Shown here in pieces: positions 1 through 64,000 of a stretch of DNA of 64,000 nt (positions are counted from its first letter, which is position 1; each line of letters opens with the position of its first letter). The translations under genes were made by a program, and so were the position numbers. Origin of the DNA: Candidatus Methanomethylicota archaeon. Lineage in GTDB: Archaea > Thermoproteota > Methanomethylicia > Methanomethylicales > Methanomethylicaceae. The notes under the pieces are model-generated. The model was not told the origin of the DNA and did no database searches. It saw only the letters and a program-made list of their open reading frames with translations. The stretch is from the NCBI GenBank assembly GCA_029887765.1, contig JARXPF010000001.1:416750-480749 (forward strand), given 5' to 3'.

Positions 1-2
1 TT

Positions 3-1148
3 CTGGCTGTTGATTCTAGCACCTACACTAATTTACTTTCCAATGGTGGAATTTTCTATATTATTCGCTCTTTGGCGGTTCAAAAAGACATTGTAAGCAA
101 GAGACTCGAAGTTGACATCATCTTTAGCAAGGATAAAATGTCTCGCATTCATGAACTTATTACCGCTAAAATGGAGATGCTGGAGTTTGAAGTTGCTCTT
201 GAAGCTTTGAAAAATGGTTTTAGTGGAGACGCTGTTCTATTAGATGGTTCTCTATATGGTAGAGTGTCACATGTTCCAATCGAGTCGAAGGCTGAGGAGG
301 AACGTGATGCCTTATTGCGTTATTTTAAAGTCTACAAAGAGTTGCTTGATTTTTGCGAGAGATCCGGGATTCTTTTAGTTGGGGTTAGCAAAGAAAGTAG
401 GTCAACATTTTACCGTGACTATTTGCTTAGTTTGATATTTGATGAAAAGTTAAAGGAAGTAGACATAGGAGAGGAAGATAAGAAAAGGCTGAGGGAAATA
501 TTTTATCAAATTCTTGATGTGGAGAAAATTGCCTTTAGCAAGTTTTCTAAGCTTAAGGAAAAATATGGTGATAAATTAGAGACGATCGAGTTGATCTTGA
601 AAGAGTTAACGTCTTCTAGGCCGGACTATCAATTGATTATGAACTATGTTTATTCTATCGGATTTATGAGGCCGTTGTTGTTAGGGCCTTCCATTAGAAT
701 GGCAAGACGTTTAAGAGAATATCATGAAAATCCAAGGGGCAGTGTCGAGAAGTATTTTCCAAGATTGTCCATGGAGAAGGGCGCAGATTTCATCCAATGG
801 GCAGTTCAAGTTCTACGTAGTATTCTGGACTTCCCGAGTTTTGTTTCACTTTATATTCTGCTAGATCCGAGGGATTCGCCTATACGTATAGATATGCCAT
901 ACTACGGCAAGTCTTTATTTGAAGTTGGCTGGTCTGAGCCTGCTGAAGTGGATGTTAGCAACCTGCTGAAGGTTATGGTGTCAGGGTATTGTGGCTTAAA
1001 TGCTTATAATTTATGGCTTAAGAACGTCGATGAAAAGGTTAGATTGAGACGAAAGGTTGTAGATGAGATATATCTCCCTTATCTAGAAAAATTATTTGGT
1101 GAAAAGATAATTCGTGGAAGGGGTTATAGACGTGTTAAATTCCCTTAA
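3..1148 (+). CDS. nurA: NurA 5'-3' nuclease (5' end outside window)
   Basis: NurA is the single-/double-strand DNA nuclease that works with the HerA translocase and Mre11-Rad50 to resect DNA ends for recombination. The frame is open from the window edge (codons in phase from base 3), so the true start lies upstream. The first visible residues include AVDSS, the N-terminal Asp motif of the NurA RNaseH-like fold. A second acidic motif, LLDGSL, follows about 55 residues after base 72, and the C-terminal part has the family's RIDMPYYG-type segment. It overlaps herA by about 35 bases, so the two are translationally coupled. Arg codons are mixed CGN/AGG, unlike the AGA-dominated genes beyond 9.8 kb. 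Confidence 0.9.
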   Translation: MAVDSSTYTNLLSNGGIFYIIRSLAVQKDIVSKRLEVDIIFSKDKMSRIHELITAKMEMLEFEVALEALKNGFSGDAVLLDGSLYGRVSHVPIESKAEEERDALLRYFKVYKELLDFCERSGILLVGVSKESRSTFYRDYLLSLIFDEKLKEVDIGEEDKKRLREIFYQILDVEKIAFSKFSKLKEKYGDKLETIELILKELTSSRPDYQLIMNYVYSIGFMRPLLLGPSIRMARRLREYHENPRGSVEKYFPRLSMEKGADFIQWAVQVLRSILDFPSFVSLYILLDPRDSPIRIDMPYYGKSLFEVGWSEPAEVDVSNLLKVMVSGYCGLNAYNLWLKNVDEKVRLRRKVVDEIYLPYLEKLFGEKIIRGRGYRRVKFP

Positions 1149-2733
1149 AGAAGTCGGCATAATCGTTGGTGAAGCTAGCCCAAGCGAATTCTATTTCAGC
1201 TCAAAACCCGAGGAAGTGCCCTCAAGATGGGAATATGTTGTCGTATTTTCCTTAGAAGATGTTGGTGGTGCTTTAAAGGAAGTCCCAGTTATAGCACAAG
1301 TACAAGGAGTTGTATCGACGAGTCAAGCATTAACAAAGGAGCTTGATTTTGATATTACGAAGAAACTTGTTGAGTCCGGAATCGCAGATAAGAAGGTTTG
1401 GGGCAAAGCCAGAATTTTAGGATATTTAACCGAAACTGGTGAAGTTTTGCAGCCTAGGAAAGCCGTTATGCCTGGAAAAGCTGTCTACCAAGCTCCAAAG
1501 GACATACTAAAGAAATTTTACTCTTTTCCAGAAGATGAGGCCATTCATGTCGGAAATTTAATCACAAGAACCGATGTTCCAGTTTACTTATCCCTAAAAG
1601 GTTTCAGGAGACATCTCGCTATTATAGCTCAAACAGGAGCTGGAAAAAGCTATCTAGCGGGAATCCTAGCCGAAGAATTACTTGCCAAAGGCGCAACAAT
1701 AATAATGTTAGATCCGCACGCCGATTATGTCTTCTTATCGAAAACAAAAGAAGGGAAGAGACATGAGCTTTCGGACAATATTGTCGTCTTCAGAAACCCA
1801 GCAAGCACGGGAAGATATTCTGATAAAGATGTAGGTAGAATGGAGCCTTACGAAGTATGTTTCTCAGATCTTGATTTGGATGAAATATGTTTAATTGCAA
1901 GGATAAGTGAGCGTTATATAAACATTCGAAACAGTCTCGAGAAGGCAATCGATAACGTAAAAAGCAGAAAGAATGTTTTCTCACCTAAAGATGTTTTGGA
2001 AGAATTGAAGAATGCAGATTTGTGGGCTGCGGATGAGAAAGAAAAATTGGGCGCCCGCTCAGCACAGAAATATATTAAACGTGTAATTGGAATGAAGGTG
2101 TTTACAAGTCTTTCTACTTCCATTGATAAAATGCTTAAGCCAATGCAACTATCCGTAGTAGATCTTTCTGGTCTTGAAGATGAAGTCTCCGATTATATTG
2201 CATACAAGATTCTTTCAGAGGTTTATGATAAAGTATCGACTGGTGAGTTTGGATACCCAGTGTTCATTTTTGTAGAGGAAGCTCATCGCTTTATCCCACC
2301 TGACAGAAAAACATACTCAAGTGAAATTATTAGAAAAATCGCCGCCGAAGGGAGAAAGTTTGGCATATTTCTGATTCTTATTACTCAGCGGCCTTCCAAA
2401 GTTCACTCCGACGCTTTAAGTCAATGTAATAGTCAGATAATTATGCGTATTACTAATCCAGAGGATCAAAGGGCGGTTTCAACAAGTTCTGAGCGAATGA
2501 GCCGTGATCTTTTGGAGGATTTGCCAGGACTTAATATAGGAGAGACTGTTATTGTCGGAGAAATGACGAGAGCCCCGGTTATGGTGAAGGTTAAGAAGCG
2601 AAAAACTCAGGAGGGTGGGGCTGATATAGATATTGTGGGAAAACTGAGGGAAGCATCAACGGTTGGGCGAAAAAGTAAAGGTGAAAAGGAGATTCAAAAG
2701 TTAAGAGAAGAGTTAAAAGGGATTTATGGCTAA
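1114..2733 (+). CDS. herA: HerA hexameric DNA translocase/helicase
   Basis: HerA is an FtsK/VirB4-like ATPase that forms a hexamer and, with NurA, unwinds and degrades DNA ends opened by Mre11-Rad50. An N-terminal HAS-barrel-like region (about residues 1-150) precedes Walker A AQTGAGKSY near residue 171 and Walker B FIFVEEAHRF near residue 385. The sensor/arginine-finger stretch RISERYIN-like and LITQRPSKVHSDAL are also present. At 539 aa the length is normal for the family. The start is GTG within the end of nurA; the stop TAA overlaps the ATG of mre11 (TAATG). Gene order nurA-herA-mre11-rad50 is a conserved archaeal arrangement. Confidence 0.95.
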   Translation: MEGVIDVLNSLKEVGIIVGEASPSEFYFSSKPEEVPSRWEYVVVFSLEDVGGALKEVPVIAQVQGVVSTSQALTKELDFDITKKLVESGIADKKVWGKARILGYLTETGEVLQPRKAVMPGKAVYQAPKDILKKFYSFPEDEAIHVGNLITRTDVPVYLSLKGFRRHLAIIAQTGAGKSYLAGILAEELLAKGATIIMLDPHADYVFLSKTKEGKRHELSDNIVVFRNPASTGRYSDKDVGRMEPYEVCFSDLDLDEICLIARISERYINIRNSLEKAIDNVKSRKNVFSPKDVLEELKNADLWAADEKEKLGARSAQKYIKRVIGMKVFTSLSTSIDKMLKPMQLSVVDLSGLEDEVSDYIAYKILSEVYDKVSTGEFGYPVFIFVEEAHRFIPPDRKTYSSEIIRKIAAEGRKFGIFLILITQRPSKVHSDALSQCNSQIIMRITNPEDQRAVSTSSERMSRDLLEDLPGLNIGETVIVGEMTRAPVMVKVKKRKTQEGGADIDIVGKLREASTVGRKSKGEKEIQKLREELKGIYG

Positions 2734-3908
2734 TGGTGATTGTTATGGTTCGAGTCGCCCATGTTGCGGATACTCATTTAGGTTTTCGGCAGTACAACAT
2801 TGATGAACGAGAGCATGATTTGTATGAGGTTATGGACGAAATAGCTGACAAAATTATTGAGGAGCGAGCAGAAATAGTTATTCACAGCGGTGACCTATTT
2901 GATTCTCCGAGACCTTTAGCCCAGGCGTATTATGCATTTAAAAAGTTTCTTGCTAAGCTTGAGGGCAAAGTGAAAGTTTTTTCGATACTGGGCGATCACG
3001 ATACACCCAAACGTCGAGGTATGCCTCCGCAAAGACTATTTGATGATAGAATGCAGATCCTGGGTCTTACTGGCGGAGAATATCAAACGTTGAATTTGAA
3101 AGGGCAAGAGGTATTAATTGCGGGGATATCCCACGTAGGGCGTCGTTATAGAGAGTTATTAGTTGAAGAATTGAAAAAACTTGACTCGATTGCTGCTAAA
3201 TATCCGATTAGCATATTGGCATTACATCAGGCCATCGACAGATTTTTTGCATTAGAAGGGGCCTATGAGTTAAGAATGGACGAGCTGCCAAGGAATTTCA
3301 AGTATTATGCCATGGGGCATCTTCATAGTAGAGTGCAAGCATCCTTTGGGAATGGCGAACTTGCTTACTCAGGCTCAACTGAAATTATTAGAAGCACCGA
3401 AATTGCTGAATGGGAAAAACGTGGAAAAGGTTTCTACATTGTAGACATAAATGGCGATAATATGAGAGTCGAGGAAGTTAACCTTATAAAAATTAGACCC
3501 CAATTCCGGATAAAAATAGACTACGCCAACTTTGACGAAGAACTAAAGAGGTTAGTAGGTATTATTGGAGGTTGTGACAAGCCTCCAGTTGTGCACATAA
3601 CCGTTGAGGGGAAAGAAATTGACCGGCAAAGGGTTCATCAAGCTTTAAACGAGGTTTTAGCTGGGAAGGTTTTGCATTTTCGTTCGCAAATTGTTGAGAA
3701 AGCTGAGAAAAGGCTTATCGAGTTGAAGACAGGTGAAGTGAACATTCAGATGCTTCTAAGAGAGTATCTAAAGGATGAAAAAATTGCGGAGTTCGGCTAT
3801 GAGCTTTTTAAGGTCTTAAGATTTGGGGAAGTTGAAGAAGCAAAGCGTATTGTCGAGGATTACTTTAGGAGGATGAAGCAAAATGTTGTTAAAGAAGGTA
3901 CGTCTTGA
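2733..3908 (+). CDS. mre11: Mre11 DNA double-strand break nuclease
   Basis: Mre11 is the Mn-dependent endo/exonuclease that forms a complex with Rad50. The five phosphoesterase motifs are all visible: DTHLG (about residue 13), HSGDLFDS (about 51), GDHD (about 87), ALHQAI (about 164) and MGHLHS (about 194). The C-terminal 150 residues form the capping/Rad50-binding region. Two starts are possible: ATG 2733 overlapping the herA stop, or ATG 2745, which is preceded by GGTGAT four bases upstream; the second gives MVRVAHVADTHLG, the more typical N-terminus. The gene overlaps rad50 by 26 bases. Confidence 0.95.
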   Translation: MVIVMVRVAHVADTHLGFRQYNIDEREHDLYEVMDEIADKIIEERAEIVIHSGDLFDSPRPLAQAYYAFKKFLAKLEGKVKVFSILGDHDTPKRRGMPPQRLFDDRMQILGLTGGEYQTLNLKGQEVLIAGISHVGRRYRELLVEELKKLDSIAAKYPISILALHQAIDRFFALEGAYELRMDELPRNFKYYAMGHLHSRVQASFGNGELAYSGSTEIIRSTEIAEWEKRGKGFYIVDINGDNMRVEEVNLIKIRPQFRIKIDYANFDEELKRLVGIIGGCDKPPVVHITVEGKEIDRQRVHQALNEVLAGKVLHFRSQIVEKAEKRLIELKTGEVNIQMLLREYLKDEKIAEFGYELFKVLRFGEVEEAKRIVEDYFRRMKQNVVKEGTS

Positions 3909-6600
3909 AAATTTTATCTCGCATAAAAACAGCAATGTTGAATTTGATTACGGAATTAATGTCATCACTGGGCCCAACGGAGCTGGGAAAACCTCCATCT
4001 TAGACGCGGTTAGCTTCGGGCTTTTCAATGTTCATAGCAGAGGAAAAAATGAAAATCTAGTCCATAAGAGCGCTGAAAAGGCAAAAGTTGCAGTGGAATT
4101 CAGTGAAGGTGGTATAGATTATGTTGTTGAGTGGGATATAGACCGGAAAAAGAAACAAGTCAAGGGGGTCCTCTTCCGAATACAAAATGGAGAAAGATCA
4201 ATTATTGCCAGAGGTGGCAGTCAGGTAATAACGTCAGAGGTTGAGAAGATTTTAGGTCTCGATGAACTTCTTTTCCAACAATCCATATATGTCCAGCAAG
4301 GGGAAATTGAAAAGCTTGTCATCACAACCCCTGCCGAAAGAAAACAAATAATTTCCAAATTACTCGGGATAGACTATCTCGAAAAAGCTTACTTGCACAT
4401 GAGAGAAGTTCTAAGCGAATACGAGAAAACTGCCTCGACACTAAGCGGCGAACTGAAGAAAAAACCAGATATTGAAAGCCGGCTACACCGCTTAACCTCA
4501 GAAATAGGAGGCCTAAAGACTCTGTTAAACTTGGAAAATGCAAAGTTGAATGAAATAGAAAGTGAGCTAAAAAGCTTGGACGCAAAATTGAAAGAGCTTG
4601 ACCGAAAAAAGGAGATTTCCAATAAGCTGAATTCTCAAAAGGCTGTTTTAGAAACAAAAGTTGCAAGCCTAAATGAGAACTTAATAAAGAAAGAGGCTGA
4701 GCTAAAAGAAGCTGAAAACGCCCATTCAAGATTAGAAGCACTGATAGAAGCTGTAGCAAAGCTCCCGTTGATGGAAAATTATCTGAACCTTTATCAAAAA
4801 TTGAATGAAAAGGAGAAAGAGAAAAACTTAGAGAACCAGAAACTTGAATATATTAAGAGCTTGAAGGAGACTTTAAAACAGAATGAGGAGTCATATAGAA
4901 CCTACCTTGAAAAGAATGCACTTCTAAAGCAAAAAAGAGAGAAAAGAAAAAATTACGAAGGCGCCAACGAAAAACTTGCAACTTTAGAGAAACAACTTCA
5001 GAAGGACAAAAAGAAACTAGATAAAAGATTACAAGACTTGTCACAAAAGTTAGAAGAATATTCAAAAATTCTAGAAGAAAAAGTGACTCAGGAAAATATT
5101 GAATTAGTTTTAGCGAATAAAAAAGATGAAATTGGTAAATTAAAGAGCGAACTTGAAGAGAAAGCTGACAAGCTGCAGCAAGAAATCGGTACTATCAAAG
5201 CATACATCGAGGATGTTCGATTTAAGCTGTCTAAGATATCGGAAGCAGATATTTGTCCAATCTGCGGGCGGGAATTAACTCCTGATCATAAAGGAAAACT
5301 TCAACACAAGTTTGAGGAGGCGCTTCAAGTAAATAATGAAAAAATAAGCAAGCTTGAAAGCGAACTTAAAAAAGCGACCGCCGAACGGAAGAAAATTGAA
5401 AAAATCCTTGAAAAATTAGCTTCAATTGACCCAGAAAAAATTAAGGAGATTGAAAACGATGTTGAAGAATTAAATGGCATTATCGATCAAGAGTTGAAAG
5501 AAATAGAAGAATTAGAGCAAGAAGCAGCAGCGTTGGAAAAAATTGATGAAGAAGTTTCAATGCTTGAAAAGGAAATAGCAGCGCTTGAAGATGCATACCA
5601 AAATTATGAGGCAGCAAAACGTGAACTTGTCAAATGGCCCTCAATGAATGAAGTGGAGACTAACATTAACCGGATTAGCGAAGAAATCAATGCAATTCGG
5701 CAGAAAATAGAAGATTTGATAGGCAAACTTGGATATAAACCGGAAAATCCGGAGCAAGAACTGTCTGAGCTTCGGCAAAAGAAAGAGGAATATGATAGAA
5801 ATGAACCAATAGCCAAAAAGAGAGACACCCTATTGATCGAAGTCCAAAACCTGAGAAAGGAATTATCTGTCGCAAAAGAGGCGCTTTCTAAGATTTTAGT
5901 TGAGATCGAGGAAATTGGTTATGATGAGGATCTTCACCAGAAAGTAAGAAAAGATTTTGATAATAAAGTGCAAGAAAAAAACAAATCAGAAAAAGAAACT
6001 GTGAAACTACAGACTGAAATCCAAAGCAAAGAAGCAGAGAAAAGTATGTGTGAAAATGAACTAAAACAGCTTGTAGAAAAGGAACAAGAAATGAAAACCG
6101 TTGGAGAATTCATTAAAATTTTGGAAAAAATTAGGGGGGCCTTTCATAAGGACGGGCTTCAACGACTTATCAGGGCTAGATCAAGACCCCTATTAGAAAG
6201 GTATGTTCGTGAATTTTTTGAAAGATTTAACCTAGAATTTTCGGATGTCCAAATAGACGACGATTATAACATTTCAGTAATTGGGCCCGTCGGTGTCCAG
6301 ACAATAGATCAAATCAGTGGTGGCGAAAGAGTGGCGCTTGCGATAGCTCTAAGATTAGCCATAGCCAGAGTTTTATCAGAAAGGGTCGAAACTATCATTA
6401 TGGACGAGCCAACAACACATTTAGATGAGGAAAGACGAAAAGAACTTGTTAACATATTAAACTCCTTCTTCAGAGAAGGAGGTAGAATTATTCCACAAAT
6501 GATTGTAATAACACATCATCACGAAATAGAGGACGTAGCAGACATCGTATACAATGTCAGCAAGAAGAATGGTTGTTCCGTAGTTGAGGCAGAAGTTTGA
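3883..6600 (+). CDS. rad50: Rad50 SMC-like ATPase
   Basis: Rad50 tethers and remodels DNA ends with Mre11. The N-lobe has Walker A GPNGAGKTS near residue 30 and a Q-loop region (FQQSIYVQQGE). Two long coiled coils rich in Glu/Lys run from about residue 155 to 760 and flank the zinc hook CPICGREL near residue 458, whose CXXC joins two molecules through Zn. The C-lobe has the signature ISGGERVALAIALRLA (about 810) and Walker B IIMDEPTTHLD (about 838), followed by the H-loop VITHHHEI. At 905 aa it is full length. It is the last gene of the operon; the next 3 kb hold only decayed genes. Confidence 0.96.
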   Translation: MLLKKVRLENFISHKNSNVEFDYGINVITGPNGAGKTSILDAVSFGLFNVHSRGKNENLVHKSAEKAKVAVEFSEGGIDYVVEWDIDRKKKQVKGVLFRIQNGERSIIARGGSQVITSEVEKILGLDELLFQQSIYVQQGEIEKLVITTPAERKQIISKLLGIDYLEKAYLHMREVLSEYEKTASTLSGELKKKPDIESRLHRLTSEIGGLKTLLNLENAKLNEIESELKSLDAKLKELDRKKEISNKLNSQKAVLETKVASLNENLIKKEAELKEAENAHSRLEALIEAVAKLPLMENYLNLYQKLNEKEKEKNLENQKLEYIKSLKETLKQNEESYRTYLEKNALLKQKREKRKNYEGANEKLATLEKQLQKDKKKLDKRLQDLSQKLEEYSKILEEKVTQENIELVLANKKDEIGKLKSELEEKADKLQQEIGTIKAYIEDVRFKLSKISEADICPICGRELTPDHKGKLQHKFEEALQVNNEKISKLESELKKATAERKKIEKILEKLASIDPEKIKEIENDVEELNGIIDQELKEIEELEQEAAALEKIDEEVSMLEKEIAALEDAYQNYEAAKRELVKWPSMNEVETNINRISEEINAIRQKIEDLIGKLGYKPENPEQELSELRQKKEEYDRNEPIAKKRDTLLIEVQNLRKELSVAKEALSKILVEIEEIGYDEDLHQKVRKDFDNKVQEKNKSEKETVKLQTEIQSKEAEKSMCENELKQLVEKEQEMKTVGEFIKILEKIRGAFHKDGLQRLIRARSRPLLERYVREFFERFNLEFSDVQIDDDYNISVIGPVGVQTIDQISGGERVALAIALRLAIARVLSERVETIIMDEPTTHLDEERRKELVNILNSFFREGGRIIPQMIVITHHHEIEDVADIVYNVSKKNGCSVVEAEV

Positions 6601-6602
6601 TT

Positions 6603-6780
6603 ACAAGGCTTCTATGAAGTCAAATCCCTTTTGAAAAACCGATTTGAGAATATTTCGTGCAATTGGTTGGTTCTCGATTACATCAGCGTACTTTTTGACT
6701 TTTTGTATAGATTTTTTGAGAATTATAAGTGATTTAATTGAAAGTTCTTCTGTTATTTCTAAGGGCAAAGTTATTTCTCG
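6603..6780 (-). pseudogene. Remnant of a small unknown gene
   Basis: On the minus strand a frame of about 55 codons ends at a TAA just past rad50 and reads ..REITLPLEITEELSIKSL.. to ..KGFDFIEAL. It looks like real coding sequence, but no start codon is in frame. The upstream reading stops at a TAA inside an A-run, where one extra A would restore a longer frame (FDVKKREIT). Further upstream the frame is broken again. I do not recognise the family. It lies convergent to rad50 at the edge of the decayed island and is best treated as a gene fragment. Confidence 0.35.
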
Positions 6781-7077
6781 TTTTTAACATCAAACAAGGT
6801 CCTTTATTCCCAAGTTTCATTTGAGCATGTTTTCTTCCGGTTTTTAAGGCTAGCGCCCATAATATTCATGTAGATGCTTGAACGGTTTTGTATTTTGGAT
6901 TCAAAGTCGTTACTGTGCACCTATATAAACAAAAGCAGAAAAAGCTGAGACAAAAAAGACCAACAACAACGGAGACGCACATCACTACAATACAAAAATG
7001 GAATCATCAGCTGCAACTAACAGATGATTTAAATTTCGACGTAATCTGTGTTTGTTACTTTGTTTCGCCATTTGTCT
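6781..7077. other. Gap without a supported gene
   Basis: About 300 bases between the small remnant and the DUF3883-type pseudogene. A plus-strand reading of about 80 codons starting near 6888 has low-complexity, non-protein-like composition and no ribosome binding site. I see no RNA gene, repeat or credible coding frame here; it is probably degenerated island sequence. Confidence 0.4.
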
Positions 7078-8289
7078 TCATCCGTAGTATTCTTGTGAGG
7101 TTATTCTGGTTTCGATGGTGTCTTTGCTTTGTTTTGTGAAAAGTATTTTTCTGGGCTCATTTATGATGTTGATTTTTGGTATGTTGTCCCATGCTTCTTC
7201 GACTATGTATATGTGGTAGTTTTCTTCTTTGTTTAAGGTTTGGTACTTATTTTGTGTTAGTTGTATAGATTTGTGTGAAGAATCTCTGAATGCTTTGACT
7301 TCGATCAGTATTGGCTCTGCTTTTATGTCGTAGCCTTGAAATTCGTATGATACGTCAAATGCTTCTCTTTGATGCTTTTCTTTTTCTAGTTTTAGCACGG
7401 CCATTATGCCTCTTCTTTCTGTGTATGTCCTCAGTATGTTTGCTTCGTCGTTGCTACTGTGGGTTAGATCGCTTTGTCGGGTGTTATTCCTTTGGCGAGT
7501 TCTTCAAAGACTGGTCTAAGGTCTCTTTTGGGGCCTGGATTGTAGAACTTCTTTTTTTATGAAAGCGTCGATTGTTTTTGTTCGTGGACCTATTGCTAGT
7601 TTTATTTTTGAGTATTTATCTTGGAATAAGAGCGATTGTCATTCTCCTCTTTTTAGTTTGTTTAGGTATTCTTGTTTGTTTTGTTGAACTAGGTCTAGTT
7701 CGATGGTTCTTCCTTCTTTTGAGACCTAGCCTTTTAGTTGCCATCTTGGTGATGATTCGAGGTAGGCGGCGAATTTTGTTAGTAGTGGGGTGGTTATTTC
7801 GGCTATTTTTGGTTTTGGAGTTTTTAGAATGTGAGATAACATGTAGGCTAGATCGTCAAGTTGTGGTTCGATTTTCTTGCCGTTGTAGAGCATTAGCAAT
7901 GTTCCTTGTTTATAGTTTAGTCCTACGGTGGTTAGGTATGTGTTGGTTAGTTTTGTTTCTCCGTATTTTGCTAGGCCTATTGTTGTTAGGCATTTTATTA
8001 TGGGGTTTGTTGATGTTGTTTTTGAGAATAGGTAGTCGAAGAATAGCCATTCTCCCCGTATTTGGGGGCTGTCGTATATTGTGAGGTCTTTTCTTCTTTC
8101 GGCTTTTCAGAGGCGGCACACGTCAATTATTAGCCGCTTTGTCAATAGTCCCAGTCTTAATAGGCCCCATCCTGTGGAGTCGACTACTGATAGCGATAGC
8201 CCGATGTAATTGTATATTTTTTCTGCGAGTTCTGCTGAGTTGGTTATTGGTTTTTCTGGGGTTATGTTTGTGCATATTCGGAGCCTCAT
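7078..8289 (-). pseudogene. Decayed DUF3883-domain protein, probable defence gene
   Basis: One minus-strand frame runs from ATG 8289 (MRLRICTNITPEK..) leftward but is cut by in-frame stops at 8107-8109 (TGA), 7726-7728 (TAG), 7639-7641 (TGA) and 7516-7518 (TAG). Between the stops the reading remains protein-like, for example RGEWLFFDYLFSK and YSKIKLAIGPRTK. After a frameshift near 7500 the last 108 codons (7404-7078) read GYDIKAEPILIEVKAFR and SIQLTQNKYQTL. This is the pattern of a DUF3883 (NO VEIN C-terminal) nuclease-like domain, common at the end of defence helicases and related proteins. The ATG abuts the end of the BrxL-like pseudogene, so the two were an operon. The gene is certainly inactive as read; the N-terminal half is unrecognised. 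Confidence 0.65.
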
Positions 8290-9481
8290 CCTCTTACCTT
8301 GTAGCCGATTTTTTCATTGAGTATTCTCCTGGGGCCATGTAGTGGAACCATTCGGCTATGCGTTGTCTGTATTCTATGGCTATTTCTAGGGCGAGTTTTA
8401 GGTCTTCATCTGTGGGTTCGCCGTGGGGTGCGATTAGTTTTAACATCCCGCTTGCGACTCTTTCTATTGCGATTTGGTCTCTGCGGTCCACGTTTTGGAG
8501 TTCTACTAGGTTGCTTATTTGAGCAATAAATTCATGTTTTCTTCTCATTTGGTGCATTATTTCTGAGTAGTCTGTTGCGAATCCGTAGTAGCGTGAAAGG
8601 TAGACTTCTGCTTTTCCCACTTTTGGGATTTCCCATCCTGGTATGAAGTCGTGGATTCTGTCTATAAAGGCTGAATCCCGCATGTCTTCTGGGAGCACGT
8701 AGGTAAATTCTTCTATTGGTCTTTCGCCGCTTACGTCCACGTTTCCGAGGAATGCCAAGGAGCAGCCGCTGCTTCCTTTTCTTTTGCCTCTTTCGTATTC
8801 GCCCAGGGCCATGAAGTGTTTGAGTTTGCCCATCATTTCTGCGGCGTTTACAAATTCTATTTTTCCTATTTCGTCGAATACCACGCAGTCTCTTGTTGGT
8901 ATTTCGCCTGGAGAGTCTCTTTGTAGATTCCATATTAGGACGACTGGACTTACTTTTCCGCCTGAGAATATTCTTGCATAGAAAGACGAGTTGCTAAAAA
9001 CATAGGTTTTCCGGTGTTTCTCGGGCCTAGTTCCATGAGGTGTAGGTTCTCTTCAGCGAGCGGAAGCAGCCTTGTGAGGATTATGAGCTTTTTTCTTTGT
9101 GGTAGCAGGGTTGGGTTGTAGTCTATTGTGCTTATGAGTATGTCTATCCATTCTTGGGTTGTGAACGCTTTTCTTCCCTTTGCGAATTGGTTTAGGTCGA
9201 CATTAGCTATTTGGAAGGGTTTGAAGTCGGTTACTGTCATTTTTATTGAGCGGTCTGGGTTATACTCGATTGCCACTTTACCCCATAAACCCATTTCCAG
9301 AAGCCGTGGATTCTGTTCAACAATGTCGTCTGGAATGATGATCGGATCTTCGATTGGTATGTTTAATAGATTTGCGTAGTCCGCTTTTAACATCCTTCTC
9401 AACTTTGATTTCGGCTATTAGCTTAACCTTCCCGTTTTTTACTAGATCAAATTTTACTTTGTCTTTTTCTTGAGCAAGTCT
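8285..9481 (-). pseudogene. brxL: BrxL-like AAA+ protein, frameshifted
   Basis: The reading matches the BrxL family (TIGR02688-type, Lon-related AAA+ protein of BREX phage-defence loci). It has KAFTTQEWIDILI and LMELGPRNTGK (Walker A), then, in another frame, FSGGKVSPVVLIWN, VVFDEIGKIEFVN (Walker B), LAFLGNVDV and FIDRIHDFIPGWEIPK. Two breaks are visible: one A missing in the A-run of Walker A (plus-strand T-run 9007-9010; a fifth A restores NTGKTYVFSNSS), and one extra A near 9385-9388, which joins KLIAEIKVEKDV to KADYANLLNIP. A third A-run slip near 8305 may explain the truncated tail. No other BREX genes (pglZ, brxC, pglX) are present. The region is GC-richer than the core. Confidence 0.75.
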
Positions 9482-9651
9482 TTAGGTTTTAGGTTCAAAT
9501 GTCTAACAAGCCCAGCCAAGTCTCCTCAAGTACACGTCAGCCGTGACCCTAGAACTCCTCGCCACATTTTCATACCGCACCTAACATCCTCATCCTCAAG
9601 CAATTGGGCATAAACGGCCTTAAAACCATCAAAATAACGTTGGGGCGTAGT
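9482..9651 (-). pseudogene. Tyrosine integrase N-terminal fragment
   Basis: Starting just past the 3' end of tRNA-Arg and reading away from it, one frame gives RYFDGFKAVYAQLLEDEDV. A second frame continues with YENVARSSRVTADVYLRRLG and a third with LVRHLNLKPKDLL. Joined, these resemble the N-terminal SAM-like core-binding domain of archaeal XerA/SSV-type tyrosine recombinases (pattern 'W-Y-E-N-V-A-R-x-S-R-x-T-A-D-V-Y-L-R-R-L-G'). No catalytic domain follows; the reading runs into the BrxL-like pseudogene. An integrase N-terminal piece beside a tRNA is the usual scar of an archaeal integrative element. Recognition is from motif memory only. Confidence 0.5.
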
Positions 9652-9682
9652 TTAATATAAAGGTTCCGAACCGGAAAAGGAG

Positions 9683-9757
9683 CGGGCCCGCTGGGATTTG
9701 AACCCAGGACCTGCGGCTCCGAAGGCCGACGCGCTATCCATACTGCGCCACGGGCCC
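9683..9757 (-). tRNA. tRNA-Arg (anticodon TCG)
   Basis: A 75-base cloverleaf. The acceptor stem is GGGCCCG/CGGGCCC with discriminator G, the D-arm GCGC..GCGC, the anticodon loop CTTCGGA and the T-arm CTGGG-TTCAAAT-CCCAG. There is no intron and no encoded CCA. It sits exactly at the boundary between the GC-richer decayed island (left) and the AT-rich core (right), with an integrase fragment starting about 30 bases past its 3' end. It is therefore the likely integration target. Confidence 0.95.
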
Positions 9758-9811
9758 CATTATATAATTATAAATAAAGGATATAAAGATTAGAATTAAA
9801 AAGAGTAAATT

Positions 9812-10438
9812 ATGAAAGTTTTTAATGAATTTGCAGAAGAGTATGATAAGTGGTATGAACAAAATAGAGAAGTATTTGAATCTGAATGTAAACTTATAAG
9901 TTCTTTAGAATTAGAGGGTTTTGGTATTGAAATTGGTGTTGGGACTGGAATTTTTGCTCCTTTTTCAAAGATATCTATTGGTATAGATCCTGCCATAAAT
10001 ATGCTTAAAATTGCAAAAAGAAGAAAAATAGAAGTGATAAGAGCAGTTGGTGAAGCCCTTCCTTTTAGAGATGAAATCTTTGATTTTGTAATAATGATAA
10101 CAACACTTCCATTTCTTAGAAGTACTGAAATGACCTTAGAAGAAATTAGAAGGATTTTAAGAAGTAAAGGAAGAGTTGTGATTGTTGACATACCTAAAAA
10201 TTCAAAATGGGGAGAAAGTTATGAAGAAAAGAAAGCAAAGGGGCATAGATTTTACAAATATGTAAATTTCTATAATTTTGAAGAAATTTTAGAATTATTA
10301 AAGAAAAAGAGTTTTAAAATAGAGAAAATTAAAGCTACTCTTCGTCAACCTCCTGGAGAAGTAAAATTTGTAGAAAATCCTGAAGATGAATTCAAAGGAC
10401 ATGGATTTGTAGGAATTAAAGCTATGAAAATAGAATGA
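9812..10438 (+). CDS. Class I SAM-dependent methyltransferase
   Basis: A Rossmann-fold methyltransferase of the UbiE/Methyltransf_11 type (208 aa), probably acting on a small molecule. Motif I is IEIGVGTGIFAPF (about residues 38-50), followed by an acidic loop GIDPAINMLKIA, motif II GEALPFRDEIFDFVIM and the post-motif DIPKNSKWGE. The substrate cannot be told from sequence. It is the first AT-rich gene after tRNA-Arg and precedes aif1A by about 40 bases, so it may share a promoter with the translation/topoisomerase group. Confidence 0.75.
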   Translation: MKVFNEFAEEYDKWYEQNREVFESECKLISSLELEGFGIEIGVGTGIFAPFSKISIGIDPAINMLKIAKRRKIEVIRAVGEALPFRDEIFDFVIMITTLPFLRSTEMTLEEIRRILRSKGRVVIVDIPKNSKWGESYEEKKAKGHRFYKYVNFYNFEEILELLKKKSFKIEKIKATLRQPPGEVKFVENPEDEFKGHGFVGIKAMKIE

Positions 10439-10480
10439 TAAAGTTTAAAATAAACGTTTACCTTTATTAAAAAGATAAAA

Positions 10481-10780
10481 ATGTCAAAAAATAGTGAATC
10501 ATCTAGAGAGCTTATTTTACCTACAGAAGGCCAGGTTATTGGAATAATAACTCAGTTATTAGGATGTAATAGAGTAAAAGTAAGATGTGCTGATGGGAAA
10601 GTTAGAACTTGCAGAATACCTGGAAAAATGATAAAGAAAGTTTGGTTAAAAGAAGGAGATGTAGTTCTTGTGGCACCTTGGGATTTTCAATCTAATGAAA
10701 AAGGAGACATTATATGGCGTTATGAAAAAAATGAAATAAAAGAATTAAAAGCAAGAGGATTGTTGGGATCATTAATTTAA
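10481..10780 (+). CDS. eif1A: Translation initiation factor aIF1A
   Basis: An OB-fold initiation factor (99 aa) that binds the A site of the small ribosomal subunit. Family features are EGQVIGIITQLLGCNRVKV and CRIPGKMIKKVWLKEGDVV, followed by the basic/acidic tail FQSNEKGDIIWRYEKNE. The length is typical. It is followed within a few bases by rio1, a common archaeal pairing in which initiation and small-subunit maturation factors are expressed together. Confidence 0.95.
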   Translation: MSKNSESSRELILPTEGQVIGIITQLLGCNRVKVRCADGKVRTCRIPGKMIKKVWLKEGDVVLVAPWDFQSNEKGDIIWRYEKNEIKELKARGLLGSLI

Positions 10781-10791
10781 AGTTGATAATA

Positions 10792-11547
10792 ATGTGGGAA
10801 GATTTTGAAGAAAAATTAAAAAGACCTAAGAAATTTAAGAAGGAAAAAGATGAAGATTTGTTTGAAACTGTTGAAGAAGTTTTTGATTATAAAACTCTTA
10901 TGGCTCTCTATTATGTAATAAATAAAGGTATTATAGAAGAAATGAGGGGGGTTGTGAAAAGTGGAAAAGAATCTAGGATTTATTGGGCTAAAGGAAAATA
11001 TAATGAAGATCTTGCTGTTAAAATTTATCTTACATCTTCAATGGAATTTAAAAAAGGAATTTTACAATACATACATGGAGATCCAAGATTTAAAGTAGGA
11101 AAAAATTATAGGAAAATAATTTATACATGGGCTCAAAAAGAATTTAAAAATTTAACAGAAGCATATTCAGTAGGAGTTTCAGTTCCAAAACCAATATTTG
11201 TCCATGAAAATATATTAGTTATGGAATTTATCGGAATAAATGGAATACCAGCACCATTATTAAAAGATTGGCCAATTTTAAATAAAGAAATTTTAAATGA
11301 AATTTTAAATGAAATTAAGAAACTCTATAAAAATGCTAGGCTTATTCATGCTGATCTTAGTGAATATAATATAATGATAAATGAGAGGAAGCCCTATATA
11401 ATAGATTTTGGACAGGCAGTTCCAATAGAACATCCAATGAGTTATGAATTTTTAACTAGAGATATAAACAATATTTTAAGATTTTTTAGAAAAGCAGGTA
11501 TTGAAACTCCTGAAGATGAGGTGGTAATTAATTGGCTAAAGAATTAA
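10792..11547 (+). CDS. rio1: Rio1-type serine kinase/ATPase
   Basis: An atypical kinase needed for late 40S/30S maturation. The N-terminal Rio extension is followed by GKESRIYWAKGK (flexible loop), LAVKIYLTSSMEF (Lys of the ATP site), the hinge LVMEFIGINGIPAP, the catalytic loop LIHADLSEYNIMI (about residue 185) and the metal-binding YIIDFGQA (about 201). The start is taken at ATG 10792; a TTG three codons earlier is possible but less likely. It overlaps the KH gene by 16 bases. Confidence 0.93.
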   Translation: MWEDFEEKLKRPKKFKKEKDEDLFETVEEVFDYKTLMALYYVINKGIIEEMRGVVKSGKESRIYWAKGKYNEDLAVKIYLTSSMEFKKGILQYIHGDPRFKVGKNYRKIIYTWAQKEFKNLTEAYSVGVSVPKPIFVHENILVMEFIGINGIPAPLLKDWPILNKEILNEILNEIKKLYKNARLIHADLSEYNIMINERKPYIIDFGQAVPIEHPMSYEFLTRDINNILRFFRKAGIETPEDEVVINWLKN

Positions 11548-12131
11548 CAAATAGAATGTATCTTAGAATACCACTAGATAGAATTGGAGTAGTTATTGGA
11601 GAAAAAGGAGAAATAAAATCTGAAATTGAAAAAAAGACGAATACAATAATTTCAATAGATGGAAAAACTGGAGAAGTTACAATAGAAAATACTCCAAATA
11701 CTACCGATCCTTCTGGTATTTTAAAAGCTAGGGATATTATAACTGCAATAGCAAGAGGTTTTAGTCCTGAAAAAGCTTTTAGACTTTTCGATGATAATCA
11801 AATATTAGATGTAATAAATCTAAAAGAATACATAGGAGATTCAAAGAATCATATTACTAGAATAAAAGGTAGAATAATTGGTGAAAAAGGAAAAACTAGA
11901 AAAATGATAGAAGAATTAACAGATACTTATATTTCCATATATGGACATACTGTATCGATAATTGGAGGTTATGAAGAAGTAAGAGTAGCAAGAGAAGCAA
12001 TAGAAATGCTGATTAGAGGAATGCAACATGGTACAGTATATAGATTTTTAGATAGAAAACATAGTGAATTAAAAAGAAAAGCTCTTTCATTATGGGAAGA
12101 GAGGCCTGAACTTAGGGAGGATGTAAAGTGA
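11532..12131 (+). CDS. KH-domain rRNA assembly protein (Krr1/Pno1-like)
   Basis: An RNA-binding protein of 199 aa with two KH motifs: RIGVVIGEKGEIKSEIEKKT (about residues 17-36) and RIIGEKGKTRKMIEEL (about 117-132). This is the archaeal relative of Pno1/Dim2 and Krr1, which helps mature the 3' end of 16S rRNA together with Rio kinases. The TTG start lies inside the end of rio1, and the stop overlaps the GTG of top6B (GTGA). The fixed neighbourhood rio1-KH-top6B-top6A is seen in crenarchaeal-type genomes. Confidence 0.92.
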   Translation: MAKELTNRMYLRIPLDRIGVVIGEKGEIKSEIEKKTNTIISIDGKTGEVTIENTPNTTDPSGILKARDIITAIARGFSPEKAFRLFDDNQILDVINLKEYIGDSKNHITRIKGRIIGEKGKTRKMIEELTDTYISIYGHTVSIIGGYEEVRVAREAIEMLIRGMQHGTVYRFLDRKHSELKRKALSLWEERPELREDVK

Positions 12132-13672
12132 GTGGAGAAAAATTTAGAGCAATTTCAGTAGCAGATTTTTTTTATAAAAATAGAGAAATAGCTGGATTTG
12201 ATAATCCTGTAAGAGCTACTTATACTATTGTGAGAGAACTAGTAGAGAATGCACTTGATGCTTGTGAACAATATTCAATATTACCTGATGTAAGAGTGAA
12301 ATTAATTAGTGAAGGTGAATCAATATATAGATTAAAAGTTGAAGATAATGGTATTGGAATTCCTTATGAACAAGTTCCTTATGCATTTGGTCAAGTATTA
12401 TTTGGATCAAAATATACTTTAAGACAAAGTAGAGGAATTTTTGGTCTTGGTGGAAAAATGGCAGTTTTATATGGACAAATAACAGCACATAGTGAAGTTA
12501 AAGTCACTTCTAGTCAAGGTGGTTATGAAAAATATACTTTTGAGCTTAGTATTAATATTCAAGAGAATAAACCTATTATAAGAAGAAAAGAAATAAAACC
12601 AAATCCAAGTAGATGGAGGGGGACTATTGTAGAAATTAAATTTGAAGGAGATTATGCTAGAGCAAAACCTAAAATTGTTGAATATTTTAAACAAACTTCG
12701 ATAATATTACCTTATGCTAATTTACTCTTTATAGATCCAGATGGTATTCTTTATCGTTTTGATAGAATTACTAATATAATGCCAAAACCTCCACAAGAAG
12801 TAAAGCCACATCCACATGGTGTAGATATAGAAATGGTAAAGAGAATGATAAATGCAAGTAGAAGTTCTACATTATTAGATTTTTTGGTAAATAATTTTCA
12901 TAGAGTAGGATATGCAACAGCATTAAACTTTTTGAAAAGTATAAAAATGGATCCAAAAATAGATCCAAGAAGCTTAAAACCTGAGGAAATTGTTAAAATA
13001 GTAAATAAAATGAAAGAATATAATGATTTTAGACCACCAGATGCTCAATGTCTTTCATGTATTGGACCAGATTTATTAAAAATGGGCATAGTTAGAGAAT
13101 TTCAACCAGAATTTGTAGCTGTTACTCAAAGACCCCCTTCTGCATATTCAGGACATCCTTTTATAGTAGAAGCAGCAATTGCTTATGGTGGAAGAATACC
13201 ATTAACGCCACCAGATGAAATTTTAGTATATAGATTTGCGAATAAAATACCCTTACTTTATGATTTACATAGTGATGTAACTATGAAAGTTATAAAGAAA
13301 ATAAATTGGAGGAGATATAAAATGGATTTAACAACAATGCCATTTGCATTTTTTGTACATATATGTTCTACTAAAATACCATATAAAACTGTTGGAAAAG
13401 AATTCATAGCAGATAAACCTGAAGTTGAACATGAAATAGAATGGGCATTTAAAACTTGTGCAAGACAAATTAGACAATATCTTTCAAAAAAAGAGAAAAT
13501 TAATGTAATGCAAAAAAGATTGAGTATATTTGAAAAATATTTTCCAATACTTTCACAATATGCAATGGAGCTTTCTGGAGAGAGTAAGCCTCCAAGTTAT
13601 GAAAAATTATTAAGGAGGCTACAAATTCATGCAAAAGAAAATGGAGAAAGAAGTATTATTAAAACTAACTGA
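12128..13672 (+). CDS. top6B: DNA topoisomerase VI subunit B
   Basis: The GHKL ATPase subunit of type IIB topoisomerase, which relaxes and decatenates DNA with Top6A. The Bergerat fold shows ELVENALDACEQYSI (motif N), VEDNGIGIPYEQ (G1) and QSRGIFGLGGKMA (G2). The transducer domain with its KINWRRYKMDLTTMPFAFF-type segment and switch Lys follows after a helix-two-turn-helix region. At 514 aa it is full length. The start is GTG, coupled to the KH gene, and there is a 44-base overlap with top6A. Confidence 0.96.
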   Translation: MSGEKFRAISVADFFYKNREIAGFDNPVRATYTIVRELVENALDACEQYSILPDVRVKLISEGESIYRLKVEDNGIGIPYEQVPYAFGQVLFGSKYTLRQSRGIFGLGGKMAVLYGQITAHSEVKVTSSQGGYEKYTFELSINIQENKPIIRRKEIKPNPSRWRGTIVEIKFEGDYARAKPKIVEYFKQTSIILPYANLLFIDPDGILYRFDRITNIMPKPPQEVKPHPHGVDIEMVKRMINASRSSTLLDFLVNNFHRVGYATALNFLKSIKMDPKIDPRSLKPEEIVKIVNKMKEYNDFRPPDAQCLSCIGPDLLKMGIVREFQPEFVAVTQRPPSAYSGHPFIVEAAIAYGGRIPLTPPDEILVYRFANKIPLLYDLHSDVTMKVIKKINWRRYKMDLTTMPFAFFVHICSTKIPYKTVGKEFIADKPEVEHEIEWAFKTCARQIRQYLSKKEKINVMQKRLSIFEKYFPILSQYAMELSGESKPPSYEKLLRRLQIHAKENGERSIIKTN

Positions 13673-14708
13673 AGTAGGAAGAGAAATATATAGACAAATA
13701 GAAAGAGGAGAATTTCCAAAAATAAAAGTTCCAAATAGAAGTACATCTAATGTAATATTTGATGAAAAATCTAATCAATTAATATTAGGCCCAGAAGTTA
13801 TAGAAAAAAGTGCTGGAAATATTAAGCAAATAAGGCCTTTAGCTCAATTACTTTGGGTAGCTTCTTTTGCAAAAAAATTAGTAGAAGAAAAAAAGAGTAG
13901 TACTTTAAGAGATCTTTTCTATCATTCATTAAATTATGAAATTAGATTTAAGAAGCAAATAGAATCAAATGAAACTGTAACTGATTTAGAAGCATTATTA
14001 ATGGAGCCGAGAGAAGTATTTAATATATTTCCAAAAGAAAGGGCTTCAATTTTCGGAAAATTAATAATTGAATTTACTACACCTGAAACACATAAGGGAA
14101 TAAGAACTGATTTAAGTTCAAATCCTGATGGAATGATGATAGGATTATCAGTAGCTCATGCAGAATTTATATCTTGTAAAGCTGATAAAGTCTTTGTTAT
14201 AGAAAAAAATGCAGTTTTTAGAAGATTTATAGAAGAAAGAGTTTATGATAAATTTAATGCTATATTAATAGATACAGCTGGTCAAGCTCCTCGATTAGCA
14301 AGATTATTAATAAGAAGATTGAATACTGAACTTGGTCTTCCTGTTTATATACTTACAGATGCCGATCCTTGGGGAATGCATATAGCCATGGTAATAATTA
14401 AGGGATCAGCTAATGCAGCGCATCTAAGAGATTTAACAACTCCAAGTGCAAAATGGATGGGGCTTTGGGCTACAGATATAAGAAGATTTAATTTACCTTC
14501 TTTTCCATTAACTAAATTAGATGAAGAAAGAATAAAAGTTCTTGAAGAAGACCCAAGATATAAAGAATTTGAGTGGCAAGCAGAATTACAAGAGTTTAAA
14601 AAAATAAAAAGAAGAGCAGAATTAGAAAGCTTTAGTGCACATGGATTGAGTGCAATAGTAGATAAATACTTACCAAAGAAAATGAAGATGATTTCTGAAA
14701 TGGAATGA
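13629..14708 (+). CDS. top6A: DNA topoisomerase VI subunit A
   Basis: The Spo11-like DNA-cutting subunit (359 aa). The winged-helix domain holds the active-site Tyr in STLRDLFYHSL (about residue 98-103). The Toprim domain shows VFVIEKNAVFRR (catalytic Glu) and YILTDADPWGMHI (DxD, metal binding). The C-terminal YKEFEWQAELQEF segment is family-typical. ATG 13629 overlaps top6B; ATG 13641 (MEKEVLL) is an alternative start. Confidence 0.95.
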   Translation: MQKKMEKEVLLKLTEVGREIYRQIERGEFPKIKVPNRSTSNVIFDEKSNQLILGPEVIEKSAGNIKQIRPLAQLLWVASFAKKLVEEKKSSTLRDLFYHSLNYEIRFKKQIESNETVTDLEALLMEPREVFNIFPKERASIFGKLIIEFTTPETHKGIRTDLSSNPDGMMIGLSVAHAEFISCKADKVFVIEKNAVFRRFIEERVYDKFNAILIDTAGQAPRLARLLIRRLNTELGLPVYILTDADPWGMHIAMVIIKGSANAAHLRDLTTPSAKWMGLWATDIRRFNLPSFPLTKLDEERIKVLEEDPRYKEFEWQAELQEFKKIKRRAELESFSAHGLSAIVDKYLPKKMKMISEME

Positions 14709-14752
14709 TGCGTAAAAGTTTAATAATAAAAAAGTATTTTTGCTCATTTAGA

Positions 14753-14826
14753 GCCGCGGTAGCTCAGCTCGGTAGAGCGGCGGGCTGTTAACCCGTTGGT
14801 CGAAGGTTCGAGTCCTTCCCGCGGCG
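14753..14826 (+). tRNA. tRNA-Asn (anticodon GTT)
   Basis: The acceptor stem is GCCGCGG/CCGCGGC with discriminator G, and CCA follows directly in the genome at 14827-14829. The D-arm is GCTC..GAGC, the anticodon loop CTGTTAA between GCGGG and CCCGT, and the T-arm GAAGG-TTCGAGT-CCTTC. There is no intron. It is the only tRNA here with a plainly templated CCA. Confidence 0.95.
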
Positions 14827-14882
14827 CCACTTCCAAAATTTTTTTAAGTAAATTTTAGTAAGATATTTCTTAGGTAATTAAT

Positions 14883-14981
14883 ATGTGTTTTATTGGAGCA
14901 CCATTTATAATGATTGATGTAGAAGAGATTTTAAAAGAAGAAGATTCTCCTAAAATTGTTATAAGTAAATATGCAAAATAA
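14883..14981 (+). CDS. Possible 32-residue protein
   Basis: A short frame, MCFIGAPFIMIDVEEILKEE.. ending SKYAK, whose TAA overlaps the ATG of the next gene (14971). The composition is protein-like, but there is no obvious ribosome binding site and no family recognition. The tight overlap with the downstream unknown gene suggests translational coupling. It could equally be a chance frame in the leader of that gene. Confidence 0.35.
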   Translation: MCFIGAPFIMIDVEEILKEEDSPKIVISKYAK

Positions 14982-15456
14982 TAATTTTATATCTTTAAGA
15001 AAAAATGATTTAGTGATAATTAAAGGAGAAAATGGTGCATTAGCAATTTCTAAAGTTGGAGATTTAAATAAAATATTTATTGAATATTTAATGAAAGAAA
15101 TAGAACTTCAACTTAATTCAGAAGATATAATTGCTGCTTTTGGTTTTGGAAATAATGAAAAAATAATAAAAGGACTTGAATATATTTTATTTTTAATAAA
15201 AGAATTAAATCTTCCTCTTATTGCTTTTCCAAAAAATAGAACACTTTCAATACCAATTAAAATTTTAATTTCTATAGGAAAGCAAATAGAATTAAGTAGT
15301 AAAATTCCACCAGCCATTGATTTTAATCCAAATTTACTTTGCACTACTCAAGAATTTGATGGAATAAAGATAATTGCAGTAAAAGGAGGAGTAATTATAG
15401 AAGGATTAGATTTAGCTAAATTTCACATACAATATAGGAATATTTTCCAGATCTAA
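14971..15456 (+). CDS. Hypothetical protein
   Basis: A 161-aa protein I cannot place in a family. It begins with a polar stretch, then FISLRKNDLVIIKGENGALAI resembling a beta-rich start. It contains segments such as IIAAFGFGNNEKIIKGLEYI and a C-terminal IKIIAVKGGVIIEGLDLAKF. There is no signal peptide, no clear membrane segment and no Cys clusters. Its end overlaps the convergent Dph6-like gene by about 40 bases. Soluble, mixed alpha/beta and real by composition; function unknown. Confidence 0.6.
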   Translation: MQNNNFISLRKNDLVIIKGENGALAISKVGDLNKIFIEYLMKEIELQLNSEDIIAAFGFGNNEKIIKGLEYILFLIKELNLPLIAFPKNRTLSIPIKILISIGKQIELSSKIPPAIDFNPNLLCTTQEFDGIKIIAVKGGVIIEGLDLAKFHIQYRNIFQI

Positions 15457-16057
15457 TTTTTTTCCATGACTTTATATTAATAGGATTTTTATAGAGAGGA
15501 CAATCAATAACTAATGTGTGATATTCTCCATTTTCACCAAGAGGATCTATTTTACCAATTTTATTCAAAAAGAAATTTAAATTTTCTTTTGAAATAATAA
15601 ATCCTAGCCAATTTTCATCAAGATAATCAGTATTAACACAAATAATTTTAGTTTTAAAACCAACATTTATCATTTCTTTTAAAACTATTAAAGAATCTTT
15701 GCCAAAAATTGGTTCAATTAAATTAATTCCAGCTTTTTTACATATGGATTCAAGCCATTCTATATGTTCATCTACAAAAACATCTCCTGCTACTAATACT
15801 TCAACTTTAAGTTTTTTTAAAAGATTTATTAATTCATCAATACCATTAGAAAGATTTACAATAAATAATTCTTTTTCCATATTTTCTGCAATTTTATTTA
15901 ATACATTAATATTTTCTAAATGTCCACTAGGTATTTTGAGAGTTGTAATAAAAGTTATTAAATAATTAATTGAAATACCATAATCATTTTCTACTAAATA
16001 TATTGAATATAGGGAGTCTTTACCTGAAAATAAGGCAACACCATTAATTTTTTCCAT
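15416..16057 (-). CDS. Dph6-family PP-loop ATP pyrophosphatase
   Basis: An adenine-nucleotide alpha-hydrolase family protein of 213 aa. The PP-loop is VALFSGKDSLYSIYLVE (about residues 7-23), and the family's diagnostic C-terminal motif is GENGEYHTLVIDCPLY (about 178-193). Relatives include diphthine-ammonia ligase, which amidates diphthine on EF-2; this copy or the one at 23404-24078 could hold that role. The PP-loop is slightly short (SGKDS rather than SGGKDS). It is transcribed away from the UlaG-like gene at 16139. Confidence 0.7.
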   Translation of the reverse strand: MEKINGVALFSGKDSLYSIYLVENDYGISINYLITFITTLKIPSGHLENINVLNKIAENMEKELFIVNLSNGIDELINLLKKLKVEVLVAGDVFVDEHIEWLESICKKAGINLIEPIFGKDSLIVLKEMINVGFKTKIICVNTDYLDENWLGFIISKENLNFFLNKIGKIDPLGENGEYHTLVIDCPLYKNPINIKSWKKIRSGKYSYIVCEI

Positions 16058-16089
16058 AAATTTAATAATATATATTAAAAAATAAATTT

Positions 16090-16114
16090 TTCACGATAAG
16101 AATATATTCACGAT
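16090..16114. promoter_or_regulatory. Direct repeat TTCACGAT in divergent promoter
   Basis: TTCACGAT occurs twice (16090-16097 and 16107-16114, 17 bases start to start) in the 80-base gap between the Dph6-like gene (minus) and the UlaG-like hydrolase (plus). An AT-rich TATATATT-type box lies beside it. The spacing puts the repeats on one and a half DNA turns. A regulator site is possible; no regulator is identified. Confidence 0.3.
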
Positions 16115-16138
16115 GTTTTTTAAAGAAAATAGATAGCT

Positions 16139-16786
16139 ATGTCTATAATTATTAAATGGCTTGGTCATGCAAGTTTTCAAATAAAGAAAAATGGAAAAAC
16201 AATATACATAGATCCTTATGAAGGAGAGTATGTTGATAAAGCAGACATAATACTAATCTCACATTCCCACTATGATCATTGTGATTCTTCAAAAATTGCA
16301 AAAATACGGAAAGCAAATACTTTAATAATTGCACCAGAAGAATGTGCTAGAAAAATTAATGCAAAATCAATTAAGCCAGGAGAAAAAATAAATATTGAGG
16401 ATATAACTGTTGAAGCAGTTCATGCATATAATATAAGAAGATTTAGATCACCTGGAAATCCATTTCATCCAAAAGGATTTGGAGTTGGATATTTATTAAT
16501 AATAAATAATAAAGTAATTTATCATGCAGGAGATACTGATTTTATACCAGAAATGAAAGACTTGAAGGAAAAGAATGTATTCTTAGCTCTATTACCAAGT
16601 GGTGGAACGTATACTATGGATAATCCAGAAGCTGCTGAAGCTGCTATTGCTATAAATCCAAAAATAGTAATTCCAATGCATAGATGGGATACAGATCCAG
16701 AAGAATTTAAGAAAAAAGTAGAGAGTAGTTCTAATATAAAAGTAATATTACTTAAGCCAGGAGAGTCTTATGAAATAAATGAATGA
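16139..16786 (+). CDS. UlaG-like metallo-beta-lactamase-fold hydrolase
   Basis: A 215-aa MBL-fold hydrolase of the L-ascorbate-6-phosphate lactonase-like (COG2220) family. Metal ligands are visible in LISHSHYDHCDSSK (HxHxDH, about residues 40-54), VIYHAGDTDFIPEM (Asp ligand) and VIPMHRWDTDPEEF (last His). The N-terminal GHASFQIKKNGKTIYIDPY is typical. The substrate is unknown; in archaea these are generic lactonase or phosphodiesterase candidates. It overlaps the next gene by 8 bases. Confidence 0.85.
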   Translation: MSIIIKWLGHASFQIKKNGKTIYIDPYEGEYVDKADIILISHSHYDHCDSSKIAKIRKANTLIIAPEECARKINAKSIKPGEKINIEDITVEAVHAYNIRRFRSPGNPFHPKGFGVGYLLIINNKVIYHAGDTDFIPEMKDLKEKNVFLALLPSGGTYTMDNPEAAEAAIAINPKIVIPMHRWDTDPEEFKKKVESSSNIKVILLKPGESYEINE

Positions 16787-17408
16787 AATAAAATTCTATA
16801 GTGAAAAAACTAAAAAGTACTACAAACTTGTTAATACAAGTACTTGGCCATATCTTGAAATTTCAGGAATAAGAATGCATAGAGCAGATGAAATTGATCC
16901 AAAAAAAGATGCAATACTTAAAATAAAAGCATTAGGAAGAATTTATGGAAGAATTTTAGATTGTTGTACTGGTCTTGGATATACTGCAATTTTAGCTGCT
17001 AATAAAAAAAGTGTAAAAGAAGTAATAACAATAGAAAAAGATGAAAATGTTATAGAAATAGCAAAACAAAATCCTTTTTCAAAACCATTATTTGAAAATC
17101 CAAAAATAAAAATAATAATAGGAGATGCTTTTCAAGAAATAAGAAATTTTGAAGATGAATACTTTAATTTTATAATTCATGATCCACCAAGAATAAGCAT
17201 TGCTCAAGAACTTTATTCCTTAGAATTTTATAAACAATTATTTAGAGTTTTGAATAATAATGGAAGAATATTTCATTATATTGGAAGACCAGGAATAAGA
17301 CAAGGAAAGAATTACATAAAAGGAATAATAAAAAGATTAAGAATGGCTGGATTTAATAGAATTAAAGTATTAGACTATGCTCAAGGATTAATTATTGAAA
17401 AATTGTAA
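16779..17408 (+). CDS. Archaeal COG2521-type methyltransferase
   Basis: A 209-aa class I methyltransferase resembling the archaeal COG2521 group. Motif I is ILDCCTGLGYTAILAA (about residues 62-77) with ITIEKDENVIEIA after it. The active-site-like FIIHDPPRISIAQELYS contains a DPPR motif, close to the N/DPPY used by amino- or N-methylating enzymes. A nucleic-acid or small-molecule amine target is therefore plausible, but none is assigned. It is coupled to the UlaG-like gene by overlap. Confidence 0.75.
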   Translation: MNEIKFYSEKTKKYYKLVNTSTWPYLEISGIRMHRADEIDPKKDAILKIKALGRIYGRILDCCTGLGYTAILAANKKSVKEVITIEKDENVIEIAKQNPFSKPLFENPKIKIIIGDAFQEIRNFEDEYFNFIIHDPPRISIAQELYSLEFYKQLFRVLNNNGRIFHYIGRPGIRQGKNYIKGIIKRLRMAGFNRIKVLDYAQGLIIEKL

Positions 17409-17453
17409 ATTTTTATAAAAATAAATATATATTAGTATGGATAATCCAACCAT

Positions 17454-17930
17454 ATGAATGGAAAAATTGTAAAAGTAAAGAGATTATCAGAAATAGCAAT
17501 TTTTTCAGCATTAAGTAGTATAGGGGCAATGATGCCAATTCCAAGTCCAGTAGGTTCAATAGCTTTAGATTCATTTCCAGGATATTTCATGGCTTTATGG
17601 AGAGGAGTTTTCAGTGGAGCTTCAGTTTGTGCTATAGGTCATTTATTATCATCTTTAAGAGCAGGATTTCCACTTGGTTTAATACATATACCAATAGCAT
17701 TACTCATGGCAAGTGTAGGTGTAATAACTGCAATTACTAGTAAAAGATTTGGAGTTTTTATTGGTTTAAGTTTTGGTGTTATTATTAATACTGCTGGTGT
17801 TGTACTTGCAGTACCAGTACTTGGATGGGGAATTATTCCAATATTATTGCCAATATTACTTACAGCTTCCATTATCAATGCCATAATTGCAGGAATTTTA
17901 TATAAATTCATGAGAACTTTTATGGGATAA
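17454..17930 (+). CDS. cblT: CblT-like ECF substrate-binding membrane protein
   Basis: A 158-aa hydrophobic protein with about five membrane helices. It resembles the S-component of energy-coupling-factor transporters (IAIFSALSSIGAMMPIPSP, SIALDSFPGYFMALWRG). Its stop is 2 bases before a gene of the AIR-synthase-related CblS type, and the opposing operon is for corrinoids. That pairing matches CblT-CblS, the alpha-ribazole uptake and phosphorylation pair described in Firmicutes. No ECF ATPase or T-component lies in the window, so its energy source is unseen. Substrate is inferred from context. Confidence 0.7.
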   Translation: MNGKIVKVKRLSEIAIFSALSSIGAMMPIPSPVGSIALDSFPGYFMALWRGVFSGASVCAIGHLLSSLRAGFPLGLIHIPIALLMASVGVITAITSKRFGVFIGLSFGVIINTAGVVLAVPVLGWGIIPILLPILLTASIINAIIAGILYKFMRTFMG

Positions 17931-17932
17931 TT

Positions 17933-18679
17933 ATGGAATTTTATGAAAATTTAGTAAAAAGAGATGTATTATTAAAAAATATTTCAAAAAATAAAATAAT
18001 AGTTATAAGTTGTGATTCTTCTGGAGCAATAGGTCCAAAAGAAAGAGATTTTCTAAAAGTAAATGGTGAAATTGTTGGAAAGTTTATGGTAAGAAGTGCT
18101 TTAATGGAAGTTTTAGCAACTGGAGCAAGGCCTATATGTATTTCATGTGGATTAGGTGTAGAACCCGTACCAACTGGAAGTAGTATAATTAAAGGAATAG
18201 AAGAAGAAATGAAAGAAATTGGAATGAATCCAAAAGAAGATTTAGTAATTAGTACTGAAAAGAATTTTCCTACAGAACAAACTGGATTAGGAATTACTGT
18301 CATAGGAATTGTAAATAAAAAAGATTTACGTATTGGAAAATCTAAAAAAGGAGATTTAATTATAAGTATTGGAATACCATCAGTTGGAATTGAAGTTTTA
18401 AAAAATGAAGTAGCTGATTTAAGAGATTTAATATTTTTATTATCATTAAATTTTGTACATAGTATAATACCAGTTGGTTCAAAAGGAATAGCTTATGAAA
18501 GTAAAGTATTAGCAATGGAATCAAAACTTGAAATTGATTTTTTTAATAATATTGAAATTAATATTGAAAAAACTGCTGGACCAAGTACAGTAATTTTAGC
18601 TGCAATTGAAGAAAAATATTTTGAATATTTAAAAGAAAAAATTAAAAAACCATTATATAAAATAGGAAAATTAAAATAA
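17933..18679 (+). CDS. cblS: CblS-like alpha-ribazole kinase
   Basis: A 248-aa protein of the AIR-synthase/ThiL-related ATP-binding fold. Segments IIVISCDSSGAIGPKERDFL, FMVRSALMEVLATGARPICI and EQTGLGITVIGIV fit this group. Immediately downstream of the CblT-like gene, it fits CblS, which phosphorylates alpha-ribazole so CobS can join it to AdoGDP-cobinamide. CobS and CobY are encoded in the operon that converges on it (cobY stop 18680). Other AIR-synthase relatives (SelD/HypE/ThiL) are less likely given length and context. Confidence 0.7.
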   Translation: MEFYENLVKRDVLLKNISKNKIIVISCDSSGAIGPKERDFLKVNGEIVGKFMVRSALMEVLATGARPICISCGLGVEPVPTGSSIIKGIEEEMKEIGMNPKEDLVISTEKNFPTEQTGLGITVIGIVNKKDLRIGKSKKGDLIISIGIPSVGIEVLKNEVADLRDLIFLLSLNFVHSIIPVGSKGIAYESKVLAMESKLEIDFFNNIEINIEKTAGPSTVILAAIEEKYFEYLKEKIKKPLYKIGKLK

Positions 18680-19303
18680 TTATTCAAATTCTTTAAAATA
18701 TTCTAATGCTTTTAAATAATCTGAAAATGTATTAATATTAAAACAAAGTCTATGATTATTCATAATTAAAATTGCTTCATCAATATATGGTTCATCTATT
18801 TTAGCTCCATCAATTATATTGATACCACATGGAACAAAATAAGAATCACTTAATTTAATTATATAGGTAGCATTAATGCCATATTTTAAAAATTCACTCA
18901 ATGGAACCATAACAGTAAGAGCGGGTTTTTTCTCTTCAAGATATTTATTGATAATAAAATTAATAATATCTGAAGAAAGAAAAGGGAGATCTGCTGAAAT
19001 AATTATGAATATACCATTACCTAAACCTTTAATTAATTTTTTAAGATCTTCATGATATCCAATTCCTTCTGTTTCTATTATTAAAATATCATTAAAAGAA
19101 GAGAGGTAAGTTTTAGTATTTGGAGTATGAGGAGAGACAGCTATTACAATTTTATTTATTAAAGTAATTTCTTTAAGTACATCTATAATTCTTTTAATAA
19201 TTGGTTTATTTCCTATTGTTAATAAAGGCTTTTCTATATTAATTTTTAAACGCTCCCCTTTTCCACCAGCCATTATAATAGCTGTAAAATTCATTTTAAA
19301 CAC
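18680..19303 (-). CDS. cobY: CobY GTP:adenosylcobinamide-phosphate guanylyltransferase
   Basis: A nucleotidyltransferase of 207 aa with AIIMAGGKGERLKINIEKPL (residues about 6-25, the NTP-binding loop) and IFIIISADLPFLSSDI (Asp metal site). Archaea use CobY instead of the bacterial CobU guanylyltransferase domain, giving AdoGDP-cobinamide for CobS. It is the last gene of the ten-gene operon and overlaps cobS by 8 bases. Size and neighbours separate it from MobA or sugar nucleotidyltransferases. Confidence 0.85.
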   Translation of the reverse strand: MFKMNFTAIIMAGGKGERLKINIEKPLLTIGNKPIIKRIIDVLKEITLINKIVIAVSPHTPNTKTYLSSFNDILIIETEGIGYHEDLKKLIKGLGNGIFIIISADLPFLSSDIINFIINKYLEEKKPALTVMVPLSEFLKYGINATYIIKLSDSYFVPCGINIIDGAKIDEPYIDEAILIMNNHRLCFNINTFSDYLKALEYFKEFE

Positions 19304-20033
19304 CCAAGAATATTATTGTCATAAGACTTAGAACTCTTGATATTTCATTTATCGATCCAAACATATCTCCAGTAATACAACCAAATATATTAGTTAAAAA
19401 TTTAAGCCAAATTAATGAAAATATTAAAACTATAATAAAAGAAAATATTGCTTTAAAACTTATAATATATACTATTAAAAGTGATAAAAATATTCCTAAT
19501 ATTAAATTTTTAATTCTTTTTTCTTTTACTTTTAAAATAAATATTCTTCCAATACCATGATTATAAGGTTTAGCAAAACACCCTATTATTAAAATAGATA
19601 ATTTTGCTAAACATTCAGCTAATATTAGCATTGGAAAGACTTTCTCTTCTATTAAGATTATTGTAGCTAAAGTAAGAGTAAGTATAAAATATACAGTGAA
19701 AATTCCTCCTATACCATGATGTTTATCATGAAGAATTTTTAAACGCTCTTCTTTAGTACCTCTGAACATTAAAGCATCACCAAGATCTAATAATCCATCT
19801 AAATGATTTAATCCTGTTAAAATCATAATTGAGAAAAGTGTAAAAATAGCTGCAATTAAATTAGGAATTAATTTAAAAAGAATATAACCAAAAATTCCAC
19901 AAATAGTTCCAATAAAAGCACCAATCAAAGGAAAAAGATATGCATAATTTGATATTTCTTCTATTGTACTATCTTTTGAAGGAATTATAGTTAAAAATGA
20001 AATAATAGATTTAATTCCTTCAAATATTTTCAT
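19296..20033 (-). CDS. cobS: CobS cobalamin synthase (membrane)
   Basis: A polytopic membrane enzyme (245 aa) that joins AdoGDP-cobinamide and alpha-ribazole(-phosphate). The catalytic segment is LNHLDGLLDLGDALMFRGT (about residues 75-93, the D-G-x-x-D-x-x-D pattern of this transferase family), with HDKHHGIGG after it. Six or more hydrophobic segments follow. A C-terminal FGCITGDMFGSINEISR motif is typical. It overlaps cbiS by 14 bases. Confidence 0.92.
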   Translation of the reverse strand: MKIFEGIKSIISFLTIIPSKDSTIEEISNYAYLFPLIGAFIGTICGIFGYILFKLIPNLIAAIFTLFSIMILTGLNHLDGLLDLGDALMFRGTKEERLKILHDKHHGIGGIFTVYFILTLTLATIILIEEKVFPMLILAECLAKLSILIIGCFAKPYNHGIGRIFILKVKEKRIKNLILGIFLSLLIVYIISFKAIFSFIIVLIFSLIWLKFLTNIFGCITGDMFGSINEISRVLSLMTIIFLGV

Positions 20034-21138
20034 TCTTATTCCCCTTCAACATATAAGAGTACATCTTACTAGATACGCCTGCTAATAAACTACCTATTGC
20101 ATCATCAATAAATGGAGGAAGTTTCTTTAAAATTCCTGGCTTATTTCTATCAAATCTATAAAATTCAAAAAGTCCATTATAACCAGCAATATACATAGAA
20201 ATTGAAATGCCCAATATTTCATCTGCAACTAAATTTACTATATCTTTTTCAAAATCTTCAGCTGATAAATTAGGAATAAGACCTTTTTTTCCATCTTCAT
20301 TTATCCTTAAAGCAGCCATAATTAAAGAAGCTACATTTATATCATTCATGGTTTCAATTAAAATTTTTTCAAAAATTTCTTTTGCTTTTTCTTTAGAAAA
20401 TGAAGAATGAGAAACATACATTTCCATAGCAGTAGATATGAGATCTTCTAAAAATATTCCACGTTCTTCAAGTCTTTTTAAAAGTGGTCTATTTGGTAAA
20501 ATTCCATCATGAGATATTATTGCATCTCTAACAGCTTTTTCTACAGATGTAGCAATAAGCCATCCTAATTCAGTTGCACTACCAGCATATTCCAATGGAG
20601 TGCCTTCATTAAGAGATGCTATTACTATAGCATCAGATGAAGTACCAGTTGCTTGCTCTTTACTTATTTTACTTCTTAAATCTAAAGAAGCTAAAGCTTT
20701 ACACTTTGCTTCAGTAATTGTTGCAATAGCATTTACCATACAACTTTCTGTCATACTTCTATTTACAATAACAATAATATTTATAGTACCTAAAAATTCC
20801 ATTTGTCCCCCATCTGTTATAGAAGTAGCATTTGATGTTCCAGCAGTAACTATTACTAAAATTTTTAAATTAGATGTACATGCTTCAACTATACTAGCCT
20901 TACTAACATCTGCACCTGTCATTAAACATACAACATCTTTGATTTCATTTTCTTTTATTTTCAAAAATTCAAAAGGGTTTTTATAAAATTCTAAAGGAAT
21001 ATGTAAATTTACTATTTTATTAGAAAATTTTAAACCTCCATTAATAGGAGCTGAACTTAATATTTTAAATTCTTTTTTACTTTCTATTACAATTGCTTCT
21101 TTATTTATTTCTATTCTTAAATCTTTAAAAATTTCCAT
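20020..21138 (-). CDS. cbiS: CbiS: adenosylcobinamide amidohydrolase fused to alpha-ribazole phosphatase
   Basis: A two-domain salvage enzyme of 372 aa. Residues about 1-215 are CbiZ-like (VCLMTGADVSKASIVEACTS, VIVTAGTSNATSITDGG), which removes the aminopropanol arm from scavenged cobinamides to give cobyric acid. Residues about 225-365 are CobZ-like, a PgpA-related phosphatase (IFLEDLISTAMEMYVSH, LPPFIDDAIGSLLAGVSSK), which dephosphorylates alpha-ribazole phosphate. This fusion is the arrangement called CbiS in Methanopyrus. The cleaved corrinoid can re-enter through the adjacent CbiB. Confidence 0.88.
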   Translation of the reverse strand: MEIFKDLRIEINKEAIVIESKKEFKILSSAPINGGLKFSNKIVNLHIPLEFYKNPFEFLKIKENEIKDVVCLMTGADVSKASIVEACTSNLKILVIVTAGTSNATSITDGGQMEFLGTINIIVIVNRSMTESCMVNAIATITEAKCKALASLDLRSKISKEQATGTSSDAIVIASLNEGTPLEYAGSATELGWLIATSVEKAVRDAIISHDGILPNRPLLKRLEERGIFLEDLISTAMEMYVSHSSFSKEKAKEIFEKILIETMNDINVASLIMAALRINEDGKKGLIPNLSAEDFEKDIVNLVADEILGISISMYIAGYNGLFEFYRFDRNKPGILKKLPPFIDDAIGSLLAGVSSKMYSYMLKGNKNENI

Positions 21139-22037
21139 TCAATCACCCCTATTATTAATAAAATTATTATAATAAATATAGCAGAAATTTTGAAAATATT
21201 TAATGAATCTTTAATTTTTTCAAGAGAGGGATTATTATCTCCTCCTTTAATAAAATAATGTCCAGGCTTATTTAACCATATTTCTAAAGCACCAGCCATT
21301 GTGGACATTGGCCATCCTGCATTTTTACTTTCTGTAACTGAATGATAATTTTTTGTTGTAATTATAGCATTTTTCCAATTTTTACATAGAATTATAGATG
21401 ATAAAATAAATATTAAAGAAGACAATCTTGCAGGAATATAATTTGCTAATGTATCAAGTTTTGCTGAAAACCATCCAAAATGTAAATAGCGTTCATTTTT
21501 ATATCCCACCATAGAGTCTAATGTATTAATTACTCTATATGCAATAGCACCTGGAAGACCAAAAATAAGATAATAAAAAATTGGTGATAAAAAACCATCA
21601 ACAAATCCTTCAGCAACTGTTTCTATTGTTGCAGATGCAATTAGAGGAGGATTTAACGAAGATGTATCTCTTCTTACAATCATTGATAAAAATTTTCTTG
21701 TTTTTTCAATATCAGAATTAAAATATTTAATTATAGGATAAGTATGAGTAAACATACTTTTAAAAGCAAATGTCATTTTTAATAGAATAGATGAGATAAT
21801 TACTTGAAAAATAATATTATTTATAATTGTTAAAAAATATATTGGTAATGTAAAAACAATTATTGATGTAATTGCAAAAATTGAGCCAGCTAATTTTTCA
21901 TTTTTTATTTTTCTAAAAATTTTTTCAGTATTTTCTATAAATTTACCAATCCAAACTGTAAGATGGAATTTTTTTGGAGGTTCTCCAAAAATTAAATCTA
22001 TTATGAAAGCCAATAGTAATATAATAATATTCATCAA
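21117..22037 (-). CDS. cbiB: CbiB adenosylcobinamide-phosphate synthase
   Basis: An integral-membrane enzyme (306 aa) that attaches (R)-1-amino-2-propanol phosphate to adenosylcobyric acid. Typical features are IIDLIFGEPPKKFHLTVWIG at the N-terminus, VRRDTSSLNPPLIASATIET, NTLDSMVGYKNERYLHFGW and a C-terminal GWPMSTMAGALEI segment. Four to five membrane helices are visible. It overlaps cobD by 4 bases, matching the shared pathway step: CobD makes the linker that CbiB uses. Confidence 0.94.
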   Translation of the reverse strand: MMNIIILLLAFIIDLIFGEPPKKFHLTVWIGKFIENTEKIFRKIKNEKLAGSIFAITSIIVFTLPIYFLTIINNIIFQVIISSILLKMTFAFKSMFTHTYPIIKYFNSDIEKTRKFLSMIVRRDTSSLNPPLIASATIETVAEGFVDGFLSPIFYYLIFGLPGAIAYRVINTLDSMVGYKNERYLHFGWFSAKLDTLANYIPARLSSLIFILSSIILCKNWKNAIITTKNYHSVTESKNAGWPMSTMAGALEIWLNKPGHYFIKGGDNNPSLEKIKDSLNIFKISAIFIIIILLIIGVIEWKFLKI

Positions 22038-23407
22038 GGTAATAATTCCTCCATTATGTTCTTCCTTATTTTTAAAATTAATTCTGGATTAGATTTTTTA
22101 ATATCAATATTGGCTATTTCTTTTAAAACTTTATCTGCAACTTCAATACGATGAACCCATAAACAATCAATACAAGACCATACAATTCCTCCACTTTCTC
22201 GATCAATAAATTTTCCCCCAGTTCTTCCATCTAAACAAGGATAAAATGGACAAAAACAAAGCCTACAATCAAGAACAATTTTATGACATTTTTTTTCAAT
22301 ACAGGAAGGATTATTTGGATAGATTTTCTTCATGAAATTAATTATATTATTAAGAGCTTCAATTAATAACAAATTTTCTTCTTCTTTTCTAACAGCTACT
22401 CTTATATAATAATCAGAAAGACCTCTAATTGAACTTAAATCTCTTATAAGAAGACCATAAGAAAGTAATCTCCATTTTAAATTCTTTGAAGAAAAACCAC
22501 TATTACTAATATCAATCATAAAAAAATTAGCACCAGAATATATTGGATTTAAACCATGAATTGATTTTAATAATTCAAAGAATTTTCTTTTAATTTTAAT
22601 TAATTTTTCTTTTGATTGTTTTAAAAATTCTATATCACTTATTGCAGAAAGAGTAGCTATTTCTTCTAATATACCTACTCTCCAACTTATGGCTGTATTT
22701 TCAAATTTTTTTGCTATAATTGGATTACATATACAACATCCAATTCTTAAACCAGGAAAGCCAAAAGATTTAGTAAGAGATCTTAAAACAAAGAGATTTG
22801 AAAATTCTTTTGTTAATTCTATAACAGATTCAACTCCTTCTGATAAATCATAATAAGCTTCATCAATTATAACAAAAATTCCTTTATTCTCTGCTTTTTC
22901 AATAATATCAATAATTTTTCTTTTTTCTAAAATTTCTCCAGTTGGATTATTTGGATTACAAAGAAAAATTGCTCCATTTGAAGTATTTTTATCAATATAT
23001 TCAATAATACCATCAAGGTTTATTTTTATTCCTAAAGGATTTATGAAAATTATATTTAAATCAAGAGCTCTTGCTGCAGCTTCATATTCACTAAAAGTAG
23101 GTATGGGAATTATAACATTACCTCTTACAAATCTTGCAAGAATTGAATGAATTAATTCTGTTGTACCACAACCAACTATTATTCCATCATGACTTATTCC
23201 TAAATAATTAGCTAATGCCTCTTTTAATTTAGAATAATTTCTATCAGGATAAAATTTTATTAAATTTAAATTAGATACAATTGTATTAAGAACTTTAGGA
23301 GGAGGACCAAAGGGATTTATATTGGAACTAAAATCAATGATTTTTTCAATAGGAATATTCATAAAATTAGCTATTTCAAAAATATCTCCACCATGATTAG
23401 CAATCAT
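22034..23407 (-). CDS. cobD: CobD L-threonine-phosphate decarboxylase with Cys-rich C-terminal domain
   Basis: A PLP enzyme of the HisC/CobD fold: GGDIFEIANFMNIPIEKIID, SSNINPFGPP, NNPTGEI, VIIDEAYYDLSEG and the Lys loop LRSLTKSFGFPGLRIG (about residue 212). The product is aminopropanol phosphate. From about residue 365 an extra domain of about 90 residues carries at least eight Cys (IEKKCHK, LDCRLCFCPFYPCLDGR, VWSCIDCLW). A similar metallocentre tail is known in Methanosarcina mazei CobD, which also acts as L-threonine kinase. That dual role is likely here because no separate Thr kinase is seen. Confidence 0.9.
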   Translation of the reverse strand: MIANHGGDIFEIANFMNIPIEKIIDFSSNINPFGPPPKVLNTIVSNLNLIKFYPDRNYSKLKEALANYLGISHDGIIVGCGTTELIHSILARFVRGNVIIPIPTFSEYEAAARALDLNIIFINPLGIKINLDGIIEYIDKNTSNGAIFLCNPNNPTGEILEKRKIIDIIEKAENKGIFVIIDEAYYDLSEGVESVIELTKEFSNLFVLRSLTKSFGFPGLRIGCCICNPIIAKKFENTAISWRVGILEEIATLSAISDIEFLKQSKEKLIKIKRKFFELLKSIHGLNPIYSGANFFMIDISNSGFSSKNLKWRLLSYGLLIRDLSSIRGLSDYYIRVAVRKEEENLLLIEALNNIINFMKKIYPNNPSCIEKKCHKIVLDCRLCFCPFYPCLDGRTGGKFIDRESGGIVWSCIDCLWVHRIEVADKVLKEIANIDIKKSNPELILKIRKNIMEELLP

Positions 23408-24078
23408 AAAAATTTCACCACATCAAATTCATTAATTTTTAACATACATCTCCCCCATTTTTCAATAATATTATATTTCTTTGGAATAATTTTTCCACTC
23501 ATTATAGGAGCTTCTAAAACCAAAGTGTGATACTCTCCTAATTCACCATAAAATCCTATTGAAGAAAATTCTTCAAAATTTTCAAAATTAATCACTTTAC
23601 CAAGTAAATTTTTATTTAATCTTAAAGGATCTAAGTCACATACTATAGCTTTAATTCCTGATTTTATTTCTTCTATAAGAATATTATTTTTCTCATTATG
23701 GAGTGGAGCATATAGTTTTATATTCATTTTTTTACAAAGTTCATCATACCATTTTAATTGATCCATAGCATTAATAGTCCCAACAATAATCCATTTAATA
23801 TTAAGCTTAGAAAATAATTCATAAAGTTGAAAATATTCTAAATCTTTTTTAAGATGAAGTTTACACAATGGTATTCCAATTAAAGAAGCTATTGTTTCTA
23901 CTACATTATAATTTAATTCATGTACATTTGGTCTTGGGAAATCATGTGTATTAAAAAGTAAATAATGAATAGGAATGCCATTATTCATTGCTTTCATTAT
24001 AGAAAAAATTGAGTCTTTTCCTCCTGAAAAAAATGCAAGCCCCTTTGTCATTAATGAGGCCTCCAACAATATCCACAA
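23404..24078 (-). CDS. Dph6-like PP-loop ATPase within corrinoid operon
   Basis: A 224-aa PP-loop protein (GLAFFSGGKDSIFSIMKAM near residue 13) with the Dph6-family tail GELGEYHTLVLEAPI. Such enzymes activate a carboxyl group with ATP and release PPi, as in diphthamide amidation. It overlaps the AsnB-like gene by 28 bases and cobD by 4, so it is an integral part of the corrinoid operon. A second family member (15416-16057) leaves open which, if either, is Dph6. A role in corrinoid amide chemistry is inference from position only. Confidence 0.75.
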   Translation of the reverse strand: MWILLEASLMTKGLAFFSGGKDSIFSIMKAMNNGIPIHYLLFNTHDFPRPNVHELNYNVVETIASLIGIPLCKLHLKKDLEYFQLYELFSKLNIKWIIVGTINAMDQLKWYDELCKKMNIKLYAPLHNEKNNILIEEIKSGIKAIVCDLDPLRLNKNLLGKVINFENFEEFSSIGFYGELGEYHTLVLEAPIMSGKIIPKKYNIIEKWGRCMLKINEFDVVKFL

Positions 24079-24977
24079 TATTTACATCTCTGTTGAATTA
24101 TTGGAGATTTACAATAAGGACAACCATTTTTTGCTCTAGGAGGAGTTCCATAGATTTCTCTAAATAATTTATAGAAGAAAATTTGTTCTCTATTCCAAAA
24201 CCTTATACCATCTTTAAGAGCTTCTTCTTCTATTTTATTCGCCTCTTCTCCTAACATATTTAAAAATATTTTAGTTATAATTGAGCTGCCACTTCCAATT
24301 TCAATTGGTTCTTTCTTCCTCCATGCAATTTCACTAAAACCCATTTTTTCTAATATTTTTCTTAAAATCCATTTTCCATATAATCCATTAATTTTCCATT
24401 CATATGGTAATTTTTTTGCAAATTCAATAATTTCTTCCATTAAAAATGGTTGATATACATTTAAGCCCATAACATTTCCAATTATAGGTGATGAAAAATT
24501 CCAATTCTTATATAATAAATCCATGTATCTTTCTAATTCTTGTTTTTTCATATTAATCATAAAGTCATATCCAGCAAAAAGTTCATCTCCTCCATCTCCA
24601 GTCATAATTTCTTCAATTCCTTCTTCTTTACATTTTTTTAATGCAATATAAATAGTAATATCATTTCTTATTTCTATATGATCGAAGGTTTTTAGAATTT
24701 TAATAATTTCTTTTGATGCTTCTAAAGCTTCTTCGATATTATATTTGACAATAATATGTGGTATTTTAAGTTTCTTAGAAATTCTCAAGGAATATTCTTC
24801 ATCATTGCCATTATTAAAAATAGCAGTTATAGCAACTATTGGTCTAATTTTAGATGCAATAATAGTAATTAAGCTACTATCTATTCCACCAGAAAATAAA
24901 ACAGCATTAGCTTTAGATGATTTAATTGATTTAGTTAAAAGTTCTAATAAAATAGATTCATAATTCATTTCAAGCAT
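24051..24977 (-). CDS. Asparagine-synthase-like PP-loop protein with zinc-ribbon tail
   Basis: A 308-aa protein matching the C-terminal synthetase domain of asparagine synthase (AVLFSGGIDSSLITIIA near residue 25; EIMTGDGGDELFAGYDF near 123), but with no glutaminase domain. Ammonia must therefore come from elsewhere or another nucleophile is used. The last 30 residues form a four-Cys zinc ribbon (GCPYCKSPIIQQRCKYCGYC). It lies between btuD and the Dph6-like gene with overlaps on both sides. A tRNA-thiolation or amidotransferase role is possible; nothing in the sequence decides. Confidence 0.75.
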   Translation of the reverse strand: MLEMNYESILLELLTKSIKSSKANAVLFSGGIDSSLITIIASKIRPIVAITAIFNNGNDEEYSLRISKKLKIPHIIVKYNIEEALEASKEIIKILKTFDHIEIRNDITIYIALKKCKEEGIEEIMTGDGGDELFAGYDFMINMKKQELERYMDLLYKNWNFSSPIIGNVMGLNVYQPFLMEEIIEFAKKLPYEWKINGLYGKWILRKILEKMGFSEIAWRKKEPIEIGSGSSIITKIFLNMLGEEANKIEEEALKDGIRFWNREQIFFYKLFREIYGTPPRAKNGCPYCKSPIIQQRCKYCGYCWRPH

Positions 24978-25777
24978 ATAACTTCCTCGCTCTTTATTTT
25001 TCTAGTTTTTGGAATAATAATGGGATTATCTCCATCCCATTTTATAGTAGCTTCAATACCATAAACTTCACTTAAGAGATTTTCATTAATTACATCCCTT
25101 GGTTTTCCAAATGCTACAATCTTGCCTTTATTTAGAACTAAAATTTTATCACAATAATTACAAGCTAATTCTATTTCATGAAGTGAAACAATTACAGTTT
25201 TTCCAAGTTCAGTTAATGCTTTTAAAATATCCATAACTTCAATTTTATGTTTTAAATCTAAATAGGCTACTGGCTCATCTAATATTATTATGTCTGTTTT
25301 TTGAGCTAAGGATTTAGCTATAAGAATTTTTCTTTGTTCTCCACTACTTAATGTATCAAAATCTCTATTGAAAAGATGAGAAACTTCTAAAAGACTTAAA
25401 ACATCTTCAACAACTTTTATATCTTCATCTCCCTCCCACCAAATGCCATTTATTCTATTTCTACAACCCATGAGAACAACTTCATATGCCTTCATACTAA
25501 AGCCATTAGGCCAGTTTGGTAACATAGCTGATACAATTTTTGAATATTCTTCATTAGTATACTTATTAGCAGGTTTTCCTAATACAATTAAAGAACCTAT
25601 TGGGATTATGCTTCTTGCAATACATCTAAGTAATGTTGTTTTTCCAGAACCATTTGGTCCAATTATACCAAGCATTTCTCCTTTATTTACTACAAATTCG
25701 ATGTTGTCTAATATTGTAGAAGAATCAAATCTTACAGTTATTTTATCTATTATTATACTACATACTATATTTCTCAC
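24965..25777 (-). CDS. btuD: BtuD-like corrinoid ABC transporter ATPase
   Basis: The ATPase of a FecCD/BtuCD-type importer (270 aa). Walker A is GIIGPNGSGKTTLLRC (about residues 36-51), the signature LSSGEQRKILIAKSLAQK, Walker B IIILDEPVAYLDLKH and the H-loop IVSLHEI. It overlaps btuC by 20 bases. The corrinoid substrate, rather than iron-siderophore, is inferred from the cobinamide salvage genes that follow in the same operon. Confidence 0.88.
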   Translation of the reverse strand: MRNIVCSIIIDKITVRFDSSTILDNIEFVVNKGEMLGIIGPNGSGKTTLLRCIARSIIPIGSLIVLGKPANKYTNEEYSKIVSAMLPNWPNGFSMKAYEVVLMGCRNRINGIWWEGDEDIKVVEDVLSLLEVSHLFNRDFDTLSSGEQRKILIAKSLAQKTDIIILDEPVAYLDLKHKIEVMDILKALTELGKTVIVSLHEIELACNYCDKILVLNKGKIVAFGKPRDVINENLLSEVYGIEATIKWDGDNPIIIPKTRKIKSEEVICLK

Positions 25778-26771
25778 CCCTTTTTAATAATAGATATATA
25801 AAGAAAGGAGCCCCCATCATAGAAGTTATAACACCAACAGGAAGTTCGCCGAGAGGATTAAGAGGACTTTTAACAATATTATCTGATAATAGTAATAAAA
25901 GTGCTCCAGTAAGTCCTGCTAAAGGAAGAACAAATCTATTATCTGAAGAAATTAATAATCTAACTATATGAGGAGAAACCAACCCTATGAATCCAATAAT
26001 ACCACTAAAAGCTACACATGTTGAAACAGATAAACTAGAAAATAGTAACATTAAATTCCATAATTTTTTAGCATTAATACCTAATTGACGAGCATGTTCT
26101 TCTCCAAGTAATAAAATATTAAGATCTCTTGCATTTATAAGTAAGAATATACATGAAGGTATTACAATTGGAGAAATTACATAAATTTCACTCCACTTAG
26201 CTGTAGAGAAAGATCCATATATCCAATATAGTATTCCATGAGCTTTTTCTGCAGCAAGTGTTAAAATTAACATTAACATAGAGCTAAAAATTGTACCAAT
26301 AGCTATACCAGCAAGTATAAACCCTATATTACCTGCTTTTGAAATTTTAGTTAAGAATATTGTTAAAAAAATTGAAGTTAATCCTCCAATAAAAGCAAAA
26401 AATGGAACCATAAATATACTTACGAATGGTAAGATAAATGCAATTGCAGCACCTAAAGCAGCACCTGAGGACATTCCAGTAATGTATGGATCTGCTAATG
26501 GATTTCTTGTTAAGGATTGAATTACTCCTCCAGCTATACCTAATGAGGCTCCTGTTATAATAGCAGAAAGAGCTCTTGGAAGACGATAATTGTTAACAAT
26601 AGTATTTACAACACTATTATTTTGGAAGAAAAGAGCATTTATTACTTCAATAGGAGATAATGGATATGCACCTATCATTAATGATGTTAAGAAAGCTATG
26701 AACAAAAATAATGATAAAAAAGAAGTATAGATTATTAATCGAGTTTTTCTTTTTTTAGCAATTTCTAACAT
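25758..26771 (-). CDS. btuC: BtuC-like corrinoid ABC transporter permease
   Basis: A FecCD-family permease (337 aa) with nine to ten membrane helices. Family motifs are YRLPRALSAIITGASLGIAG, SLTRNPLADPYITGMSSGAALG, the coupling-helix LGEEHARQLGINAKK and GFIGLVSPHIVRLL. It starts 2 bases after btuF ends. It forms the membrane channel for the corrinoid importer with the adjacent ATPase and binding protein. Confidence 0.9.
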   Translation of the reverse strand: MLEIAKKRKTRLIIYTSFLSLFLFIAFLTSLMIGAYPLSPIEVINALFFQNNSVVNTIVNNYRLPRALSAIITGASLGIAGGVIQSLTRNPLADPYITGMSSGAALGAAIAFILPFVSIFMVPFFAFIGGLTSIFLTIFLTKISKAGNIGFILAGIAIGTIFSSMLMLILTLAAEKAHGILYWIYGSFSTAKWSEIYVISPIVIPSCIFLLINARDLNILLLGEEHARQLGINAKKLWNLMLLFSSLSVSTCVAFSGIIGFIGLVSPHIVRLLISSDNRFVLPLAGLTGALLLLLSDNIVKSPLNPLGELPVGVITSMMGAPFFIYLLLKRGEKYSM

Positions 26772-26773
26772 TA

Positions 26774-27880
26774 TTATCGCCTAATTAAGGCTTCATAATC
26801 ATTAATGAAATTTGGTATTGTTTTGCCAAATATTGTTGGATATAATATGTTTGCAAGTAATTTTATTGCATCACTTATTCTTGGACCGGGTCTTTCCACT
26901 GCATTAGCCGCATTTCCACTAAGAATATAAATTCTATTATTTTTAATTGCATTGATTTGATCAAATCCTGGTAAGCTCTTGAAATAGTTTAATAATTCTT
27001 CTGGAGATTTTGGCAAAGCCATTGAACTCATTATTATTACATCTGGATTAGCAGCTACAATTTGTTCTGGATTCACTACAAACCATCCACTTTTATCACT
27101 AAATACATTAATTCCGCCAGCAATTGAAATAATTTCATTTAAATAAGTTCCATTTCCTGTTACCCACATTGGATCAGGATATACTAAAAAGACAATTTTT
27201 TGTTTAGTTACATTAGATAATTTTGTCTCTACTTCATTTATTGTATTTATTATTTCACTTATTACAGCTTCTCCTTCTTTAAATTTTGAAGTAATTTTTG
27301 CAATTAATCTTATATTATTTATAACATCATTTACACTTGGAGATTCTAATGCTATTACAGTTAATCCAAATCCTTCTAAAGTTGAAATAAATTTCTTTTG
27401 AAGACTTGCATCAATAAGAACAATATCAGGTTGTAGTGAAGCTACTTTTTCTGGATTAAGTGTTGTTACTCCTCCAATTGTTTGAATTTTTCCAATTTTT
27501 ACTAAATCTAAAACTTCTGGTGGATAATTGGAATATTGATCAACACCCACAATTTTATCAGAAAGTCCTAATGCGAAAAGAGTTTCAGTTATAGATGGGG
27601 TGCCTGAAACTATTCTATTAGGTTCAAATTTTACAGTAACCACTCTTCCAAGAGCATCTTTTATGAAAATAGGATAGTATAATTCTTGTATAGCACTTAG
27701 TTCTTTTTTCAATTCCTTAAATTCATTAACCAAAATACTAAGAGAGGCATTTAATTGTTTGAAATTATCTGATAATTGTTTGAAGTTTTCTGAAACTGAA
27801 TTATTTATATAAGTTATGAACATACTATTAGCAATTCCAAGTAGTATGGCTATTATTACAAATAAAGCAAGTTTTTTCAT
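26774..27880 (-). CDS. btuF: BtuF-like corrinoid-binding lipoprotein/anchored protein
   Basis: A substrate-binding protein for the BtuCD pair. The start is ATG 27880, because GGAGG lies about 7 bases upstream and a hydrophobic MKKLALFVIIAILLGIANS anchor follows directly; an ATG 30 bases earlier precedes the Shine-Dalgarno and is unlikely. A short coiled-coil linker (about residues 25-60) precedes the two-lobe PBP fold (RIVSGTPSITETLFALGLSD, GGVTTLNPEKVASLQPDIVL, NPEQIVAANPDVIIMSS). There is no lipobox Cys, so it is a membrane-anchored rather than lipidated protein. It is the first gene of the operon. Confidence 0.88.
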   Translation of the reverse strand: MKKLALFVIIAILLGIANSMFITYINNSVSENFKQLSDNFKQLNASLSILVNEFKELKKELSAIQELYYPIFIKDALGRVVTVKFEPNRIVSGTPSITETLFALGLSDKIVGVDQYSNYPPEVLDLVKIGKIQTIGGVTTLNPEKVASLQPDIVLIDASLQKKFISTLEGFGLTVIALESPSVNDVINNIRLIAKITSKFKEGEAVISEIINTINEVETKLSNVTKQKIVFLVYPDPMWVTGNGTYLNEIISIAGGINVFSDKSGWFVVNPEQIVAANPDVIIMSSMALPKSPEELLNYFKSLPGFDQINAIKNNRIYILSGNAANAVERPGPRISDAIKLLANILYPTIFGKTIPNFINDYEALIRR

Positions 27881-27895
27881 GAAAAATCCTCCTAT

Positions 27896-27912
27896 GGATG
27901 GATACTCCATCC
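27896..27912 (-). promoter_or_regulatory. Perfect inverted repeat in btuF leader
   Basis: GGATGGA-TAC-TCCATCC, 7-base arms with a 3-base loop, sits just upstream of the btuF Shine-Dalgarno. A TATA-like element (TTTATATATTCC on the minus strand, 27928-27942) lies about 25 bases further up, so the repeat would fall at the transcription start. It could be an operator or an RNA hairpin controlling corrinoid uptake and salvage. Confidence 0.45.
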
Positions 27913-27965
27913 AATTAAAAATACGAGGGAATATATAAATTTTAGCAATGAATTTGTGTAAATTT

Positions 27966-28118
27966 ATGAAAGTGAGATTATTCGTTGATGGAAAAGAAAT
28001 TCCACTTAATGATTTTGTTAATAATATTATTGGAGAAATAATAGTTGGAGCTATAAAAACATTAAAAGGTGTGAGTAGGGATTGGAGTACAATAAATATT
28101 GAAATAAAAAAAGATTAA
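27966..28118 (+). CDS. Small conserved-looking 50-residue protein
   Basis: A short gene, MKVRLFVDGKEIPLNDFV.. to ..STINIEIKKD, with a strong protein-like pattern: a beta strand, a turn, an amphipathic helix (VNNIIGEIIVGAIKTLKGV) and a final strand. I believe similar small proteins occur widely in archaea, but no function is known to me. It is divergent from btuF, sharing the 85-base promoter region, and its stop overlaps that of the convergent thioredoxin-like gene by 4 bases. Confidence 0.65.
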   Translation: MKVRLFVDGKEIPLNDFVNNIIGEIIVGAIKTLKGVSRDWSTINIEIKKD

Positions 28119-28372
28119 ATATTTAATTCATTCTTTATTATTTTCTTAATTTCTTCTTTTGATGGTACTTTTCCAGAAATTACTACTTTATCATTTATTA
28201 CAACAGCAGGTGTTACAAATACATCATACTTATTTGCTTCTTCTGATAATATAGAAATATGTTTTACTTCTAAATTTAATCCTAATTCTTTAACAACTTC
28301 TGATACTAATTTTTCTGTTGCTTTACATCTAGCACAAGGAGGATCTGTACCAATAACAATTATTGCTGACAT
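28115..28372 (-). CDS. Thioredoxin/glutaredoxin-like small redox protein
   Basis: An 85-aa thioredoxin-fold protein. The redox motif CARCK lies at about residues 13-17 in IVIGTDPPCARCKATEKL, and the cis-Pro segment is VFVTPAVVINDKVVISGKVP. It is similar to the small archaeal 'redox-active disulfide' proteins (MTH895-like). It may reduce metal centres or corrinoid-pathway thiols, but no partner is evident. It is convergent with a 50-residue gene and downstream of thiW. Confidence 0.75.
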   Translation of the reverse strand: MSAIIVIGTDPPCARCKATEKLVSEVVKELGLNLEVKHISILSEEANKYDVFVTPAVVINDKVVISGKVPSKEEIKKIIKNELNI

Positions 28373-28403
28373 AATTTTAAAAAAGTTTTACAAATATATA
28401 AAA

Positions 28404-28967
28404 CTATCTAGCTTCCAATCTAATAGGGAGAAAAGTCCTATAAGTAATTCCAATTTTTCTTAAGCGTATTAAAATGAAATTTCCTATTGGAAAACCTATA
28501 GTATTTGAACAAAATGATATAAAGAAAAACATTGCACCTAGCATTTCTGCTTGTTTTGGAAAGAATAAAGGTGCAAATATTAATGCAGCAATAGTACCAC
28601 CAATGAGGCCAGTCCCAATAAATTCTCCAAATCCTGCAATATATTCATGTTTAGGTTTAAAATTTGGATAGAAGTGCCAATAGATTATTCCTACAAGAAA
28701 AGAACCTATTAGCGATCCTGGATATGCAAATATAGTTCCAACACCAAGAATATTTCTAATAGTTGATATAATAAAAGCTTGAATAACTGCCCAAAATGGA
28801 CCTAATAAAACTCCTGCTATTACATTTAAAGCTGATTGAATAGGATATAATTTTATTGGACCTACTGGTATAAATATTGGAGAAAGAGCGACTCCTAAAG
28901 CTGATAATAAACAAACTGCAGCAATTCTTCTTGAATTTAAATTAATAATAGCTTTAAGTTTTTCCAT
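28404..28967 (-). CDS. thiW: ThiW-like thiazole/thiamin-precursor ECF transporter component
   Basis: A membrane protein of 187 aa with about five helices, matching the ThiW S-component family: PIFIPVGPIKLYPIQSALNV, LLGPFWAVIQAFIISTIRN and GVGTIFAYPGSLIGSFLVG. It would import hydroxyethylthiazole or a related thiamin precursor with a shared ECF module not seen here. No THI-box is visible upstream. A ThDP-dependent enzyme is encoded at 33035-34582. Confidence 0.85.
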   Translation of the reverse strand: MEKLKAIINLNSRRIAAVCLLSALGVALSPIFIPVGPIKLYPIQSALNVIAGVLLGPFWAVIQAFIISTIRNILGVGTIFAYPGSLIGSFLVGIIYWHFYPNFKPKHEYIAGFGEFIGTGLIGGTIAALIFAPLFFPKQAEMLGAMFFFISFCSNTIGFPIGNFILIRLRKIGITYRTFLPIRLEAR

Positions 28968-29039
28968 ATATTATCAAGAAATTGAAAAAATTATTCTTTT
29001 ATATAAATATTTATATAACTTATTTATAATTTAATAAAT

Positions 29040-29693
29040 ATGGATTTAATTAAGAAAATAGAAGATAAATATATAGAAAAAGATTTATGTAAAATTATGG
29101 AAGATTTAAATAAACTTTTAAAATATGCAAAAGAAATAGGAGCTACAGATGCAAAAATAATAACAACAGACAAAATTATTGTTGATGAAAGAGTAAGATG
29201 GAAGTGCTTAATACCAACTTGTAGATGGTATGGAAGTAGTATACATTGTCCCCCTCATCAACCAATAACTCCAAAAATAATGAGAAGAATTTTAAAAAAA
29301 TACAAATATGGAATATTAATTAGATTAGATGCTCCAAGAGTAGAGGATTTTGCAGGTCCTGAATGGATTAAGAGTCATATTCCAATAGAATTAAAACATA
29401 AAGAAATAGTAGGAAAAATAGAAGCCGCTGCTTTTGATATGGGTTATCATTTAGCAATGGGCTTTACTGCTGGAGAGTGCTCACTTTGTTTAAGTAAAGG
29501 AATGAGATGTACAGTTTTAGAAGGAAATCCATGTAGATATCCATTACAAGCTAGACCTGCAATGGAAGCTGTAGGAATTGATGTATTTTTAACAGCAAAA
29601 AATGTTGGTTGGGATTTATATACTATAGGTTCTTCTTCAGATATAAAATATATTCCAAGAGCCTCATTAATAGGATTAGTGCTTATTTGCTAA
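29040..29693 (+). CDS. DUF2284 Cys-rich metal-binding protein
   Basis: A 217-aa protein of the DUF2284 family, common in methanogens and other anaerobes. Cys residues cluster in KCLIPTCRWYGSSIHCPPH (about residues 57-76) and GECSLCLSKGMRCTVLEGNP (about 142-162), enough for one or two Fe-S or Zn sites. The C-terminal RPAMEAVGIDVFLTAKNVGW is family-typical. Function is unknown. It lies between thiW (divergent) and the CAT tRNA. Confidence 0.8.
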   Translation: MDLIKKIEDKYIEKDLCKIMEDLNKLLKYAKEIGATDAKIITTDKIIVDERVRWKCLIPTCRWYGSSIHCPPHQPITPKIMRRILKKYKYGILIRLDAPRVEDFAGPEWIKSHIPIELKHKEIVGKIEAAAFDMGYHLAMGFTAGECSLCLSKGMRCTVLEGNPCRYPLQARPAMEAVGIDVFLTAKNVGWDLYTIGSSSDIKYIPRASLIGLVLIC

Positions 29694-29737
29694 TAATCCA
29701 AAAGAAATAAATTTTTCTAAAATATACTTTTTCCATG

Positions 29738-29812
29738 GGGCCCGTAGCTCAGCTCGGTTAGAGCGGCAGGCTCATAACCTGTTGGTCGAGGGTTCGAATC
29801 CCTCCGGGCCCA
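29738..29812 (+). tRNA. tRNA with CAT anticodon (elongator Met or Ile2)
   Basis: The acceptor stem is GGGCCCG/CGGGCCC with discriminator A, the D-arm GCTC..GAGC, the anticodon arm GCAGG-CTCATAA-CCTGT and the T-arm GAGGG-TTCGAAT-CCCTC. There is no intron and no encoded CCA. Initiator tRNA is excluded by the stem. The GGGCCCG stem is seen in archaeal tRNA-Ile2, whose CAT is modified by agmatine, so Ile2 is at least as likely as elongator Met. Confidence 0.92.
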
Positions 29813-29847
29813 CTATCTTTTTATTCTTAATAAAATAATTAACAAAT

Positions 29848-30951
29848 ATGGTTCCAATAAACAAACCTATTTTAGGTGAAGAAGAGAAAGAATTAGTTTT
29901 AAAAGTTTTGGAAAGTGGAATTCTTACAGATCCCTCAATGAATGGAGGACCCTATGTAAGAGAATTTGAAAAAGAATTAGCAAAATTTACTGGAATTAAA
30001 GAAGCCATAGTAGTAAATTCTGGAACTTCAGCTTTACAAATAGCATTAATGGCACTTGGCATAGGTCCAGGAGATGAAGTTATTGTCCCTTCTTTTACAT
30101 TTGTAGCTACAGCTAATGCTGTAGTACTAGTAGGTGCAAAACCAATTTTCGTTGATATTGATTTAAATACATATAACATAGATCCAAATAGTTTTAAAAA
30201 AGCCATAAATGAAAGAACTAAGGCTGTAATTCCTGTAGATCTCTATGGATTACCAGTAGAAATGGATGAAATTAAGGAAATAGCAAATGATTATGGAATA
30301 GTAGTAATAGAAGATGCTTGTCAAGCTCAAGGAGCGAGATATAAAGGTAAAATGGCAGGAACGCTTGGAGATATAGGCTGTTTTAGTTTTTATCCAGGAA
30401 AAGTAATGACTACAGGAGAAGGAGGGGCTATATTAACAAACGATAGTGAATTAGCAGAAAAAATGAGAATGATAAGAACTCATGGTCAAATAAAAGGATA
30501 TGATTCTAGAATACTTGGAGGAAATTTTAGAATGACGGAGATTAATGCAGCTATAGGAATTGCTCAACTTAAAAAACTTCCAAAATTTCTTGAAAAAAGA
30601 GCAGAAAATGCAAAAATTTTATTAGAATTATTAGAAAATTCAAAAGCTATTCTTCCAAAAGTACCTAAATATTCTATTCACAATTGGTATCTTTTTACTA
30701 TAAGATTAAGAAATTTAGAAGAAAGAGAAGATTTAAAAAATAAACTTAGAGAAAATGGAATTGCAGCCACAGTATATTATCCAACACCAATTCATAAACT
30801 TCCATACTATAGTTCAATAGGTTATGGAGAATTAAAACTTGAAAATAGTGAAATAGCTTCTGAAACTGTATTATCTCTTCCAGTCCATCCACTAGTTAAA
30901 AAAGAAGATTTAGAAAAAATGGCTGATATAATATTAAAATTCATCAATTAA
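29848..30951 (+). CDS. DegT/DnrJ/EryC1-type sugar aminotransferase
   Basis: A PLP-dependent aminotransferase (367 aa) that makes amino sugars for surface glycans. Motifs are VNSGTSALQIALMALGIGPG, PVDLYGLPVEMD, VIEDACQAQGARYKGK and FSFYPGKVMTTGEGGAIL, where the Lys binds PLP (about residue 191). The C-terminal half shows HNWYLFTIRL and VYYPTPIHKLPYY. It stands alone, convergent with the GMC flavoprotein gene (18-base overlap). The sugar nucleotide substrate is unknown. Confidence 0.9.
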   Translation: MVPINKPILGEEEKELVLKVLESGILTDPSMNGGPYVREFEKELAKFTGIKEAIVVNSGTSALQIALMALGIGPGDEVIVPSFTFVATANAVVLVGAKPIFVDIDLNTYNIDPNSFKKAINERTKAVIPVDLYGLPVEMDEIKEIANDYGIVVIEDACQAQGARYKGKMAGTLGDIGCFSFYPGKVMTTGEGGAILTNDSELAEKMRMIRTHGQIKGYDSRILGGNFRMTEINAAIGIAQLKKLPKFLEKRAENAKILLELLENSKAILPKVPKYSIHNWYLFTIRLRNLEEREDLKNKLRENGIAATVYYPTPIHKLPYYSSIGYGELKLENSEIASETVLSLPVHPLVKKEDLEKMADIILKFIN

Positions 30952-32106
30952 TATTGAGGCTATTTTTTTAGATTTAGCAATTATTGTAAGCATTGGTGGA
31001 ATTCCTAATGGTCCTTCTAATATACTTGCATCTGCAATATATAGAGATTCTAAAATAGGTTTATATCCATTAGTAATTGAACTACAAGTTCCTCCTGGAT
31101 GAGCACCTCTCAAATGAGTTGAAACAATATAATTTGGATCTACTCCAGAATTAATTAAAATTTCTTCTGCTTCTTTTCTTCCTTTTTCTAAAAGTTCAAA
31201 ATCTTTATGAGAAATTTGTTTTTCTATTGAATTTAATTTAACAATACCATTTGGCTCATCTGCTATTTTGACCATTATTCCTAAAATTTCTTCAGGATGA
31301 GCTTTTATTCCTTTACTCAAGAGATTTGGTAAAAGAAACATTGAGTAATGTGGTGAGAGTAAATATCCTTCTCTCTTTATATATATTGCCATGCTCAATT
31401 CTTTATTAAAATTTAATTTTCTATTTTTAACTATTCCACCTATAGTTAAAAAAATATCAATAAAGAATTTATCTCCAACATCTTCAATTCCAGATCTCAT
31501 TAATATTCTAGGAGTTTCAATAGCACCAGCACATAATACTATTACATCTCCCATAATTTCCTTACCATTAAAAAGTTTTACACCAATTGCTCTTTCTCCT
31601 TTTATTATTACTTTTTCTACAGGAGAATCTACTAATAATTTCGCTCCCTTTGACATAGCATAATTTATATAATTAATAGCACTCCATTTTGCATTATAAG
31701 CACAACCAAATGCACATTTTCCACAAGATTTACATTTAGAAAAATCTATTGATTTTGGCATTTTTTTCCAATCTGAAGAAGATTCAAGAAGTAATTTTGT
31801 ACCATTTCCAATATGAGATTCTGGAGGATCCTTAACATTTAATTCTTTTTCTACTTCTAAGTAATAATCTTTTAATTCTTCAAAATTTGCTCTCATAGCA
31901 TTTCCCATAGATGTAATTGTTGATCCTCCAACACAGATATTTTGTAAAATTTCTATTTCATTTGACTTAATATTTCTATATGTTGTAGAAGCTTTTTTTA
32001 TATCTACATAGCTCCCATATTCCAATATTAAGACTTCTTTTCCTTTTGAGACTAATTCTTTTGCGATAGTAGCCCCTCCAGCTCCAGATCCAACAATAAT
32101 AAACAT
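30934..32106 (-). CDS. GMC-type flavoprotein with ferredoxin-like Cys insert
   Basis: A 390-aa FAD-dependent oxidoreductase: FAD-binding FIIVGSGAGGATIAKELVSK at the start, VGGSTITSMGN, IVLCAGAIETPRILMRSG, and the C-terminal GMC segment THLRGAHPGGTCSSITNG plus ADASILEGPLGIPPM. Between them FSKCKSCGKCAFGCAYNAKW (about residues 124-143) has four Cys in a ferredoxin-like CxxCxxCxxxC arrangement. It could pass electrons to or from a substrate alcohol/aldehyde. It is the last gene of the coenzyme-B-like operon, 3 bases after the marker-11-like gene, which makes it a candidate for a redox step there. Confidence 0.8.
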   Translation of the reverse strand: MFIIVGSGAGGATIAKELVSKGKEVLILEYGSYVDIKKASTTYRNIKSNEIEILQNICVGGSTITSMGNAMRANFEELKDYYLEVEKELNVKDPPESHIGNGTKLLLESSSDWKKMPKSIDFSKCKSCGKCAFGCAYNAKWSAINYINYAMSKGAKLLVDSPVEKVIIKGERAIGVKLFNGKEIMGDVIVLCAGAIETPRILMRSGIEDVGDKFFIDIFLTIGGIVKNRKLNFNKELSMAIYIKREGYLLSPHYSMFLLPNLLSKGIKAHPEEILGIMVKIADEPNGIVKLNSIEKQISHKDFELLEKGRKEAEEILINSGVDPNYIVSTHLRGAHPGGTCSSITNGYKPILESLYIADASILEGPLGIPPMLTIIAKSKKIASILIDEF

Positions 32107-32109
32107 TAA

Positions 32110-33030
32110 TTATTCCTCCAATTTTACAGCTAAGTCTGGATTTTCTACATAAGGTATAGCAGCCAATGCACCTATTAAACCTCTTTCACCTTTTACTTTT
32201 ATAAGTTGAACATTACAATGTGAAGCTATATTATATGTTTCATTAATTGTAACCATAGAGGACTTTGCTTTATTAGCATAATTAATAAGTTTTTCATTAA
32301 ATAATATTCCTTCAAATACTGCCATTCCAGTATGTTCTGAAAGTGAATATTCTTCAAGCATTTTTTTAAAAGAATTTATTAATTCAATTTTTTTATTTGG
32401 TAAAACTGCAAAAGAAACTGAAATTGCTACACAATTTTGAGTCTTATATGGATTTTTGGGATATAATTGAACTATAGAATGTTCTAAATAATCTACGTCC
32501 ATTTCAAGAGATAATTTATATGAAATTTCATTAACAAGAGACCAAGTAGCTCCTTCATCTTTTTTATCAGTATCATCAACACCTATTACAATTTTTTCCT
32601 TCTTTGGAAGTGTTATTATAACTCTTCCAAGTTTTTCTCCTCCCCCTCTTTCTATTATTTCTACATTTTCAATACCTTTTGCCATAGTCCTTCCTAAAGC
32701 AGCTACTCCAGCTCCAGCTAATCCTGAATAACTAACCTTAATTTTATTATTCTCTACTATAACAAAATCAATAGAAGCTGGACTATAACTAGGTTTAAGA
32801 CATGAAGTTTGGAAAATTGATGGATATATTTTATAAAAAATTCTAGTTCCTTCTCTTTTAGACCAAAAAATACAAGGACTATTTTTTGTATAATGATATA
32901 ATGACCAAGCTGATCCACCAATACATGTTCCTCTAGCATGATCTTCTACAAGCTCTACTACATTATTTTTTTCATCAAACATTGCTACTATTTTATTATG
33001 AGGAGAAATCCATGGTTTATATTCATTCAT
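32110..33030 (-). CDS. Methanogenesis marker protein 11-like
   Basis: A 306-aa protein I recognise as the methanogenesis-marker-11 type, related to the DUF1743/TiaS-like fold. The key stretch is KIVIGVDDTDKKDEGATWSL (about residues 155-174); nearby features are DHARGTCIGGSAWSLYHY and GERGLIGALAAIPYV. The family occurs in methanogens and relatives; its reaction is unknown. The TiaS relationship suggests ATP-dependent ligation chemistry. It sits 4 bases after the ThDP enzyme gene, so the two are co-translated. Confidence 0.75.
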   Translation of the reverse strand: MNEYKPWISPHNKIVAMFDEKNNVVELVEDHARGTCIGGSAWSLYHYTKNSPCIFWSKREGTRIFYKIYPSIFQTSCLKPSYSPASIDFVIVENNKIKVSYSGLAGAGVAALGRTMAKGIENVEIIERGGGEKLGRVIITLPKKEKIVIGVDDTDKKDEGATWSLVNEISYKLSLEMDVDYLEHSIVQLYPKNPYKTQNCVAISVSFAVLPNKKIELINSFKKMLEEYSLSEHTGMAVFEGILFNEKLINYANKAKSSMVTINETYNIASHCNVQLIKVKGERGLIGALAAIPYVENPDLAVKLEE

Positions 33031-33034
33031 AATA

Positions 33035-34582
33035 TTATTCCTCTAGAATTCTTGGTTTTGTAAGTTCTATTCCTTCTTCTTTACTTATTGGAATTTCAAT
33101 TAAAATTGGCTCTTTTACATTAATAAGAATATTACTTACTTCTTCTGGATTTTTTACAGAAATTGCATTAATACCATATGCTTCTGCAAGTTTTAAATAA
33201 TCTGGTGGATTTGAAAAATCTACTCCAAATGTCTTTTTATATACAATATTTTGAATTTGTCTTATTAAACCTAATGATTTATTATTAAAAAGACATATAG
33301 CTATTGCTAAATTATTTTCTTTTATAGTAGATAATTCAGGAGAACTCATTTGAAAACCACCGTCTCCTACTACTGAAATTACTTTTTTATTTGGAAGAGC
33401 AATTTTAGCTCCAATAGCAGCAGGTATTGAAAATCCCATAGAAGACATGCCACCTGAAAATATTAATTGTCTTGGATTTTCAATTTTTAAAGCTTTTAAA
33501 AGCCATATAGTATGTTGACCTATATCTAATGTAAATATAGCATCTTTTGAATTTGCTATAGCTTTTGCATAAGCAATACTTTCTTCATTACTTTTATTTA
33601 AAAAATTATTTTTCCTAATTTTCTTAATTTTATTAATTATTAATTCTAAGAAAATAGAAACATCTCCTTTTATTTTAATATTAGAAATTGAAGAAAAGTT
33701 TTTTTCTTCAACATCCACTTGTATTATTTTACATTTTAAGTCTATTTTTCCAATAGTCATATTTGAAAGTCTACACCCTAGAACTAAAAGTAAATCGCAA
33801 TTAGAAATAGCTTGATTTGCTTCTTTAAATCCTCTTCTTCCTACTGGACCTAGACAAAGGGGGTGTGATTCAGGTATTACTCCCCTGCCCATCATTGATG
33901 TAACTAAAGGAATTCCTGTTAATTCAATAAAACGCATTAATAATTCAGAAGAATTTGAAAGAATTGTTCCTCTACCTGCTAATATTAATGGAAATTTTGA
34001 ATTTTCAATTTCTCTTATTACTAAATCTATACTTTCAGAATCTGGAATTAATTTTTTTGGAATTGGAAAATAATTCAAAATAGTAGAAGGCTTTTTTTGA
34101 ATATCACCAGGAATTATTATACATGAAGGTCCTGGACATCCTTCTAAACAAGCTAAATATGCTTTACATAATATATTATAAGCTTCAAATGAATCATTTA
34201 TTTGAGCATAGAATTTTGTAACTGAAGAAAATATAGAGTTTAAATCTAAATCTTCAATCCATCCTTTACCTTGTTCATATGTTGGAACATGACTTGTTAT
34301 GGAAATTACTGGTGAATTATCTTTAAAAGGTGCAGCAAGTCCAGAAGCTAAATTTACAGCCCCTTGACCAGCAGTACCAATACATAATCCAATTTTTCCA
34401 GAAGCTCTAGCAAATCCATCTGAGGCATATACTGCAAATTGTTCATTACGCGTTAATATGTGTTTTATTTTTGAATTAGAAAGAGCTTCATATATCGGTA
34501 ATGACCACATACCAGGCATTCCAAAAGCTACTTCCATTCCAAATTTTTCCAATGTAGAAACTATCACTTCTGCAACATTCAA
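33035..34582 (-). CDS. ThDP-dependent 2-oxoacid decarboxylase/acetolactate-synthase-like
   Basis: A 515-aa enzyme with the three ThDP-family domains: Pyr ([17 protein letters not shown], with the activating Glu in [17 protein letters not shown]), a central domain ([18 protein letters not shown]) and PP ([20 protein letters not shown], Mg-ThDP site). It overlaps the AksE-like gene by 4 bases. No acetolactate synthase regulatory subunit is adjacent. Position after the homoaconitase subunits suggests decarboxylation of a long 2-oxodicarboxylate such as 2-oxosuberate. Acetolactate synthase or sulfopyruvate/benzoylformate decarboxylase remain alternatives. Confidence 0.75.
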
Positions 34583-35076
34583 GGCACATTACCCTTTATT
34601 TTCTTTTTATAATATTCTACTAAACCTCCAGAATTAAGTATATCTTGAAGTAATTTAGGAAGGGGTTTATATGTTAATATCCCTCTTTTAGTCTTTATTA
34701 TACCCTCATCTAGATTTATTTCAATAATATCTCCTTCATCAATAGCATTATAAATTCCTTTACATTCTATAAGTGGAAGACCATTATTTATTCCATTCCT
34801 AAAAAATATTCTAGCGAAAGATTCAGCTACTACAGCACTTATTCCTGCCCATTTTATGGCAAGTACAGCTTGTTCTCTACTTGATCCACAACCAAAATTC
34901 TTTCCTGCAACAATAATGTCACCTGGTTTGACTTTTGAACTAAATGTAGGATCAATACCTTCAAGAACATGTTTTGGCCATATTGATTTATCCACAGATC
35001 TTAAGTATTTTGCAGGTATTATTACATCAGTATCAATATCATCTCCAAATTTCCAAACTCTACCACTTATTATCAT
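34579..35076 (-). CDS. aksE: Homoaconitase/isopropylmalate isomerase small subunit (AksE-like)
   Basis: The swivelling small subunit (165 aa): [20 protein letters not shown] at the start and [15 protein letters not shown] in the middle. The specificity loop reads YLRS (about residues 24-27). Archaeal homoaconitases acting on longer dicarboxylates carry YLRT-like loops, while isopropylmalate isomerases carry YLV-type loops, so chain-elongating homoaconitase is favoured. It overlaps its partner large subunit by 4 bases and the ThDP enzyme by 4. Confidence 0.8.
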
Positions 35077-36305
35077 CTCACATACCTCCTTGGATCAACT
35101 ATTTTTCCCTCTAATGAAGATGCTGCAACTGTTTGAGGAGAAGCAAGATATACTTTTGAAGATCTGGCCCCCATTCTTCCAATAAAGTTTCTATTTGAAG
35201 TAGAAATACAAACTTCATTTTCACCAAGAACACCCATATGAACGCCTAAGCATGGACCACATCCAGGAATGCCAATTATTGCTCCAGATTCTATAAGTAT
35301 ATCTATTATTCCATCCTTCATAGCTTTTACTAAAGTATCTCTAGAAGCAGGAACTACAATAAGTCTAGCACGAACTTTTTTCCCTTTTAATATTTTAGCA
35401 GCTTCTAATAAATCTTCATATCTTCCATTAGTACAAGATCCTAAAAATGCTTGATCTATAGGTTCTCCTTCTATTTCACTTACTGATTTTACATTTGAAA
35501 CTTTATATGGAATGGCAATTTTAGGATCGATAGAAGAAGAATCTATATGAATTTCTTCAATTGCATCATCATCTGTTTTAAAAATTTTTCCTTCTTTTCC
35601 AAGAAATTGAATAGTTTTTTCATCTGCTTCTATAAAAGCAGTTTTTGCTCCCATTTCCACAGCCATATTAGCCATTGTCATTCTTGATGATTGAGATAAT
35701 TCTTTAATAGTCTCTCCAGTAAATTCTAAAACTTTATATGTTGCACCATCAGTTCCTATTATTCTTACAATTTCTAAAATTAAATCTTTTGAAGAAACTC
35801 CTTTTCCTAAGCTTCCATCAAATCTTACTCTAATAGTTTCAGGGACTTTTATCCATGTTTTTCCAGTTGCTAATATATATGCCATATCTGTTGCTCCCAT
35901 TCCAATAGCCATTAATCCAAAAGCTCCAAGAGTGCATGTATGAGAATCTGCTCCACAAACTATCATTCCAGGAGCTATATAGCCTTTTTCAGGAACAACT
36001 TGATGGCATATACCTTCACCAATTTCATGAAATTTTTTAATACCTTGTTCTTTTACAAATTTTCTTACTTTTACTTGTAAAGTTGCAGCTTGATCGCTAT
36101 AAGGTGGTGCTGCATGATCGAAAATTACAGCTACGTTATCTGGATTAAATATTTTATCAACTTCCATTTCTCTTAGAACATCAATTATAAGTGGACCAGT
36201 TCCATCATGAAAATATGCAAAATTTACAGGAATTTCTATAAAATCTCCTGGTGAAACTTCTTTTCCTATTGTATTAGATATTATTTTTTCTATGGCAGTG
36301 GCCAT
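35073..36305 (-). CDS. aksD: Homoaconitase/isopropylmalate isomerase large subunit (AksD-like)
   Basis: A [4Fe-4S] hydro-lyase of 410 aa. Family motifs are [67 protein letters not shown] and [14 protein letters not shown]; the Cys of CTN and CGPC ligate the cluster. It converts (homo)citrates to (homo)isocitrates in 2-oxoacid elongation. LeuC is the alternative reading, but the AksA-like partner and the small-subunit loop favour the Aks pathway. Fifty bases separate it from the marker-4-like gene. Confidence 0.85.
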
Positions 36306-36355
36306 ATGAACACCAAGAGGATAATTATTAATTAAATATTTTTATTTATCGAAAT

Positions 36356-37144
36356 TTATTTTGCTAATGCACTTGCTAATACAATTGGTAAGAGATAACT
36401 AGTTCTAGCTCTTGAAGTATCAATATATACCTTTGGCAATGCTGATGCATAAGCTCCAAAACTATCCATATTTGCAATAAGAACTAATGATCTAAAAATT
36501 AAGTTCCCAATAATTCCATCTGGAGCCAATATCATAGAAGAAGAATTTACTGCTCTCTCAATTTCTATTCCAAAATTTTCTACATCAAAGCCCATTTCTT
36601 TTATTTTACTAACAAGAACTTCTGAGAAATTTAACATTTCATCAACTTTTTTACTTCTTCCTCTATCTTCAAGTCTTCCTCCAGAAATAACCCCAACCTT
36701 AAATTTTAATCCAAATTTATCTGCAATTTTTTTCCCTTTTATTACAAATTCTAAGAGATCTTCCATAGTATCTCCTTCATCTATACCAACTGGCGCAAGC
36801 ATTATTGGCCTATTTGTTATTTCCATTATTGTTATTCTATATAAATTATTACATTTAAAAGTTAATTTTATTTTTTGTAATATCGTCTTAGCACTTAAAT
36901 TGCCTCTTACAATAGCTTCAACTTTTTCATTTATTAATAAAGAAATTAATTCTTCTTCTAATTCATTTGAAATTATGAAAGGGATTTCAATATTTATTTC
37001 TTTATTACAAACTAATATTGGTTTTGCATAACCTTGTTCTTTTGCAAATATTGCAGAATTTACTATGTTATCTGCAAAAGGTTTATCCAAATCAACTCCA
37101 ATTGCTACAATTGCTTTATTTAATTTAGCTAAAGAATAAATCAT
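36356..37144 (-). CDS. Methanogenesis marker protein 4-like phosphotransacylase homologue
   Basis: A 262-aa protein distantly related to phosphate acetyl/butyryltransferases. Diagnostic stretches fit methanogen marker 4: EGDTMEDLLEFVIKGKKIAD, VGVISGGRLEDRGRSKKVDE, MILAPDGIIGNLIFRSLVLI and VYIDTSRARTSYLLP. The biochemical role is unknown. It overlaps the AksA-like gene by 4 bases, placing an acyl-phosphate/CoA-type enzyme inside an operon for long-chain 2-oxoacids. Confidence 0.75.
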   Translation of the reverse strand: MIYSLAKLNKAIVAIGVDLDKPFADNIVNSAIFAKEQGYAKPILVCNKEINIEIPFIISNELEEELISLLINEKVEAIVRGNLSAKTILQKIKLTFKCNNLYRITIMEITNRPIMLAPVGIDEGDTMEDLLEFVIKGKKIADKFGLKFKVGVISGGRLEDRGRSKKVDEMLNFSEVLVSKIKEMGFDVENFGIEIERAVNSSSMILAPDGIIGNLIFRSLVLIANMDSFGAYASALPKVYIDTSRARTSYLLPIVLASALAK

Positions 37145-38313
37145 TTCTTATATTTCTCCTCCAAAACTTTTTTAGCAAAATCGATTAACTCAGAATTCTC
37201 AATTATTTTATGACCTATTGGTAAATTCTTTAATCTTTTTACAATTTCAGCAATATCTTCTTCACTTAAGTTTAATCCACTTGAAAGAAGTTTTTCTCTA
37301 ACACTTTCAGTACCAGAGTGTCTTCCAAATACAAGCTTTCTTTCTTGTCCAACAATTTGAGGATCATATGCTTCATAAGTAAAAGGATGTTTTAAAACAG
37401 CAGCTACATGAATGCCAGATTCATGTCTAAAAGCATTTTCTCCTACAATTGCTTTATTTACTGGTATTGGTATGCCAGAAAACTTAGAAACTAATAATGA
37501 AAGTTCACGTAATTTTTCAGTATGAAAGTTTAAATCTACTCCATATAATGCATATAAAGACATTACAACTTCTTCTAAAGCTGCATTTCCACATCTCTCT
37601 CCAATACCATTAACAGTAACTGATATAGCATCTATTCCTGCTTCATAAGCAGCTAAAGAATTTGCAACTGCTAAACCAAAATCATTATGACAATGAACTG
37701 ACATTTCAATATTAAAATTCTTTCTTATTTGTTCAACTAAATATGCCATACCCCTTGGTCTTATACATCCTGCAGTATCTGCAATTCCAATTCTATCTAC
37801 ACCATGATCTTCAGCAGCTTTGTATAATGAAAATAGAGAGTCTAGCGTTGTTCTTGTTGCATCTTCTGCAGTTAATTGAACAAAAAGACCATGATCTTTT
37901 GCATATTCTACTGCCCATGCAGCCATATCAATTGCACTTTTTAAATCCATTTTTAATTTATACTTTAAATGTAAATCAGATACTGCTATGAAAATTATTA
38001 TACCTTCTACTTCTGATCTTAAAGCAGCATCTATGTCTCTTTGTTTTGGTCTACATAATGCTAATATTCTTGCATTAAGACGTTCCATAACTACAGCTTT
38101 CACAGCTTCTTCATCATAAGGAGAGATTACGGGAAAACCAGCTTCTATTTCATGAATCCCTACTTCATCCAATTTTCTAGCAATTTCTACTTTTTGCTCT
38201 TTTGTAAACTTAACACCAGGAGTTTGTTCTCCATCCCTTAATGTAGTATCATAAATTTTGACTTTTCTATCTTCACGATGTATAAAATTGTAAGGACTAG
38301 TAAAATATCTCAA
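37141..38313 (-). CDS. aksA: Homocitrate synthase-like enzyme (AksA-like)
   Basis: A DRE-TIM metallolyase of 390 aa: VKIYDTTLRDGEQTPGVKF (metal Asp and catalytic Arg), GIHEIEAGFPVISPYDEEAV, SVHCHNDFGLAVANSLAAYE (HxH metal site) and NGIGERCGNAALEEV. It ends soon after the FGRHSG motif and lacks the long LeuA regulatory domain, so it fits homocitrate synthase/AksA or NifV-like rather than leucine-regulated isopropylmalate synthase. It heads a seven-gene run; the start is TTG 38313. No isocitrate/homoisocitrate dehydrogenase (AksF) lies in the window. Confidence 0.82.
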   Translation of the reverse strand: MRYFTSPYNFIHREDRKVKIYDTTLRDGEQTPGVKFTKEQKVEIARKLDEVGIHEIEAGFPVISPYDEEAVKAVVMERLNARILALCRPKQRDIDAALRSEVEGIIIFIAVSDLHLKYKLKMDLKSAIDMAAWAVEYAKDHGLFVQLTAEDATRTTLDSLFSLYKAAEDHGVDRIGIADTAGCIRPRGMAYLVEQIRKNFNIEMSVHCHNDFGLAVANSLAAYEAGIDAISVTVNGIGERCGNAALEEVVMSLYALYGVDLNFHTEKLRELSLLVSKFSGIPIPVNKAIVGENAFRHESGIHVAAVLKHPFTYEAYDPQIVGQERKLVFGRHSGTESVREKLLSSGLNLSEEDIAEIVKRLKNLPIGHKIIENSELIDFAKKVLEEKYKK

Positions 38314-38355
38314 GGTTTATCTCATCCTCAATTATTCATTAATTATTCATTCTAA

Positions 38356-39096
38356 TTAATATTCCTTATATGAAATATGCTTAAATGCTTCTCTAGCTTC
38401 ATTGTATACTTCATAATTTCCAATATCATACCAATATCCTTTAAATTTGAATCCATAAACTTTTTCTCGAACTACAAGCCATTCAATAAATTTCCCAACA
38501 GGATCTGGAGGATTTTCTTTTAAATATTCTTCTATTAATAAGATATTTCTCCAAGGTAACATATAAATGCAAGTAGAAACTAAACAACTTTTAGGACATT
38601 TTGGTTTTTCTTCAAATTCAATTATGGAATCATCATTATTTAAAACTACACATGCATATTGTTTTACTAAATCTAAATTATTTAATTCAAAAAGTGCCAC
38701 TACAGGGGATTTAACTTTATAGAAAAATGATGCCATTTCATTTAAATTTAATGAAAATAAATTATCTCCAGCAATAATTAAATAATCTTCTTTAACATTT
38801 TTTGCAATACTCCATATTGCATTTATTGGTCCTAATTTTTCTTCTTCTTTAGTTGAAGGTTCAGGAATTATAATGATATTCTTATAATTTCTTTCTTTTA
38901 CCCATTCTAAAAAATTAATTTCAAATTTTTTATTAGTAGAAATTACTATTTCACTTAATTTATCCATTTTCATTATCTTTGAAATTATATAATCTAAAAT
39001 ATAACCATCTCCTAAAGGTAAAAGAGACTTAGGTCTTTCTAATGTAAGTGGCCAAAGTCTTTTTGCATATCCTCCAGCTAATATTATTACTCGCAT
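38356..39096 (-). CDS. Sugar-1-phosphate nucleotidyltransferase
   Basis: A 246-aa nucleotidyltransferase with the activation loop VIILAGGYAKRLWPLTLERPKSLLPLG-like region (quoted in part: LAGGYAKRLWPLT..PKSLLPLG) and the metal-binding YLIIAGDNLFSLNL. EFEEKPKCPKSC and the C-terminal YWYDIGNYEVYNEA are also family-typical. It likely makes NDP-glucose or NDP-mannose for glycans. It lies 42 bases upstream of aksA on the same strand and could share its transcript. Confidence 0.85.
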   Translation of the reverse strand: MRVIILAGGYAKRLWPLTLERPKSLLPLGDGYILDYIISKIMKMDKLSEIVISTNKKFEINFLEWVKERNYKNIIIIPEPSTKEEEKLGPINAIWSIAKNVKEDYLIIAGDNLFSLNLNEMASFFYKVKSPVVALFELNNLDLVKQYACVVLNNDDSIIEFEEKPKCPKSCLVSTCIYMLPWRNILLIEEYLKENPPDPVGKFIEWLVVREKVYGFKFKGYWYDIGNYEVYNEAREAFKHISYKEY

Positions 39097-39144
39097 TATT
39101 TCACCATAAAAATATTAATAAATAATAGACTTAATTATTTTACC

Positions 39145-39591
39145 ATGAATGTATACATTAATATATTCATACTATCATTAATGCCAATAATAGAGTGTAG
39201 AGGAGCAATACCTTATGGAATATTTAATGGTATAGATTTAATTAGTGTAGTTATTATATCATTCTTTGGAAATATTCTCCCAGTCCCATTTATATTATTA
39301 TTAATGAAGAAAATTGAAGACATAATAATAAAGCAAAATAATATTTTGAAGAAAATTTTTATAAAATATATTGAAAATTTAAGAAAAAGAAGTAAAAAAA
39401 CTATAGAAAAATATGGCTTTTATGGATTAATTATTTTTATAGCCATACCATTACCAGGTACTGGAGCATGGACAGGAAGTATAGTTGCACATATATTTGG
39501 AATGAAAATAAAATATTCTATTCTTGCAATATTTATTGGAGTAGCAATTGCAGTTTTTATAACAGCAATAACAACAATAATTTTATTATGA
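39145..39591 (+). CDS. COG2426/PF06695-type small multidrug-export-like membrane protein
   Basis: A 148-aa membrane protein of the 'Sm_multidrug_ex' family: SLMPIIECRGAIPYGIFNGI near the N-terminus and FIAIPLPGTGAWTGSIVAHIFGM (shown here as positions about 97-119) later. Three to four hydrophobic helices surround a basic cytoplasmic loop (KRSKKTIEKYG). The family name comes from one report; the transported substrate is not established. The gene is divergent from the nucleotidyltransferase and overlaps the RGP-like gene tail to tail by 6 bases. Confidence 0.8.
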   Translation: MNVYINIFILSLMPIIECRGAIPYGIFNGIDLISVVIISFFGNILPVPFILLLMKKIEDIIIKQNNILKKIFIKYIENLRKRSKKTIEKYGFYGLIIFIAIPLPGTGAWTGSIVAHIFGMKIKYSILAIFIGVAIAVFITAITTIILL

Positions 39592-40674
39592 AATTTTATC
39601 TATAATTTCAATCCAAAGTCTCATTTTAATTATTTGAACTTCCATAAATTTTCTAAAGTATCCATCAAGTTCTTTTATTTTTGATTCAAGAATATTAATT
39701 AATGATAAATAAGCATCACTATAACTTTCTCCAGATAAATCATTATCTACTACTTTCCAAATCCACTCATTAATAATCATTCCATCAAGTTCTTTTTTCA
39801 AATCTTTAAATACATTTCTAGGTCTTTTGTCATGTAAACCTATGGGTTTGCCTATACATACTTTATCACCTAGGTAATCAGCAATTCGCTTTAAAAATAT
39901 ACCAGACCATATATCATCAAATCTATCAATACCCATAAAGTTCATATAAAGTTGATAAAAAGCAGGAACTATCTTAGGAATAAAAGAAGTATTCATACTA
40001 CATATAGCAAAATATGTTCCTTCTCCAATTATTACTTTATCTTTTTTAATCCCTTTTCCTTTAATATTACATTTACCATTAAATCCTCCATAGTAGAGAA
40101 TTGTTAAAGCATCAAGATCAGGATCTCCAATCCAATGTCCCATATTTAATACTGCTTTTCCTCCTTTATTAACCCAATAATATTCTTCAATTCTTGTTTC
40201 AGGTGCATATGGATGACCTCTTGGAAAAAGTTTCTCATTAATGATTAATAAGTCCATAGTATTATACCATTTATATTTAGAATATACAGTCTCTCCATTA
40301 TCATTGAAAAGATTTTCTTTATGCTCTTTAACAAATCCACGACTTATATATACATCATCATCTAATTCTATTATAAAATCAGCATTTTCTTCATAAGCTA
40401 TTAAAAATCCAAAACTAGTTTCAGCATGAGCTCTCTCTGGAATTACAGATAGATATTTCTCATAAGATTCTCCAAATCTTTCTTTAAACCATTCAAGTCT
40501 TTCCCTTGGACCATAGAATTCCTTATCCACATCTCTTAATATTTTTTCATTTTCTTTTCTAATTAACTCATCACCTTCATCTATAATTATTAACTTAACT
40601 TCATTATCAATTAATTCTTTAATTTCAAGATTAGATATTCTATTAATTGTTGCCATTATTAAATAAGGCTTCAT
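39586..40674 (-). CDS. Reversibly glycosylated polypeptide (RGP)/UDP-arabinopyranose mutase-like
   Basis: A 362-aa protein resembling the RGP family (PF03214), best known in plants as UDP-arabinopyranose mutase. Supporting motifs are ADFIIELDDDVYISRGFV (DDD metal/nucleotide site, about residues 100-117), NMGHWIGDPDLDALTILYYG and FDDIWSGIFLKRIADYLGD. It likely interconverts or transfers a nucleotide sugar for surface polysaccharide. RGP homologues are uncommon in archaea. It overlaps the M20 peptidase gene by 32 bases. Confidence 0.8.
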   Translation of the reverse strand: MKPYLIMATINRISNLEIKELIDNEVKLIIIDEGDELIRKENEKILRDVDKEFYGPRERLEWFKERFGESYEKYLSVIPERAHAETSFGFLIAYEENADFIIELDDDVYISRGFVKEHKENLFNDNGETVYSKYKWYNTMDLLIINEKLFPRGHPYAPETRIEEYYWVNKGGKAVLNMGHWIGDPDLDALTILYYGGFNGKCNIKGKGIKKDKVIIGEGTYFAICSMNTSFIPKIVPAFYQLYMNFMGIDRFDDIWSGIFLKRIADYLGDKVCIGKPIGLHDKRPRNVFKDLKKELDGMIINEWIWKVVDNDLSGESYSDAYLSLINILESKIKELDGYFRKFMEVQIIKMRLWIEIIDKIS

Positions 40675-41833
40675 TTATATCCCCCTTCATGAATTCTACA
40701 AAAACATTTCTAACTTTTTCAAGATCGCTTATGTATACAAATTCATCAGTTCCATGAAAATTAGTATCATCAGCAATAACACCATAATTTATAACAGGTA
40801 TGGACTTATTTGCAAGAAATCTTCCATCATTTCCACCTAAAGATGCACATAGTGGAAGAGGATTTCCAAAAACTTTTTCAGTAGCTTTAACAAACAATTT
40901 TACAAAAGGATTTGATGGATTTGTTAAATAACCTCTATCTGGTTTTTCTAGACTTAATTCTATTTTACCCTTGATGTTTATTTTATTTAAAAAATTTAAA
41001 AATTCTTTTTCTGCTTCTTTTGGATCTTCTTCAGGCAGTAGTCGCATATCAAACTTAGTCCAAGCTTCATTAGGTATAACATTTTCTTTTATACCTCCTC
41101 CAATCATTGTAAATGAAAATCTCCCCCAAACTTTTTCCTTAGGCGATCCAGGAGGAGCAAAAGCTATAGAATATTTTTCTTCTCTAAATTTTATAAATTC
41201 ATTAAATTTAGTTATTAAATAAGATAATTCATGAATTGGATTAATAGCTAAATGTGGATATCCTGCATGTCCCTGTTTTCCTTTTACTCTTATTTCACCT
41301 CTTATTATTCCACTTGCTCCTATACTCACTATATTAGGAGAGGAGTCAACAATTATTCCAAAATCTGCTTTTATTTCATAATTTTCCATCAAGTAACCTA
41401 GTCCTAATACACCACCAACCTCTTCCTCAGGAGTCATTATTGCCATTACATTGAATTTTGAATTATCTTTAACAATATTTATAGCTCCTAATATTGCAGC
41501 AATTCCTCCTTTATCATCAGCTGCTCCTCTTCCAAAAGCTTTACCATCCTCTATTGTGAGCTTAAAAGGAGGCTTGGTCCAATTTTCTCCTGGTGGAACA
41601 ACATCATAATGGGCTATTAAAGCTATAGTATATTTTGATGAAGTATTTAAAGTTCCAATTACACAAGGTCTACGAACACCATCTTGAAAATTTGGATTAA
41701 AAAAATCTACTTTTAAACCTATTTCTTTCATTATTTCTCTTAATACTAATGCACAATCATAATATCCAATTTTTTTAGTAACATCAGTATCTATTTCCAC
41801 AAGTCTTTTTAATATAGAAAGCTCATATTCCAT
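40643..41833 (-). CDS. M20 family peptidase (ArgE/DapE/Acy1-like)
   Basis: A di-zinc amidohydrolase of 396 aa. Metal and catalytic motifs are LIAHYDVVPPGENW (HxD, about residues 73-86), GRGAADDKGGIAAILGA, IMTPEEEVGGVLGLGY (Glu pair) and SLGGNDGRFLANKSIPVINYG; the last His is in NFHGTDEFVYISD. The dimerisation insert follows GKQGHAGYPHLAINP. The substrate could be a succinyl/acetyl amino acid or a dipeptide; neighbours do not decide. Confidence 0.88.
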   Translation of the reverse strand: MEYELSILKRLVEIDTDVTKKIGYYDCALVLREIMKEIGLKVDFFNPNFQDGVRRPCVIGTLNTSSKYTIALIAHYDVVPPGENWTKPPFKLTIEDGKAFGRGAADDKGGIAAILGAINIVKDNSKFNVMAIMTPEEEVGGVLGLGYLMENYEIKADFGIIVDSSPNIVSIGASGIIRGEIRVKGKQGHAGYPHLAINPIHELSYLITKFNEFIKFREEKYSIAFAPPGSPKEKVWGRFSFTMIGGGIKENVIPNEAWTKFDMRLLPEEDPKEAEKEFLNFLNKINIKGKIELSLEKPDRGYLTNPSNPFVKLFVKATEKVFGNPLPLCASLGGNDGRFLANKSIPVINYGVIADDTNFHGTDEFVYISDLEKVRNVFVEFMKGDINEALFNNGNN

Positions 41834-41872
41834 ACCATAAAGATAAAATATTGAATAATTTAAATATTAGGT

Positions 41873-42430
41873 TTAAAATAAAACCATAATCCATGCAATT
41901 ACTGCAAAAATAGCCCAAATTGGCTTAGACCAAGCAAATACTTTTGATCCATCAAGTGGATGAAAAGGTAATAAATTAAATGCTGCAAGCCAAGAATTTA
42001 TCTCATAACCAATGTATAGAACTTTAATCCAATTACTAATAAGAAGAAAAATTAAGGCTAATATTAAATTCATCAATGGTCCTGAAAGAGCAATTTTCCC
42101 ATAAGATTCATTAAAATTATTTCTCATGAATGTAGGTATTATATAAACTGCTCCAAGTGCAGCAAATATAAAATTTCCTTTACTAATTATGGAAATTAAT
42201 AATGCCATAATAACTCCTATAGGCCAAATTCTATAATATGCTTTATATCCAAATCTTTCAGCTAAAATTTTATGTACAATTTCATGAAATAAAAATCCAA
42301 TACCAGCTGTACTAGCACAAATAATAAAATAAAAAACAAACATTGAAAAAGAAATAAATAATGAAGATATGGAAAAACAAAAGCTTATAACAATCCATGA
42401 TATTAATATTTCAATTAATTCTCTAAACAT
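41873..42430 (-). CDS. Site-2-protease-like (M50) membrane metalloprotease
   Basis: A 185-aa membrane protein with the zinc motif LFHEIVHKILAERFGYKAYY (HEIVH, about residues 47-51) and, near the C-terminus, FNLLPFHPLDGSKVFAW, the NxxPxxxLDG motif of intramembrane M50 proteases. About five hydrophobic segments are visible. No PDZ domain is present, so it is a minimal form. It overlaps the Nudix gene by 8 bases. Substrates, perhaps a membrane-bound regulator, are unknown. Confidence 0.82.
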   Translation of the reverse strand: MFRELIEILISWIVISFCFSISSLFISFSMFVFYFIICASTAGIGFLFHEIVHKILAERFGYKAYYRIWPIGVIMALLISIISKGNFIFAALGAVYIIPTFMRNNFNESYGKIALSGPLMNLILALIFLLISNWIKVLYIGYEINSWLAAFNLLPFHPLDGSKVFAWSKPIWAIFAVIAWIMVLF

Positions 42431-42857
42431 CTCCCATTCCTCTAATGAATTTTTCTGCAGTTTCTACTAAATTTTTTAAATTTTCATATTTAAGCTTAGA
42501 AAGAGCTTCTTCTTTACTCATCCAAACATATCCATCATGTTCTTCTGAAATTTTTATTTCTTTAGTTTTAGTTTCTCCAAGAAAATATACAACTTCTTTT
42601 TTTATTATTTCATTATTACATTTATAAAAATATTCAGCTTTCTTTTTGAATAATGGTATTACTTTTATGTCTTTTAAACCAGTTTCTTCTTCTAATTCTC
42701 TTAAAGCAGTTTCAAGTTCATTTTCATTTGATTTTTGTAAACCCTTTGGAATATCAAATCTATCTTTATTTTTTAAAAATAAATATTCTACTTTATCTCC
42801 ATCTTTCCTAAAAATTAGAAAACCAGCAGATTTTTCCTTCTTCATATTTATCGCCAT
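42423..42857 (-). CDS. Nudix hydrolase
   Basis: A 144-aa Nudix protein. The box runs GLQKSNENELETALRELEEE then TGL (about residues 39-61), matching Gx5Ex7REUxEExGU exactly. The N-terminal SAGFLIFRKDGDKVEYLFLK is typical of the diadenosine-tetraphosphate/NTP-clearing type (bis(5'-nucleosyl)-tetraphosphatase-like). The start is ATG 42857, or ATG 42845 (MKKEKSAGF). It is upstream of and coupled to the M50 protease gene. Confidence 0.9.
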   Translation of the reverse strand: MAINMKKEKSAGFLIFRKDGDKVEYLFLKNKDRFDIPKGLQKSNENELETALRELEEETGLKDIKVIPLFKKKAEYFYKCNNEIIKKEVVYFLGETKTKEIKISEEHDGYVWMSKEEALSKLKYENLKNLVETAEKFIRGMGDV

Positions 42858-42959
42858 AATTAATTTAAAAAATATTATTTTAATTCTTTATATTTACTCT
42901 AAAAAATATTTTCAAGTATGAAAATAAAAAAGAAATTATTTAAATTTTTAATGACTTCA

Positions 42960-43196
42960 TTATTCAACACATAATAATGTTTCTGTTGATTCTACTCCTC
43001 TTATTATATGTATACATTTTGTTATTATATTGCCCAATACTTTTATATCAGAAGCTTCAATAATTGCCATGATATCACAATGTCCAGTGACTGGATAAGC
43101 TTCTTTAACTCCTTCAATTTTTTTAATAGCTTCAAGTACACTTTCTAAACTACCTGGTGTAATTTTAATTTCAATAAAAGCTTTCATAAAATTCAC
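42960..43196 (-). CDS. Stand-alone Lrp/AsnC ligand-binding (RAM) domain protein
   Basis: A 78-aa protein consisting only of the RAM effector-binding fold: MKAFIEIKITPGSLESVLEA, AYPVTGHCDIMAIIEASD and ECVHIIRGVESTETLL-like end (KCIHIIRGVESTET). It has no helix-turn-helix, so it cannot bind DNA alone. It may sense an amino acid and partner a full-length Lrp protein elsewhere. Archaeal genomes often carry such short versions. It is alone on its transcript. Confidence 0.88.
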   Translation of the reverse strand: MNFMKAFIEIKITPGSLESVLEAIKKIEGVKEAYPVTGHCDIMAIIEASDIKVLGNIITKCIHIIRGVESTETLLCVE

Positions 43197-43273
43197 TAAA
43201 AATAAAATTGTATAAGAGTATTATTTAAATTTTTAGATTTAAAATATAATAATATATTTTAATCATTAAATAT

Positions 43274-43672
43274 TTAATTATTATTTTTATTTTTCTTAAT
43301 ATGAACCCTTTCTTCACAACCATCTTTATATGGACGAATATAATTATAATTTCTTTCAAAAATAAGTTTTTGATTTAATTTTTTTAAAAAATATTTACAT
43401 ACTGGTTCAGAAACTTCTTTACAAACATACTTTGTATCTAGTTTTAAATGAGTAGCAAGCCATAGAATTGGACATGGATTTCTACATCTGATTATTAACT
43501 CATTTTCACTAATATTAACAATTTCTATATCTTTTGTATTAATTTTTAAAAAATCAATGTAAAAAATTTTTAATACATCTTTCATTGAACTTATATTTCT
43601 AGGAAAAATAAGCCATATAAAAGCATATAAGTAAAATAAATATTTTGCAATAATTAATATTATTTTTTTCAT
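43274..43672 (-). CDS. Cys-containing membrane-tethered hypothetical protein
   Basis: A 132-aa protein with an N-terminal hydrophobic anchor (IILIIAKYLFYLYAFIWLIF, about residues 4-23) and a soluble part with six Cys: IIRCRNPCPILWLATHLKLD, KYVCKEVSEPVCKYF and KDGCEERVH. The paired Cys pattern suggests a metal or cofactor site and resembles small domains seen with vinyl-reductase or ATC-hydrolase-like proteins, but I cannot assign it. It is followed at 43706 by another membrane protein gene on the same strand. Confidence 0.6.
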   Translation of the reverse strand: MKKIILIIAKYLFYLYAFIWLIFPRNISSMKDVLKIFYIDFLKINTKDIEIVNISENELIIRCRNPCPILWLATHLKLDTKYVCKEVSEPVCKYFLKKLNQKLIFERNYNYIRPYKDGCEERVHIKKNKNNN

Positions 43673-43705
43673 ACTAAAATGATTTAGAGAAATAATTATA
43701 AAAAA

Positions 43706-44068
43706 TTAAAGTGGATTTACTTGTTTTACTGTCTTTATTGAAACCATTTTTGGTAGATAATAACTTATTGTAACAATTCCACCCCATACTAAGAATATAC
43801 CAATTGTCATAGCTGTACCAATAGTAGCAATTTCGTGAAACATTACTGAAATTTCCAATGGATTAGACATAGCTGTTAAAAATGGTGGCCATGGAACAAT
43901 TTCTCCATGCCATAAATGTTCTATTATAAGCAAAATTACTCCGCCCCATAGTAATGTATTAAGTGACCAAAGCTTAAATTTTTCAGCAAAATTCTTTGCA
44001 CTCTTTTGTATAATTGTTGTTACAATTGCTACGATCATAGGAAGTATGAAACATGCCATATTTTTCAC
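43706..44068 (-). CDS. Small polytopic membrane protein, paralogue of the 44121 gene
   Basis: A 120-aa protein with three to four membrane helices. The central helix reads LWGGVILLIIEHLWHGEIV, with His and Glu in the membrane. The protein encoded divergently at 44121 has a matching LWGATIMVFIDHIMKF helix, so the two look like distant paralogues. The start is GTG 44068 or ATG 44059. The His/Glu pair may bind metal or haem; function unknown. It shares a short palindrome-bearing promoter with its neighbour. Confidence 0.6.
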   Translation of the reverse strand: MKNMACFILPMIVAIVTTIIQKSAKNFAEKFKLWSLNTLLWGGVILLIIEHLWHGEIVPWPPFLTAMSNPLEISVMFHEIATIGTAMTIGIFLVWGGIVTISYYLPKMVSIKTVKQVNPL

Positions 44069-44074
44069 CGTAAC

Positions 44075-44092
44075 ACTAAATTTATATTTAGT
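44075..44092. promoter_or_regulatory. Palindrome in divergent promoter of two membrane-protein genes
   Basis: ACTAAAT-TTAT-ATTTAGT, 7-base arms, centred in the 52-base gap between the divergent genes starting at 44068 and 44121. It also contains a TATA-like core (TTTATATTTAG). One dimeric regulator, perhaps the ArsR protein encoded 450 bases away, could control both genes at once. Confidence 0.45.
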
Positions 44093-44120
44093 AATACTAA
44101 TATAAACTTATCGTGAGAAT

Positions 44121-44405
44121 ATGTGGCTCATAATATTAGCATTTGCAGCAGCAATTACTACTGCAATATGGTATTCTAAAGCTGAAAATGACAAATATAT
44201 GTTAAAATTTCTTTGTTTAATACTATGGGGAGCAACAATAATGGTTTTCATAGATCACATAATGAAATTCTTAATAGAAGGTGAAGAATTCCTTGAAATT
44301 ACACTAAATTCAACAATATTAGGCTTTATAATGGTATTAACTGCAATTATAGTTTGGGAAATAGGATTATTAATAAAAGATCCAAAAAAAGTATTTCATA
44401 AATAA
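44121..44405 (+). CDS. Small polytopic membrane protein
   Basis: A 94-aa protein with three membrane helices: WLIILAFAAAITTAIWY, LCLILWGATIMVFIDHIMKF and ILGFIMVLTAIIVWEIGLLI. The middle helix aligns by eye with that of the divergent 43706-44068 product (LWG..I....-H). GTGAG precedes the ATG by about 5 bases. It ends 66 bases before a C/D box sRNA. Function unknown; a two-component membrane complex with its paralogue is possible. Confidence 0.6.
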   Translation: MWLIILAFAAAITTAIWYSKAENDKYMLKFLCLILWGATIMVFIDHIMKFLIEGEEFLEITLNSTILGFIMVLTAIIVWEIGLLIKDPKKVFHK

Positions 44406-44470
44406 TTTTTTATTAATAATTTCATAAATAGTAATAAAATTTTTATATTTTTAAATAAATAAATTAATAT

Positions 44471-44527
44471 TAGCAATGATGTACCATTGCAGAACTGAAA
44501 ATGATGAATGACTCCAATGCTGAGCTA
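44471..44527 (+). ncRNA. C/D box guide sRNA
   Basis: A complete box set in the expected order and spacing: C box ATGATGT (44476-44482), 12-base guide, D' box CTGA (44495-44498), C' box ATGATGA (44501-44507), 12-base guide, D box CTGA (44520-44523). The flanks TAGC and GCTA form a terminal stem. Twelve-base spacers are the archaeal norm. By the D+5 rule both guides (ACCATTGCAGAA and ATGACTCCAATG) would direct 2'-O-methylation of a G in targets containing TTCTGCAATGGT and CATTGGAGTCAT. Confidence 0.88.
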
Positions 44528-44536
44528 TTAATTTAA

Positions 44537-44842
44537 TTAAATTGCTTCTATAACATGTTTTGTTAATGAATTAATTAATTTTTCATCAATTGTATCAATT
44601 ACATTAAAAATTGAATAATCTGTTATAGAATATAGCCTTTTATTTCCTAAATGCCTATCTTTTACTATTCCACAATTCTTTAATATTTTTAAATGTCTTG
44701 AAATAACTGGTTGAGGAAAATTTATATGAGAAATTATTTCACATACACATTTTTCACCACTTCTTAAAAGTTCTAAGATTTGAAGTCTTATTGGATCTGC
44801 AAGAGCTTTAAATATCTTAGCTTTCTTATTTAAAATAGACAT
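44537..44842 (-). CDS. ArsR-family metal-sensing repressor
   Basis: A 101-aa winged-helix regulator: AKIFKALADPIRLQILELLR, GEKCVCEIISHINFPQPVIS (with the CVC metal motif in helix 3, the ArsR As/Sb type) and RHLKILKNCGIVKDRHLGNK. It is divergent from a permease gene, with a 12-2-12 inverted repeat covering both starts. Expected behaviour is repression relieved by thiophilic metal or metalloid. The downstream neighbour on the same strand is only the sRNA region. Confidence 0.9.
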   Translation of the reverse strand: MSILNKKAKIFKALADPIRLQILELLRSGEKCVCEIISHINFPQPVISRHLKILKNCGIVKDRHLGNKRLYSITDYSIFNVIDTIDEKLINSLTKHVIEAI

Positions 44843-44849
44843 ATTTAAA

Positions 44850-44875
44850 TATTTGAATATAACTATATTTAAATA
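44850..44875. promoter_or_regulatory. ArsR/SmtB-type 12-2-12 operator
   Basis: TATTTGAATATA-AC-TATATTTAAATA: the arms match in 11 of 12 positions, the classic ArsR/SmtB spacing and close to the family's ATA..TTGAA..TAT consensus. It lies between the divergent arsR and permease starts, overlapping the promoter region of both, so it would give autoregulated repression. Confidence 0.75.
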
Positions 44876-44891
44876 TTATTATGGTGATAGG

Positions 44892-45950
44892 ATGGATATA
44901 TTAGAAATAATAATGGGAGGTTTAGAAGCTCTACAAGAATATATTGCATTTCATATACTCACTTGTTTAATTCCAGCTTTCTTAATTGCTGGAGCGATTA
45001 CTACATTTCTTTCAAGAGAAGTTATAATAAAATATCTAGGATCAACAACAAAAAAAATAATATCATTTCCATTAGCAGCAATAGGTAGTATGGGATTAGC
45101 AGTATGTTCATGTACTATTATTCCAATAGCTTCAGGCTTATATAGAAAAGGAGGAAGTATAGGTCCAGCTTTTATAATGCTTTGGACTGCTCCAGCTATG
45201 AATATTTTAGCTTTAGTATATACTGGGGCAATTTTAGGAATTGATATGGCCATAATGAGGATAATAGCTGCATTATCTACTTCATTAATTGTTGGTATAG
45301 TTATGGTGAATAGTTTTAAAAAAGAAGAAGAGTTGAGAATGAAAAAACTTTCAGATAAAAGACAATTATCTAATAAAATTATAGATAAAAAGGCATTAAT
45401 ATTAATATTATTATTAGTACTTACACTTCTTTTGCCAAATTATGCAGGCGCAGGAAGACCATATATTGATAAAGTCCTAATTTTTTCAATTTTCATGATA
45501 ATAACTATAGTTTATGTTTGGCGTTTTATTGATTTTAATTTAATAAAAGATTGGTTAAAAGAAACATTATGGTTTATGAGAACAATGTTTCCCTTACTAT
45601 TATTAGGAGTATTTATTGTAGGAATTATAGGAAAAGTTTTACCAGAAGACTGGATTACTACTTTATTTGGAGGAAGTGGATTACTTGCAACATTCTTAGC
45701 CACACTTATAGGAGCATTAAGCTATTTTGCTACTTTAACTGAGGCGCCTTTTGTTCATACTTTAATGTCATTAGGTATGGGAAAAGGACCAGCTCTTGCC
45801 TTACTCTTAGCTGGACCAGGATTAAGTTTACCAAACATGCTTACAATTTCACGTGTTTTTGGAGTGAAGAAAGCCATAGTTTATATTTTAACAACAATTT
45901 TCTTAGCTACAATAGCGTCATTTATTATAGGGAATGTTTTTTGGAAATAA
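44892..45950 (+). CDS. ArsP/DUF318-type membrane permease
   Basis: A permease of about 352 aa with eight or more membrane helices. Motifs of the family are LIPAFLIAGAITTFLSREVI, MGLAVCSCTIIPIASGLYRK (conserved CSC, probable metalloid or metal contact) and FVHTLMSLGMGKGPALALLL plus SLPNMLTISRVFG. The start is ATG 44892 because GGTGA sits 4 bases upstream; an earlier TTG would lie inside the operator. With the ArsR regulator it is a metalloid or metal efflux candidate (organoarsenical ArsP is the nearest characterised relative). Confidence 0.83.
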   Translation: MDILEIIMGGLEALQEYIAFHILTCLIPAFLIAGAITTFLSREVIIKYLGSTTKKIISFPLAAIGSMGLAVCSCTIIPIASGLYRKGGSIGPAFIMLWTAPAMNILALVYTGAILGIDMAIMRIIAALSTSLIVGIVMVNSFKKEEELRMKKLSDKRQLSNKIIDKKALILILLLVLTLLLPNYAGAGRPYIDKVLIFSIFMIITIVYVWRFIDFNLIKDWLKETLWFMRTMFPLLLLGVFIVGIIGKVLPEDWITTLFGGSGLLATFLATLIGALSYFATLTEAPFVHTLMSLGMGKGPALALLLAGPGLSLPNMLTISRVFGVKKAIVYILTTIFLATIASFIIGNVFWK

Positions 45951-46022
45951 ATTTCTAAACATAATCAAAAACAATAAAAATCAAATATAGCTAAAATTTT
46001 TGATAATTGGAGTGAGTTAAAG

Positions 46023-46595
46023 ATGATGGAAAATAAATATGCTAATCCTGCCCCCCTTGGGTTAATGGGTTTTGGAATGACTACAGTACTACTAAATTTA
46101 CACAATATTGGATTATTTCCATTAAATGCCATGAATCTAGCAATGGGGATTGCCTATGGAGGATTGGCACAAATTATAGCTGGTATAATTGAGTTCAAAA
46201 AAGGCAATACCTTTGGTGCAACAGCATTTTCATCATATGGACTCTTTTGGATTTCCAAAGTATTATTAATCATATTTGATAAACTAGGATTTGTCACTAC
46301 TACAGATAATTTAGCAATAGCAGCATATTTATTCATATGGGGGATTTTTACATTAGGATTGTTTTTCGGTACTTTGAAGGCCAGTAGAGCTTTGCAATTC
46401 GTATTCCTAAGTTTAGTAATTCTATTCTTCTTACTAGCCATAGGAAATGCATCCTTAAATCAAACTATAATAAGAATAGCAGGAGTAGAAGGTGTAATCT
46501 GTGGATTAAGCGCCATGTATCTCTCCTTTGCTGAAATCATAAATGAAATGCATGGACGAGAAGTCTTGCCAATAGGCATAATAAAAAAGCAATAA
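46023..46595 (+). CDS. Acetate/succinate uptake-like transporter (SatP/GPR1/FUN34/YaaH)
   Basis: A 190-aa membrane protein with six helices. The signature [20 protein letters not shown] (about residues 7-26) identifies the AceTr family of acetate channels/transporters. GGAGTGA stands 6 bases before the start. Acetate uptake or export suits an anaerobe, but direction cannot be read from sequence. It is followed by the photorepair genes, which run the other way. Confidence 0.87.
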
Positions 46596-46691
46596 TTTTT
46601 TAATTTTTAAATTTAAAAATAAAAAGAATATTATAACTATACCAAAAATTAGATGGAAATTGCATTTAATTATATAAAACAATAAAGGTTA

Positions 46692-48020
46692 TTAATGATA
46701 GGTATGTTTAATTCTATCTGAACTAATCATTTCTCTAAACTTTTTTATTTGCTCATAATGATCTACTATTGGCTCGTAATATTCTCTTATTCTATATTTT
46801 ATTGGATTATGAAGCTCTCTGCATTTATAATCTCTTAGTTCAGGTATGTATTTTTTAATATATTGACATAATGGATCATACTTTTCCGCCTGCTTCATAG
46901 GATTAAATATTCTTACAAAAAGTGGATCTACACCTACTGAAGCAGACCACTGCCAATTACCAATATTAAGAACTTCATCATAGTCAATTAGATTTTCTCT
47001 GAAGAATTCCTCTCCAATTCTCCAGTCTATAAGAAGATCTTTGACCAAAAAGTTAGCTACTATTAGTCTAACCCTATTGTGCATCCACTTTTCCATCTTC
47101 AATTGTCTAATACCCGCATCTACAATTGGATAACCAGTCTTACCTTCCTTAAAAGTATTTATTAGAGATTTGTCATAATTCCAAGCAATATTTCTTCTAT
47201 GTGGTTTAAGCTCCAAGTATTTCATGTAAGGATGCTTATATTTTAAATAATAATAAAACTCTCTCCAAGCTAGTTGTCTTATAAATTCCTCTGAGACGTC
47301 TACTGCTTTATTAAATAAATCCCTAATAGATACTATACCAAGGCTTATGTAAGGGGATAACTTAGAAGTCCCATCTAAATGTGGATAATCTTTGGTTATA
47401 GCATATTTTCCAAAGTCGAAGGATTGTAGTCTATAATTATACCAATCAACTTTCCATAATAAATCCTCTGAAAAACTCCATCCATATTTTTTACATAATT
47501 CTTCTAGATTTGGTTCATCTATTTCAATAAAATTATCAAAAGAAAGTTCTCCAATGGTTTTAGCATCCACTAGCTTTCTCCATCGTCTATAGAATGTGGT
47601 AAAATTTATAATAGATGAACCAATTGAAAATGGATTAACAAGAATGTTATCAATAATTTCAATAAATTTAACACTATTTCTTTGACATAGTTCTTTAACC
47701 TCTTGTATTTTAGAGTCTTCAATCCAAGAGAGAGAATTCGTTGTATAAATAGCATCAAATTTATATTTCCCTAATAGATAATTAAAGATTTCATAAGTTT
47801 TACCATAGAATACATGGAGTCTTATTCTTTTATCCAAATTTCTTAGAGCATTTAGAAGAAATTTAAAACGTGAATCATAATGACTCATTTTCAAATAACC
47901 TAGGACCTCGGAATCAATTACAAAAACAGCTACTATTTTATCAGCTTTAGATATGGCTTCGGCGAGGGCTCTATTGTCTTTTGTCCTTAAGTCACGCCTA
48001 AACCAATAAAGAACCTTCAT
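46692..48020 (-). CDS. phr: Deoxyribodipyrimidine photolyase
   Basis: A class I photolyase of 442 aa. The N-terminal antenna domain starts VLYWFRRDLRTKDNRALAEA; the FAD domain carries TSKLSPYISLGIVSIRDLF, RQLAWREFYYYLKYKHPYM, GYPIVDAGIRQLKMEKWMHN, RVRLIVANFLVKDLLIDW and YDEVLNIGNWQWSASVGVDP. It repairs UV cyclobutane dimers with visible light, so the organism or its donor meets sunlight, for example in a terrestrial spring. It starts 4 bases after the uvdE stop, and the codon use is a little GC-richer than the core. Confidence 0.95.
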   Translation of the reverse strand: MKVLYWFRRDLRTKDNRALAEAISKADKIVAVFVIDSEVLGYLKMSHYDSRFKFLLNALRNLDKRIRLHVFYGKTYEIFNYLLGKYKFDAIYTTNSLSWIEDSKIQEVKELCQRNSVKFIEIIDNILVNPFSIGSSIINFTTFYRRWRKLVDAKTIGELSFDNFIEIDEPNLEELCKKYGWSFSEDLLWKVDWYNYRLQSFDFGKYAITKDYPHLDGTSKLSPYISLGIVSIRDLFNKAVDVSEEFIRQLAWREFYYYLKYKHPYMKYLELKPHRRNIAWNYDKSLINTFKEGKTGYPIVDAGIRQLKMEKWMHNRVRLIVANFLVKDLLIDWRIGEEFFRENLIDYDEVLNIGNWQWSASVGVDPLFVRIFNPMKQAEKYDPLCQYIKKYIPELRDYKCRELHNPIKYRIREYYEPIVDHYEQIKKFREMISSDRIKHTYH

Positions 48021-48024
48021 TTAC

Positions 48025-48912
48025 TCACTCTCTCAAGAATAATTTTATTCCTTCTTTTCTAATTTCTTCCAATAGCTTGGCAATGGCCATCTCTTTCTTC
48101 TTTGCCTCTACAATTATGTCTATAACTTGTTCTTCATCGAATAACGAAATCAATTTCTTAAAATCTTTTATATCAACATAATCCCCATGCTCACCAAAAC
48201 GATGAGGGCGTAATGGAATAGATGATAGATGTATTTCAGGAATTATATTCCTCCATGTAGATAAGAGCCTATCTAAATCAAAATTCGATGGATTTAGCAT
48301 ATGATGATAGTAATCAAAGACCACTGGAATATTGAATGACTCAGCTATTTCTATAACTTCAGATGTGGAGTAAAACTTTTCATCATTCTCTAATGCTAAT
48401 CTTCTCATAACCCACCTATTATTTTCCAGAGTAGACTCAAGTCTTTTAACTGCTTTTGCTTTATCTCCATAGACGCCTCCAACATGTGTAACTACAACAC
48501 TTTCCTCTCCAAGATTAAATGTGTCCAATATCCAAAAGTGATATTTTAATTCTGCAAGGGATTTATTAATAATATTCTCCTTGGGGCTATTGAGCACTAC
48601 ATACTGACCTGGATGCATTGTTATTCTAATACCATAGCTTCTTACAGTATAAGCTAACTCCCTCAATATTTTTTCAATAACATTAAACCAATCCTGTTTA
48701 AATTGAGGATGAGTTGCAAGAGGGATAAAACCAGAACCAAGTCTAAATATTTTTAAATTCATACTTCTGGAGAGTTTTATTAAATCCCTCACATTCCTCT
48801 TGAAAACTCTCAATAGTCTTTCTTCATTTATATTGCGAACTCTTATTCCATGATTGGTAGATAATTTATTATCACTTGTCGAACAGAAAAATCCCAATCC
48901 TATTCTCAACAA
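48025..48912 (-). CDS. uvsE: UvdE/UvsE UV damage endonuclease
   Basis: A TIM-barrel endonuclease (295 aa) that nicks 5' of UV photoproducts and other distortions. Family motifs are GLGFFCSTSDNKLSTNHGIR, RLGSGFIPLATHPQFK, ITMHPGQYVVLNSPKENIIN, VVTHVGGVYGDKAKAVKR, ENDEKFYSTSEVIEIA, VVFDYYHHMLN and IHLSSIPLRPHRFGEHGDYVD, which carry the His/Glu/Asp metal ligands. It is paired with photolyase in one transcript and gives light-independent repair of the same lesions. Confidence 0.94.
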   Translation of the reverse strand: MLRIGLGFFCSTSDNKLSTNHGIRVRNINEERLLRVFKRNVRDLIKLSRSMNLKIFRLGSGFIPLATHPQFKQDWFNVIEKILRELAYTVRSYGIRITMHPGQYVVLNSPKENIINKSLAELKYHFWILDTFNLGEESVVVTHVGGVYGDKAKAVKRLESTLENNRWVMRRLALENDEKFYSTSEVIEIAESFNIPVVFDYYHHMLNPSNFDLDRLLSTWRNIIPEIHLSSIPLRPHRFGEHGDYVDIKDFKKLISLFDEEQVIDIIVEAKKKEMAIAKLLEEIRKEGIKLFLRE

Positions 48913-48992
48913 GAAACACCATAATTTTTATATAAAAAAAGAATTTAAAATTTGAATATCTTTATCGTATCATCAATTTATGGGTAGATAGA

Positions 48993-49940
48993 ATGCTAAA
49001 ACATCCAAAACCTAGATTAGTTGTTAGTGCATGTCTTGGCTTTAAAGCTACTAGATATGATGGTAGCATAATCCATGATGAAATTGTCAATACCTTGAGA
49101 GAATTTGCTGATTTATTGCCTATATGTCCTGAGGTTGAAATCGGATTGGAAGTACCCAGAAAACCATTGGTTATTACGAAGGATGAGTATGGAATTCATA
49201 TAGTGAGTACTGAAAAAGGAGAGGACTTTTCTAATCGTATGGAAGATTTTGCTAAGTCATTTATAAACAAACTTGTAGAAATTGATGGTTTTATAATGAA
49301 GTCTAAAAGCCCTTCATGTGGAGTAGGAGATTCAAAGATATATGGAAAAGGCGGGGCTGTGGTGGGTAGGATCAATGGAATCTTTACTAAGCTTATGCGA
49401 GAAGCTTTTCCACTTCTACCATTTGAGAGTGAAAAACGCCTGCTTAATTATGAAATACGAAGAAACTTCCTTACGAAAATATTTACCATAGCAGATCTCA
49501 GGGAAACACTCCCAAGAGCTAAAGCTAAGGATTTGATAGAATTACATAGGAGAAACAAATATGTCCTGATGTTGTATAACCCCCATATTCTAAAAAGCTT
49601 GGGCAGACTTATAGCTGAAATAGCTTCTAGAGATTTAAATGAGTTAAAAGAAAGTTATAGGAGAATGTTTTTAGAAGCTCTTTCCAAAAATCCTGGAAGA
49701 GCATCCTATGCAAATGTTTTTACACACTTATATAGTCATATAAAGGATGATTTGACGAATAGAGAAAGAAGTTATATTCTAACATTAATAGAGGATTATA
49801 GAAAAGGAAGAAATCTTTTAAAAACACTTATAATATACTTCAGAGGCTTTATTTATAGATTGGGAAATGAATATTTAGCAGAACAAAGATTCATAGAACC
49901 TTATCCTGAGAAATTAGATAAGATAGAAGAGCAAGAATAA
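48993..49940 (+). CDS. DUF523-DUF1722 fusion protein (YbgA-like)
   Basis: A 315-aa protein. Residues about 1-155 are DUF523 (LVVSACLGFKATRYDGS, PICPEVEIGLEVPRKPLVI, MKSKSPSCGVGDSKIY, with conserved Cys). Residues about 165-310 are DUF1722/YbgA (LIELHRRNKYVLMLYNPHIL, SYRRMFLEALSKNPGRASYA, NVFTHLYSHIKDDLTNRER). Such fusions are often found beside photolyase genes, as here. A role in photorepair or thiouridine metabolism has been suggested on context only. Confidence 0.88.
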   Translation: MLKHPKPRLVVSACLGFKATRYDGSIIHDEIVNTLREFADLLPICPEVEIGLEVPRKPLVITKDEYGIHIVSTEKGEDFSNRMEDFAKSFINKLVEIDGFIMKSKSPSCGVGDSKIYGKGGAVVGRINGIFTKLMREAFPLLPFESEKRLLNYEIRRNFLTKIFTIADLRETLPRAKAKDLIELHRRNKYVLMLYNPHILKSLGRLIAEIASRDLNELKESYRRMFLEALSKNPGRASYANVFTHLYSHIKDDLTNRERSYILTLIEDYRKGRNLLKTLIIYFRGFIYRLGNEYLAEQRFIEPYPEKLDKIEEQE

Positions 49941-50007
49941 ATTGAATTTTATAGGAAAATAACATTTCTTTATAATATCTATCGAGTTATTATGGATGAT
50001 GTTGTAG

Positions 50008-50131
50008 TGCGGGGGGTGGGATTTGAACCCACGAAGGCCTACGCCACAGGATACCCTATCCCAAGTCGGATCTTAAGTTTGGCATGCCTACGTGGCAGCC
50101 TGCCCCTTTGACCTGACTTGGGGACCCCCGC
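50008..50131 (-). tRNA. tRNA-Leu (anticodon TAA) with two introns
   Basis: A class II tRNA: acceptor GCGGGGG/CCCCCGC, discriminator A, D-arm CCC..GGG, long variable arm (TGGCGTAGGCCTTCG) and T-arm GTGGG-TTCAAAT-CCCAC. The 124-base gene is about 39 bases too long. Removing 50079-50098 (20 bases, between nucleotides 30 and 31) and 50053-50071 (19 bases, canonical 37/38 site) leaves the anticodon arm CAGGA-CTTAAGA-TCCTG, fully paired, with TAA. The first intron contains a TGCC-ACGTA-GGCA hairpin. Exact cut sites are inferred from the restored cloverleaf; the second junction can slide by four bases. Confidence 0.85.
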
Positions 50132-50258
50132 ACTAAATGAAAAATAGTTCTAGAGAAATATTTAGATTTTATCATTAATTGAATATAACAATTGAAAAAC
50201 ATATATTTTAATATATTAGGACAAAAATTATAATATTTACTAAAAAGTTTTTGAAGTA

Positions 50259-50333
50259 GGGCCCGTGGCGCAGCATGGACAGCGCACCGGCCTTCTAAGT
50301 CGGTGGTCGCGGGTTCAAATCCCGCCGGGCCCG
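50259..50333 (+). tRNA. tRNA-Arg (anticodon TCT)
   Basis: The acceptor stem is GGGCCCG/CGGGCCC with discriminator G, the D-arm GCGC..GCGC, the anticodon arm CCGGC-CTTCTAA-GTCGG and the T-arm GCGGG-TTCAAAT-CCCGC. There is no intron and no templated CCA. It reads AGA/AGG, the dominant Arg codons of the AT-rich core. It is divergent from tRNA-Leu, 127 bases apart. Confidence 0.96.
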
Positions 50334-50370
50334 CTATAATTAATAAATTAAAATTCATTTTGAAATATTT

Positions 50371-51297
50371 GTGAGAGCCAGAAAATTAATTGAAGAGTTA
50401 AACAGCCAACTTTATGAAAGATTAAGGAAAATTGATGATTCTGATGAATTTTTTGAATATTTAACAATGCCATTAAGACCTAGTATTAGAATTAATACAT
50501 TAAAAGTGAATTTAGAATATGCTTTGAAGAGATTAAAAGAATATATAGTTGGAAAAGTTCCATGGTGTAAAGAAGGATTTTATTTTTCTACAAATGAATT
50601 TGGAAATATTCCAGAATATAAACTTGGAATAATTTTTTCACAAGAAGCTACATCAATGATTCCACCAATATTAATGGATTTAAAGCCAGGTATGATTATT
50701 TTAGATATTGCAGCAGCTCCTGGAGCTAAAACTACTCAAATAGCTCAATATATGGAAAATAATGGTTGTATAATTGCAAATGATGTAAATCCACTAAGAG
50801 TGAATATATTAATATCAAATTTACAAAGATGTGGAGTTCTTATAGCAATTGTAACTGTAAGAGATGGAAGATACTTTAAAAAATTAAAAGATAAATTTGA
50901 TTCTGTACTTGTAGATGTTCAATGTAGTAATCTTGGAATGATAAGAAAGAGTTATAAACATGCTAAACTTTGGAGGCTTGAAGATGTTTATTCACTTTCA
51001 AAACTTCAAAAAGAACTTTTAACTTCTGCTATTCAAGCAACAAAACCAGGTGGAACAATAGTTTATTCTACATGTACTTTAGATCCTTTAGAAAATGAAG
51101 AAGTAATAGATTATGCAATAAATAATTTTAATATTAAAATTGAAAAAGTAAATCTACCAATAAAAACTAGTGAAGTTATTTTAGAATTTGAAGGAAAAAA
51201 ATATAGTGAAGAGGTAAGAAAATGTTTGAGAATTCATCCACAAAACAACAACAGCGAAGCATTTTTCGTTGCCAAACTGAGAAAATTAGAGAATTAA
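50371..51297 (+). CDS. NOL1/NOP2/Sun-type RNA m5C methyltransferase
   Basis: A 308-aa RNA cytosine-5 methyltransferase. Motif I is ILDIAAAPGAKTTQIAQYM (about residues 110-128), motif IV VLVDVQCSNLGMIRKS and motif VI VYSTCTLDPLENEE, whose Cys attacks the base. In motif IV the usual Pro-Cys is Gln-Cys, an unusual change next to the release Cys. The start is GTG 50371. The downstream gene begins inside its 3' end, so the two proteins probably act together on one RNA. Confidence 0.85.
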   Translation: MRARKLIEELNSQLYERLRKIDDSDEFFEYLTMPLRPSIRINTLKVNLEYALKRLKEYIVGKVPWCKEGFYFSTNEFGNIPEYKLGIIFSQEATSMIPPILMDLKPGMIILDIAAAPGAKTTQIAQYMENNGCIIANDVNPLRVNILISNLQRCGVLIAIVTVRDGRYFKKLKDKFDSVLVDVQCSNLGMIRKSYKHAKLWRLEDVYSLSKLQKELLTSAIQATKPGGTIVYSTCTLDPLENEEVIDYAINNFNIKIEKVNLPIKTSEVILEFEGKKYSEEVRKCLRIHPQNNNSEAFFVAKLRKLEN

Positions 51298-51665
51298 TAA
51301 AAAATCAATTTGATGTTGATTTAGATTTAGAATTTTATGTAACTAGTAGAAGAGTTTATGCTTTTAAAGGATGTGATTTAGGATTAAAATTTGTAAGAAA
51401 AGGTATTCATTTTGGTACTTTAGAAAAAGATGGAATTAGATTATCAATTGAAGGAAGTTTTATAGTTGGTAAAATTGCAAAAAAGAATATTTTAGAAATA
51501 GATGATGAAAATGCAATTAAATGGCTAAGAGGAGAAGATTTAGAAGTCAATAGAGAACTTCATGGATATTACATAGTAAAATGGAAGGAATATTTCTTAG
51601 GTTGTGGAAAAGCTTCAAATGGAAAATTAAGAAATTTTGTTCCAAAAGAGAGAAGAATTAGATAA
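51222..51665 (+). CDS. PUA/NIP7-like RNA-binding protein
   Basis: A 147-aa basic protein beginning 76 bases before the end of the m5C methyltransferase gene in another frame. The body (LDLEFYVTSRRVYAFKGCDL, FVRKGIHFGTLEKDGIRLSI) and the tail (YIVKWKEYFLGCGKASNGKLRNFVPKERR, given here as about residues 112-140) resemble the PUA-like domain appended to Nop2/RsmF-type enzymes. ATG 51222 is the only credible start. It may supply the RNA-binding half that is fused in other species. Confidence 0.7.
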   Translation: MFENSSTKQQQRSIFRCQTEKIRELIKNQFDVDLDLEFYVTSRRVYAFKGCDLGLKFVRKGIHFGTLEKDGIRLSIEGSFIVGKIAKKNILEIDDENAIKWLRGEDLEVNRELHGYYIVKWKEYFLGCGKASNGKLRNFVPKERRIR

Positions 51666-51707
51666 GTTTTTAAATTATTAAAGATATTGATACTTTAGGT
51701 GAATATT

Positions 51708-53027
51708 TTGGCTGAAAAATTTGAATGGTATAATACTTTTGTAAAAAAAGATTATAAACCTGATTTTGAAAACGATGTTATAGTTACATTTAAAGTTCAA
51801 CCAACTGAAGGTTTTAATATTGAAGATGTAATTGGAGCTATAGCTTCTGAAAGTAGTGTTGGTACTTGGACTACTTTATCTATTTTACCAGAAAGAATTT
51901 GGAAATTAATGGGAAAAGCTTATGAAATAATAGATTTAAAAGATGGTTCATTAATTACAAGAATAGCTTATCCAATAGAAATTTTTGAAGAAGGAAATCT
52001 TCCTGCATTTTTAGCTTCTATAGCTGGAAATATATTTGGAATGAGAAGAGTAAAGGGATTAAGAATTGAAGATATTTATATACCATATTCATTTATGAAA
52101 TTCTTTAAAGGACCATTAAAAGGAATAGAAGGAGTAAGAGAAATTTATAAAATTTATGAAAGACCAATAGTTGGAACAGTTCCAAAACCAAAAGTAGGAT
52201 ATACTCCAGAAGAACTTGAAAAAATAGCTTATGAATTATTATCTGGAGGAATGGATTATATAAAAGATGATGAAAATTTAGCTTCACCTTCATTTTGCCG
52301 TTTTGAAGAAAGAGCAAAACATATAATGAAAGCCATAGAATTAGCTGAAAGAGAAACAGGTGAAAGAAAAGTATGGCTTGCTAATATAACTGCTGATGTA
52401 AGAGATATGGAAAAAAGACTCAAAATAATAGCAGATTATGGAAATCCATTTATTATGATAGATGTAGTAATAGTTGGTTGGTCAGCCTTGACATACATAA
52501 GAGATTTAGCTGAAGAATATAATTTAGGAATCCATGCTCATAGAGCTTTTCATGCTGCTTTTACAAGAAATAAAAATCATGGAGTTTCTATGTTTGTACT
52601 TTCTAAACTTTATAGATTAATAGGCGTAGATCAACTTCATATAGGAACACCTGAAGTTGGTAAATTAGAAGCAAAAACAAAGGAAGTTATAGAGTATGCT
52701 AAAATTTTAAGAGAAAAAGAATACATACCAGATAATTTATATCATATGAAACAATATTGGTATCATATAAAACCAACTCTTCCAACTTCTTCAGGTGGAT
52801 TACATCCAGGTACATTACCTGAAGTAATTAAATCATTAGGCATAGATTTAGTAATTCAAGTAGGCGGTGGAGTACTTGGACATCCTGATGGTCCTAGAGC
52901 TGGTGCAATGGCAGTAAGACAAGCCATAGATGCGATAATTAAAGAAATTTCTTTAGAAGAGTATGCAAAAGAACATAAAGAATTAAGAAGAGCTTTAGAG
53001 AAATGGGGTACTTCAAAAATTTCATAA
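51708..53027 (+). CDS. rbcL: Ribulose-bisphosphate carboxylase, archaeal form III-like
   Basis: The RuBisCO large subunit. Catalytic residues are in place: GTVPKPKVGYTPEE (substrate Lys), GGMDYIKDDENLASP (carbamylated Lys, Asp, Glu), HAHRAFHAAFTRN, LHIGTPEVGKLEAKT (loop 6 Lys) and TSSGGLHPGTLPEV. Archaeal form III enzymes act in the AMP/nucleoside salvage route, feeding 3-phosphoglycerate. TTG 51708 is taken as the start because AGGTGA lies about 6 bases upstream; GTG 51699 would overlap that site. No e2b2 isomerase or AMP phosphorylase gene is in the window. Confidence 0.93.
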   Translation: MAEKFEWYNTFVKKDYKPDFENDVIVTFKVQPTEGFNIEDVIGAIASESSVGTWTTLSILPERIWKLMGKAYEIIDLKDGSLITRIAYPIEIFEEGNLPAFLASIAGNIFGMRRVKGLRIEDIYIPYSFMKFFKGPLKGIEGVREIYKIYERPIVGTVPKPKVGYTPEELEKIAYELLSGGMDYIKDDENLASPSFCRFEERAKHIMKAIELAERETGERKVWLANITADVRDMEKRLKIIADYGNPFIMIDVVIVGWSALTYIRDLAEEYNLGIHAHRAFHAAFTRNKNHGVSMFVLSKLYRLIGVDQLHIGTPEVGKLEAKTKEVIEYAKILREKEYIPDNLYHMKQYWYHIKPTLPTSSGGLHPGTLPEVIKSLGIDLVIQVGGGVLGHPDGPRAGAMAVRQAIDAIIKEISLEEYAKEHKELRRALEKWGTSKIS

Positions 53028-53867
53028 CTTCTTAAGCCATTCAATTATTTCTTCATCTAATTTTTTATGTTTCCTTTTTCTTCTTAAAGGATAACCTCCA
53101 ATTATTTTATAAGCTTTTAAAGCTAAATTATCAGCTTCACCTTTTTCAAATTCTCTCCAATTCTTATTATGCTTAAAATTTTCAATATTAGTCCATTCTA
53201 TGGAGAAATTATCAATTTCATTAAATTTAAAACAAATACAAACAACATTTAATTCTCGATGAAGACTTAATGGAGTTGTAAAAACTCTTAAAGTATCCAT
53301 TCTATTTTCTATTTTAATAAATTTATTAACAATTTTTTGCATTATTTTTTGATTTATATATTCTACTATAGAGTATGCAAAATCTAATGGATTAGCTTTA
53401 TTTAAAATATCACTAGATATTGCTTCTTCATGAATATGAATATGACAACCATTTCCAGACCATTTTATAAAAACTGACTTATTCACACCTTCATTTTCAA
53501 GAATTGATAAAATTTCTCTGACTATTTTAATAGTATCTTGCCAATTTTCTATTTTTCCATCAATATCCCATGTAGGAGTACAAAGATATGCATTAGAAAA
53601 GTGAATATCTCCTATACTTTCTATTTTCTTATACTTATTAGCAGTAGCATAAAAAGTTCTAATATTAAATTTTTTTAATAAAGAAATAATATCTTCTCTC
53701 TTTTTTATAACAATTGGCTTTGAATTTAAGTAACGTCTAAAAATTAATTTTTCTAAATTTTTATAATGAAAAGCAACCCATCTTCCTTTACAAAATTCAA
53801 TAATTTCATCTTGAACTTCAATTTTTGAATAATGTTTAAATGATAACATCTTTTTTAATTTTCTCAC
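53022..53867 (-). CDS. Archaeo-eukaryotic primase (AEP) superfamily protein
   Basis: A 281-aa protein with the three AEP catalytic motifs: YLCTPTWDIDGKIENW (DxD, about residues 97-112), FIKWSGNGCHIHIHEEA (SxH, about 160-176) and MDTLRVFTTPLSLHRELN (the RxxxxxxSLH nucleotide motif). It is shorter than the PriS primase and lacks an obvious zinc knuckle. It is therefore a PrimPol- or LigD-polymerase-like stand-alone enzyme, perhaps for repair synthesis. No ligase or Ku is adjacent; its end overlaps the RuBisCO gene tail by 6 bases. Confidence 0.8.
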   Translation of the reverse strand: MRKLKKMLSFKHYSKIEVQDEIIEFCKGRWVAFHYKNLEKLIFRRYLNSKPIVIKKREDIISLLKKFNIRTFYATANKYKKIESIGDIHFSNAYLCTPTWDIDGKIENWQDTIKIVREILSILENEGVNKSVFIKWSGNGCHIHIHEEAISSDILNKANPLDFAYSIVEYINQKIMQKIVNKFIKIENRMDTLRVFTTPLSLHRELNVVCICFKFNEIDNFSIEWTNIENFKHNKNWREFEKGEADNLALKAYKIIGGYPLRRKRKHKKLDEEIIEWLKKL

Positions 53868-53904
53868 AAATTCTTAAATAATTTAGTGTAATTTTTGAAA
53901 ATTA

Positions 53905-54873
53905 ATGAATAGTATATTATTCATAGCTTTAGGAGGAGGAGGGGATGTAATTTCAGCTGCAATGTTAGCATTAGCATTTCGTAGAATTGGTATAAAAACA
54001 AATATAGCAAGTATTGTATGGGAAAGATTTTCAATAGACCCAATCCCTGGACCTATAAGATTTAATGAAATTAAGAATGCTGAAAAAATAGGAGAATATT
54101 CAATGATAGTTTTTGAAAATACAAAAGCAATAAGAGGAGGAAAAGAAATATTATTTCAAGCAGTTAATGTTTCAAAAGCTATTAAAGAAGAAATAGGAAT
54201 TGTAGATATTAATAGTGGAGTAGAAGGGCTTGAAAAAGGTATTAAAGAGCTTGCTAAATTTTTAAAATGTAATAAAATAATAGGCGTAGATGTAGGTGGG
54301 GATATACTTTCAACTGGATTTGAAAAGAATTTATGGAGTCCTTTAGCTGATTTTTTAGGATTAGCAGCATTATCTAAACAAAATGGAATAATTGCAGTTC
54401 ACTCTCTTGGAAGTGATGGTGAACTTAATTTAAATTATTTATTAAAAAGAATAGCATTTATAACAAAAAAAGGAGGGTTTTTAGGAATAAGAGGAATGAA
54501 TAAATATGATATTGAAATTTTAGAAAGAATTTTAAATTATGCAGAAAGTGAAGCTAGTAGAGTTTCACTTATGGCATGGAAAGGTTTCTATGGATATTTA
54601 AAATTAAGAAATAATTCAAGAAAAACTTTTGTTACTCCTTTAAATACATTAACATTTTTTCTAAAATCAAAAATAGTTGCGAAATATAATCCAGTAATAA
54701 AAGAATTAATGAATACAAAAAGTTTAGAAGAGGCAAGAAAAGTATTAAATGAAAAAAATATTTTTACTGAATTAGATTTAGAAGAAGGATTATTTAAAAT
54801 GATTAATGATGGTAAGAGAATTACAAGTGAATTAATAAAAGAAATAAGAAATTCTTTTTTTAATAAATATTAA
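53905..54873 (+). CDS. DUF1152 family protein
   Basis: A 322-aa protein of the archaeal DUF1152 family. Features are SILFIALGGGGDVISAAMLA (Gly-rich nucleotide-like loop at the start), NKIIGVDVGGDILSTGFEKN and AVHSLGSDGELNLNYLLKR. Function is unknown; the fold is probably Rossmann-like. It lies between the AEP gene (divergent) and the ABC ATPase (convergent, 4-base overlap). Confidence 0.82.
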   Translation: MNSILFIALGGGGDVISAAMLALAFRRIGIKTNIASIVWERFSIDPIPGPIRFNEIKNAEKIGEYSMIVFENTKAIRGGKEILFQAVNVSKAIKEEIGIVDINSGVEGLEKGIKELAKFLKCNKIIGVDVGGDILSTGFEKNLWSPLADFLGLAALSKQNGIIAVHSLGSDGELNLNYLLKRIAFITKKGGFLGIRGMNKYDIEILERILNYAESEASRVSLMAWKGFYGYLKLRNNSRKTFVTPLNTLTFFLKSKIVAKYNPVIKELMNTKSLEEARKVLNEKNIFTELDLEEGLFKMINDGKRITSELIKEIRNSFFNKY

Positions 54874-55625
54874 ATTAATATCCTTTTTCTTCCATTGAAA
54901 TCTATTAAATCAACATCTATTCCATAAATTTGTTTAATTATATCTTTTGTTATTATTTCTTCAGGATGTCCACATTTTACAATTTTTCCATTATTCATTA
55001 TTGCAATTTCATCTGCATATTTAAGTGCAAGATTTATATCATGAAGGGCAATTATTGTTGATTTATTATTTTCATGAGTTATTTTTGTTATTAATTCTAA
55101 TACTTCATGTTGATATTTAATATCTAAATTTGCTGATAATTCATCAAGTAATATTACTTTAGTTTCTTGTGCAATTACTCTTGCAATATGTACTCTTTGT
55201 CTTTCTCCACCACTTAATTCATCAATATATCTATTTGAATATGATGATAAATTTAAATAATTAATTATATTTTCTACAATCTTATAATCTTGTTTAGAAG
55301 GCATTAAATCAAAAAATGGAAGTCTACCTAAGATTATACTATCAAATACAGTAATTGGAAAAATTATTGGCACATATTGTGGTAAATAAGCGATAATTTT
55401 TGCCCTTTCTCTTTCTGAAAGATTAGAAATATCTTTTCCATCAAATATTATTTTACCACTATTTGGTTTGATTATTCCTACAATACATTTTAATAAAGTA
55501 CTCTTTCCTGCACCATTAGGACCAATTAATGCTAAAACTTTTCCTTTATCAACTTTAAGAGATACATTATTAAGTGAAAAATTAGAATTATAACTAAAAC
55601 AAAGATTAATAACTTCTAAACTCAT
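54870..55625 (-). CDS. FecE/BtuD-type ABC transporter ATPase (second system)
   Basis: A 251-aa ATPase: Walker A ALIGPNGAGKSTLLKC, signature LSGGERQRVHIARVIAQE, Walker B VILLDELSANLDIKYQ and H-loop IIALHDINLA. Walker B has Glu-Leu-Ser in place of the usual Glu-Pro-x. It is coupled to the permease by a 4-base overlap. This is a second FecCD-type importer besides btuFCD. Cobalamin or iron chelate are both possible; no linked biosynthesis gene decides. Confidence 0.87.
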   Translation of the reverse strand: MSLEVINLCFSYNSNFSLNNVSLKVDKGKVLALIGPNGAGKSTLLKCIVGIIKPNSGKIIFDGKDISNLSERERAKIIAYLPQYVPIIFPITVFDSIILGRLPFFDLMPSKQDYKIVENIINYLNLSSYSNRYIDELSGGERQRVHIARVIAQETKVILLDELSANLDIKYQHEVLELITKITHENNKSTIIALHDINLALKYADEIAIMNNGKIVKCGHPEEIITKDIIKQIYGIDVDLIDFNGRKRILI

Positions 55626-56695
55626 GAGAAATAACTCCTCCTACTTTTGAGCAATAAGTATATAAAAAAAGGACCGCCAATACATGAAGTAATTGCGCCA
55701 ATAGGCAATATAAAAGGAGACATTATTGTTCTAGCTATGGTATCTGCTATTAAGAGTAAAATTGCTCCAATAAGTGAAGAAGTAATTATAAGATATTCAT
55801 TATTATTACCAACAATCATTCTAGCAATATGTGGAGAAATTAAACATATGAAACTTATAACTCCTACAAAAGAAATTGTTATTGAAGTCATAAAACTTAC
55901 AATTAAAATACATAACATTCTTAATTTCTTAATATTAACACCAAGACTAATAGCAGTATCATCACCTAAATTTAAGGCATTAAGCTTCCAGCTTATAGTT
56001 AATAAAAATGGTATTGTAATTAAAGCTAAAGACATTAAGGGTAAATTTTTCCAACTTGATCTTCCAAGATCTCCAAGAAGCCACATTATCACTGCTTTTA
56101 ATGCTTCAGCTTGACTGAAATATTGTAGAATTGATGTACCAGCACTAAAAAAGTATCCTATAGCAACACCAGCTAGTATAATCGTTGTTGGATTAAAACC
56201 CTTAATTTTAGCTAGGAAAGAAACTATTAGTGCACATAATATACAAAAAATAAAAGCATTTGATATTACTAATAATTCATTAGTGATAATATAGGTATAT
56301 CCTCCTGAATAAGTCAATACTCCTGCACCAAGTATTATTGCTAAAGAAGCTCCAAAACCTGCAGCTGAAGACAGACCCATGGTAAATGGAGAGGCTAAGG
56401 GATTTCTGAGAATTGCTTGACAAATAGCACCTCCTGCAGATAAGGCAGAACCAACAATTATTGCACCAAATAAACGTGGTAAGCGAAGATTCCAAATAAT
56501 ATATTCTGAAGATGGATCCGATTTAATGTAAAATGGAAAAAATTTGGAAAAAATAATTTGATAAACTTCTATAAAACTTAAATTAACTGATCCAAAACAA
56601 GCAGCAATTCCAATTAAAATTATGAGAACAATAAATAATAAAAAAATAAAAAATATCTTACTTTTTTGAGAATTTTTTACCAAGGATACCACCAA
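55622..56695 (-). CDS. FecCD-type ABC transporter permease (second system)
   Basis: A 357-aa permease with nine to ten helices: IIWNLRLPRLFGAIIVGSAL, ILRNPLASPFTMGLSSAAGFG, the coupling-helix LGDDTAISLGVNIKKL and FVGVISFICLISPHIARMIVG. Related to BtuC at 25758-26771 but clearly divergent. It overlaps the binding-protein gene by 19 bases. Confidence 0.9.
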   Translation of the reverse strand: MVVSLVKNSQKSKIFFIFLLFIVLIILIGIAACFGSVNLSFIEVYQIIFSKFFPFYIKSDPSSEYIIWNLRLPRLFGAIIVGSALSAGGAICQAILRNPLASPFTMGLSSAAGFGASLAIILGAGVLTYSGGYTYIITNELLVISNAFIFCILCALIVSFLAKIKGFNPTTIILAGVAIGYFFSAGTSILQYFSQAEALKAVIMWLLGDLGRSSWKNLPLMSLALITIPFLLTISWKLNALNLGDDTAISLGVNIKKLRMLCILIVSFMTSITISFVGVISFICLISPHIARMIVGNNNEYLIITSSLIGAILLLIADTIARTIMSPFILPIGAITSCIGGPFFIYLLLKSRRSYFS

Positions 56696-57744
56696 ATTCC
56701 TTTAAGTTCTAATCCTAGAAATGATAAGTACTGTTGTAATAATACCTTTGGATCTAAATCATTAAATAAAGAGGGATAAGCAGATTTTGCAATACAAAGT
56801 ACTGCTATTGGGTATGATGGATTATAAGCCAATCTACCTGGTAGAATAATTATCCTATTATTCTTAACAGCATTAGTGATATTTAATCTATTTATTACAT
56901 CAGATTTTACTATTTCATAATCTTCAATAGTGGCATCTATTGGATTTACAATTACAGGTTTTACAATAAAGTCTGGATTTTGTTTAATAACCCATTCAGC
57001 ACTCACTTTTGGATATGGTATTGTAAACTCACCTATTGGTTTTAAACCTGCTTTAATTGCAAGATCATATAATCCACTTCCAGGTCCTGCAACAGACCAT
57101 GAAGTATATGTTTCTAAATAAGACCTTATTTTATCTTCTTCTTTAATTTTACTTAATCTATCACTAATTAATTTTTCTAAGTCGTTTATCCATTTACAGA
57201 TTTTCTCAGCTTCTTTTTCCTTACCTAGTAGAATGCCTAAAATCTTTAATTCCTGAGTCATTGTTGATGGAATATATAAATCAAGTCTTACTACTTTTAT
57301 TCCCATAGGTTCAAGTTTTTCTTCAAGTTCAGATCCTGGCCATCTTGTATAAGAAATTACAACTTCTGGCTTTAATTTTACTATAGTCTCATAATCAGGA
57401 CTTTGCCATTTACCTACATTTGTTAAATTAGAAAGTTCTTTAAATAGAGTTGGATATTTAGCTACTACATCAGAAACTCCAACAATAGCATTAGAAGCAT
57501 TAAGAAGTTTTATTGCAATTGCAGCATCACTAGTTAAGACAACAATTCTTTTGACTGGAACATTAAGAGTAATGTATTTACCAGATGAGTCAATTATTGT
57601 CATATTACTTGTTTGTATACTTTGATTAATAGGAGTAGAGTATAGATTAGCAATCATATAACCTATGGAGAAGAATATTAGGGCAATCATGGCAATTGCT
57701 ATAATTGTCCAAGTTTTTGTTAAAGCCTTATTATTAAATAACAT
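56677..57744 (-). CDS. Substrate-binding protein of second FecCD-type importer
   Basis: A 355-aa protein with an N-terminal membrane anchor (WTIIAIAMIALIFFSIGYMI, about residues 11-30) and the class III binding-protein fold (KRIVVLTSDAAIAIKLLNAS, VGKWQSPDYETIVKLKPEVV, AEWVIKQNPDFIVKP). There is no lipobox Cys. GGAGGGAT lies about 6 bases upstream of the start. A 14-base palindrome stands about 60 bases upstream and may control this operon. The substrate is an iron chelate, corrinoid or similar. Confidence 0.87.
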   Translation of the reverse strand: MLFNNKALTKTWTIIAIAMIALIFFSIGYMIANLYSTPINQSIQTSNMTIIDSSGKYITLNVPVKRIVVLTSDAAIAIKLLNASNAIVGVSDVVAKYPTLFKELSNLTNVGKWQSPDYETIVKLKPEVVISYTRWPGSELEEKLEPMGIKVVRLDLYIPSTMTQELKILGILLGKEKEAEKICKWINDLEKLISDRLSKIKEEDKIRSYLETYTSWSVAGPGSGLYDLAIKAGLKPIGEFTIPYPKVSAEWVIKQNPDFIVKPVIVNPIDATIEDYEIVKSDVINRLNITNAVKNNRIIILPGRLAYNPSYPIAVLCIAKSAYPSLFNDLDPKVLLQQYLSFLGLELKGIWWYPW

Positions 57745-57799
57745 AAAATCCCTCCAAATTCTTATTGCTAAAAAATGAATGCTTTATTTTATTTTTTCC

Positions 57800-57813
57800 G
57801 TTTCATATGAAAC
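57800..57813. promoter_or_regulatory. Perfect 14-base palindrome upstream of ABC importer
   Basis: GTTTCATATGAAAC, a perfect dyad, lies between the DUF296 gene and the start of the importer operon (57744). An A/T-rich TATA-like stretch and a strong Shine-Dalgarno follow on the minus strand. It suits a dimeric metal-responsive repressor (for example DtxR or NikR type), but no regulator is identified. Confidence 0.5.
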
Positions 57814-57822
57814 AAAAAATTG

Positions 57823-58248
57823 TTATATATCAAAAAGATTTAAACCAGTTGTAGAATCATATTTTCTAAATATTATAGGTGAAAGTTCTTTAAGATATAC
57901 TTCACATGCAAAAATCCTTGATCCTTCAGTTAAATGTCCTCCATAACACTTACCTTCTCTATCAGAAAGAACAAGATGTGCATGAACTAATACATCATTA
58001 TTAAGAATTGCAATATTACCAATTCCAGAAACTATTTCAACAGGAAAATCAAATGTAATTTTTACATATCTTTTTTCATTTTGAATATAGTAAAATAAAG
58101 ATGCGGTCTTTAAAGCCCCCAATAATGTGAATATGCCAGTATTTACATTTAGTTTTTTTGCTAAATCCTTTAATGATAATAAAAGATCAGCATCATATGG
58201 AAGTTTACAAAGAAATTCTCTTTGACCTTTAACTTCTATATAACTCAT
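57823..58248 (-). CDS. PPC/DUF296 domain protein
   Basis: A 141-aa single-domain PPC (DUF296) protein. The family signature is VLVHAHLVLSDREGKCYGGH (about residues 91-110) with the following LTEGSRIFACEVYL; the N-terminal FLCKLPYDADLLLSLKDLAK is also typical. In plants the domain is fused to AT-hooks; bacterial and archaeal stand-alone forms are trimeric and of unknown role. The gene is upstream of the second importer on the same strand, 78 bases apart. Confidence 0.87.
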   Translation of the reverse strand: MSYIEVKGQREFLCKLPYDADLLLSLKDLAKKLNVNTGIFTLLGALKTASLFYYIQNEKRYVKITFDFPVEIVSGIGNIAILNNDVLVHAHLVLSDREGKCYGGHLTEGSRIFACEVYLKELSPIIFRKYDSTTGLNLFDI

Positions 58249-58319
58249 AAGATATCTCCGTAAAAAATATTTAAAATAAAAAATATTTAAAAATTATTTA
58301 AAATAATTTATGGTGAAAA

Positions 58320-59351
58320 TTGCTCTTCTTTATTATTACAACAGGTGCATGTAATTTAAAATGTAAATATTGTGGAGGAAGTTTGCCAGAAAAATATGTG
58401 CCTTATAAAATAAAATATAAAATAAATCAATTGAAAGATTTTATTGAAGAAGATAAAGAAGCCATAATAGCGTTTTATGGAGGAGAGCCTCTTATAAATT
58501 ATGAATTTATTAAGGAAGTAATGAATAAAGTAGAGGCAAAAAAATTTGTAATTCAAACTAATGCTCTACTTTATAAAAAATTAAGTATAGAATATTGGAA
58601 AAAATTTGATGCAATTCTTCTCTCTATAGATGGAAGAAAAGAAATTACAGATTATTATAGAGGTTACGGTGTTTATAATAAAGTTATTGAAGTTGCAAAT
58701 TGGTTAAGAATGAATGAATATAATGGTGACTTAATAGCAAGAATGACAGTATCTGAAAAAACTAGCATATATGATGATGTCATGCATTTATTAAATCTAA
58801 ATATTTTTGATCATATACATTGGCAACTTGATGTAGGATGGAGTGAATTATGGAAAAATTTTGATAATTGGTGTGAAAATAATTATAAACCAGGAATAAA
58901 AGCTCTTGTAGAATATTGGATTAATGAAATAAAAAATGAGATCGTACCAGGAATTGCTCCTTTTCTTGGAATATTAAAGAGATTATTGTATGGTGGAACA
59001 AATCCTCCATGTGGTGCTGGAGTAGATGCTTTTGCAATTTTTCCAAATGGAAAGATATTGGCATGCCCAATTGCTTATGATGTAAAATGGGCAATTGTTG
59101 GAGAATTATCAAATAGTCCATTTGAATTAAAAAGAATTAAGATAGATTGTGAAAATTGCAATTATTTTAAAGTTTGTGGAGGAAGATGTTTATATATTAA
59201 TAAAGAAGGCTTATGGAAGGGAAAAATGAAAGAAATTTGTAATTTAACAATATTTACAATAAATTTAATTAAGAAGAATATTAATTATATAAAAAATCCT
59301 GATAAAATAATTTATCCAAAATTTAATAATTCAATAGAAATAATACCTTAG
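58320..59351 (+). CDS. AF1577-type peptide-modifying radical SAM protein
   Basis: A 343-aa radical SAM enzyme. The 4Fe-4S/SAM motif is GACNLKCKYCGG (Cys 11, 15 and 18), with AFYGGEPLINYEF next and LLSIDGRKEITDYYRGYG later. The C-terminal SPASM-like part has many Cys (NPPCGAGVD, ILACPIAY, DCENCNYFKVCGGRC, EICNLT) for extra clusters. I recognise the AF1577-type family, suggested to modify peptides. TTG 58320 is the start: GGTGA stands 4 bases upstream, and ATG 58310 is out of frame. The substrate is unknown; see the nearby 60500 and 59729 features. Confidence 0.82.
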   Translation: MLFFIITTGACNLKCKYCGGSLPEKYVPYKIKYKINQLKDFIEEDKEAIIAFYGGEPLINYEFIKEVMNKVEAKKFVIQTNALLYKKLSIEYWKKFDAILLSIDGRKEITDYYRGYGVYNKVIEVANWLRMNEYNGDLIARMTVSEKTSIYDDVMHLLNLNIFDHIHWQLDVGWSELWKNFDNWCENNYKPGIKALVEYWINEIKNEIVPGIAPFLGILKRLLYGGTNPPCGAGVDAFAIFPNGKILACPIAYDVKWAIVGELSNSPFELKRIKIDCENCNYFKVCGGRCLYINKEGLWKGKMKEICNLTIFTINLIKKNINYIKNPDKIIYPKFNNSIEIIP

Positions 59352-59353
59352 CA

Positions 59354-59691
59354 CTATCTTATCATAATTCTAATAATTGTAATTAAAAGTGTAATAGCGA
59401 TTATCATTATAATAGCAATTAAATTTAATACTTCTAAACCTAAAATTGTACTCATTAATAAAAAGCCCAAAAAATAACCTATGGTATAAACAAAACCCCA
59501 ATGTCTTGCAATTTCTATAATTGTAATAGCTAATAATAATATTATTAATTACAAATAAGTATATCAAAAGAACTGTATATATATGGTGGATTTCTCAAAA
59601 CAATAGCTCCTGCGGTTTCAAGTGGAATAGATAATGCAAAACCAAGTAATGCATCATTTATTGCTTCTAATAAATTAATAGTCTTATTCAT
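59354..59691 (-). pseudogene. Frameshifted small membrane protein
   Basis: The ATG-started reading MNKTINLLEAINDALLGFAL.. continues to ..SSFDILICN and stops. In another frame, after a TAATAATATTATTATTA repeat at about 59541-59552, the sequence continues as hydrophobic helices (ILLLAITIIEIARHWGFVYT, IGYFLGFLLMSTILGLEV, LIAIIMIIAITLLITIIRI) to a TAG at 59354. Joined, it would be a protein of about 112 residues with three membrane helices. The slip sits in the microsatellite-like run. Function unknown; it lies directly after the radical SAM gene, convergent. Confidence 0.55.
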
Positions 59692-59728
59692 TAAATAAAA
59701 ATATTTTCTCAATCAATTATAAATTATT

Positions 59729-60443
59729 TTACCATACAATTATAAATCTAATAACAGTATCATTAAAGTTTATTACATATTTTGATCTATCAAAAAAAGG
59801 TTGGTCAATTTTTAAATCAACAATACTATCATCTTGAGGTTCTATGAAAATTAATCCTTTATCAGTAGTATTAAAACAAACAATCGCATGTCCACCTTGT
59901 GGAAAGAATATTAAGACAAAACCACATTTATAACCCTTATTAAAAGCATTGTTTTTAACATCCTTAGCAAAATCTACACATTCATATTTTCCTTGAATAT
60001 ATTCATTTTTATCAGTTTGATCCATAGCTATAAATTCCATTACTTCTTCATATGTAGGATCTCTTATTGTGTAACCCCTTCCTGCTCCATCAATTACTCC
60101 TTTTTTATAACCAAGAAAATAACCTTCATTAAAATCTAAAGAATAGCCACTACTATTACCAAATAAATAACCTTCTTCATAACCAATTCTTTTCCCATCA
60201 TCAAATCCTATTAAAGTAACCACTAATATTTCCATTAAAATAACCTTCATTATAGCCAATTTCTTTTCCATAATTAAAACCAATAATGTATCCAGTTTCA
60301 TTTCCAATTATAAACCCATGAATATAACCTGAATAATTCCCATTCTTATATCCTTCCTGAAATCCTTGTGAAAATCCAATATTTAATCCTATAATAAACA
60401 TAATAAAAATAATTATTACTATAAAAACTGTGTGATATTTCAT
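59729..60443 (-). pseudogene. Frameshifted GX3-repeat protein with Cys/His (transglutaminase-like) domain
   Basis: The N-terminal part (from ATG 60443) has a membrane helix (FIVIIIFIMFIIG) then Gly every fourth residue (GFSQGFQEGYKNGNYSGYIH..). It stops at 60201. Removing one base of the AA at 60211-60212 joins it to GFDDGKRIGYEEGYLFGNSS.. without disturbing the four-residue period, giving 27 tetrads, 26 with Gly. A globular domain follows (GYTIRDPTYEEVMEFIAMDQ, KYECVDFAKDV with Cys, QGGHAIVCFNTTDKG with His, IFIEPQDD), probably of transglutaminase/papain-like fold. The helix predicts an extracellular protein. It is similar to GY-rich proteins I recall from methanogens. Inactive unless the base is a sequence error. 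Confidence 0.7.
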
Positions 60444-60499
60444 AAATTAAATAGAGTAAAATTAATATTTAGAGTTAACACAATTAATATTGAAGTAAT

Positions 60500-60594
60500 A
60501 TGAAACTACATAAATTTAAAAAATTCATAAGTTTTTAAATGAAATTGAAAAAGCTTGTAAATGGGCAGAAATTCATAGCCATCCTTCTTGCTAA
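60500..60594 (+). pseudogene. Possible 31-residue peptide gene broken by one base
   Basis: ATG 60500 reads MKLHKFKKFISF and stops. Adding one T to the T-run at 60532-60536 continues it as LNEIEKACKWAEIHSHPSC to TAA 60592. The result is a 31-residue Lys/His/Cys-containing peptide with a charged leader-like start and a C-terminal HSHPSC. It is 1.1 kb from a peptide-modifying radical SAM enzyme. It could be a precursor peptide, or merely the end of a decayed larger gene. Evidence is weak. Confidence 0.25.
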
Positions 60595-60600
60595 ATTTTA

Positions 60601-60831
60601 TTAATTATGATTTAATATTTTACTTAAGAATATTCTTATCTTTCTTAAAAATTTTATTAAAATTGCTAAGAATATTATAATAGGATATATAAGTAAACAT
60701 ACTCCTCCAAATGGACATGAAAAACAAGTCATACCACAAGAAAAAATATAATTAATTGGTAATGAAGATGCTGTTAAAATAAATATCCATAAAGTATAAA
60801 GTTTTTTACGTATTTTTGATTGCATTATCAT
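60601..60831 (-). CDS. Small Cys-containing membrane protein
   Basis: A 76-aa protein with two hydrophobic segments (YTLWIFILTASSLPINYIF and LLIYPIIIFLAILIKFL) flanking CGMTCFSCPFGGVC, four Cys likely to bind metal or form disulfides. The tail is basic. It overlaps the end of the polyferredoxin gene by 26 bases, so it is co-translated and probably a small partner subunit of that membrane iron-sulfur protein. No family is recognised. Confidence 0.6.
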   Translation of the reverse strand: MIMQSKIRKKLYTLWIFILTASSLPINYIFSCGMTCFSCPFGGVCLLIYPIIIFLAILIKFLRKIRIFLSKILNHN

Positions 60832-61711
60832 TTATTCCTCCAGACTGCTTTCCCTTTACCATTGAAAATACACCATTTGGGCATCTTTTTATACACTCAT
60901 AACAATTTATGCAAAGTGTTCTTGCTATTGACTTATTATCATCATCTATAGCCCACATAGGACATACTTCAATGCATTTATTACAATTATTACATTTCTT
61001 ATTTGTTCTAATTGTTCTATAAAATCCAAGTCTAGCACCAATACTATGAACAAGACCTGAGACAGCTCCAAGTGGACAGAATAGTATACACCATCCTCTT
61101 CCACCAATAGTAAAAATACCTCCTATAATAAGCCAAAATATTAATACTATTAATGAACCGCTATGCCAATAGACTAATTCTCCAAGTAAAAATTTAATAA
61201 TATCATCTTGAAGTACTGAAACTGCACAATATCTACAACAAATACTACTAACACCAGCATATCCTAGACCAATCAATAGCGACACTATAATCCATCCAGT
61301 TAAAAAGCCATACCTCAAACTTTTTGTAATATTAGTATCCTTTATTTGAATTCTAAATCTATTTGGTAAAGGTATTATTCTACTTAATGCTTCACTTATT
61401 GATCCTATTGGACATATCCATCCACAGAATAATGGACCAAAAAATAATGCAACAATAATTGCAATAATTATTGTTCCGAACATTACTGGATATTGGAATA
61501 TATAGAAAAATCTTCCAGAGAATATCCAGTCGAAAGGCATTCTAAAACAAATTGAATGTAAATCAGGTTCAGCTATATTGCCAATTAAAAAGTAAATTAA
61601 TCTAGTAAGTAGTGCAAATGGTGCTACAAACATTACAAATCCAATAATCCAACAAATGTATCTCCATTTATTTAGAGTTATTTTATTAAAAATCGTTTTT
61701 ATCCACAACAA
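60806..61711 (-). CDS. NapH/CcoG-like membrane polyferredoxin
   Basis: A 301-aa membrane iron-sulfur protein with about five helices. Two membrane-edge Cys motifs (FCGWICPIGSISE and WCILFCPLGAVSG) are followed at the C-terminus by two ferredoxin clusters (KCNNCNKCIEVCPMW and LCINCYECIKRCPNG). It resembles NapH/NosR-type electron-transfer proteins that move electrons from quinol or ferredoxin to an extracytoplasmic enzyme. The secreted partner at 61699 and the small Cys protein at 60601 flank it with overlaps. No nitrate or nitrous oxide reductase is present. Confidence 0.83.
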   Translation of the reverse strand: MLWIKTIFNKITLNKWRYICWIIGFVMFVAPFALLTRLIYFLIGNIAEPDLHSICFRMPFDWIFSGRFFYIFQYPVMFGTIIIAIIVALFFGPLFCGWICPIGSISEALSRIIPLPNRFRIQIKDTNITKSLRYGFLTGWIIVSLLIGLGYAGVSSICCRYCAVSVLQDDIIKFLLGELVYWHSGSLIVLIFWLIIGGIFTIGGRGWCILFCPLGAVSGLVHSIGARLGFYRTIRTNKKCNNCNKCIEVCPMWAIDDDNKSIARTLCINCYECIKRCPNGVFSMVKGKQSGGINDNAIKNT

Positions 61712-62280
61712 GATCCACCTCCTGAAGATAATAATCCTCTAACGATTTTTATTGGAATAAACGTCAAAGATTCGCCTGTATCGGCATCATAAACAAGTAA
61801 TCCGCCATCATAGATTACTTTTTCATTCATGAGGTAATCTGGAATAATGAAATACCAATCTATACTAAGATTTGGTATTCTACCTCCTGGAGGTATTGGC
61901 TCTAAAAATATGTGCTTACTAGCATCGTATGGCCAATTTGCCTTTACTTCCCACTCTATAGGAATATTAGCATTTATGAGTTTTAAACCAATTTTAAGTG
62001 GTTTTCTTCCAACATTATAAATCCAATGAGTAGATATAGCTTCTACATTTGGCTGGATTAATTTTTTAAGTATTCCTCTTTCATCCAAATCTATTATTAA
62101 AGGAGCCATTCTTATTGGTGGACCGGCGCCATAAATAGTAATAGGTTTTGTAATATTACCAGCAGGAATTGCTATCCAAAAATGAACTATCTCTGAGTCC
62201 CTAACTTCAGCGGCATATACACTAGCATATAGCGTAAAAAGCATCGCTATTACAAATCCTGTTAAATATTTGATCTTCAT
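61699..62280 (-). CDS. Secreted protein with GGGSCCG tail
   Basis: A 193-aa exported protein. The signal peptide MKIKYLTGFVIAMLFTLYAS ends near SVYAAE. The mature part is beta-rich, Pro/Ile-rich (IVHFWIAIPAGNITKPITIY, STHWIYNVGRKPLKIGLKL, HIFLEPIPPGGRIPNLSIDW) and ends SSGGGSCCG, a Cys pair that could bind metal or anchor. It overlaps the polyferredoxin gene by 13 bases and is probably its outer-side partner, for example a metal or electron acceptor. Family unknown to me. Confidence 0.65.
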   Translation of the reverse strand: MKIKYLTGFVIAMLFTLYASVYAAEVRDSEIVHFWIAIPAGNITKPITIYGAGPPIRMAPLIIDLDERGILKKLIQPNVEAISTHWIYNVGRKPLKIGLKLINANIPIEWEVKANWPYDASKHIFLEPIPPGGRIPNLSIDWYFIIPDYLMNEKVIYDGGLLVYDADTGESLTFIPIKIVRGLLSSGGGSCCG

Positions 62281-62970
62281 GAATATTAATTTTCATGATT
62301 TTTCTTAAAAGAACTATGGAATTGCCTTCCTGCTAATTACTTTAGAAGGAGTTTAGATCTAAAAAATTCCATTAATTCAATTGATAAATTAGACGAACAA
62401 TTCTAATTAGATTTTCTCCTAATTTACAGGATTACGAAATCATGATTATTTAATAATACTAAAAGTCACTGGTTTAGTTTTTGATGTCATCAACTGATAT
62501 CACTTATAGTAATGTTTAAAATATTTTCTTGGACTCTTTCTAAAATGTTGTATTAGCCCTATATATGTGCGATTACCAACCGATAATCTCTGTAATTATT
62601 TGGCAGTACGTATTCTGTTTAACTCATTATTCGATTTTTATTATATTTTAATATATATCTGATCTTTGGAAAAACCATTTTACTGATCATCTTCCAACTC
62701 TTGAGAATAGCCGATCTGAATTTCTCCATTTTTGAATTTCTAAATATGGTCTGCCAATCTTCTTTAGTTAAATAAAAAGATCATCGTAATCTCAAGACAA
62801 CAAGCAATATTCTTTAAAACAATTATAACTCATAAGAACAACTATTTTCTCAAGACGCGAAGATCAATTGCCATAAACATAAAATAGCCTTCGAGATATT
62901 AGGACAAATCAATTTAAATGTAATTTTTCAAGAGTACTATAAAAAAATATTAATAGATGAGAAAAAAAAA
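62281..62970. other. 690-base gap, mostly without genes
   Basis: No full gene is visible on either strand. The composition is AT-rich with scattered poly-A/T. One stretch (62619-62771, minus) looks like a gene fragment and is listed separately. No tRNA, repeat array or C/D box set was found. The TATA-rich part near 62640-62665 could serve the divergent neighbours. Confidence 0.5.
62619..62771 (-). pseudogene. Possible gene fragment
   Basis: A frame of 51 codons without a start codon, reading LTKEDWQTIFRNSKMEKFRS.. then ..MISKMVFPKIRYILKYNKNRIMS. The mix of charged and aromatic residues is protein-like. It resembles the tail of an enzyme such as a glycosyltransferase, but I cannot name the family. 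Upstream the frame is closed by TAA at about 62772. Confidence 0.3.
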
Positions 62971-64000
62971 TTACTTCCTCTTTCTTATAACGAAAATGGC
63001 TGCAATTGCAGTCAAGATGAGGACAAAAGCTATGTAGGGCATATAGTCAACTGGTAGTCTTATGGTGAAATGACCATGATGCTGTTGCTTGATTGTCCGA
63101 AGTATCCTTAACCAACAGCAATACTGTATGAGAGTCCTCTTCCAATGTAGTCACATAGCTTATAGAGTTGGAAGTTATTAATGATTTGGAAGTTACATCC
63201 ACCCCATCTAGCATCAACATAACTGAGGATAGGTTTATTGCGATATTGTCATAGAATGAGGCGCTTATCGTCACATTTGTTATTTCAATTGAGGATCCAT
63301 CCAAGGGTTGAAGAGAGTGTATCACGGGCGGAACAACATCTATAATTATGAAACTTACTGATTTTGATGCTCTATTTCCAGACCTGTCCATAATCTCAAA
63401 GTAAATTGAATGGATACCTTCATGTAGGTCATAGGGCGGAACAAAGACTAAAGTAGTTGTATTAATACTCGCTAATGATGTTGCATCCACATTGTCAAAT
63501 AGCAGTCTTATTGTATTAACATCTACAGCAACATTATCAGAGTATTTAATAACTATAGTGGGCCTTTTGGTCGTAATGATTTCCCCATCTTCTGGATATA
63601 TGGAAAGAATTGTTGGAGGAATAGACTCTCTCAAAGTTGGAATGCCAGCTATGGCAAAGTATGAGAAACCTGGGGACAATGCTTCATAATAATAATACTC
63701 AGAATCTTGTCCAACCATTGAGGTGATTAAGGGGATCCAAGTCGTAGTAAGCCTATAGAGTTGTATCGATTCTGGGTCCAGATTTTGATTCACTATAACA
63801 GTAATCGGTAGTTTAAATCTAATTTTTGCTTGAAAAATTGAACCGGAAGGAGTATCGATCTCAATTTTTAGGAATGATAATGGGATAACATTAGAAGGAG
63901 GCGAATATGCCGTTGGATTTTGCGAATACTCTTCTACTGAAAATCTCACTGATGGTAGAGATATGTTTGATATTACTTCAATGTAATCTAGCGAAGATTT
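62971..64000 (-). pseudogene. C-terminal part of large Ig-like surface protein, frameshifted and cut by window edge
   Basis: The frame is open from base 64000, so the N-terminus lies outside the window. The visible part has Ig-like/cadherin-like repeats (PPTILSIYPEDGEIITTKRP, PPVIHSLQPLDGSSIEITNV, each followed by DNVAVDVNTIRLLFD- or DNIAINLSSVMLMLD-type strands). The frame stops at 63047. One extra base in the AAA at 63068-63070 hides the expected end: in the next frame WSFTIRLPVDYMPYIAFVLI continues into a membrane helix and RKRK, stopping at 62971. That is a typical archaeal C-terminal surface anchor. GC is higher than in the core. Confidence 0.72.

Follow-up and report, generated by a model that had tools for sequence, protein, structure and literature searches.

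Our analysis describes a seven-gene operon in a Candidatus Methanomethylicota archaeon (GCA_029887765.1, contig JARXPF010000001.1), which probably serves the synthesis of coenzyme B and encodes a ThDP-dependent enzyme as a candidate 2-oxosuberate decarboxylase. The genes occupy positions 30934-38313 of the window, the 64,000-nucleotide stretch of DNA that was analyzed, and follow the order AksA-Mmp4-AksD-AksE-ThDP-Mmp11-GMC. MCR, which catalyzes both the formation and the oxidation of biological methane, requires coenzyme B (7-mercaptoheptanoyl-threonine phosphate). To our knowledge, no enzymes have been assigned to the steps of coenzyme B synthesis that follow 2-oxosuberate. By joining the known elongation steps to a distinct ThDP family, the operon makes the first of these steps testable by one assay, and it yields chemically sensible hypotheses for methanogenesis marker proteins 4 and 11, which occur in nearly all methanogens and for which we know of no function. 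The first-pass annotation had proposed that the operon belongs to coenzyme B synthesis and that the ThDP enzyme is a candidate for the decarboxylation; this reading holds up as a candidate, and none of the mcr, leucine, lysine or acetolactate synthase results refutes it.

Table 1. Genes of the operon, in order of transcription, with their positions in the window.
Gene	Predicted product	Position	Strand	Remark
AksA	AksA-like homocitrate/(homo)n-citrate synthase (HMGL-like and HCS_D2 domains)	37141-38313	-	First gene; apparent TTG start
Mmp4	MtxX (methanogenesis marker protein 4), with a predicted fold of the phosphotransacetylase/phosphotransbutyrylase type	36356-37144	-	
AksD	AksD-like homoaconitase large subunit	35073-36305	-	
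AksE	AksE-like homoaconitase small subunit	34579-35076	-	YLRS loop
ThDP	Putative 2-oxosuberate decarboxylase, resembling ThDP-dependent 2-oxoacid decarboxylases	33035-34582	-	4-base overlap with AksE
Mmp11	Methanogenesis marker protein 11, with an N-terminal half specific to the family and a TiaS-type kinase (TCKD) half	32110-33030	-	
GMC	GMC-type flavoprotein with inserted Fe-S motif	30934-32106	-	

The first-pass annotation had described a cluster with gaps of at most 50 bases, an overlap between the ThDP gene and aksE, and a YLRS loop in AksE. All seven open reading frames were recovered, as were the overlap and the loop, with intergenic gaps along the direction of transcription of -4, +50, -4, -4, +4 and +3 bases, and each of the family names is backed by NCBIfam or Pfam profile scores set against their cut-offs. 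Among the scores behind the names are those to LEU1_arch (487.9 bits, cut-off 484.75), IPMI_arch (559.5, cut-off 410) and LEUD_arch (224.6, cut-off 109). The strict methanogen homoaconitase equivalogs are narrowly missed (HacA_Meth, 522 against 550 bits; HacB_Meth, 202 against 230), and the wording AksD-like and AksE-like is therefore the right one. The loop reads YLRT in the corresponding protein of a second family (genome G109), and YLVL and YKFK in the AksE paralogs encoded by the genome of the window; we take the YLR loop to be a marker of homoaconitase. Two AksD paralogs (50-51% identity) are encoded elsewhere in the latter genome, as are weaker synthase-family paralogs of AksA, one of which has an in-frame stop. 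The genome also has an AksF candidate outside the operon (C2:229504-230475), which scores 443.8 bits to AksF2_Meth (cut-off 540).

Comparison with relatives, which by sequence covered lineages outside the Euryarchaeota and hence no euryarchaeal methanogens, shows that the operon order recurs in all Methanomethylicota-type loci whose contigs span the region, with AksA as the conserved first gene. The order is kept within this family although the ThDP proteins share just 50-80% identity. In G109 it is rearranged to Mmp4, AksA, AksD, AksE, AksF-like dehydrogenase, ThDP, Mmp11, GMC; the AksF-like (homoisocitrate-dehydrogenase-like) gene overlaps the ThDP gene by 4 bases, and the best match of its product in the genome of the window is the AksF candidate noted above (51%). 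That these genes stay together both in the Methanomethylicota-type loci and, in altered order, in the family of G109 shows that their arrangement is not due to chance. In four genomes of another taxonomic order aksA leads directly into the ThDP gene, which begins within the aksA 3' end; Mmp11 and GMC do not adjoin the aks genes there, and GMC is thus not operon-linked everywhere. The aks gene that abuts or overlaps the ThDP gene thus differs between the three lineages, being aksE in the first, the AksF-like gene in the second and aksA in the third.

The ThDP protein contains all three TPP_enzyme domains (Pfam) and retains the ThDP machinery, namely the catalytic Glu47, the Mg-binding GDG motif with Asp407 in GDGG, and Asn433/434. 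In a tree whose comparators were 10 acetolactate synthases and a further 17 proteins that use ThDP, the operon proteins form a single clade (support 100/99.9) outside the acetolactate synthase (AHAS) clade (100/100), rather than grouping with it. The AHAS selectivity residues Arg276 and Trp464 (E. coli AHAS II numbering), present in all nine AHAS compared, are replaced in 20 sequences of the ThDP clade, by Met, Leu or Ala at the former position and by Ile, Leu, Val, Gln, Ala, Lys or Arg at the latter. The selectivity Phe is also lost and the selectivity Gln is changed to Glu, while His251 (same numbering) is replaced by an invariant Arg250. The protein scores 387.6 bits against the AHAS equivalog TIGR00118, below the cut-off of 538.35, and its gene has no ilvN or ilvC neighbors; the true ilvB of the genome (773 bits) lies elsewhere in an ilvBN-ilvC operon. 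On the basis of the tree, the residues and this separate operon, we reject an acetolactate synthase identity. No relatives of the ThDP protein were found in viral contigs, and a plasmid search returned only two bacterial records with 33-35% identity, one of them annotated ilvB.

The genome encodes mcrA (C1:124044-124850, E 3.9e-147), which answers a question raised by the first-pass annotation. Within the class, the ThDP clade is restricted to mcr-positive genomes: it is present in 16 of the 16 near-complete genomes with mcr and in none of the seven without, as is Mmp11, and the GMC protein likewise occurs in 16/16 of the mcr-positive set. The associated Fisher p value of 4e-6 overstates the link, since few independent lineages are involved. 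Both this restriction and the three aks-ThDP couplings derive from sequence data and not from annotation. Outside the class, a genome that is 98% complete (G219) carries adjacent Mmp4 and Mmp11 genes, with neither mcrA nor a ThDP protein of the operon clade; the two markers are therefore not tied to mcr or to the decarboxylase, and a strict dependence of Mmp11 on mcr is ruled out.

Mmp4 scores 191.9 bits against TIGR03270 (cut-off 190) and, in a profile comparison, matches phosphate butyryltransferase (E 6.6e-10). The closest solved structure to its AlphaFold2 model (pLDDT 94) is 9nzy (MtxX/MMP4), itself a structure of Mmp4 (MTH_231) whose chain is labeled an uncharacterized methyltransferase, and phosphotransacylases come next. 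Mmp11 scores 340.8 bits against TIGR03280 (cut-off 255.8); its kinase half bears DDTD at residues 152-155 and Thr162, which aligns with the position that we take to be Thr18 of TiaS. Against the full-length TiaS family it reaches 57.3 bits (cut-off 600), with a match to the TCKD part and a weak one to the FLD part. The marker 11 model matches one more protein of this genome, less strongly, which is probably TiaS itself, and no relatives of Mmp11 were found in viral contigs or plasmids. The flavoprotein has a GMC_oxred_N domain (74 bits), a catalytic-type histidine near the C-terminus (HPGGT, invariant His336) and an inserted, invariant CX2CX2CX3C Fe-S motif (Cys125, 128, 131 and 135), which is unusual for GMC proteins.

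These data suggest a model for the operon, every substrate and reaction of which we infer. AksA and AksDE, with the AksF candidate encoded elsewhere in the genome, would extend 2-oxoglutarate to 2-oxosuberate in three rounds, and the ThDP enzyme would remove the 1-carboxylate to give 7-oxoheptanoate. The Fe-S GMC flavoprotein may act in a redox step between aldehyde and thiol. Mmp4, through its phosphotransacylase fold, and Mmp11, through its TiaS-type kinase domain, might then activate the carboxylate of 7-mercaptoheptanoate and join threonine to it, phosphorylate threonine, or both. The two markers are weaker candidates for these later steps than the ThDP enzyme is for its own, and downstream roles for Mmp4, Mmp11 and GMC are possible but on balance doubtful. 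A broader reading, which we consider unlikely, places the greater part of the pathway in this one operon: elongation, a new family of ThDP 2-oxosuberate decarboxylases, an Fe-S GMC flavoprotein for the aldehyde-to-thiol conversion, and markers 4 and 11 for acyl activation and threonine ligation or phosphorylation; were this so, it would give the two markers their first function.

A substantial alternative, with a little less than an even chance, is that only AksADE and the ThDP enzyme make coenzyme B, while Mmp4, Mmp11 and GMC are co-transcribed with aks and have another methanogenesis task, such as maturation of MCR or a cofactor. The separation of Mmp11 and GMC from the aks genes in the other taxonomic order fits such a division, as do the additional Mmp4-Mmp11 paralogs at a separate site in G109 and the retention of the pair in G219. 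This last finding is no disproof of a coenzyme B role, however, because the cofactor has also been proposed to work with thiol:fumarate reductase in some non-methanogens (PMC9635834). The constancy of the order in the Methanomethylicota-type family and the inclusion of Mmp11 and GMC in the G109 operon argue against such a division, and kinase and phosphotransacylase folds offer the chemistry that late coenzyme B steps need.

For the ThDP enzyme, the main rival to 2-oxosuberate decarboxylation is that it takes the place of ComDE as the sulfopyruvate decarboxylase of coenzyme M synthesis, in which case the operon would serve both thiol cofactors. Among 40 genomes of the class, ComE (TIGR03846) exceeds its cut-off in a single one, which is not the genome of the window; a second essential ThDP decarboxylation is thus also without its enzyme, and the ThDP protein could act there instead. 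Sulfopyruvate, too, is a dianionic 2-oxoacid, and the link of the clade to mcr also fits this reading. Nevertheless, we consider this substrate quite unlikely: the coupling in three lineages is to aks genes, no gene of the operon resembles a ComA, ComB or ComC protein, and coenzyme M may be taken up. It is very improbable that AksADE serve to make leucine or lysine (by 2-oxoadipate) and that the ThDP enzyme is a carboligase of the acetolactate synthase type; although LysX is encoded, so that a 2-aminoadipate route to lysine needing homocitrate chemistry is likely, the genome has leuCDB adjoining lysX and a third leuCD pair at another place, which together with its ilvBN-ilvC operon lie apart from the cluster instead of completing it, lysine synthesis requires no 2-oxoacid decarboxylase, and the ThDP clade falls outside AHAS. 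We reject a leucine or lysine cluster as the explanation of the operon in its entirety.

The proposed 2-oxosuberate decarboxylase would resemble ComDE in being a ThDP decarboxylase for a methanogenic thiol cofactor; ComD and ComE, however, are separate short proteins, unlike the operon protein, which matches the ComE model weakly (31.6 bits, cut-off 221.5). The closest large ThDP family by sequence is IlvB, with which it shares the three-domain architecture, catalytic Glu and GDG motif; the operon proteins are shorter (approximately 515-535 residues against 560-595), form a separate clade without the selectivity Arg, Trp, Phe and Gln, and have no adjoining regulatory subunit. A lead only is MJ0663/arCOG02000, an uncharacterized ThDP protein (about 500 residues) that is ALS-like but distinct from IlvB and occurs as the second of its kind in 15 of 15 Methanococci surveyed (PMC5311999). 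Mmp4 has the fold of the phosphotransacetylase/phosphotransbutyrylase family in addition to the significant profile match, at low identity to the phosphotransacylases among its fold matches (about 10-18%). Residues 146-294 of Mmp11 share the TCKD kinase domain, the DDTD motif and the Thr of TiaS (tRNA-Ile2 agmatinylcytidine synthetase), whereas its N-terminal half is its own and the tRNA-binding tail is absent. The elongation genes belong to the same enzyme families as the AksA/AksDE/AksF pathway of the Methanocaldococcus jannaschii type, including the small-subunit loop and, in the G109 operon, the AksF-like dehydrogenase; in M. jannaschii the aks genes are scattered, whereas here they are gathered in one operon with decarboxylase-type and marker genes.

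The observation that seven closely spaced genes form one operon was confirmed: all seven open reading frames lie on the minus strand at the positions given by the first-pass annotation, spaced by -4 to +50 bases, and the family names were upheld, namely AksA-like, methanogenesis marker protein 4 (Mmp4, TIGR03270), AksD-like, AksE-like, a three-domain ThDP enzyme, marker 11 (Mmp11, TIGR03280) and a GMC flavoprotein. The '-like' label stays for AksD and AksE because they score slightly under the strict methanogen homoaconitase equivalogs; the AksE loop reads YLRS, and YLVL and YKFK in its two paralogs of the same genome. This genome (1.17 Mb, 97% complete) has Methanomethylicota (Verstraetearchaeota-type) genomes as its nearest relatives, and mcrA was found in it. 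The proposed link of the operon to coenzyme B synthesis is supported as a candidate interpretation. The genome also holds an aksA/leuA-family paralog, and the window a run of corrinoid salvage and uptake genes and a RuBisCO gene.

Our best reading, towards which we lean, is that the ThDP enzyme is a candidate 2-oxosuberate decarboxylase. It stands apart from acetolactate synthase, the true form of which is encoded elsewhere in the genome alongside ilvN and ilvC. In a tree of 44 proteins, the operon proteins of the home family, another family within its order (f2) and a third family from elsewhere in the class (f5) form one clade (support 100/99.9, although the f5 branch is long and its placement less sure than these values imply), with 10 acetolactate synthases and 17 other ThDP proteins outside it. 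The catalytic Glu and the GDG motif are retained, and the equivalents of Arabidopsis Phe206, Gln207, Arg377 and Trp574, which are substrate-selecting positions of acetolactate synthase, are altered in 20/20 operon proteins. The Gln207 position is an invariant Glu (110) and that of E. coli His251 an invariant Arg (250). These features fit a decarboxylase acting on a different, anionic substrate, without specifying which one. MJ0663 and its kin are an uncharacterised acetolactate synthase-like ThDP family present in all 15 surveyed Methanococci (PMC5311999), and offer an obvious lead to possible counterparts in euryarchaeal methanogens.

Synteny bears out the gene order AksA-Mmp4-AksD-AksE-ThDP-Mmp11-GMC, which recurs in every sufficiently long locus of the home family; an insertion separates Mmp4 from AksD in some of these, and other genes often lie between the operon and the DegT and nucleotidyltransferase genes that flank it. 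In f2 (G109 and the locus of isolate AUK277) the order is Mmp4, AksA, AksD, AksE, an AksF-like dehydrogenase, ThDP, Mmp11, GMC, while in f5 (G115, G121, G097, G216) the ThDP gene directly follows aksA with a 4-base overlap (14 in G216). Three different aks genes are thus overlapped by the ThDP gene: aksE in the window, aksF in f2 and aksA in f5. In the other genomes of the home family, no more than about 120 bases part it from aksE. In our reading, no other observation argues as strongly for the Aks pathway as the source of its substrate. In three f5 genomes the aksA-ThDP pair is immediately preceded by a long gene that may also belong to the pathway.

A live rival is that the enzyme is instead a sulfopyruvate decarboxylase of coenzyme M synthesis, since of the 40 genomes in the class only G198 (5% contamination) has a ComE above the cut-off; the ComE-type enzyme was unrecognisable in the other 39, including the home genome and 26 of the 27 with mcrA.

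Among genomes of the class at least 90% complete, the ThDP clade and an over-cut-off Mmp11 occur in 16/16 with mcr and 0/7 without (Fisher 4e-6; relatedness of the genomes means that counts and value overstate independence). The Fe-S GMC protein, in which a CX2CX2CX3C motif is invariant and the GMC-type His is present, occurs in 16/16 and 1/7, the exception being G240. The mcr-positive genomes in which no ThDP gene was found are all less than 88% complete.

Coordinates of features
Feature	Genome	Location	Remark
aksA/leuA-family paralog	home	C1:12126-13268	in-frame TAA; 46% identity to AksA
Acetolactate synthase	home	C2:31596-33215	
Corrinoid run	home	window 18680-27910	CobY-like, CobS, CbiS/CobZ, CbiB, CobD-like, ABC transporter
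RuBisCO large chain	home	window 51699-53027	
Dihydropteroate-synthase-like gene	f5	L052:221-1774	by eye
Dihydropteroate-synthase-like gene	f5	L090:11938-13491	by eye
Dihydropteroate-synthase-like gene	f5	L091:2-1114	by eye
Fe-S GMC relative	G240	L166:8084-9388	37% identity; no mcrA; reported contamination 9%
Second, divergent Mmp4-Mmp11 pair	G109 (mcr+)	L057:2479-4295	
Third Mmp11-like gene	G109	L058:4572-5543	
More distant Mmp11-like protein	G327	L054:9024-9695	34% identity; no mcrA
Mmp4-Mmp11 neighbours	G219 (C1, f50)	L049:8285-10109	radical SAM-like gene next

Roles of Mmp4, Mmp11 and the GMC protein in coenzyme B synthesis are plausible, if tentative, and less secure than the reading of the ThDP enzyme. 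Among solved structures, the confident Mmp4 model (pLDDT 94) best matches 9nzy, a Methanothermobacter Mmp4 structure released in February 2026, then phosphotransacetylases and phosphotransbutyrylases, the family in which a profile search also places it (6.6e-10). Mmp4 and Mmp11 are also adjacent in G219, from outside the class, and as paralogs on contig C71 of G109; the two proteins therefore probably work together. G219 (98% complete) has neither mcrA nor a ThDP protein of the operon clade; PMC9635834 describes a persistence of markers and coenzyme B use after Mcr loss that would permit this.

Both sequence and model relate residues 146-294 of Mmp11 to the TiaS kinase domain. Its DDTD motif is invariant, as is Thr162, which aligns without gaps with a threonine regarded here as TiaS Thr18. 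The TiaS enzyme uses ATP to activate a carbonyl, to which it joins an amine, and also phosphorylates a threonine; coenzyme B calls for an amide bond to threonine and for a phosphate on threonine. By analogy, the chemistry of TiaS may parallel a role of Mmp11 in forming the amide and phosphate of coenzyme B.

Follow-up and report, generated by a model that had tools for sequence, protein, structure and literature searches.

A frame-disrupted archaeal gene linking a predicted membrane anchor, a long GX3 glycine array and a putative papain-like domain of MOA/PSL1a type

The window, the whole 64,000-nucleotide stretch of DNA analyzed here, comes from an archaeal genome of 1.17 Mb in 7 contigs, whose same-genus neighbor is a Candidatus Methanomethyliaceae MAG. 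On its minus strand the window carries a gene that encodes, in order, a predicted N-terminal transmembrane helix, a long array of GX3 tetrads (Gly-x1-x2-x3) and a domain with conserved Cys, His and Glu residues, and that is interrupted by a single frame change (Table 1). In the first part of the array, Gly codons occupy 15 of 15 positions at 12-nt steps, with codon starts from 60389 to 60221 in frame 0. The Gly codon at 60208 follows after 13 nt instead of 12, and from there to 60076 glycine recurs at 11 of 12 steps, the sole miss being an Asp codon at 60136. Overall, 26 of 27 successive fourth positions between 60389 and 60065 are glycine; an earlier note on this DNA had counted 27 tetrads, and its period is real, with one tetrad substituted. 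The in-phase clustering of glycine has P = 4e-22 by exact permutation, and a 7-Gly DNA pattern gave 9 matches, against 0 expected from shuffled sequence.

Table 1. Coordinates of the stalk gene, its parts and the gene just downstream (window positions)
Feature	Position	Strand	Basis or remark
Whole frame-disrupted gene: anchor, GX3 stalk and Cys-His-Glu domain	59729..60443	-	Translation; colinear with intact L001:4824-5456
Predicted N-terminal transmembrane helix, residues about 5-20, N-in	60384..60431	-	Sequence FIVIIIFIMFIIG
GX3 array part 1, 15 tetrads, frame 0	60210..60389	-	
Frame-change interval, 13 nt Gly-to-Gly	60209..60221	-	
GX3 array part 2, 12 tetrads, frame 1	60065..60208	-	Asp at 60136-60134
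Potential sequon 1, GNYS tetrad	60330..60341	-	Gly residue 35 of frame-0 ORF
Potential sequon 2, GNET tetrad	60294..60305	-	Gly residue 47 of frame-0 ORF
Potential sequon 3, GNIS tetrad	60222..60233	-	Gly residue 71 of frame-0 ORF
Potential sequon 4, GNSS tetrad	60149..60160	-	
Predicted papain-like (MOA-type) domain; Cys 59980-59978, His 59890-59888, Glu 59842-59840, Gln 59836-59834	59732..60064	-	Conservation and predicted fold
Small membrane-protein gene, split over two frames	59370..59712	-	Intact, 118 aa, in L001:5515-5871

Our analyses revealed intact relatives of the same architecture. The same-genus ortholog (L001) is a 210-aa protein in one open frame with 20 tetrads, and members from other genera carry about 23-25 (L005-L007), 32 (L012), 12 (L014) and 15 (L019). 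Since the same-genus ortholog and others in the phylum hold the array in a single open frame, the period-preserving frame is the ancestral one, as the earlier note had proposed. The GX3 array is thus a family trait, neither chance nor a local oddity. The catalytic domain is present in 27 of 398 genomes of the phylum. In the remaining relatives the array is shortened or swapped for a coiled coil or short linker, still placed after a membrane helix, and the stalk ranges from 0 to 32 tetrads. On the catalytic-domain tree the GX3 label changes 4 times by parsimony, at least 2 of these changes being forced by well supported branches. The proposed membrane anchor was borne out: in addition to the helix predicted in the window, a 19-residue span with a hydropathy of 2.0 or more lies near the N terminus of 23 of 23 complete relatives. 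The N-in orientation predicted for this helix would place the array outside the cell, in line with what had been suggested from the letters of the DNA.

We considered and rejected the possibility that GX3 arrays are a general genome trait: across 151 genomes, runs of at least 12 tetrads outside the family were, among the matches listed, low-complexity Gly repeats or a microsatellite. The microsatellite (G019:C29:11-168) lies at a contig end and repeats the purine unit GGAAGAAGAAGA. The plasmid and phage collections searched gave no match. Viral relatives of the domain have coiled-coil or other N termini; contigs L126-L134, all viral, also code for the Cys-His-Glu domain, which in several cases is joined to a coiled-coil stalk behind a membrane helix.

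A 24-residue super-repeat of six tetrads had also been described, and it persists as a weak local feature of the window copy: a lag of 6 tetrads has P = 0.003 (0.04 when corrected over 12 lags), and the DNA identity of the array is 0.50 at lag 72, compared with about 0.43 at lags 60 and 84. The 24-residue period is absent from the L001, L005 and L012 arrays, and we therefore rejected it as a family feature. Its GN.. element does recur, as a phased N-glycosylation sequon, GN-x-[S/T], and not as part of a super-repeat. Of the 24 tetrads in which x1 is Asn, 23 have Ser or Thr at x3, compared with 19 of 151 other tetrads (Fisher test, 3e-16; 5e-11 using five lineages only). With the glycines held in place, the GX3 stalks contain 22 sequons against 5.6 expected, and the coiled-coil stalks of relatives contain 31 against 14.8; per 100 aa, sequon density falls from 2.4-2.9 in the stalks to 0.73 in the catalytic domain. 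The genome encodes an STT3 oligosaccharyltransferase (E 8e-38). As in archaeal N-glycoproteins, N-X-S/T sequons on the predicted outer side thus coincide with an oligosaccharyltransferase in the genome, the sites being potential ones. From the phasing and excess of sequons in both stalk types, their low density in the catalytic domain and the presence of STT3, we read the excess as a probable sign that N-glycosylation is selected for in stalks of either type.

The C-terminal domain had been described as a Cys/His domain of transglutaminase/papain fold. The Cys, His, Glu and Gln of C..HA..EPQ (C128, H158, E174 and Q176 in L001) are almost invariant, being kept in most alignment rows, and two AlphaFold models give the catalytic domain pLDDT values mostly above 90. 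For both models the first Foldseek matches were MOA/PSL1a (E 3e-5 and 2e-4, probability 1.00), and the best-ranking solved structures were all MOA/PSL1a proteases. In MOA the oxyanion residue is Trp208. The papain fold and the Cys/His pair are therefore confirmed at the level of prediction, the closest known domain being the MOA/PSL1a protease and not a transglutaminase. MOA uses Cys215-His257-Glu274 together with Gln276 (PMC8244254), and by sequence the putative catalytic residues here follow the same order, with the Glu-x-Gln common to both and a His-Glu spacing of 16 versus 17. The resemblance to MOA/PSL1a (PMC8244254, PMC4764322; PF18021) thus covers fold, Cys-His-Glu and Glu-x-Gln, whereas the fungal domain is joined to a lectin; MOA and PSL1a carry a binuclear Ca/Mn site (PMC8244254, PMC4764322). 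The window domain did not reach the PF18021 (Agglutinin_C) cut-off (12.3 bits vs. 26.8), with a sub-threshold alignment that spans its whole motif region, and a PF18021 search of the window genome and of G002 returned no match. The fold matches also included a viral structure prediction with the name Agglutinin C-terminal. In an archaeal protein above the Agglutinin_C cut-off (L095), the profile match aligns C, HA and EPQ. That locus (L095:1417-1875, minus strand) may have a virus-like context or be a contaminant, its bin having 9% contamination.

By best fold match we predict that the domain is a papain-like protease of MOA/PSL1a type. It might instead be a transglutaminase-like cross-linker or an inactive binding domain, which we judge unlikely while granting it appreciable weight. 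The papain fold and Cys-His-acid triads are common to both classes, a viral entry among the fold matches bears the name transglutaminase, and the distant members L032 and L058 have Asp where others have Glu, Asp being the third catalytic residue of classical transglutaminase-like proteins. However, the transglutaminase core model PF01841 had no match to the catalytic domain alone at E values up to 10, the best solved-structure matches to both models are all MOA/PSL1a proteases, Glu-x-Gln and the near-invariant Cys-His-Glu are kept, and the domain is under purifying selection.

The catalytic domain of the window copy has a dN/dS of 0.086 relative to L001, like that of intact neighboring genes (0.07-0.18), indicating either that loss was very recent or that the break is an error. 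The gene probably specifies a surface cysteine protease of Methanomethylicia and relatives in the phylum, anchored in the membrane, glycosylated and carried on a stalk, the window copy being either recently broken or locally mis-sequenced. That the living gene is intact and the frame change a sequencing or assembly error is a serious contender, to which we give a little under an even chance. Besides the dN/dS value, the frame after the break is open for 159 codons with no stops, and both breaks, that in the stalk gene and that in the gene just downstream, lie within 700 bp, the second in AT-rich simple sequence. Yet candidate frame changes affect about 4 of 122 orthologs compared, two of them being these genes, which argues against an assembly generally rich in indels; the break site has no long homopolymer, and orthologs in G018 and G066 are broken too. 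Programmed ribosomal frameshifting could also account for a downstream frame that is open and under purifying selection, but we consider it very improbable: in intact relatives a single frame spans the array, the site lacks conservation, we recognized no known slippery motif, and the neighboring gene is also broken.

In the G018 ortholog (L008), TGA occurs in frame twice: within the array, and precisely at the position of the catalytic Cys codon. Because neighboring G018 genes stop at TGA, we took these as nonsense changes and rejected TGA recoding. In G066, a long-array ortholog is split over three frames (L057:6516-7200). In total, breaks affect 3 of 10 long-array genes and were seen in none of about 16 short-stalk or coiled-coil genes; within the limits of these small numbers and of MAG quality, the gene looks dispensable in places, which matches its patchy spread. 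Unusual synonymous conservation in the array was also rejected: dS appeared low, but the higher codon identity (0.76 vs. 0.60) was limited to one half and did not recur in other pairs.

Structure prediction of the array, proposed in the earlier note, gave a helix in both AlphaFold models, but at low confidence (pLDDT about 31-61, single chain); with single-chain values this low, we do not take the array structure as predicted. The low confidence makes disorder the main rival to a helical stalk: the array would be a flexible, glycosylated linker, soluble and extended, with neither helix nor zipper. Its glycine content points the same way, since glycine, which makes up 25% here, forms helices poorly and counts against a helical stalk; in addition, the predicted helix is interrupted near the sequon tetrads, and stalk length is free to vary. 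We nevertheless find disorder improbable, if well short of negligible. The period of 4 is strict, the register hardly ever slipping across 20-32 tetrads, and flexible linkers have no need of a fixed period. At x1, roughly two thirds of the tetrads (96 of 143) have Tyr or Phe, which gives the sequence pattern of a YG zipper, GxxxGxxxG with interdigitated Tyr. Coiled coils take the place of the array at the same position, and FliH, Yae1/Lto1 and SMN use the same Gly spacing; helix pairing has been demonstrated for SMN (PMC8287954), and Lto1 binds its partner through GX3 (PMC4523923). Some relatives have a short linker or a coiled coil rich in sequons where the array would be, and for this reason we favor a helical extracellular stalk.

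The systems that share this spacing each differ from the family described here. FliH/YscL (PMC2674601) has long runs of glycine at every fourth position, predicted to be helical and variable in length, with Tyr or Phe at x1 in >45% of tetrads, but it is cytoplasmic, reaches at most 10-12 repeats, is rich in Glu, Gln and Ala at x3, and is without sequon phasing, membrane anchor or papain fold; its long GX3 runs were described as extremely rare and as lacking a structural explanation (PMC2674601). In Yae1/Lto1 (PMC4523923) the deca-GX3 runs are required for association of the two proteins, which are cytosolic Rli1 adaptors of ten tetrads with no anchor or catalytic domain; here, up to 32 tetrads follow a membrane helix and precede another domain. 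The resemblance to Yae1 remarked on earlier is therefore one of GX3 composition, without membership. Yae1_N matches L001 above its cut-off (30.1 bits vs. 27.5) and FliH models match weakly (22-30 bits vs. cut-offs of 180-293, short of the FliH equivalog), yet the matches are confined to the GX3 repeats and neither family has a membrane anchor or protease-type domain; that this is a Yae1-like or FliH-like protein is hardly credible. The YG zipper of SMN (PMC8287954), a solved helix dimer with interdigitated GxxxGxxxG and Tyr in which glycines lie face-to-face, is eukaryotic and has three glycines only. Sulfolobus SlaB (PMC10903991) is likewise a membrane-anchored, N-glycosylated, extracellular helical stalk in an archaeal envelope, but it is an ordinary trimeric coiled coil that anchors the S-layer and is not an enzyme.

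By analogy with these proteins, we infer that the GX3 array may form a parallel helical oligomer; the papain domain of MOA is itself a dimerization domain (PMC8244254). If helical, the stalk would measure up to about 16 nm in the window copy and 7-19 nm in members with 12-32 tetrads, of the order of archaeal envelope spacings; the Sulfolobus S-layer assembly is about 35 nm thick (PMC10903991). In our model the N-terminal helix would anchor the protein with the remainder outside the cell, the GX3 helices would pack glycine face to glycine face with Tyr/Phe filling the groove (a YG zipper), and the resulting rod, N-glycosylated at its GN-x-S/T tetrads, would hold the MOA/PSL1a-type domain off the membrane, where it might cleave, or less likely cross-link, surface or incoming proteins. 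We tentatively propose, as a possibility that does not quite reach even likelihood, that archaea use the array as an alternative to the coiled coil, in the form of a glycosylated, right-handed, extracellular glycine-zipper rod of 12-19 nm, swapped with coiled coils in one enzyme family and far longer than any known GX3 helix pair. GX3 zippers and MOA-type proteases are already known; we found no description in the literature of the stalk/protease combination, the array length or the sequon phasing. Because one domain family has either a GX3 array or an ordinary coiled coil at the same site, the helical-stalk question is directly testable with built-in controls. The data also suggest that the MOA-type protease domain, known from mushroom defense lectins, is present on archaeal surfaces and in viral contigs.

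The neighboring genes are conserved within the genus only, and no conserved gene neighborhood pointing to a substrate was found. Adjoining the stalk gene, at 58320-59351 (plus strand), lies a gene for a radical SAM/SPASM protein of the TIGR04084 family, a possible peptide-modifying enzyme, whose place beside the stalk gene is not conserved outside the genus. At 61699-62280 (minus strand), beside a NapH-like ferredoxin gene, is a gene for a secreted-looking 193-aa protein with no family match that ends in GGGSCCG; this pair is kept in L001. As operon partners, the radical SAM protein and the NapH-like ferredoxin were rejected on the basis of this genus-only conservation. In G020, the gene of a coiled-coil member (L059:5075-5899) is immediately followed downstream by an operon for ABC uptake (Peripla_BP_2, permease and ATPase), which is orthologous to window positions 54870-57744.
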